From an archaeon (GTDB lineage: Archaea > Nanobdellota > Nanobdellia > Woesearchaeales > GW2011-AR9), in contig JAHFRS010000005.1 of NCBI GenBank assembly GCA_023266155.1, positions 1 to 22,394 on the forward strand: DNA of 22,394 nucleotides, given 5' to 3'. The notes under the pieces were generated by a model. The model saw only the letters and a program-made list of their open reading frames with translations. It had not been told where the DNA came from and made no database searches. Positions 1 through 22,394 of the stretch are shown here, piece after piece; positions within the stretch are counted from its first letter, which is position 1, and each line of letters opens with the position of its first letter. A program made the position numbers and the translations under genes.

Positions 1-2
1 TG

Positions 3-335
3 GTGATACGGCCAGCTCAGTTTGATATCTCTCAATATTTGGAGAAACATCATCCTCAAAATCAGCTTTTTATTCAACTGCACAAGCTTGTTAGTCAGAA
101 TATTACCTGGGAGGATAAATTAGACCAATTCCCGGTTCTCTTGCGGCAGCCGCCACAGTTTTATTCCCAAGCTGATCATGCTTATTTGCAAGATCTTGAA
201 TTTGCGCTGAGAACTTCATTGCAGGAAGGGGTTTTGGGGTATCTTTCGCAGGAGAATGTTGCGTTTAAGAATAAAGTGCTGGTGGTAATAGACCAGTTGC
301 AGGAGTATGCACACAATTATCGTTTAAATATCTAG
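3..335 (+). CDS. Unrecognised protein, C-terminal part (gene runs in from the left edge)
   Basis: The frame is open from the first bases of the window and ends in TAG at 333-335. About 110 residues are visible, and the true start may lie outside; a GTG at position 3 is the only reason to consider a start here. The segment is mostly helical and polar, with no signal peptide, membrane segment or motif I can assign to a family. It is followed by a palindrome and a T-rich stretch (366-408) that separate it from the next gene, so it is probably not co-transcribed with the downstream cluster. Function unknown. Confidence 0.6.
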   Translation: MIRPAQFDISQYLEKHHPQNQLFIQLHKLVSQNITWEDKLDQFPVLLRQPPQFYSQADHAYLQDLEFALRTSLQEGVLGYLSQENVAFKNKVLVVIDQLQEYAHNYRLNI

Positions 336-365
336 GAAGCCTAGGAAAGGGCTGGTCTGTACTTT

Positions 366-393
366 GTGTAGGTCGTAGTGGTTACTACTACAC
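366..393. promoter_or_regulatory. Imperfect nested palindrome (candidate operator or terminator stem)
   Basis: GTGTAG at 366-371 pairs with CTACAC at 388-393, and inside it GTAGT (375-379) pairs with ACTAC (384-388) around GGTT. The right arms share one base. It is followed by T-rich sequence (394-408), so it could end the upstream gene, or it could be a repressor site about 55 bp upstream of the TATA box of the TrmB-like gene. A further TGTAGT lies at 419-424. Related TGTAGT/ACTACA elements occur at 16663-16721 and 17715-17733, which favours a regulatory reading. Confidence 0.4.
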
Positions 394-446
394 TCTTTTA
401 TATTTTATCCTGAATTGCTGTAGTAAACAGAGCAACACTGAAAGAA

Positions 447-458
447 AGATATATATAC
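447..458 (+). promoter_or_regulatory. Archaeal TATA box for the TrmB-like gene
   Basis: A purine-rich BRE-like stretch (441-448) runs into an alternating AT element (449-457). The ATG at 485 is 28 bp after its end, which is the spacing expected for a nearly leaderless archaeal transcript. There is no Shine-Dalgarno motif before the ATG, consistent with leaderless initiation. Confidence 0.6.
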
Positions 459-484
459 TTGAAACTATAATTGATCTCTCACCC

Positions 485-1228
485 ATGGCAGCAGACCTCA
501 GCAAAGAGCAGCTTCTAGGAGAATTGGGCTTAAGCAAGAACGATTCTAAAGTCTATCTTACGTTGTTAAAAGATGGTCCCAATACCGTCACGGTGATTTC
601 AAAGAAAAGCGGCCTGCATCGGGCCAATGTCTATGGCACCTTAGAGCGATTAAAAGCGAAAGGTCTTGTCAGCGAGTACGTGGAACAGCTGAAACGGATT
701 TTTAGGGGGGCTGAACCGTCTATATTGGTTACGCTACTTCTAGAGAAAGAATTGAAATTGAAAGCGCTTCTGCCGCAATTCATGCTGGAACATCAACTTT
801 CACAAAAAAATAGCGTTGTGGAAGTTTATGAAAGCATCTCAGCTATTCGAAACATTTTTCATCATTATCTGGACCTTGGAGAAAATATTTATGCTTTTGG
901 CATACCTAAAATGGCCATAGATCTGGTTGGGGAGTATTTCCAGAATGTAATTCATAAGAAGAGGGCCAAACAAAAGCAATGGATGTATCACCTCTATAAC
1001 AGTAATGCCGTTGAAAGAATTAAGTTTCTCAACACTCTCCCCTACACCGAAGCCAGATATTTAGACTCCGAGTTTAATTCTCCTGTGGCCACGGTTATCT
1101 GTGGTGATGAATTAAGTATCATGTCGCTCAATGCGGATAGATGTATTCTCATTGTCATTAGAATCAAAGAAATGGCTGAAATTTATCAGAAATATTTTCA
1201 GATTTTATGGGTAAAAGCACAGAAATAG
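485..1228 (+). CDS. TrmB-family transcriptional regulator
   Basis: A 247-residue archaeal sugar- or metabolite-responsive type regulator. Residues about 8-75 form a TrmB-type winged helix-turn-helix: the LGLSKNDSKVYLTLLKDG opening is typical of the family, followed by a recognition-helix region (SKKSGLHRANVYGTLERL) and the wing (KGLVSEY). The remaining roughly 160 residues correspond to the C-terminal phospholipase-D-like sensor region seen in short TrmB proteins; the ligand cannot be inferred. The gene has its own TATA box and stands 91 bp upstream of a very long same-strand gene run, so it is the natural candidate for a local, possibly autoregulated, controller of that run. Family assignment is strong; the target genes are inferred from position. 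Confidence 0.88.
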   Translation: MAADLSKEQLLGELGLSKNDSKVYLTLLKDGPNTVTVISKKSGLHRANVYGTLERLKAKGLVSEYVEQLKRIFRGAEPSILVTLLLEKELKLKALLPQFMLEHQLSQKNSVVEVYESISAIRNIFHHYLDLGENIYAFGIPKMAIDLVGEYFQNVIHKKRAKQKQWMYHLYNSNAVERIKFLNTLPYTEARYLDSEFNSPVATVICGDELSIMSLNADRCILIVIRIKEMAEIYQKYFQILWVKAQK

Positions 1229-1262
1229 AATGGTTTACCATGAAGTAGTTAAAATAAAGAAA

Positions 1263-1276
1263 GGTTTATATATTGT
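1263..1276 (+). promoter_or_regulatory. TATA box driving the long kinase/leader-protein operon
   Basis: TTTATATATT at 1265-1274 is preceded by a purine-rich run (1255-1264). Initiation about 22-25 bp downstream would fall near 1297-1300, close to a strong Shine-Dalgarno-like stretch (GAGGGGTGAG, 1296-1305). No other promoter-sized gap occurs until about 16646, so this element probably drives the whole run. Confidence 0.55.
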
Positions 1277-1319
1277 ACTCTAGTTTATGATTTAAGAGGG
1301 GTGAGATTTGCTTGTATCC

Positions 1320-3731
1320 ATGGCAAAACTCCGTATTGGAATCATTGGACCGGGAGACGTTACTGAGCGTGTCATGCAGGGTTTTTCTGAACTCAAAGAT
1401 AATGTTGAGAGTATCAGTTTTTATGATCATGGTGGTTCCTTTAAAGAGCAATATAAGAGTCATGTTGAAACGCTCTTTCGCGCTGTTCCAGGTTATAAGG
1501 TTATCATGGATGTTCAGGCCTATCCTCATTTTAGCACTTTTATGAACCAGTCTGATGTCATTATTCTTAATGTTGGAGCAGATACACCTCTGCCTTTTCT
1601 GAATGGAACAGAACTTGTCAGTCATTTTGCTGATTTGGAATCAATGCTGGAAAGAGAAGGGCACAAATCATACCGCGAATATGAGGAAAAAAGGAAAAAA
1701 AAGAAAAAACCAATTTCTATGGTTCAAGCCGACTATTTGGGTGATTTTATAACAGCCTATCAGATTTTAAAAGAGGTTAATATGATGCGAACTGCCGGCG
1801 ATTTTGATCAGCCTTTGAGAATGAATGTGGCATTACCGGCAACTCTTCCCATCGTGATGAGATACGCCTACAAAATGAGAGAGTTTTTCGATAAAAATAA
1901 AGAAGTTTCAGCATCCAGTAAACTGCTCATTGTCAATTCTAACTGCTCTGAGAATAATCTTAACGCGATTCTGAGCGTTGTACCTGAGTTAAGAGGCAGT
2001 TCTGTTTCCCTAGCTATTGAACGGAAAAGACTGATGACTTTATTGAATACCGATAAAGACATTCCTCTTCCATCATCTTGTCTTATCTACACCGGGGTCG
2101 TGGGAGATCATGACAGTTACCCACTCCCAAATTTCACTAAAGTATCTCTGCAACTATTAGCAACGGAAGACCAGAGAAGAATCGATGAATTCGCTACTTG
2201 GCTCAAAGATAATTATAACACGCTCTACAATCGCATGAAAGGCGAATTGCGTAATTTTTATATAGACAGAAAAGGAAAACAAGATTTATTGGATCATGCT
2301 GGAGAAGGAGTATTAGATCTCCTTAGAAGTATCTTCGATGAAAAAATGAATGTCACCAGTGGCTATTACACGGAACTGGGTCTAGACTACGATCTTCCGG
2401 CTGGCCAAGGCCTTTGCTTTGTTGATGATCATACCATCAGTTGGACAGAGCAAGGTTTTCGGGTGATTCCACAACGGCAGAAATTGGATGAAGTTACCAG
2501 AAACCTTTTTCAGGAGTGTAAGCGGGCTCATGTCAAACTTCATCAACGGTTTGTAGATAATCCTCTTATTCCTGTCTTTGGCTTTCCTGGTTCTGCTCAT
2601 CGTACTCCCACACTTTCTTCTCCGCAAATTGTGGCTGGGTATAACACCGGAAAACGAAGGCATACGGAAGTACTGGTGCCCGTCTGGTCAACGGAAGACA
2701 AAAAACAGAAACTCATTGCCTTGGATGTTTCTTCGTTAGAGCGAAGGGTAGTTCCTTTTGAAGGTAGAACTAAAGATGATAAAATTCGCTGTGTTACGAT
2801 GATCACACTTGATGGAAAAGATTTCATTGCCTGTGGGTTTACGAAAGATTATACTCTCATTGAGCCGGAAACGTTCACCATCATTAAAAGTTATCCGTTA
2901 ACAGTACCGCTGGCACGAACTTCTGTTGATGGGACAGTAAAACAATACAGAATTAACTCCTTGGTCTCCGCTGGAAAAGAAGTTTTCCTTACCCATGATC
3001 TTTATGGTCTAGTTGCTACTAATATTAATACTGGTGAACAGAAAGTGTTCTATTCTCCTAAACCAAATGATGGCCCGGTGAGGGGCGTAAAGCTAAATCC
3101 ACAAGATCACAATTTATATTTTATCGTGGGTAGATCTATTTTTGTCTATTCTCCTCTTCAGGAAAAATTAATTGGAAAATTTACCTCCTCTCATCAGGAC
3201 TCATTAGAAAGTATCGTATTTGATAATCAGAACATCTATGTTTCCACTAAGAGAAACATAAAAAAAAATGCCTATATTCTGGCTGCGTCAATCGGGAAGT
3301 ACAAAGAGGGCTTAGAAAGATTAGATGGCGATGAAAAAATAAAAGAAAACATTATTTTTATGGATGGATTCTATCAGAATTTACTTAGAGATGGTGTACC
3401 AGAAAGAATTTTTCACCTTCTCTGTTCTCATGGTGGTACGGCAGCTATTCATAAAATAAATGAGAAGGCTAAAGGCAAGGTTGCTTCTTGGGAAAAAGTA
3501 AAATCTTATCATAGCTCCGAAAGAGGGAAGATTCCTGGAAATAAGGGTGGTGTCGGGGGATTAGTTACGGGCGTTCATGCCTATGTTACCTATGGAAATA
3601 GGGATCCTTCCAGAGAACAGGGCATATACGAAATAGATCTAAGAACTTTCAAGCAGGAACTTCTTTTTGATTGTCAAAAAGTTGGCGAGTATGTTGGGCC
3701 AACGATAACTTTACTAAACCTAACGAGGTAA
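1320..3731 (+). CDS. Malate/lactate-dehydrogenase-like domain fused to a beta-propeller-like C-terminal half
   Basis: An 803-residue protein. The first about 410 residues resemble the LDH/MDH fold: a dinucleotide loop GIIGPGDV (residues 7-14), an acidic residue D36 ending strand 2 (SISFYD), SDVIILNVGAD (78-88) where dehydrogenases have aDvVVitaG, a NSNC stretch near 205 in place of the NP motif, and a late GLDYDLPAGQGL segment near 355. The usual catalytic Arg/His motifs are not evident, so it may bind a nucleotide without being a classic dehydrogenase. Residues about 430-803 are repetitive beta strands (for example LIALDVSSLERR, IYEIDLRTF) typical of a propeller. The start is ambiguous: TTG at 1308 sits 3 nt after GGTGA, whereas ATG 1320 begins exactly at the Rossmann strand; I chose ATG. 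It is followed 5 bp later by the kinase gene. No named family fits the whole protein. Confidence 0.7.
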   Translation: MAKLRIGIIGPGDVTERVMQGFSELKDNVESISFYDHGGSFKEQYKSHVETLFRAVPGYKVIMDVQAYPHFSTFMNQSDVIILNVGADTPLPFLNGTELVSHFADLESMLEREGHKSYREYEEKRKKKKKPISMVQADYLGDFITAYQILKEVNMMRTAGDFDQPLRMNVALPATLPIVMRYAYKMREFFDKNKEVSASSKLLIVNSNCSENNLNAILSVVPELRGSSVSLAIERKRLMTLLNTDKDIPLPSSCLIYTGVVGDHDSYPLPNFTKVSLQLLATEDQRRIDEFATWLKDNYNTLYNRMKGELRNFYIDRKGKQDLLDHAGEGVLDLLRSIFDEKMNVTSGYYTELGLDYDLPAGQGLCFVDDHTISWTEQGFRVIPQRQKLDEVTRNLFQECKRAHVKLHQRFVDNPLIPVFGFPGSAHRTPTLSSPQIVAGYNTGKRRHTEVLVPVWSTEDKKQKLIALDVSSLERRVVPFEGRTKDDKIRCVTMITLDGKDFIACGFTKDYTLIEPETFTIIKSYPLTVPLARTSVDGTVKQYRINSLVSAGKEVFLTHDLYGLVATNINTGEQKVFYSPKPNDGPVRGVKLNPQDHNLYFIVGRSIFVYSPLQEKLIGKFTSSHQDSLESIVFDNQNIYVSTKRNIKKNAYILAASIGKYKEGLERLDGDEKIKENIIFMDGFYQNLLRDGVPERIFHLLCSHGGTAAIHKINEKAKGKVASWEKVKSYHSSERGKIPGNKGGVGGLVTGVHAYVTYGNRDPSREQGIYEIDLRTFKQELLFDCQKVGEYVGPTITLLNLTR
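3725..3730 (+). promoter_or_regulatory. Ribosome binding site fixing the kinase start
   Basis: GAGGTA lies 6 nt upstream of ATG 3737 and overlaps the stop codon of the preceding gene. It favours ATG 3737 over the in-frame ATG at 3671, which would lie inside the upstream coding sequence and add 22 residues unrelated to a kinase domain. Confidence 0.65.
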
Positions 3732-3736
3732 TAACC

Positions 3737-4921
3737 ATGGACTATGAAGAAGAACTAAAAGGATGGGAAATTAAAGGGAAAGCAGATGTTTATACGGTAA
3801 TCGAATATGTCGCTAAAGGAGGATTTGGGGAAATTTGGAAGGCGGAGAGAAAAAGTAACCATCAACCTGTCGCCATAAAAAAGTTGTTATCCAAGCACCG
3901 CAGTACATCCAGCAGTATTGACAAATTCTTCCAAGAGGGGGCATTAACAGAGAGATTAGACCATCCTAATATACTCCATACGTATGAAGTGGGTATAGAT
4001 CCAAAAAAGAATATCTGTTTTCTCGTAACAGATTTTCTTGACCATGATCTGAGTGTCTACCTTCGCAAAGAACGAGAGATAGACAGTTCCAGTGCCCAAA
4101 AAATAATCGTCCTCGTAGCTGAGGGCTTGCACTATGCTCATACCCAAGGAGTTCTCCATCGCGATGTTCATCCAAGGAATATTCTCATTGATAAAGACGG
4201 CCAGGTGTATTTGTCTGACTTTGGTATAGCAAAAGTGTTGGAGGAATCGCCGCTTAAGTCTAAGATTGATAATTTTTACTCGAACTGTGCAAGAGTTAGA
4301 ACGAAGGAAACGAGCTTAGAATCGGAGCTCGCAAAATTTGGTGTTACCGATACTGGGGATGCTGAAGATAGTGGTTCCAGGGAAATTATTTTTACCCTCG
4401 CACGTGGTAATCCCGCCTATGCTTCACTGGAGGTTCTCCGGAGAGGGATAAAAGTTGCAACGGCCAAGTCCGACCAGTTTTCTCTGGGTCAGGTTGCCTA
4501 TGAACTATTCAAAGTAATAGGAGATCAACGGTTATGTAAAGTAGCGGAAACAGCCATGAAAATTGATCCAGATACAAGATTTCCATCTGTTAACGACTTT
4601 AAAGAAACATTGCAAACGGTCCCCGATTACCTTCACCAGCTGCGCTCGTATCAAGACATCGGCAAAAGATTAGGCTTGGCAGAGCTGGAGCAGTTATATC
4701 AGCTGGCGCAGAAAGCCCATGTTGAAAATCCCGTCAACAAACCTTTGTTTCAGCCAATTTTAGGGCAAGTAGAAGATGAACAGGTCGCACAGTATGCCCA
4801 GTTTCTTGAGGAGTTGGTGCAGAACACAGGAAAAAAAGATATCCAACCAGCTGTTTTGGAATTACAAAAAAAAGTAGTGCCTGTACTGAGAGAAATTGAG
4901 AAGTTGGCCGGACGAACGTAA
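3737..4921 (+). CDS. Hanks-type (eukaryotic-like) Ser/Thr protein kinase
   Basis: A 394-residue soluble kinase. Visible motifs: glycine loop AKGGFGEIW (26-34), strand-3 lysine in VAIKK (K48), helix-C glutamate E67 or E72, catalytic loop LHRDVHPRNIL (140-150), DFG (161-163), GNPAYASLE as the APE-region equivalent, and SDQFSLGQVAYELF for subdomain IX. Two oddities stand out. The lysine of HRDxKxxN is histidine (H145). About 60 residues rich in Ser, Asp and Glu separate DFG from the APE-equivalent, much longer than usual. After the catalytic domain come about 100 helical residues with no membrane segment. It sits between the dehydrogenase/propeller gene and the array of leader proteins, 4 bp before the first of them, so those proteins are its most likely substrates or partners (inference). 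HRD and DFG are intact, so I expect activity, possibly altered. Confidence 0.9.
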   Translation: MDYEEELKGWEIKGKADVYTVIEYVAKGGFGEIWKAERKSNHQPVAIKKLLSKHRSTSSSIDKFFQEGALTERLDHPNILHTYEVGIDPKKNICFLVTDFLDHDLSVYLRKEREIDSSSAQKIIVLVAEGLHYAHTQGVLHRDVHPRNILIDKDGQVYLSDFGIAKVLEESPLKSKIDNFYSNCARVRTKETSLESELAKFGVTDTGDAEDSGSREIIFTLARGNPAYASLEVLRRGIKVATAKSDQFSLGQVAYELFKVIGDQRLCKVAETAMKIDPDTRFPSVNDFKETLQTVPDYLHQLRSYQDIGKRLGLAELEQLYQLAQKAHVENPVNKPLFQPILGQVEDEQVAQYAQFLEELVQNTGKKDIQPAVLELQKKVVPVLREIEKLAGRT

Positions 4922-4925
4922 AAAA

Positions 4926-5684
4926 ATGACTCAAGAACTTGATGATTTAGAACGGAAAGTCGGTTTATTAGCTGAGAATTCAAAACTTCGGGAAGAGCTT
5001 GAAAAGCTTCAGCAGGAGTTTGACAAAGTCCCGGCGCAATATAAGCCGAATTCTGATTCTAAATTTTCGGGACTTTTTGAAAAACATAAAAGCTTTTTTG
5101 AAGACTTATATACAATTTACAAACAAGAGTATAGTTATAAAATTGGGACCATTACAAGTCCGTCGAAAAAAGACGTCGAAAAATACTTTTCAGCATTACA
5201 TCCGGCAGATCAAGAACTTCTAGCATCAAAGGGGAAAAATACTTTGCTCATTTTTCTTGGAAAAGCAAGCAGAATTCATAATTATTACGTTAATGATTAT
5301 CACCAACACTGCCCCTCTCTTGAACCCTTAGGGGGGTTGGGGGGAGGTATAATCGGAACTTTAATAGGGACATCAGCGGCATCAGGAATTTGTTACACTC
5401 TTGGCATTGATATGATGTTAGGCCTTTCTATAGGTTTTCTTTGTGGTTTTAGTTTAGGGGCAATGGTTGGTGCAGTGAGTGGTTATAGAACTACTCAGTC
5501 CGATACCTACCTCAAAAAAGAAAGAGAATACGAAGATTATAAACAACGTCAGACTGACAAAGAACAGCAAGAGGTAACCGTTCACATTAACCATTATGCT
5601 CATGATTTAACAGAGATACATCTTTCTTCACAAAAAAGTGCAATACCAAGATACATTCTTGCAGAAAACGGGAGCAAAAAATGA
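4926..5684 (+). CDS. Leader protein A: coiled-coil leader plus glycine-zipper membrane hairpin
   Basis: A 252-residue protein, first of the leader array. ATG 4926 is chosen because it gives the shared leader MTQELDDLERKVGLL and lies 4 bp after the kinase stop; an upstream in-frame ATG at 4896 lies inside the kinase. Residues 1-37 form the leader coiled coil (L5, L8, V12, L15 spacing). Residues about 45-130 are helical (FEKHK near 51, LHPADQ, HNYY). Residues 135-186 are hydrophobic and strongly Gly/Ala-rich with GxxxG-type spacing, compatible with two tightly packed membrane helices. A charged helical tail (191-252) follows. It is paralogous to leader protein F over its whole length. Function unknown; glycine zippers occur in helix-packing and pore-forming membrane proteins, but nothing here proves a pore. 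Confidence 0.78.
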   Translation: MTQELDDLERKVGLLAENSKLREELEKLQQEFDKVPAQYKPNSDSKFSGLFEKHKSFFEDLYTIYKQEYSYKIGTITSPSKKDVEKYFSALHPADQELLASKGKNTLLIFLGKASRIHNYYVNDYHQHCPSLEPLGGLGGGIIGTLIGTSAASGICYTLGIDMMLGLSIGFLCGFSLGAMVGAVSGYRTTQSDTYLKKEREYEDYKQRQTDKEQQEVTVHINHYAHDLTEIHLSSQKSAIPRYILAENGSKK

Positions 5685-6202
5685 CCGCAGAACTTGACGA
5701 CTTAGAAGGGAAAGTTAATGCTTTATTGACTAAAATCAATGAAACAGGCATGAAAGCAGAATACGGCGTGGTATTACAAGATATTTTTGACTTACTGAAG
5801 ACCTGTTATGGGGAATTATCGGCTGTTAAGCAGGCTTTAGAGCAACACAACAGGAAGCCAGCAGCTGAAGTAACTGAATATAAACACTATTGTAATCCTG
5901 GGGTGTTGGGGGTAGAAGTTTATCATAATAGTGGTCGCGTTAACGGAGCAGAAGTTTATGTGTATTGCGTTGAAAATAAAATCAGTTTCTGTCTGAGAAC
6001 TGGTCCAAAAGAGTCCCTCTTTTCTCTAGGATCAAAAGTTGAGGGATATTGCCAAAGTAAGGGAAAACTCCCTGGCGGACGGTATCGGGTGTTGGTTTGT
6101 TGGGCAGGCATGACACAAGAAGAATACATTACTCTTGATTTTAACACGTTAGCGAGAATCATTCTCAGCAGAGAAGAAAAACTCATCCGTGCTCAAGAGT
6201 AG
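5681..6202 (+). CDS. Leader protein B: leader coiled coil plus beta-sandwich-like domain
   Basis: A 173-residue soluble protein. It overlaps the stop codon of A by ATGA, indicating translational coupling. Residues 1-55 are the leader (MTAELDDLEGKVNALL) and its coiled-coil extension, including a K-x-E-Y-G-x-V-L-x-x-I segment also present in C. Residues about 70-155 form a small all-beta domain with GVLGVEV at its start, KLPGGRYRV near 129-137 and a closing TLDF strand. This is the pattern of transthyretin/CNA-B/carboxypeptidase-regulatory-like sandwiches, where the PGG-Y-x-h segment forms a conserved turn. Six cysteines are present. There is no membrane segment, unlike C, which carries the same domain. 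Fold assignment is tentative. Confidence 0.72.
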   Translation: MTAELDDLEGKVNALLTKINETGMKAEYGVVLQDIFDLLKTCYGELSAVKQALEQHNRKPAAEVTEYKHYCNPGVLGVEVYHNSGRVNGAEVYVYCVENKISFCLRTGPKESLFSLGSKVEGYCQSKGKLPGGRYRVLVCWAGMTQEEYITLDFNTLARIILSREEKLIRAQE

Positions 6203-6211
6203 CAATAAAGA

Positions 6212-7420
6212 ATGGCCACAGCCCTTGACACTTTGGAACAGAAAGTTGCTGCCTTACTCCGAGCACTAGAAGAACAAGGATTAAAGCAGGAATATGGGAA
6301 CGTCTTACGGGAGATTCTACGTGAACTCCAGCAGTATCATGCTAAGATTGGATCTTTAAGAACAAATCTTGATCAGGTAGGGGAGGTATTACACCATGAA
6401 GTTGAATCAAATTATTCTGAGATTGAATCTTTGAAAACTGATCTTGAAAAGGTAGAAAAGGAGGTTTATGGTTCACTTGAATCTAAGATCAAATCTTTGG
6501 GATTAGAACTGGATATTTTCAAAGAAGAAATTGACTTTTTAAAGAGAACACCAGTAGCTAGTTTGAGTGATTTTAAAGAGGGGGTTTTGGGCGTTTTAGT
6601 AACTTCTCCTAATCGCAGTTTCGATCATCGGGAGGGAGTCCAAATTGAAGTATCTAATGGGAAAGAAATTGTTTATATGACAACAGCCTATCGCTATGGT
6701 TCCACTTATCATACCCAAGAAGCTGCCCATGGCTTCTGCGAAAGAAAATTACCGGGTGGAAATTATCAGCTGACGATTTATTACCCTCACAAAAGAATCA
6801 TGAACATTACTGTTGATGGCGATACTTATATGGACATAGATCTGGAGAAAAGACAGGAAATAGAACCCATTCAATTTACAGGAGCAGCAACTCCCATTTT
6901 GCCTTCACTACCTTCACCAGAATTACCTTCCGCTTCGATAATCACAACTCATTCTGTCGTAAGAACCTCATATTTTCATCAGACGGCAAATCGTGTTTCA
7001 TCGTTTTTCAAGAGACACGGTTTATTGCTGCTGGCGGGAACAGTGTTAGCTACTACTGGTGGTTACGGCGTATATCGAGTAGTCCAACGTCAAAGAATGA
7101 ATTCTTATTTTGAAGATGGTCAGGCAGAATTACGAGCTAATAATAATGAGGCTGCTATCAATGATTTTAATCAAGTCATTGCGCTCAATGCCGATAATGT
7201 TGAGGCGTATAACAATCGTGGCATTGCTCACTATAATCAGAAAGAGTACGCTGCTGCCTTGTCCGATTACAACCAAGCCATCGCTTTAAACCAAAACTTT
7301 TTTTACGCCTACCACAATAGAGCTTTAGTCTGGCAGGCAAAAGGGGAAACAGAAAAAGCAGCAAAAGACTTTGGAATGGAAGCAGTGATAAAACAAAGAG
7401 TTGGCCTGACCACACCATGA
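6212..7420 (+). CDS. Leader protein C: long coiled coil, beta-sandwich domain, membrane anchor, TPRs
   Basis: A 402-residue modular protein. Residues 1-112 are leader (MATALDTLEQKVAALL) and extended coiled coil. Residues about 118-212 are the beta-sandwich-like domain shared with B (GVLGVLV at 124-130, KLPGGNYQLTIY at 179-190). A Pro/Ser linker (225-242) leads to one membrane segment (269-291, LLLLAGTVLATTGGYGVYRV). Residues about 297-395 hold two clear TPRs plus a flanking helix pair (EAYNNRGIAHYNQKEYAAAL is one core). It overlaps D by ATGA. Basic residues lie on both flanks of the anchor, so topology is less certain here than in D and H. The architecture is a clear intermediate linking B (same sandwich) to E and G (anchor plus TPR). 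Confidence 0.8.
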   Translation: MATALDTLEQKVAALLRALEEQGLKQEYGNVLREILRELQQYHAKIGSLRTNLDQVGEVLHHEVESNYSEIESLKTDLEKVEKEVYGSLESKIKSLGLELDIFKEEIDFLKRTPVASLSDFKEGVLGVLVTSPNRSFDHREGVQIEVSNGKEIVYMTTAYRYGSTYHTQEAAHGFCERKLPGGNYQLTIYYPHKRIMNITVDGDTYMDIDLEKRQEIEPIQFTGAATPILPSLPSPELPSASIITTHSVVRTSYFHQTANRVSSFFKRHGLLLLAGTVLATTGGYGVYRVVQRQRMNSYFEDGQAELRANNNEAAINDFNQVIALNADNVEAYNNRGIAHYNQKEYAAALSDYNQAIALNQNFFYAYHNRALVWQAKGETEKAAKDFGMEAVIKQRVGLTTP

Positions 7421-8466
7421 GCAAAGAACTCGATGATTTAGAACAGCGCGCTAATCTGTTGGCAGAAAATATCGAGCTGCAAGAGAAAGAGCGGCAGTAT
7501 CTTCAAGACATCACCGGCTTGCGAGCTAAAGTCTCAGAATTGGAGAAAGAAGTTTCTCAATATTGTGGACCGAAGAAGGGACGAAGGGAGAAAGAACAGT
7601 TTAAGAGTGATCTTCTCAAATGGGCTGGTGATTCTTTTCGCAGTGATTATACTTTTATTATTAATCAAATTTTTAGTTTGTACAAAGGGAAACCTCTTCA
7701 AGTAGCCATGACCATACTAGAATCTGCAAAACAAAATTCATCATATCTGTCTAAAAAAGCCTCTGTCAGTAATGTGCAGGATTATATGCTCCAATTACTG
7801 AATAGCTTAAACAATAAAATTGTCGCTGACATAGTTAATAGTTATGGCTTGGATGTGGCGGAACATGTTTTCCAGTATGCCATTCAACACCACTATGACC
7901 GAACTGGTATTCAGAGTACAGCGGAAGAACTTTCAAACCAAAAAAGTTCAGAACAGCACCGTAAAAAAAAATCTTTTTTTGGTTTCTTGACTTTCGCTGC
8001 GTTGTTAAGCCTTACTGCCGTTGTTTCTTACCGCGGCTATCATTACGGCGGCCAGAGACTCCAGCGGGAAAAAGAGTTTATAGCTACGATGGTTAAATCT
8101 TTTCCACAGAGCGGTGAGCTGCAGGGTGCAGAGGGACGTTTTAAATACGATTTTTCTTGCCGTATTGGTGGCGATCCTAGTAACAGTTTCTTAGATAAGG
8201 TAATGGATGGGAATGCTGAAATAAAAAAGTTTGACGCGAGCATCATTGATGTCCCCTGGCAACTTTTTTCATCTATCGGGGAAAATTGTTATCGTACTGC
8301 TGGCAGTGCCGTTGTCTTTGAAAAGAGCCGTTCTGATGATGCTGATGATGAAGGCGAGTTTAACGAAAGAGGTACTTTTGACATCTGCTGCGAGAATGAT
8401 CACTGTTCGTTTGTTGTCAAAAGGGCTGCTGAGATGTACTGTCCAAAGTATGCGCGAGTGAAGTGA
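7417..8466 (+). CDS. Leader protein D: leader, helical-repeat piece, membrane anchor, Cys-rich outer domain
   Basis: A 349-residue protein. Leader MSKELDDLEQRANLL and coiled coil occupy 1-48. Residues about 60-165 are helical and contain SLYKGKPLQVAM (87-98) and NSYGLDVAEHVFQYA (141-155), motifs also found in I and J. A basic stretch RKKK (182-185) precedes a single membrane segment (187-205), so the positive-inside rule puts the N-terminal part, including the leader, in the cytoplasm. The final about 140 residues contain six cysteines (248, 291, 324, 325, 330, 342) and an acidic patch (307-316). Even cysteine number and external location fit a disulfide-stabilised domain, though pairing is inferred. 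Start codon overlaps the stop of C (ATGA). Function unknown. Confidence 0.75.
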   Translation: MSKELDDLEQRANLLAENIELQEKERQYLQDITGLRAKVSELEKEVSQYCGPKKGRREKEQFKSDLLKWAGDSFRSDYTFIINQIFSLYKGKPLQVAMTILESAKQNSSYLSKKASVSNVQDYMLQLLNSLNNKIVADIVNSYGLDVAEHVFQYAIQHHYDRTGIQSTAEELSNQKSSEQHRKKKSFFGFLTFAALLSLTAVVSYRGYHYGGQRLQREKEFIATMVKSFPQSGELQGAEGRFKYDFSCRIGGDPSNSFLDKVMDGNAEIKKFDASIIDVPWQLFSSIGENCYRTAGSAVVFEKSRSDDADDEGEFNERGTFDICCENDHCSFVVKRAAEMYCPKYARVK

Positions 8467-8474
8467 GTATCAAA

Positions 8475-9365
8475 ATGACTCAAGAACTTGATGATTTCGA
8501 ACGGAAAGTCCATTTATTGTTAGAGAATATTACCTCGCGAGAACGTGAAAAGAGCTTATCACTGGAGAATCAACAGTTACAGCAGCAAATACAGCAGCTT
8601 GAGAAAAAATTGAATTTGGCAACACCGCCATCGCCGAAGGAAGGAAAATCTGCTAATCCCAAAATATTCGCTAAGTGGGATAGTTATGTAGTTGCGGCTG
8701 GTTTCGTTATGGCACTGGGTTATGGCACTTATAAAAGTGTTCACTCCATTGCGGCTGGTTTTCATTATCACAAAGCAATAGATTTATATTATGATGATTC
8801 CTTTAAAGAAGCCATTGACGAGTTGACGCAAGTAATCGATAACGATCCAGAACATGTTGATGCCTACGTCCTAAGGGGAAGTGCTTTTGAACTTACCAAA
8901 AAATATGATTTGGCCTTCAAAGATCTCAATAAGGCCATCTCTTTTGATCCTCATAATCGCTGCGCTCTGCAATTTCGCGGATTTGCTCACTATTCTCTGG
9001 GAAATATGGATAACGCTATTAGCGATCTTAGTGAAGCACTCGAGCCATCAACATATAGTTCAAATTTTAATTGTAATTTTTCTGGTACAGAAAAAATTCG
9101 TTCATATAAGAAGCGAGGCCAATGTTTCTTTCGTCAAGGGAAATATGAACAAGCCATCAAAGATTATACTTCAGCTATCGATGTAACAAAACGGTATTCC
9201 TCTGATTTTCTCCTTCCTGATCGCTATAAATTTTATAGGCCGGAACTCTACCACCTGCGAGGAGAAGCGTGGGAGAAGAAAGGTGACTTGAAACAGAGCA
9301 GGGATGATGAGAAGCGGGCAAAAGAACTAGGATACCATGAGCCGGAGGGGAGCAGCGGAGAATGA
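8475..9365 (+). CDS. Leader protein E: leader coiled coil, membrane anchor, TPRs
   Basis: A 296-residue protein. A GTG at 8463 is in frame but lies inside the stop region of D; ATG 8475 gives the family start MTQELDDFERKVHLLLEN, so it is preferred. Residues 1-48 are leader and Gln/Leu-rich coiled coil; a Pro/Ser linker (50-60) leads to a weak membrane segment (about 70-95). Residues about 97-290 hold four or five TPR-type helix pairs, for example FKEAIDELTQVIDNDPEHVD and YEQAIKDYTSAID. It is paralogous to G. The last 36 residues and the underlying DNA are nearly identical to G, whereas the middle is well diverged, which points to recent recombination at the 3' end. It overlaps F by ATGA. Confidence 0.8.
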   Translation: MTQELDDFERKVHLLLENITSREREKSLSLENQQLQQQIQQLEKKLNLATPPSPKEGKSANPKIFAKWDSYVVAAGFVMALGYGTYKSVHSIAAGFHYHKAIDLYYDDSFKEAIDELTQVIDNDPEHVDAYVLRGSAFELTKKYDLAFKDLNKAISFDPHNRCALQFRGFAHYSLGNMDNAISDLSEALEPSTYSSNFNCNFSGTEKIRSYKKRGQCFFRQGKYEQAIKDYTSAIDVTKRYSSDFLLPDRYKFYRPELYHLRGEAWEKKGDLKQSRDDEKRAKELGYHEPEGSSGE

Positions 9366-9464
9366 CGACAGAACTTGATGATCTTGAAGAGAAGGTTAAC
9401 TTGTTAACTGAAAATCTAAAACTTCGTGAAGAGCTGGAGAAGCTGCAGCAAGAGTTTGACAAAG
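9258..9464 (+). repeat. 207-bp direct repeat, copy 1 (E/F junction)
   Basis: Covers the last 36 codons of E and the first 34 codons of F. It aligns without gaps to 10852-11058 (offset 1594) with about 11 mismatches. Flanking sequence diverges sharply on both sides although the genes are paralogous or share leaders, so the similarity is more recent than the gene duplications. Confidence 0.85.
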
Positions 9465-10066
9465 AGAGTTCTGGACCTTTGGCACTTTTTGAAAAACATA
9501 AAAGATTTCTGGATGATTTATATCAAATTTGCAAAAAAGATAATGGTCGTGGCCGCCTTCTTGACCTTAGCAATCCTTCGGCAACTCTCGAAAAATATTT
9601 CGCTAAATTACATTCCGCTAATCAAGCAATCTTAACACCACAGAAGAAAGAATATCTGAATGATTTTCTTCGAGAGGTACAGGTGCTTCATAATTATTAC
9701 ATTGGTGAAGATCAGAAATATCACGCTTATTACCTACTTGAACTTGAACCCTGTTATGGTCGGATTGTTGGATTATCATCTGGTTGTTTTTTGGGGATGG
9801 TCGGAAGTGCAGTAATTAATGATGTTTATCACATTGAGATCAACATATTTGTGGGCATTGCTCTGGGTGTAGGTTGGGGGGTAGTGGTGGGAGCATGTTG
9901 GGATTATGGAGTTACTCTGTTGTCTGATACTTACAAGAAAAAAAAAAGGGAATATCAAGACTTCAAAAAACTTCAAAATGACCAAGAACACTTAAGGCAA
10001 ATGGCTTTAATCGATCGTTATACTCACGGTTTAACGGAGATAGATCTGGCTTCGCAAAAAAGTTAA
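9362..10066 (+). CDS. Leader protein F: paralogue of A with glycine-rich membrane hairpin
   Basis: A 234-residue protein. Leader MTTELDDLEEKVNLLTEN continues into LREELEKLQQEFDK, as in A and H. Residues 42-125 match A in order (FEKHK, DLYQI, LEKYFAKLH, HNYY). Residues 133-186 are hydrophobic and Gly/Val/Ala-rich with small-xxx-small spacing (for example GIALGVGWGVVVGA), again compatible with a two-helix membrane hairpin. A charged helical tail ends with GLTEIDLASQKS, matching DLTEIHLSSQKS of A. The short loop between the two hydrophobic stretches contains His, Glu and Asp and probably faces the other side of the membrane. Function unknown. Having two diverged copies in one operon suggests distinct subunits rather than a fresh duplication. 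Confidence 0.78.
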   Translation: MTTELDDLEEKVNLLTENLKLREELEKLQQEFDKESSGPLALFEKHKRFLDDLYQICKKDNGRGRLLDLSNPSATLEKYFAKLHSANQAILTPQKKEYLNDFLREVQVLHNYYIGEDQKYHAYYLLELEPCYGRIVGLSSGCFLGMVGSAVINDVYHIEINIFVGIALGVGWGVVVGACWDYGVTLLSDTYKKKKREYQDFKKLQNDQEHLRQMALIDRYTHGLTEIDLASQKS

Positions 10067-10071
10067 GAAAA

Positions 10072-10959
10072 ATGACCAAAGAAAAACTTGATGAATTGGA
10101 AAGGAAAGTTAACTTGTTATCAGAGAATATTTCCTTACGAGAACGAGAACTTAAATTATCAGAAGAAAATAAACAATTGAAAGGCAAAATTCACCAATTA
10201 GAGAAACTCGTTTCACCTGCTTCTGAACCATCATCGGAGAAAGCTCCAGAAGGCTTGGTGAAAGGCTTAACTGCTCTTGTGGCTGCGGGTATTTTGGCTC
10301 TAATGGGCTATGGGATTTATAACAGTTACATTTCGGATGGTTCACACTACAATAAGGCCAGAAAATTAGGTCAGAAAGAACAAGTATTAGACTACCCGAG
10401 AAATCATCTGGAAGTATATGATGATGAATTCCCTAACAAATTCGAACAGGCTATGGCTGAATTAGATGAAGTCATTCGCCTTAATCCTAAAGATGCGGAT
10501 GCCTACGAACGGCGAGGAGATTTTTTCTCTACATTTAAAGAATATAAAAGTGCGATTCGTGATTATGACGTAGCTATCGCTATCAATCCGAAGGAGGAAT
10601 TGTATTGGGTAAGCCGGGGCCTTGCGCACTGTAAACTAGGTAATAACGATGCAGGAATTGATGATTTTAATAAAGCGGTAACTTTATCAGCTGACCGGAA
10701 GGTACTATCGGTTGGCCGGAAAGCCTTGCTGCACCAAAGAAATGGTGAATTTTTTTCCTGCCTTCAGAGTTATAGTGAAGCGATTGAAGAGTATACGGCA
10801 GCTCTGGAACTGTGCCCTAATGATTTTTCTCCCGCCTATCTCTATCATCTACGAGGAGAAGCGTGGGAGAAGAAAGGTGACTTGAAACAGAGCCGGGATG
10901 ATGAGAAGCGGGCAAAAGAATTAGGATACCATGAGCCGGAGGGGAGCAGCGGAGAATGA
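10072..10959 (+). CDS. Leader protein G: leader coiled coil, membrane anchor, TPRs
   Basis: A 295-residue paralogue of E. Residues 1-46 are leader (MTKEKLDELERKVNLLSEN; one extra residue relative to the others) and coiled coil. A linker (48-60) precedes a good membrane segment (63-86, ending LALMGYGIYNSY). Residues about 90-290 carry about four TPR-like helix pairs, such as FEQAMAELDEVIRLNPKDAD and YKSAIRDYDVAIAINPKEE, plus one near the end. The last residues, from HLRGEAWEKKGDLK to GSSGE, match E exactly. It starts 5 bp after F and overlaps H by ATGA. TPRs are protein-interaction scaffolds, so a role in complex assembly is likely; the partner is unknown. Confidence 0.8.
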   Translation: MTKEKLDELERKVNLLSENISLRERELKLSEENKQLKGKIHQLEKLVSPASEPSSEKAPEGLVKGLTALVAAGILALMGYGIYNSYISDGSHYNKARKLGQKEQVLDYPRNHLEVYDDEFPNKFEQAMAELDEVIRLNPKDADAYERRGDFFSTFKEYKSAIRDYDVAIAINPKEELYWVSRGLAHCKLGNNDAGIDDFNKAVTLSADRKVLSVGRKALLHQRNGEFFSCLQSYSEAIEEYTAALELCPNDFSPAYLYHLRGEAWEKKGDLKQSRDDEKRAKELGYHEPEGSSGE

Positions 10960-11058
10960 CGACAGAACTAGACAGTCTTGAAGAGAAGGTTAACTTGTTA
11001 ACTGAAAATCTAAAACTTCGTGAAGAGCTTGAAAAGCTTCAGCAGAAGTTTGACAAAG
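10852..11058 (+). repeat. 207-bp direct repeat, copy 2 (G/H junction)
   Basis: Covers the end of G and the leader of H, and matches 9258-9464 at about 95 percent by eye. Most mismatches cluster in the leader part: four near the Asp-Ser codons and five in the LEKLQQ codons. The LEKLQQ block instead matches the corresponding stretch of A (about 4981-5042). Confidence 0.85.
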
Positions 11059-12287
11059 TTCCAGCGCAATATCGAAGTACTGCTGTTTCTGATTCTTCAG
11101 CACTTTTTGAAAAACCAAAATTACCTCGGAGAAAACATCTGCTGTATGCCGGTATGGGGTTACTATTGAGTGCTTCAGCTCTCTTTATATACTTTCAATT
11201 CAGACCAGCGGATATACTCGACAATCAACGTGGTGTTTCTACACCTAGCCGGGCCGGTAAAGTTATTGCCAAAGCGGCGGAACCATCCGAGCCTAATTCC
11301 ATCTCTTCCGCACGGGGGTATGAATTTAATGACCCCATTGATCTGGAAATAAGAGATGATAAAGCTGGCGAACCAGTGGTCTATGTTTACGATAAAGCAA
11401 CGGGAAGCCTGCACCGCTTTTCTAATTCTGAACCATTTCATTCCATAGGGAAATATGGCTCTCAACCAAATCCTACAACTAAACAATCTTCGCCCTTCAC
11501 GAAAGCATTTTCTCTCAATGAAGAAGGGAAAAAAGTTACCGTTGATAATTTTGATGGTACTGTTACCAGTTATCAACTCCCAGATTTACATTTTTTACAG
11601 CGAGAATACGGAACTATTCTCAATGATGATCAGGTTCGAGATATTTGTGATAGGATAGAACCAATGAAAAAGAGCTTGAATGAATTTATTACCAGGAATC
11701 TTGAGAAGATAGTGTCTAATTACGAGCACTCTCAATCTAACCTGGAAAAAAATTTTTCAGCAGAGTTAATTGAAAAATGTCGAGATAAATATGCCGCCAA
11801 CTTATACGCTCAAGATTATTCTGTCAATCGCTATTTCTACAGCAATTCCCCAGACCATCTTCCCAGTGATATTTTCGGACAAAATTTTTCTGCTGGTTCA
11901 TTTAGATGGGCAGTTCGTGAATATATTGAACGGCAACTTGCGGTGCAACCACCTACTTATTATACTCTGTTAAATGATGCTCCCTCACGATTTCCTGTTA
12001 AATTTACTCGTGTCCTGGCTTTCAAAACTGTTTCTGCCGATGTTCATAGATGCGGCTTTTTACCTGTCATCGGCTTTAATGATACCGAAGAAGTAGCGAT
12101 GTTCGGCTATATCTGTAATAATGGTGATCTGGAACTACAGCAAAAAATTCCGTATCACAGTTTGGCAATAACAAAATCTACTGCCGCGAATCTTATTGAT
12201 GTGTTTGCTTATAGGAATGATTTGTACTTATTAGAGCAAGGTTCAAAGAAAATTAAAAGAATCTGGGTGCTCCCTGATAAAAAATAA
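10956..12287 (+). CDS. Leader protein H: leader, single membrane anchor, large unassigned outer domain
   Basis: A 443-residue protein. Leader MTTELDSLEEKVNLLTEN and LREELEKLQQKFDKVPAQY occupy 1-39. A basic stretch (PRRK, 57-60) precedes one membrane segment (61-82), giving a predicted cytoplasmic leader and an outer domain of about 360 residues. That domain begins with a low-complexity Ser/Pro/Ala linker, contains a beta-rich part (VVYVYDKATGSLHRF near 130) and ends with a segment rich in beta strands (RVLAFKTVSADVHRCGFLPVIGF, read in part). I recognise no family. The leader is a mosaic: its 5' DNA matches F and its 3' DNA matches A. It ends 1 bp before the start of I. Confidence 0.72.
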   Translation: MTTELDSLEEKVNLLTENLKLREELEKLQQKFDKVPAQYRSTAVSDSSALFEKPKLPRRKHLLYAGMGLLLSASALFIYFQFRPADILDNQRGVSTPSRAGKVIAKAAEPSEPNSISSARGYEFNDPIDLEIRDDKAGEPVVYVYDKATGSLHRFSNSEPFHSIGKYGSQPNPTTKQSSPFTKAFSLNEEGKKVTVDNFDGTVTSYQLPDLHFLQREYGTILNDDQVRDICDRIEPMKKSLNEFITRNLEKIVSNYEHSQSNLEKNFSAELIEKCRDKYAANLYAQDYSVNRYFYSNSPDHLPSDIFGQNFSAGSFRWAVREYIERQLAVQPPTYYTLLNDAPSRFPVKFTRVLAFKTVSADVHRCGFLPVIGFNDTEEVAMFGYICNNGDLELQQKIPYHSLAITKSTAANLIDVFAYRNDLYLLEQGSKKIKRIWVLPDKK

Positions 12288-12288
12288 C

Positions 12289-13950
12289 ATGACCAAAGAA
12301 CTCGATGAATTGGAAAAGAAGGTTGATGCCCTATTACACGATGTAGAAACGAAACTAAGATTCACGGAGAATTCAGCAGCGCTAATGACGTTAGGAGAAG
12401 TTGCTTCGACATCGAGAGATACGCCGGTGATTGAATATGCCAGCACAGCACTTTCACACTATGAAGGCGAATCTTTCAAGGTCGTAGATGAATTTATTAA
12501 AGAGATTGTGAAAGAAGATGTAAAGAGAAGTGATAAATGGCTCCCTTTCTATATCGGTCAACTTCAAAGAAAAGAAGCGATTGAATATGCCCGAAAAAAT
12601 GGTCCAGAAAAGTTAAGATCAGCCATTGGGCTCCTTCAATTCTGCCCTGATAGTGTCGTTTTCAAGACACTTTCACAGTATTCAGGAAAATCTTTGGATG
12701 CTATTCTTGGCAAATTTAATAATCATACTTTACCTTCGGACCAGGCATACCATGTCTTTCAGGCTCTCGATAACCACTCCATTCAGAATACCATTTTCTG
12801 TGGATACAGCTCTACTCCAGAACATGAAGAAGCTAAGATCCTCCTCGACTTTATCTTTATCTACGCCGGCAGGAAAGATTTGCCAGAGATTGCGGAATCT
12901 GTACGTGACCTATTCTATAATTACGACGGAAAGTCATATGAAGCTTTGGTACGTTACATTAATGAATTAACCAGCGAAAAAGTAAATTCTGATGTTCTCT
13001 CCTTAGGAACATTCGAGGCATTAAATGACAAATTGGTAGCTCATGTTGCTGATAATTATGGGGAAGAAGCCTTTAACTCAATACTCCAAACCGCAAGAAA
13101 GAGGGCAGATTTGGATCTGGTTAAAACGGTGGCAAGCTGCATAAAGAAGGACTTTTGGCCAGCCACAGGGAAAACGGTTGCTGGCTATACCGAATTAATA
13201 ATGGATTTAATCCACAGAGGAATAGCTGAAGAGGAAGCTGGCGATTATCTCGATAAAATAAAGTCTCTCGATCCATCCATCACTTGGACTTTATCATGGT
13301 ATGAAGGGATTGATTGTCTCAGTGAACACCAGAACTTTTCATCTGGAATTGACTTGTTTACCAAAGAGATTGTCGCAAATCCACAACACACTGAAGCCTA
13401 TTTTAATCGGGGATTATGTAAATATTTTATCCTAAAACGTAGAGCAAATCTTCCTCTGAAAGATAAAGTGAGATACGACTACGATGGTGGTAAAGATTGG
13501 GACGGTGATTATAAAGATGTCATTGATGATCTCTCTAAAGCCATTGAATTAGAACCAAATAATGTGGAGGCTTATTATCAGAGGGGGCGTGCCCGTTTTG
13601 AGCAGGATCTCACAGAAAGGCGTTTATTTGGAGATGCTCTCCAAGACTTTCAGAAAGCCATTGAACTGAATCCGCAGCTTGCTGATGCTCACTTGTACGA
13701 AGGAAGAGCCTTCTTTGAATTGGCTCAAGACGATGATGATAGGAATAATGGTGATGGTACTGATTATGGCTTTGTTTATAACCATTTTTGTGGCATGGCC
13801 TTGAGTGCTTTGACAAGAGCAATTGAGATTCAACCTAACCTCGGCGAAGCTTATTATTATCGTCATTTCGTATGGGAAGGGTTGGGGGAGAAAGATAAAG
13901 CACAAGCCGATGGTGCTAAAGCAAAAGAGTTAGGATACAAAAATGACTAA
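12289..13950 (+). CDS. Leader protein I: leader, helical repeats with YxGxxL motif, TPRs, Asp-rich loops
   Basis: A 553-residue protein with no membrane segment. Leader MTKELDELEKKVDALL is followed by helical repeats (about 45-330) marked by HYEGESFKVV (58-66), QYSGKSLDAIL (130-140) and NYDGKSYEALV (211-221), a KNGPEKL segment (103-109) and DNYGEEAFNSIL (255-266). The same motifs recur in J and partly in D. Residues 335-553 contain about five TPRs interrupted by unusually acidic insertions at 396-409 and 481-493 (runs of Asp, Gly and Asn), which look like metal-binding loops. It overlaps J by 8 bp. Probably a large cytoplasmic scaffold; function inferred only from repeats. Confidence 0.76.
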   Translation: MTKELDELEKKVDALLHDVETKLRFTENSAALMTLGEVASTSRDTPVIEYASTALSHYEGESFKVVDEFIKEIVKEDVKRSDKWLPFYIGQLQRKEAIEYARKNGPEKLRSAIGLLQFCPDSVVFKTLSQYSGKSLDAILGKFNNHTLPSDQAYHVFQALDNHSIQNTIFCGYSSTPEHEEAKILLDFIFIYAGRKDLPEIAESVRDLFYNYDGKSYEALVRYINELTSEKVNSDVLSLGTFEALNDKLVAHVADNYGEEAFNSILQTARKRADLDLVKTVASCIKKDFWPATGKTVAGYTELIMDLIHRGIAEEEAGDYLDKIKSLDPSITWTLSWYEGIDCLSEHQNFSSGIDLFTKEIVANPQHTEAYFNRGLCKYFILKRRANLPLKDKVRYDYDGGKDWDGDYKDVIDDLSKAIELEPNNVEAYYQRGRARFEQDLTERRLFGDALQDFQKAIELNPQLADAHLYEGRAFFELAQDDDDRNNGDGTDYGFVYNHFCGMALSALTRAIEIQPNLGEAYYYRHFVWEGLGEKDKAQADGAKAKELGYKND

Positions 13951-15916
13951 AGCACGTGAAGAACTGGAACGGAAAGTTGATCTGCTGCTCCAGCAAATGG
14001 AACAAGCAGCAAAATATAATTCTCCGGCCATGGATATTCTACAGCAGATAGCGATAGAGAATAAGGGAACTTTAATGCCGCAGATCGCTAATATTTGTTC
14101 ACGATATGCTGGGCCTAATCTCGAAATTGTTTTAAGCTCTTTACGAAACACCAATGGAAATAATTTTGAAAGTCTTCTTGTTGCTCTCCAGAGCGATGCC
14201 GCCGTTGACTTTGCTGCCAAAAATGGAGCAGAAAAATTAGAACCTGTTTTAGATTTAATATATAAAATGATTAGTAATAGTAATTATACTGCTCTTTTTG
14301 AACTGGTTAACCGCTATGAAGGAGAGAATTTAACCTCAGTACTGGCCACACTCAAAAAAACGAGTGGGGGATTTTTGATAAAGTCGCCTGGTTCTCTGGA
14401 AGGAGTTATGGCCGTACTTAATCAGGAATTGGTCGCTAACACCATAAAATCGTCTCCACAGAAAGCCCAGTTACTCTTAGAATTGGCATCTACTAGCCAG
14501 AATCCAGCACTGGTCAGAGCGATGGCCGAACTTCTGGGAAGATATTCTGGAGAAGTATTGGAGATCATCACCACAACCTCTCGCTCGTATGATATTAAAA
14601 GATTGGAACTATTAACCGATACTTTTACTGATGAATACATAGCCCAGGTTGCCAATAATTATGGGGAAAAAGCACTGCGCAGCTTAATTGACACTGCCGC
14701 AAAAGGTAAAAGTGCCGTGAGAACTCTCGCCTTTGGCATTCAGCAAACTTTTGCTCCACAGCAGGGAAATCGTGATTTTTTCTATAAAAGCGGTGAAACT
14801 TGGCTCGAACAGGGTTGCCTAGATGAAGCGATCAGCAATTTTAGCGTGGTAATCAAATTCTTTTCTAGTGATTCTGAAGTGTGTGGTGATCGAGGTAGAG
14901 CTTATTTACGGAAAAATTTCTACGATGAAGCACTCGCCGATTTTGCTGCAGTAATCAAATTAGATCCAAGAAATGATGCTGCTTTCCACAATAGGGGGCT
15001 AGCACATGCTGCTAAAAATGAACATGATAAAGCCATTCTTGATTTTAGTGAGGCCATCAAACTAGATTCTGATTATCTGGGATCTTATCATCAGCGTGGC
15101 AAGAGCTATTTTGAGTTGAAGGAATATACAAAGGCAGCCCAAGATTTCAGTGAAGTAATTCGGAGGGATCAAAAACATGCTTCTGCGTATATGGAACGTG
15201 GTAAATCCTATTTAGCATGGCAGGGGTATGGTGGATGGGGTGCGGGAAGTGGGCGGAATGAGCAGGCGATTCTCGATTTTAGCCGAGTAGTTCAGTTGGA
15301 GCGCCATAATTATAGTGCCTATTACCATCGTGGTTTAGCCCAATATCATCTGAAGCGGTTTGATTCGGCAATCAAGGATTTCAGCGAAGCTATTCGTATA
15401 AATCCGCAGAATTCTGAGGCCTATCATCTCCGCGGTCAAGCACGGTATTATAAACGAAAATATGATAAAGCAATACGCGATTACAATAAGGTTATAGAAT
15501 TAGAACCCCAAAATGCTTCTGCCTATTATAATCGTGGTTTAGCATGGCTTGAGAAAAGCGTTTTTCGGAGAGGCGGTTATGGTGCAAGTGAACATGATGT
15601 TCAGGATGCTCAGGATGATTTTAGTACCGCCATTGGTCTCAATCCGAAGTTTACCGATGCCTATTTTCAGCGTGGGAGCTTGTTTTATCGCCTCGACAAA
15701 CATACTGAAGCCATTGCTGATTATACCGAGGTGATTAAATTGGATGGCCGGCATGACACCGCGTATTATAATCGAGGACTCGCAAAGTTTTATAGAAAGC
15801 AATATGGTGATGCCCGTGAAGCTAAAAAAGATTTTCAGCGAGCACTGGCACTCAATTCTCGGCATACCAAGGTAGAAGAATTTTTGAAGAAGATTGAAAC
15901 AATAATGGCTTCCTGA
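13943..15916 (+). CDS. Leader protein J: leader, helical repeats with YxGxxL motif, about ten TPRs
   Basis: The largest leader protein (657 residues), soluble. Leader MTKAREELERKVDLLLQQ uses Ala-Arg-Glu in place of Glu-Leu-Asp, as in K. Residues about 30-270 are helical repeats related to I: RYAGPNLEIVL (54-64), RYEGENLTSVL (124-134), RYSGEVLEII (200-209), AKNGAEKLEPVLDLI (92-106) and NNYGEKALRSLI (238-249). From about 278 to 650 there are about ten TPRs, most with the core A-Y-x-x-R-G (for example SAYYHRGLAQYHLKRF). Two TPRs carry Gly/Trp- or Gly/Arg-rich insertions (WQGYGGWGAGSGR; VFRRGGYGASEH). Canonical TPR spacing makes this part very confident. A multivalent scaffold is the likely role. 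Confidence 0.8.
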   Translation: MTKAREELERKVDLLLQQMEQAAKYNSPAMDILQQIAIENKGTLMPQIANICSRYAGPNLEIVLSSLRNTNGNNFESLLVALQSDAAVDFAAKNGAEKLEPVLDLIYKMISNSNYTALFELVNRYEGENLTSVLATLKKTSGGFLIKSPGSLEGVMAVLNQELVANTIKSSPQKAQLLLELASTSQNPALVRAMAELLGRYSGEVLEIITTTSRSYDIKRLELLTDTFTDEYIAQVANNYGEKALRSLIDTAAKGKSAVRTLAFGIQQTFAPQQGNRDFFYKSGETWLEQGCLDEAISNFSVVIKFFSSDSEVCGDRGRAYLRKNFYDEALADFAAVIKLDPRNDAAFHNRGLAHAAKNEHDKAILDFSEAIKLDSDYLGSYHQRGKSYFELKEYTKAAQDFSEVIRRDQKHASAYMERGKSYLAWQGYGGWGAGSGRNEQAILDFSRVVQLERHNYSAYYHRGLAQYHLKRFDSAIKDFSEAIRINPQNSEAYHLRGQARYYKRKYDKAIRDYNKVIELEPQNASAYYNRGLAWLEKSVFRRGGYGASEHDVQDAQDDFSTAIGLNPKFTDAYFQRGSLFYRLDKHTEAIADYTEVIKLDGRHDTAYYNRGLAKFYRKQYGDAREAKKDFQRALALNSRHTKVEEFLKKIETIMAS

Positions 15917-15932
15917 TTATTGACCATTGACC

Positions 15933-16544
15933 ATGACCAAAGCCCGTGAAGAATTGGAACAAAGAATAAATCTCTTGTTAGCGAATGTTAAACTAACTGA
16001 AAAAGTCAGTGCACTGGAAAAAAAAGATCTCGCCACACAAGAAGCGTATCGTCTGGCTCAACTGTGGGGACAGAGGAACTATCCATGCCTCATTCAGTAT
16101 GCTCAGGAAGTTCTCGAGCGAGATGTTCACAACTTCTTTGCCCATTATTATCGGGGGTTAGCCTTCCGCCGTCGGCAAAAATATGATGAGGCCATTCAGG
16201 ATTTCACCGCCGCGATTGATCTAAGACCGTATGGTGACTTTTACCTGCAGCGAGGCATCGCCTGGGCGCATAAACAAGAATGGGTCAAGGCCATACAGGA
16301 TTACCAAACCGTGCAGCAGTTAGCCCCCCATTATGCTGATGCCTATCTCTGGGAAGGACGGGCCTGGCAGGAGATGGGAAATCTGGAGAAAGCAATTCAG
16401 AATTACGATCAAGCCCTGCACTATAAACCTGGCTATTGGGTTGCCTATCGTGACCGCGGTGTCGCCTGGCAGAAAAAAGGGAATAAAAAGCAGGCGCAGG
16501 AAGATCTGGCGAAAGCACGGAAATTAAAGCCAAAAGAAAAATGA
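15933..16544 (+). CDS. Leader protein K: leader plus TPR domain
   Basis: A 203-residue soluble protein. ATG 15933 gives the family start MTKAREELEQRINLLLANVK; a TTG at 15927 is in frame but adds only two residues. Residues 1-34 are leader coiled coil. From about 36 to the end are about four TPRs, including YYRGLAFRRRQKYDEAIQDF and YLWEGRAWQEMGNLEKAIQN. There is no membrane segment. It starts 16 bp after J, the largest gap in the array, and overlaps the small ORF L by ATGA. Its leader is closest to those of J and L, so the J-K-L end of the array looks like a sub-lineage. The GC content is visibly higher than in the middle of the array. Confidence 0.82.
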   Translation: MTKAREELEQRINLLLANVKLTEKVSALEKKDLATQEAYRLAQLWGQRNYPCLIQYAQEVLERDVHNFFAHYYRGLAFRRRQKYDEAIQDFTAAIDLRPYGDFYLQRGIAWAHKQEWVKAIQDYQTVQQLAPHYADAYLWEGRAWQEMGNLEKAIQNYDQALHYKPGYWVAYRDRGVAWQKKGNKKQAQEDLAKARKLKPKEK

Positions 16545-16645
16545 CGGAAGAGAGAGAAGAGCTGGAAGAGAAAATTAATCTATTGTTAGCACAAATAGAA
16601 AACCAGAAGATGAAGTTCAGGCTCGGCGGTTACGGTTTCAGCTAA
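16541..16645 (+). CDS. Leader peptide L: bare 34-residue array leader
   Basis: A short ORF overlapping the K stop codon by ATGA, encoding MTEEREELEEKINLLLAQ followed by 16 more residues and TAA at 16643-16645. It carries the full array leader, closest to K and J, but no body. The last residues (KFRLGGYGFS) resemble nothing else in the array. Either this is the relic of a twelfth gene whose body was lost, or it is a real stand-alone coiled-coil peptide that caps or competes for leader-mediated assembly. The intact start, the coupled overlap and the conserved leader argue that it is or recently was translated. The downstream 100 bp do not continue the protein in another frame in any way I can recognise. 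Confidence 0.6.
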   Translation: MTEEREELEEKINLLLAQIENQKMKFRLGGYGFS

Positions 16646-16662
16646 AAGATATATAACGCCGG

Positions 16663-16721
16663 TGTAGTCCTGAACAGTATACCAGCAATTTATAATCTCC
16701 GGAAACAAATTACGGACTACA
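16663..16721. promoter_or_regulatory. Promoter region with inverted TGTAGTCC ... GGACTACA flanking a TATA box
   Basis: TGTAGTCC (16663-16670) and its exact reverse complement GGACTACA (16714-16721) bracket a TATA-like TTTATAAT (16689-16696). The right half-site sits about where transcription should start. This layout fits an operator that controls the downstream glycoside-hydrolase-like gene. The left half-site motif reappears at 17715-17722. Confidence 0.45.
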
Positions 16722-16736
16722 ATATTTAATGCAAAA

Positions 16737-16781
16737 ATGAACATCACCAACTATGGATCTACCATCGACCAGGTGTCCTGA
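16737..16781 (+). CDS. Possible 14-residue upstream mini-ORF
   Basis: ATG 16737 to TGA 16779-16781 encodes MNITNYGSTIDQVS, and its stop overlaps the ATG of the next gene (TGATG). It lies between the predicted transcription start and the hydrolase-like gene, so it could couple or tune translation. With so few codons it may also be chance. Confidence 0.25.
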   Translation: MNITNYGSTIDQVS

Positions 16782-17692
16782 TGAAAAAAAGCTTTGGCGC
16801 GTGGCTGTATGGGGCACAGGACGAATTCTTGCAGGAAATAAAAGACTACAACGATGCGGTCAGGCCAGAACGTCAGGTACGCTACCTTTATCCTCACATC
16901 GGCAAAATGTACTTTCCTTCGCCCGCCGAGCCTAAAGTGCCTGCCCCCATTTTTCATGCTGAGAGGTTGAATTTTTATGTCCAGTATTGCCAGAATCATC
17001 CCTCCTTGGAGTTGCAGGTGCACCCCATGATTGATGGATCCATTAAAGATGCGGGCAAGAATTCCCCTAAACCAGTGTATGTAGAGCAACTTGCTGAAAG
17101 TCTGGCAGAAAAACTACGGCCCTTTCTCGGCAAAATTCACGGGCTGCATCTTGATATCGAGCCCGTACTGCCTGGGCATGAGTATATGTATCAGATCTTT
17201 AAGAAGAGAGTGGCAGAATACTGCAATCTTCCCCTTTCCATTGCCGTTGGCCGGAGACAGAACCTGTCTTCCGTTTGTTCTTTGGTCGACATGGCGGTCC
17301 TGATGTTGTACGACTGCGGAGAGCATGGAGAGCCCACTCCTTTGGCTCCCGAGATTTATGCAAAGCGGGCTCGGGCGCGGTTGGCGCATTTCCGGGAATA
17401 TACTGACCAAGCTGGCTGTTATACGTCTGTGGGTCTTCCTGCCGCAGTGACTGGTCATGAGTATGAAGGGGAGGTGGGGAGCCCGCCCTCGCGTCGGATG
17501 GACGACTATCTTCGCAGTATTTGGCATGATGTCCTTAGTTTTCTGGAGACACCCAAAAGTACGGGAATAACGTTATGGAACATTCGGAACAAGAAGGAAT
17601 TCCCAAAAAAGGAAATTAACGGGAAGAAAGGGACGCTCCTTTTTCCTGCAACCATTGAAAAGGCCGTGTGGAATTTCATTCAAACCCATTAA
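16781..17692 (+). CDS. TIM-barrel glycoside-hydrolase-like protein (GH18-like)
   Basis: A 303-residue protein without a signal peptide. The segment GLHLDIEP (121-128) matches the strand-4 acid motif of GH18-type and related barrels, with D125 and E127 as candidate catalytic acids. DMAVLMLYD (170-178) matches the later Asp/Tyr strand, and GLPAA and GITLWNI look like strands 7 and 8. The first strand, FGAWLYG, begins right after the start codon, as expected for a minimal barrel. ATG 16781 is supported by AGGTG 5 nt upstream and by lack of any other in-frame start. Substrate unknown; a cytoplasmic or non-classically exported glycan enzyme is possible. It has its own promoter and a higher GC content than the array, so it is probably a separate unit. 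Confidence 0.65.
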   Translation: MKKSFGAWLYGAQDEFLQEIKDYNDAVRPERQVRYLYPHIGKMYFPSPAEPKVPAPIFHAERLNFYVQYCQNHPSLELQVHPMIDGSIKDAGKNSPKPVYVEQLAESLAEKLRPFLGKIHGLHLDIEPVLPGHEYMYQIFKKRVAEYCNLPLSIAVGRRQNLSSVCSLVDMAVLMLYDCGEHGEPTPLAPEIYAKRARARLAHFREYTDQAGCYTSVGLPAAVTGHEYEGEVGSPPSRRMDDYLRSIWHDVLSFLETPKSTGITLWNIRNKKEFPKKEINGKKGTLLFPATIEKAVWNFIQTH

Positions 17693-17714
17693 CCACGACG
17701 CTCCCGATTCCCCC

Positions 17715-17747
17715 TGTAGTCCCCTTCACTACACCGCTTTTATATAA
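17715..17747 (+). promoter_or_regulatory. Inverted repeat and TATA box upstream of the PIN-like gene
   Basis: TGTAGT (17715-17720) pairs with ACTACA (17728-17733), 4 bp upstream of a TATA box TTTATATAAA (17738-17747). The ATG at 17773 is 26 bp after the TATA box, so the transcript is probably leaderless. The repeat would overlap the BRE/TFB contact region, a typical position for an archaeal repressor site. Confidence 0.5.
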
Positions 17748-17772
17748 AGCACATAACCTTAGCTGATGTTGT

Positions 17773-18513
17773 ATGAGCCCACCACTATCAGCCTATCATC
17801 ACCACCTCGATTTCGCCCGGGAAAAGTACGACCTTTTGTTTGTCGACAATGTCTTTCCTTGTTTTGCAAAAGATCTTTCTGTCCCGGCGAAAGGGGTCTC
17901 TTCCTCCTTCGTCGAGAAGAACAGTGAGCTGTCGGAACTCTGGCGGGAAACGTTGCGTTCCGCTGGACAGCAAATCCAAATTCCCCGCGAAATCTACTGT
18001 CAAGCCATGCGTGGTTATGGAGCGATGACGAAGGCAATCTCGCATGAGAAAGGTCATCTTTCATCCGAACTGGAACAATCACTGAAACATTATCAACAAG
18101 GTTCTTACCATCTTCTTCAGGAATTACAGAAGCACGTCTTTGCCTATTCAGCATTAGAGAGCCAAACGATCAACGCCTATGTCACAATCATGAAAGAGCT
18201 CGATCAGCAGTATCACCTTAAAAAAATAGGGCATAAAGATGATGGGCATGCTGATGAGGTCCTGGTAGCCTCTGCCATCTACACATCTGAGCAGAAAGGA
18301 AAATACGCAGTTATTATTACTCATGACTCTGACATTGATAGGCTTGCAGCGCAATATCATATCTGTAAGCGGCAAGGTAATTTACCGAAAGGCAATATCG
18401 ATATCTCGGATGTTGCAGCGAAAGTAGAAGTGTATCATCTACCGCAAATGAACTGTCAAACTAAGTACACGGAAATTCAAAAATCTTCTATATCACTGCC
18501 TACTGCAGCATGA
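17773..18513 (+). CDS. PIN-like domain nuclease
   Basis: A 246-residue soluble protein. Acidic residues are placed as in PIN nucleases: D25 in LLFVDN on strand 1, E73 in IPREIY, D161-E162 in HADEVLVASAI on the helix before the last strand, and D185/D187 in AVIITHDSDID. Such proteins cleave single-stranded RNA with Mg2+ or Mn2+. It is about 100 residues longer than a VapC toxin, with a helical insertion around 85-150, and no small antitoxin-like gene is adjacent, so a toxin role is not supported. It has its own TATA box and probably a leaderless transcript. Family call is good; the RNA target is unknown. Confidence 0.7.
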   Translation: MSPPLSAYHHHLDFAREKYDLLFVDNVFPCFAKDLSVPAKGVSSSFVEKNSELSELWRETLRSAGQQIQIPREIYCQAMRGYGAMTKAISHEKGHLSSELEQSLKHYQQGSYHLLQELQKHVFAYSALESQTINAYVTIMKELDQQYHLKKIGHKDDGHADEVLVASAIYTSEQKGKYAVIITHDSDIDRLAAQYHICKRQGNLPKGNIDISDVAAKVEVYHLPQMNCQTKYTEIQKSSISLPTAA

Positions 18514-18888
18514 CTTTCTTACGTTCTTAATTTTCCAGAAGTTAAATCAAATACTTACTTTCAAAAACAATGTACTTCAAACAGCATTCATTTCAAGAAA
18601 CAATGTACATATAACAGCACAGGCTGTCCCATAATTGTTTATTGCTCTTCATCAGAGGTATGATTTTGTATTTTGGCACGTCCTAATTTTCAAAATTCCA
18701 TGCTTGACGCACTCGCTAGTATACATTTTTGGTAATTGTGACCCAGCCTGAGCAATTTATGCACACTTTTTCAGTAGGGTCCGGAATCGCGCTCACCAAA
18801 GACGCAGAAAAACATGAAAAAAACATTTCTTTCATCCCCGTGTGGAAATTTCTGCTCGAAAGAAAAAGATAATATCGTTAGGAAACGG
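18514..18888. other. 375-bp intergenic region without a supported gene
   Basis: This lies between the convergent PIN-like and racemase genes. I see no convincing coding frame, tRNA or rRNA. It holds T-rich stretches that may end both transcripts and a degenerate pair of direct repeats (18559-18619). The part near 18700-18800 has no recognisable structure. Confidence 0.6.
18559..18619. repeat. Two degenerate 28-29 bp direct repeats
   Basis: Copy 1 (18559-18586) and copy 2 (18591-18619) share TTTCAA, then a purine run, CAATGTAC and a closing AACAGCA. They differ by small indels and substitutions and are separated by 4 bp. Too few units for an array; meaning unknown. Confidence 0.5.
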
Positions 18889-19581
18889 TCAAACGTGGAC
18901 GGAAAGATTATGTTGGCACCATTTTCTTACGACGACATCGATCAATAGATCCATCGTATCTAATAGTGGTAGATGGTATCCTTCCAGCATGACCGATAAC
19001 TCTGTACAACCTAACACCACCAGCTCTGAATTTAAAGCAAGGTATCTTTCAACAATCCTTTTCACTTTTTCTCTTTGCTGTTCTTTATTTATTCCTTGGT
19101 TGAAATTAAAAATGGCTTCTGTTAAAATCTTCAGCTCTTGAACTTGGGGATTAAGGTAGGTAATGCCATCAAAGGTATACAAACCTAAAGAGATCGTGCT
19201 AGGTGTCCCGAGGATTGTGGCCCTGGCCAGGCCCATTTCTTTAAACTTATTTTTAACCTCTTCTTTTAAATCCACCAATTCGGTCTTGATTTGTGCTTGA
19301 AGCTGCTGATGAAATAAATGGATAGTGTTGCAAACCATTACGATAAAATCCGGCTGATACGAATCTAATTCTAATAAGCCTTGTAGATACGGCTTTAAAT
19401 CACTCTGGTTAACGCTATCAAAAATTAATTCTGGGGCTGGGATGCTGTTGATGAACATTTGCGGAAAGTCTTCATTTTTAGTAATTAATCCTGCTCCTTG
19501 AAATTGTTGTATTAATTTTAAGTAAAACTTCCCGGTAGCTTCCGGGCCAATTCCGCCCAATACCCCTATCTTAACGGCCAT
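18889..19581 (-). CDS. Aspartate/glutamate racemase-family protein
   Basis: A 230-residue cofactor-independent racemase-family enzyme. The N-terminal IGVLGGIGPEAT (5-16) is the family opening. The two catalytic cysteines are present: C84 in MVCNTIH and C192 in LGCTELS. These act as the acid/base pair that interconverts D- and L-amino acids, or, in some members, perform related decarboxylation or isomerisation. The substrate cannot be fixed from sequence; aspartate is the commonest for this subgroup. The start is supported by AGGAG 8 nt upstream, within the end of the preceding gene, with which it overlaps by 11 bp. The coupled neighbour suggests that both act on one amino-acid product. Confidence 0.85.
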   Translation of the reverse strand: MAVKIGVLGGIGPEATGKFYLKLIQQFQGAGLITKNEDFPQMFINSIPAPELIFDSVNQSDLKPYLQGLLELDSYQPDFIVMVCNTIHLFHQQLQAQIKTELVDLKEEVKNKFKEMGLARATILGTPSTISLGLYTFDGITYLNPQVQELKILTEAIFNFNQGINKEQQREKVKRIVERYLALNSELVVLGCTELSVMLEGYHLPLLDTMDLLIDVVVRKWCQHNLSVHV

Positions 19582-20338
19582 GGTGCAGCTCCTGATACGG
19601 CTTGATAATATTGTCCACCACCAGCCGGATGGCTTTCTGTTTCAGTTTTTTCCCTGACAAGGAATTGATCTCTTCTTGCAGTAAATAGTCCTTACCAAGG
19701 AGCTGGCCGCTTACCGATGCAATCTTACAAAAATAATGTAACGCTTCGTCACCACCTTGCTGCAATTTTATGCTCGCTTTCCTTTCATCATCTCCAAAAA
19801 AGATTCTCTGGCCATTATTTGGCCCGCGTGAGGAAGGCACATAGTGGATCACTTTATCGGCAGATCTCGTGCCTAAAGCGTAGGCATTCAGAAGATAGGC
19901 AAAAGAAATTCCTATCCCTAACTTTTTCATTATTTGGTCGTAATCCTGTTCTTTAGCCGGTCCAATTTTCAACAAAAAACCTTGTTCCACCAGGTATTGC
20001 ACACAGGCAAATTCATGAAGGGGATAGTAGATCGCCGATTCTACCGCCCTCTTATTTTGCGGAACTAGCTCCCTGACAAAATCTTCTAAATTTCTCTCTT
20101 TAATCTCTTTTTTCAAACTACTAAAAATACCCTGATATCTTGAAGAAGACATGAACTCGCTACATAATAAGATCTCTGGCGAGAAACCATATATTCTTTT
20201 CAAGTCATTAAAGAGGCTCAACATTTTATTTAATCCCGTTTGTACTGCTGAGTCCTCCTGTCCATTCAGGCGTAAAAATTCATCTACCAGCAGCAAGGAA
20301 AGGTCTTCAACAAAAGAGCGTAAGAAATAAATGGGCAA
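19571..20338 (-). CDS. HUP-fold protein, possibly cyclodipeptide-synthase-like (5' end disrupted)
   Basis: The uninterrupted frame gives 255 residues from a TTG codon, but the coding frame plainly continues upstream (see 20339-20483). The order of elements resembles tRNA-dependent cyclodipeptide synthases: an upstream strand FIGVGFGQ, a helix, LLLVDEFLRLNG, EILLCSEF, and YPLHE (Y105, E109), which has the spacing of the conserved Tyr/Glu pair of that family. The catalytic serine position in the first loop appears to be glycine. A strongly patterned segment, FLLKIGPAKEQDYD, follows. If related to that family it may use aminoacyl-tRNA in a different reaction. The match is from memory of family motifs and is weak; another class I aaRS-like or nucleotidyl-transferase HUP protein is possible. 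It is translationally linked to the racemase gene. Confidence 0.4.
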   Translation of the reverse strand: MPIYFLRSFVEDLSLLLVDEFLRLNGQEDSAVQTGLNKMLSLFNDLKRIYGFSPEILLCSEFMSSSRYQGIFSSLKKEIKERNLEDFVRELVPQNKRAVESAIYYPLHEFACVQYLVEQGFLLKIGPAKEQDYDQIMKKLGIGISFAYLLNAYALGTRSADKVIHYVPSSRGPNNGQRIFFGDDERKASIKLQQGGDEALHYFCKIASVSGQLLGKDYLLQEEINSLSGKKLKQKAIRLVVDNIIKPYQELHHGR

Positions 20339-20483
20339 TACGTCCAGGGGAATCTTTTGGCCAAAGCCAACGCCGATAAATGATTTTGGAGTACGCTCTT
20401 GTAAGTCAGGGGTGATGATGCCACCGACAGTACGCTGGATTCGATATCGAAGACCCTAATTTTTGCTCATGATTTGGTTCCAT
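20339..20483 (-). pseudogene. Frameshifted 5' end of the HUP-fold gene
   Basis: Upstream of the TTG at 20338 the same frame stays open to TAG at 20458-20456 and encodes plausible domain sequence (SFIGVGFGQKIPLDV) but contains no start codon. A well-placed start exists in another frame: ATG 20483 preceded by GAGGGG about 7 nt upstream, encoding MEPNHEQKLG. Reading GG instead of GGG at 20456-20454 joins the two frames into one protein of about 303 residues. This is either a sequencing error, a real inactivating mutation or, less likely, recoding. An ATG at 20470 in the downstream frame is followed after three codons by the in-frame TAG. Confidence 0.5.
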
Positions 20484-20529
20484 TTTTTTCCCCTCTTCTG
20501 GTGGCGTTGGTGACTTCGTCTGCCCATTC

Positions 20530-20549
20530 ACTTGTTGAATTGAACAAGT
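20530..20549 (-). other. 7-bp inverted repeat between two minus-strand genes
   Basis: ACTTGTT (20530-20536) and AACAAGT (20543-20549) flank a 6-bp loop in the gap between the BtpA-like stop and the HUP-gene start. It lacks a following T-run, so it may be an operator or processing stem rather than a terminator. Confidence 0.3.
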
Positions 20550-20562
20550 TCAGAACAGGAGT

Positions 20563-21378
20563 CTACCGCGGCTGGTCCTGGATTTTCTTTACCATTTCTA
20601 TGAAATCTCTTACTTTGGCGCGGTCAATATGGTAGTCGAAAGGCTTTACATTTCTCTCCCCCTCAACAGGGTTGCCCTCTTTCAAGGAACTACTTACAAT
20701 TGCTCCATCACTAAACATAAATAATTGTTCAATATTATTGCGGTCGGCTCCGCTTCCTATCAGTATCGGCACGGTTGAAGCTATTTTTCTTGATCTCTTG
20801 AGATCATTTAGTTTTGGTGGATCTCCCGTGATCCTACCGGTAATGATGATGCCATCAGCACCTTTGGCCACCGCTTCCAGGGCTGATTCTTCAATCGTTT
20901 TAGCGGGATTAAGCATTTCCGCATGTTTAACATGGATGTCAGCATAAATCTTTACATCCCCGGCATCAAGGTTTTGTCTCGTCTTAATCACCTCATCAGG
21001 ACGGGCATAAATTGTTCCAAAAATAGTATTAACGCTATCGACAAACACCGGCACTCTGATAAACTTTCCGCCGGTTTCTTTGGCAATTCTCAATGCCGAT
21101 GTATAATCATTAAACAATACACTGATGCCAAATTGCGAGTCTGAATCCTTCATTAAATCTTTAACTAAAGCCGTCATCATCTCAACAGCTTCATCAGTTT
21201 CTCGAGTAGCCTGATGGGGAAAATTATAATTATTTTCTAAAAGAACGGTGTAAAGGCCACCTGTTTCGAACGACTTTAAGTCCTTTTTAGCCTTGCTGAG
21301 AATAGTTTCATAATTACTATATCCAGTGTAGCCAATCATGGGCGAAAAGTGCAAAGCTCCTATGATGTATGCATTCAT
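20563..21378 (-). CDS. BtpA/SgcQ-family protein
   Basis: A 271-residue TIM-barrel protein of the BtpA family. Matching elements in order: GALHFSPMIGYTGY near the start, LLENNYNFP, SVLFNDYTSALRIA, GKFIRVPVFVDSV, the IYADIHVKHAEML segment with its invariant Lys-His, ADGIIITGRITGDPP, VPILIGSGADRNN, and DGAIVSSSLKEG. Length is normal for the family. BtpA was first described as a factor for photosystem I in cyanobacteria, but archaeal and non-photosynthetic bacterial members must do something else; the fold suggests a sugar-phosphate or nucleoside-related reaction. The start is fixed by GGAGG (21392-21388) 9 nt upstream. It may head an operon with the two downstream minus-strand genes. Confidence 0.88.
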   Translation of the reverse strand: MNAYIIGALHFSPMIGYTGYSNYETILSKAKKDLKSFETGGLYTVLLENNYNFPHQATRETDEAVEMMTALVKDLMKDSDSQFGISVLFNDYTSALRIAKETGGKFIRVPVFVDSVNTIFGTIYARPDEVIKTRQNLDAGDVKIYADIHVKHAEMLNPAKTIEESALEAVAKGADGIIITGRITGDPPKLNDLKRSRKIASTVPILIGSGADRNNIEQLFMFSDGAIVSSSLKEGNPVEGERNVKPFDYHIDRAKVRDFIEMVKKIQDQPR

Positions 21379-21448
21379 GTTTTCTTTCCTCCTTCTCGTT
21401 ATTCCTTTCCTCGTTACTCGTTACTCTTTTCTCTTTCGCTTCAAGTCC

Positions 21449-21461
21449 TATTTAAATTATA
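21449..21461 (-). promoter_or_regulatory. Candidate TATA box for the BtpA-family gene
   Basis: An AT-only stretch, read on the minus strand as about TATAATTTAAATA, lies about 70 bp upstream of the start, leaving a leader of roughly 45 nt with a good Shine-Dalgarno. The purine-rich leader (21394-21440 on the minus strand) contains repeated GAGTAACG-like units. Confidence 0.35.
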
Positions 21462-21478
21462 GGTCACAAATACAAACA

Positions 21479-21488
21479 TTTATTAATA
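21479..21488 (+). promoter_or_regulatory. TATA box for the ACT-domain gene
   Basis: TTTATTAATA ends 21 bp before the ATG at 21510, the spacing of a leaderless archaeal promoter. It is divergent from the BtpA promoter. Confidence 0.5.
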
Positions 21489-21509
21489 AAAGACACTTTT
21501 ATCATTAAA

Positions 21510-22148
21510 ATGTCACATATAGAACAACAGTTTAGGCAATTCCTTAGTAAAAACCCCGCGGTCGAAACCTGCTACCAGCAGGGTTTAATCAATCGGCGGT
21601 CATTGGCCCGATACCTTATCAGGCGAGGTCTGGCGCAGGGTAACCAGCTGGAAGCAGTCATTGCCATGGTGCGCCGGTTTCCGTTTGCAAAATTGCCGGC
21701 CGAAGTAAAAGACTTGTTTACAGAGATTAAGATCACGATCAAAGATAAAATTATTATTCTTGATTTTGAAAAAGAGAAAGAATTAGTTCAAAAACTGCAG
21801 AATTTAATAGCTACCACTAACTACGATAAAGGTGATACCCTCAAAATAGTTGTTGGCTCTTCTTTGGTAAAAGTGTTTCTGGATGAAGAAAACGAGAAAA
21901 AAATTACAGATTTTGTCAAAAATTTCAAACTGAAGAAGAAATTTCATCATCTCTCCGAGCTGAGTATCTTGTTTCCCGAGGAAGCTAATATCGAAAGGGG
22001 AATACTCTCCACGATTACCAAAGAATTTGTCGTGAATAATATTGTTATCAGTGAACTATTAACCGCCAGTCCAGAGTTATTGATTTATTTAAAAGAGGAA
22101 TATGTTCTCAAAGCATATGAAATTCTCAAGAGGCTCCAGAAACCTTAA
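21510..22148 (+). CDS. ACT-domain protein, predicted amino-acid metabolism regulator (COG2150-like)
   Basis: A 212-residue archaeal protein. Residues about 1-60 form a helical, HTH-like region (SLARYLIRRGLAQGNQLEAVIAMVRRF), and residues about 70-210 hold strand-helix-strand units of ACT type (DTLKIVVGSSLVKVFLDEEN; HLSELSILFPEEANIERGIL; NNIVISELLTASPELLIYLKEE). This order matches archaeal predicted regulators of amino-acid metabolism with an ACT domain. ACT domains bind amino acids and couple them to regulation. It is convergent with the EF-2 gene, with 23 bp between stop codons. Family recognition is moderately good; the ligand and target are unknown. Confidence 0.72.
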   Translation: MSHIEQQFRQFLSKNPAVETCYQQGLINRRSLARYLIRRGLAQGNQLEAVIAMVRRFPFAKLPAEVKDLFTEIKITIKDKIIILDFEKEKELVQKLQNLIATTNYDKGDTLKIVVGSSLVKVFLDEENEKKITDFVKNFKLKKKFHHLSELSILFPEEANIERGILSTITKEFVVNNIVISELLTASPELLIYLKEEYVLKAYEILKRLQKP

Positions 22149-22171
22149 CACACTGAATCTAGCTTACTTCC

Positions 22172-22394
22172 TCACACCCCCAACTCCCCCTGACTCAATC
22201 CTTTCCGCTTAATGATCTGATCACGCACTTTGTTCTGCAATTCAAAGGGCAGTTTCTCAAACATCTGGTCAATTAAAGAACTGTTGCCTCGCCCTTCCGT
22301 CGCCGAACGTAAATCAGAACTCCATCCTAACATTTCTCCTACCGGCATCTTGGCTTTGATGACGGTTAAGTTGCCTTCCTGGGTCATATCCAGT
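22172..22394 (-). CDS. fusA: Archaeal elongation factor 2, C-terminal end (partial)
   Basis: About 73 C-terminal residues of aEF-2; the gene continues past the right edge. The visible part begins LDMTQEGNLTVIKAKMPV and contains GWSSDLRSATEGRG, then KLPFELQNKVRDQIIKRKGL. This is the domain V end of archaeal translocase, where the DLRSATxGR segment and the KRKGL tail are diagnostic. An internal ATG is not the start, because the frame is open to the edge and family similarity extends through it. EF-2 catalyses GTP-driven ribosomal translocation. It gives the strongest evidence that the window is archaeal. Confidence 0.93.
   Translation of the reverse strand, partial: LDMTQEGNLTVIKAKMPVGEMLGWSSDLRSATEGRGNSSLIDQMFEKLPFELQNKVRDQIIKRKGLSQGELGV

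Follow-up and report, generated by a model that had tools for sequence, protein, structure and literature searches.

A conserved N-terminal leader peptide on twelve tandem archaeal genes, eleven with differing bodies

Twelve consecutive archaeal open reading frames each begin with a variant of the same short peptide. They lie at positions 4926–16645 of the + strand of the window, i.e. the whole 22,394-nt stretch of DNA that was analysed, and the leader consensus from these reading frames is M-T-x-E-[LR]-[DE]-[DE]-L-E-x-[KR]-[VI]-x-[LA]-L. The findings support the leader as a real module, which is conserved as a peptide and is common to genes with differing bodies. We give about an even chance to the proposal that the array encodes subunits tagged by one putative N-terminal docking helix, which would co-assemble into a membrane-anchored TPR scaffold.

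The genes are tightly packed and may be co-transcribed. Five of the 11 gene junctions are 4-nt ATGA overlaps, one is an 8-nt overlap, and the remaining five are gaps of 1, 5, 8, 9 and 16 nt. A preliminary description of this DNA, which had all twelve genes carrying the leader, is thus borne out (12/12 reading frames), and its statement that most neighbours share an ATGA or are at most 16 bp apart agrees with the junctions measured. The downstream neighbour at 16781 is without a leader. The source is a metagenome-assembled genome (MAG) of 186 contigs, with 82.66% completeness and 5.56% estimated contamination. It has a second, partial leader locus on another contig, C144, which contains a thirteenth leader copy and a 12-codon leader remnant.

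Three + strand genes precede the array: a TrmB-family transcriptional regulator (485–1228; Pfam TrmB, E=5.8e-16), a rare 803-aa protein in which an LDH/MDH-like NAD-binding fold precedes a beta-propeller (1320–3731), and a Hanks-type Ser/Thr protein kinase (3737–4921; Pfam Pkinase, E=3.3e-35) that ends 4 nt before the array. Neither the kinase nor the propeller gene has a leader match. The AF2 model of the 803-aa protein has a mean pLDDT of 80.9, and Foldseek matches it to MDH/LDH (TMt about 0.65–0.74) and to propellers. There are five homologues (P0004–P0008) with 36–44% identity and 99–100% coverage. No P0004–P0008 homologue genes were found in two overlapping sets of further genomes of the order (144 and 335), in 377 other genomes of a class sample that overlaps these sets, or in 237 genomes of a second phylum sample that was without the own genome as positive control. 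Pattern searches for the propeller protein gave 96 genome-contig and 160 viral-contig matches, none of which was confirmed. The kinase was rejected as a defence component; its similarity extends to many kinase families, MAD6 and PD-T4-6 among them, as is expected of any Hanks kinase, and it scores 95.9 bits with the NCBIfam MAD6 model against a cut-off of 460. The PADLOC matches of eight of the 12 leader proteins were all weak (LmuB, PbeC, PglZ and TPR; E 0.00015 to 0.0059) and carry no listed cut-offs.

The bodies behind the leader had been described as unrelated. They do differ, but this is overstated: there are four homologous pairs (g1/g6, g2/g3, g5/g7 and g9/g10) and six TPR-containing members by Pfam (6/12), and most bodies draw on a small number of recurring modules. 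A hydropathy peak of at least 1.5 is present in 5/12 members and also in the C144 protein. All genes are on the + strand. The g1 protein (4926–5684) has the leader, a coiled coil and a Gly-rich membrane-like segment, and its homologue g6 (9362–10066) has a Gly-rich membrane-like hairpin behind the leader; g8 (10956–12287) joins a leader and front end of the g1/g6 type to a membrane-like segment and an orphan body. A leader helix (residues 3–22), a second helix (25–55) and a probable beta-sandwich make up g2 (5681–6202), and g3 (6212–7420) contains the leader, a coiled coil, a g2-like beta domain and a TPR. The g2 model is poor past residue 55 (mean pLDDT 51), and the beta domain is too weakly modelled to name. 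In g4 (7417–8466) the leader is followed by a helical region weakly like the g9/g10 repeats, one membrane-like segment and a C-terminus without a Pfam assignment. The leader is followed by a TPR domain in g5 (8475–9365); in its homologue g7 (10072–10959) the leader has one inserted Lys and is followed by a membrane-like segment and a TPR. Helical repeats stand between the leader and the TPR in g9 (12289–13950), and between the leader and a long TPR array in g10 (13943–15916). The last two genes are g11 (15933–16544), with leader and TPR, and g12 (16541–16645), a bodyless 34-aa leader-only reading frame that overlaps g11 by 4 nt.

Searches with the bodies returned little. A search of 5.8e9 proteins with g1 (859 candidates scored) returned only g1 and g6. 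Pfam matches of g1 to DUF3482 (E=0.0016) and of g2 to Mfa2 (E=0.0034) are below cut-off, g4 has no Pfam match, and no enzyme family was recognised by Pfam in any of the 11 leader proteins that have a body. A viral origin was also considered and rejected; among 10 proteins compared with PHROGs, 5/12 leader proteins included, only the TPR part of g9 matched strongly (E=9.3e-16), and g4 matched weakly (E=0.0054).

M1, E9 and L15 are invariant in the 12 aligned leaders, and L8 is nearly so. Leave-one-out HMMs were applied to 13 leaders, i.e. the 12 in the window and the C144 copy, and the near-identical sisters of g1, g5, g6 and g8 were likewise dropped from training. All 13 leaders outscore 1685 distinct N-termini from loci of other genomes and exceed the best of 270 background N-termini (152 distinct, mostly from the own genome), as well as the top two listed among 5000 pooled composition shuffles. 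Each also beats all 1000 of its own shuffles that preserve the hydrophobic/polar pattern, a control that is a fair representation of a random coiled coil. The tightest margins are 28.3 vs 26.0 bits (g1) with the pattern-preserving shuffles and 23.1 vs 19.6 bits (g3) in the test with the 270 N-termini and the composition shuffles. The similarity is thus better than that of random coiled coils, the comparison by which the preliminary description was prepared to be judged. A scan for shared N-termini among reading frames of at least 90 aa shows 40 pairs among 10 genes of the window and none in 22/22 loci of related genomes (20 chosen by kinase and two flank loci).

The leader, about 18–22 residues, is interpreted as a two-heptad leucine-zipper-like segment, which is often followed by more coiled coil. 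In g2, the sole member modelled, a helix is predicted at residues 3–22 with a block pLDDT of 76–87. A periodicity of 3.5 residues was tested in four leaders; equally high values are reached by 0.8% of composition shuffles for g10 and 3.4% for g2, and the signal is weaker in g6 (12%) and the C144 copy (13%). Strict conservation spans only about two heptads, and Arg is at the first hydrophobic position in 4/13 leaders. It should be pointed out that two conserved heptads are short for a stable zipper unaided, which counts against helix pairing. The profiles nearest to the leaders, all of them weak matches, belong to coiled coils (e.g. bZIP and ZapB), and a scan of 13 leaders established no known coiled-coil family. 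The top Pfam match is bZIP_1 (E 0.0017; 18.9 bits vs a cut-off of 27.6, a comparison given for the first member only, all of whose matches are below curated cut-offs), and the top NCBIfam match has an E value of 0.0027.

At the DNA level, the conserved block opens at the ATG and tails off by around codon 20. Mean pairwise identity among 11 of the 12 window leaders is 0.32 in the 30 nt before the ATG and 0.70 in codons 1–10, and it falls to 0.53 in codons 11–20 and 0.33 in the following 30 nt. Where two leaders have the same residue (n=750 codon pairs), the codons are identical in a fraction of 0.508, compared with 0.409 expected from codon usage. As silent sites are near saturation and the likeness is bounded by the ATG and about codon 20, conservation is of the peptide; as saturation is not complete, part of the likeness comes from recent copying. 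The leaders of g6 and g8 have 16/18 same-residue codons identical and those of g1 and g5 have 13/14, with unrelated bodies in both cases. In addition, a 219-nt duplication (copies 94% identical) crosses a gene junction, and includes the g5 3′ end and g6 leader at 9246–9464 (+) and the g7 3′ end and g8 leader at 10840–11058 (+). Front ends have therefore been exchanged. The g8 protein is like g1 up to about residue 55 and then diverges. The leaders share a common ancestry and have been copied between bodies.

This copying raises the question of whether the leader is only a relic of recombination, an N-terminus inherited from the ancestor of a single diversifying paralogue family, with no mutual docking. 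The homologous body pairs, the bodyless leader that ends the array and the truncated leader on C144 are in keeping with such a history, as is the evident exchange of front ends. We consider it unlikely, as residues are retained in most leader pairs at near-saturated silent sites, the limits of the likeness point to selection on the peptide, and the leader persists across different bodies. Conservation of a nucleic-acid element such as a translation-coupling signal, promoter or recombination site, instead of a peptide, is scarcely credible. The tight gene overlaps, the location of the block at gene starts and the near-identity of some leader pairs in DNA would suit it; over 78 leader pairs, however, agreement is highest at codon position 2 (0.73) and lowest at position 3 (0.47), there is little conservation upstream of the ATG (0.32 vs 0.25–0.31 further up), and no Rfam family reaches its gathering score.

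The leader might instead be a one-sided targeting tag, a cargo signal for a separate receptor or shell rather than a homotypic docking helix. Membrane-like segments, which several leader proteins have, are unusual in lumen cargo, and the BMC shell domain PF00936 was not found in the own genome (0/1; 82.7% complete), the control being found in 2/14 named genomes. This reading is quite improbable, even though length, N-terminal position and predicted helix are like those of encapsulation peptides (PMC7221423). Finally, a chimeric or foreign contig would account for the absence of the array and propeller gene from sampled relatives, and the MAG is fragmented into many contigs with some contamination. 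Such an assembly or binning artefact is very improbable: the right-flank genes 21510 and BtpA have kin together on a single contig from a genome of the same family (50% and 53% identity), the end of an archaeal EF-2 gene is present on the array contig, and C144 has an independent leader copy. The g1 protein cluster has two member sequences, with a longest contig of 3366 nt, and this might represent a second assembly.

In its manner of working, the leader may resemble BMC encapsulation peptides or EAD adaptors, yet it appears to depart from each in one defining feature. EADs are small, mostly helical, non-enzymatic modules on diverse proteins of adjacent genes, with neighbouring copies most alike, and homotypic contact is proposed to couple parts (PMC7159879). 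One of the related bacterial NTP-dependent conflict systems has TPRs and propellers, and a core component (VMAP in MoxR-vWA systems, or that of GTPase systems) carries a fused EAD copy (PMC7159879). The leader is likewise a small, predicted-helical, non-enzymatic module that several proteins of one locus carry, with copies closest within the locus. EADs are domains, whereas the leader, at about 20 residues, is below domain size; the array kinase and propeller proteins are leaderless, in contrast to the core-fused EAD copy. Among the 11 body-bearing leader proteins, Pfam at E<=0.01 showed no domain of an EAD-type core (VMAP/MoxR-vWA or GTPase). Encapsulation peptides are amphipathic helices of 18–20 residues, mostly at the N-terminus, on proteins that otherwise differ (PMC7221423). 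They are like the leader in length, place and predicted helix, with a helical periodicity clearly above shuffles in two of the four leaders tested, but in the array the peptide precedes TPR scaffolds, membrane-like proteins or unassigned domains. In the VARTIG loci of Thermococcales, a large upstream protein precedes a changing set of downstream genes, which recombine and have modules in common (PMC8416519), and the array is similar as an archaeal locus of this plan. The part shared in VARTIG is the Ig domain, and the large protein has a hypervariable one at its C-terminus, whereas the array genes share an N-terminal helix and vary in the body.

Two further comparisons concern signalling and toxin systems. 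Amyloid signalling motifs of about 20–30 residues are found on NLRs and effectors whose genes are adjacent, and form beta-amyloid; the leader is also a short motif common to neighbouring genes, but is predicted to be helical and is charged. Polymorphic toxin systems combine a shared N-terminus with toxin domains that vary at the C-terminus, and include immunity genes. Such a reading was rejected, with no Pfam toxin domain in 11 leader proteins; the C-termini of g4 and g8 are without an assigned domain.

No convincing leader was found among 59 relatives, a further 351 genomes of the order or 370 more in a phylum sample (overlapping sets), and none of the 351 has a match at E<=0.001. Weak matches in 11 of the 59 relatives (E 0.0099–0.085) were rejected as leaders; ten are not at a methionine start when read in frame, and the other (L027, E=0.047) starts one residue past an ATG, is without the T-x-E-L start and is solitary. 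One phylum-sample genome (1/370, E=0.0027) has a coiled-coil-like match to model positions 9–42 in an 89-aa reading frame, which was also rejected; the genes beside it are presumably succinyl-CoA-synthetase-like. Pattern searches for the leader gave 13 matches in genome contigs and 419 and 17 in viral contigs, none confirmed. A protein search with the leader region (26 candidates scored) returned only the query and is insensitive, since it also missed the remaining leaders of the window; as the motif is short, all these negatives are of limited strength. The 20 kinase regions and two flank loci of relatives have no shared-N-terminus pairs, a result that covers those regions only. The second yardstick of the preliminary description, conservation of the tandem set in related genomes, thus goes against it on the sampled genomes, although the own genome has the partial locus on C144; as far as seen the system is lineage-restricted and not widespread.

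If the docking proposal is followed, the leader would most probably serve joint assembly, in which leader helices would pair mutually or seat in the TPR grooves of six subunits. This would gather TPR proteins and the putatively membrane-anchored members into a membrane-associated scaffold, which may adjoin the products of the two genes just upstream, the kinase and the LDH-like/propeller protein, and might have a signalling role. The set would have expanded by front-end recombination, whereby a leader-bearing start is copied onto new bodies; the bodyless leader at the array end and the truncated leader on C144 could be by-products. More tentatively, and with less confidence, the array can be looked at as an expandable archaeal plug-in assembly in which a docking helix forms an interchangeable front end, bodies are recruited by recombination, g12 is a free plug and overlapping gene pairs may set stoichiometry in a kinase-associated membrane scaffold.

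Exchange events are still readable in the array DNA. Should the leader be no more than a relic, the array nevertheless documents clearly how front ends have been shuffled within an archaeal tandem family. If it is a docking helix, the array would be a compact natural case of one short peptide recruiting many modules into one archaeal assembly; it would provide a ready set of graded helix pairs, and the origin of multi-subunit scaffolds by tag-sharing would be directly testable.

The twelve tandem genes at 4926–16645 (+), numbered g1 to g12 in order, each open with a leader of about 20 residues, and a thirteenth copy is on a second contig of the same MAG, C144. M1, E9 and L15 are invariant in the twelve-row leader alignment, and L8 is nearly so. 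A search of the whole genome with the twelve-leader profile (E ≤ 10) gave 14 matches, 12 of which are the leaders that had built the profile. The C144 leader, outside the profile training, matched at E = 5.4e-11; the same contig also holds a match of just 12 residues (E = 0.013).

In leave-one-out HMMs, where near-identical sisters of four leaders were also dropped from training, all 13 leaders outscore the 270 N-termini, 152 of them distinct, that served as a first background. They also score higher than the top two listed from a pool of 5000 shuffled leaders. The top item of this background in 11 of 13 rounds was the 12-residue C144 remnant itself, a contamination that made the first control more conservative. 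The second background drew 1685 distinct N-termini from other genomes, at loci of which several had been chosen for weak leader look-alikes; all 13 leaders rank above it, at 23.1–46.8 bits vs 20.0 bits for the best non-leader. Each leader also beats 1000 of 1000 shuffles that preserve its own hydrophobic/polar pattern, with a narrow margin for g1 (28.3 vs 26.0 bits). From these last two comparisons, the leader likeness is better than that of random coiled coils, in favour of the preliminary description.

Pairwise DNA identity, determined for 11 of the 12 window leaders (g7 has an insertion and was omitted), is at background (0.25–0.32) until the ATG, 0.70 in codons 1–10, 0.53 in codons 11–20, and 0.33 thereafter. 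Agreement at codon positions 1, 2 and 3 is 0.61, 0.73 and 0.47 (78 leader pairs, C144 included), and 0.508 of 750 same-residue codon pairs have identical codons vs 0.409 expected from codon usage. Thus the peptide has been held, while silent sites are largely randomised. There are two exceptions, g6/g8 with 16 of 18 codons identical and g1/g5 with 13 of 14, and the bodies, i.e. the remainder of the proteins, are unrelated within each of these pairs. The g6/g8 tract belongs to a 219-nt block of 94% identity that also covers the 3′ end of the TPR gene lying just before. The g1/g5 DNA likeness is 0.97 over the first 30 nt and 0.63 over the next 30, with 0.40 before and 0.33 after. The leader likeness in both pairs, at the DNA level, marks recent front-end exchange. 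In addition, g8 resembles g1 until about residue 55 and then has a different body.

The 11 junctions strictly alternate between overlap and gap, so that the twelve genes form six overlapping pairs. Overlaps are 4 nt at g1-g2, g3-g4, g5-g6, g7-g8 and g11-g12, and 8 nt at g9-g10; successive pairs are separated by 9, 8, 5, 1 and 16 nt. Exact alternation is 1 of 462 placements of six overlaps among 11 junctions (post hoc, uncorrected), and the g5-g6 and g7-g8 overlaps are not independent, being common to both through duplication. The arrangement suggests two-gene units.

The array closes with g12, a 34-aa ORF with hardly anything beyond the leader. C144 (3079 nt) has its leader gene at the contig edge. 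After it comes a start that codes for just the first 12 leader residues, in frame with a different downstream gene (remnant and gene together at 2354–1734, minus strand); the joint reading frame appears to cross that gene's own TATA-like sequence. Bodiless leaders are the expected leftover of exchange between leader repeats, but a function as short peptides is also possible.

The bodies were previously described as unrelated. Not all of them are, and four pairs are homologous: g1/g6 (39% across 224 columns), g5/g7 (42% across 291), g9/g10 (24% across 564) and g2/g3 (25% across 126, E = 1.6e-5 in a small comparison set). TPRs are present in g3, g5, g7, g9, g10 and g11, and g4 weakly matches the g9/g10 repeat (E = 0.0011, 13-protein set). 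The g8 body has no Pfam match, and only a weak leucine-zipper match is found at the g8 front. Membrane-like segments (hydropathy threshold 1.5) occur in g1, g4, g6, g7, g8 and the C144 protein; g3 and g5 are below threshold, each with a hydrophobic stretch by eye. A g1 search of 5.8 billion proteins (859 candidates scored) returned nothing beyond g1 and g6.

All genes listed from 485 to 16645 are on the + strand, in the order TrmB-like regulator, 803-aa LDH-like/propeller protein, Hanks kinase and the leader genes. The 803-aa protein (1320–3731) has a best AF2 model of mean pLDDT 80.9 (6 sequences; the other four models 59–68), and Foldseek returned lactate/malate dehydrogenases (TMt about 0.65–0.74) and beta-propellers. 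The protein joins an LDH/MDH-like domain to a beta-propeller, a fusion that is rare. Five homologues have 36–44% identity over 99–100% of the query (7992 candidates scored); none was found within the sampled genomes.

Two kilobases at 16001–18000 have a GC of 0.47 and 0.50 vs 0.38–0.43 in the remaining kilobases; this stretch covers g11, g12 and two further genes (16781–17692 and 17773–18513), which have no Pfam, NCBIfam or PHROG match. On the minus strand, an unassigned 255-aa gene (19574–20338) overlaps an Asp/Glu/cysteate racemase-like gene (18892–19581).

The source MAG is 1.19 Mb in 186 contigs (82.66% complete, 5.56% contamination), and the window contig carries an archaeal EF-2 end (TIGR00490, E = 1.1e-14). 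Its size and its relatives suggest that the genome is of a DPANN-type lineage. The contig is placed near its family because the gene at 21510 and the BtpA gene have partners, 50% and 53% identical, that share a contig in another genome of the family; BtpA is in just 4 of 39 other relatives searched. Conservation of the tandem arrangement in related genomes was not borne out: 59 relatives, 351 other order members and 370 others of the phylum sample gave no convincing leader, and such matches as turned up are weak. The single listed genome from the same genus (85% complete) has no leader match, and searches of viral and genome contig collections did not confirm any. Thus the array is young, or was transferred in, or was lost elsewhere.

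Among 13 leaders, position 5 is L in 9 and R in 4, position 8 is L in 12 and F in 1, position 12 is V or I in 12, position 15 is L in 13, and position 19 is I, L or V in 11. We take this 3–4 spacing of hydrophobic positions to be a canonical a/d run. The nearest profile families are coiled coils, every match being weak, and g2 residues 3–22 are modelled as helical (block pLDDT 76–87; AF2, two sequences), the model being poor past residue 55. The leader is conserved as a peptide, is probably a helix, and has been exchanged between bodies. Beyond this we infer that leaders dock homotypically or through TPRs; docking would join membrane-anchored and soluble scaffold members, and the adjacent Hanks kinase would regulate it.

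Searches of open-licence literature for the array layout or its context showed no description of the array in the titles and abstract openings of the matches listed. The leader would work like encapsulation peptides of bacterial microcompartments, although no shell domain was found in its own genome (82.66% complete MAG), and like the effector-associated domains of bacterial NTP-dependent conflict systems, although here no core component carries the leader. By analogy, the leader array can be looked at as a case of adaptor-tag sharing.
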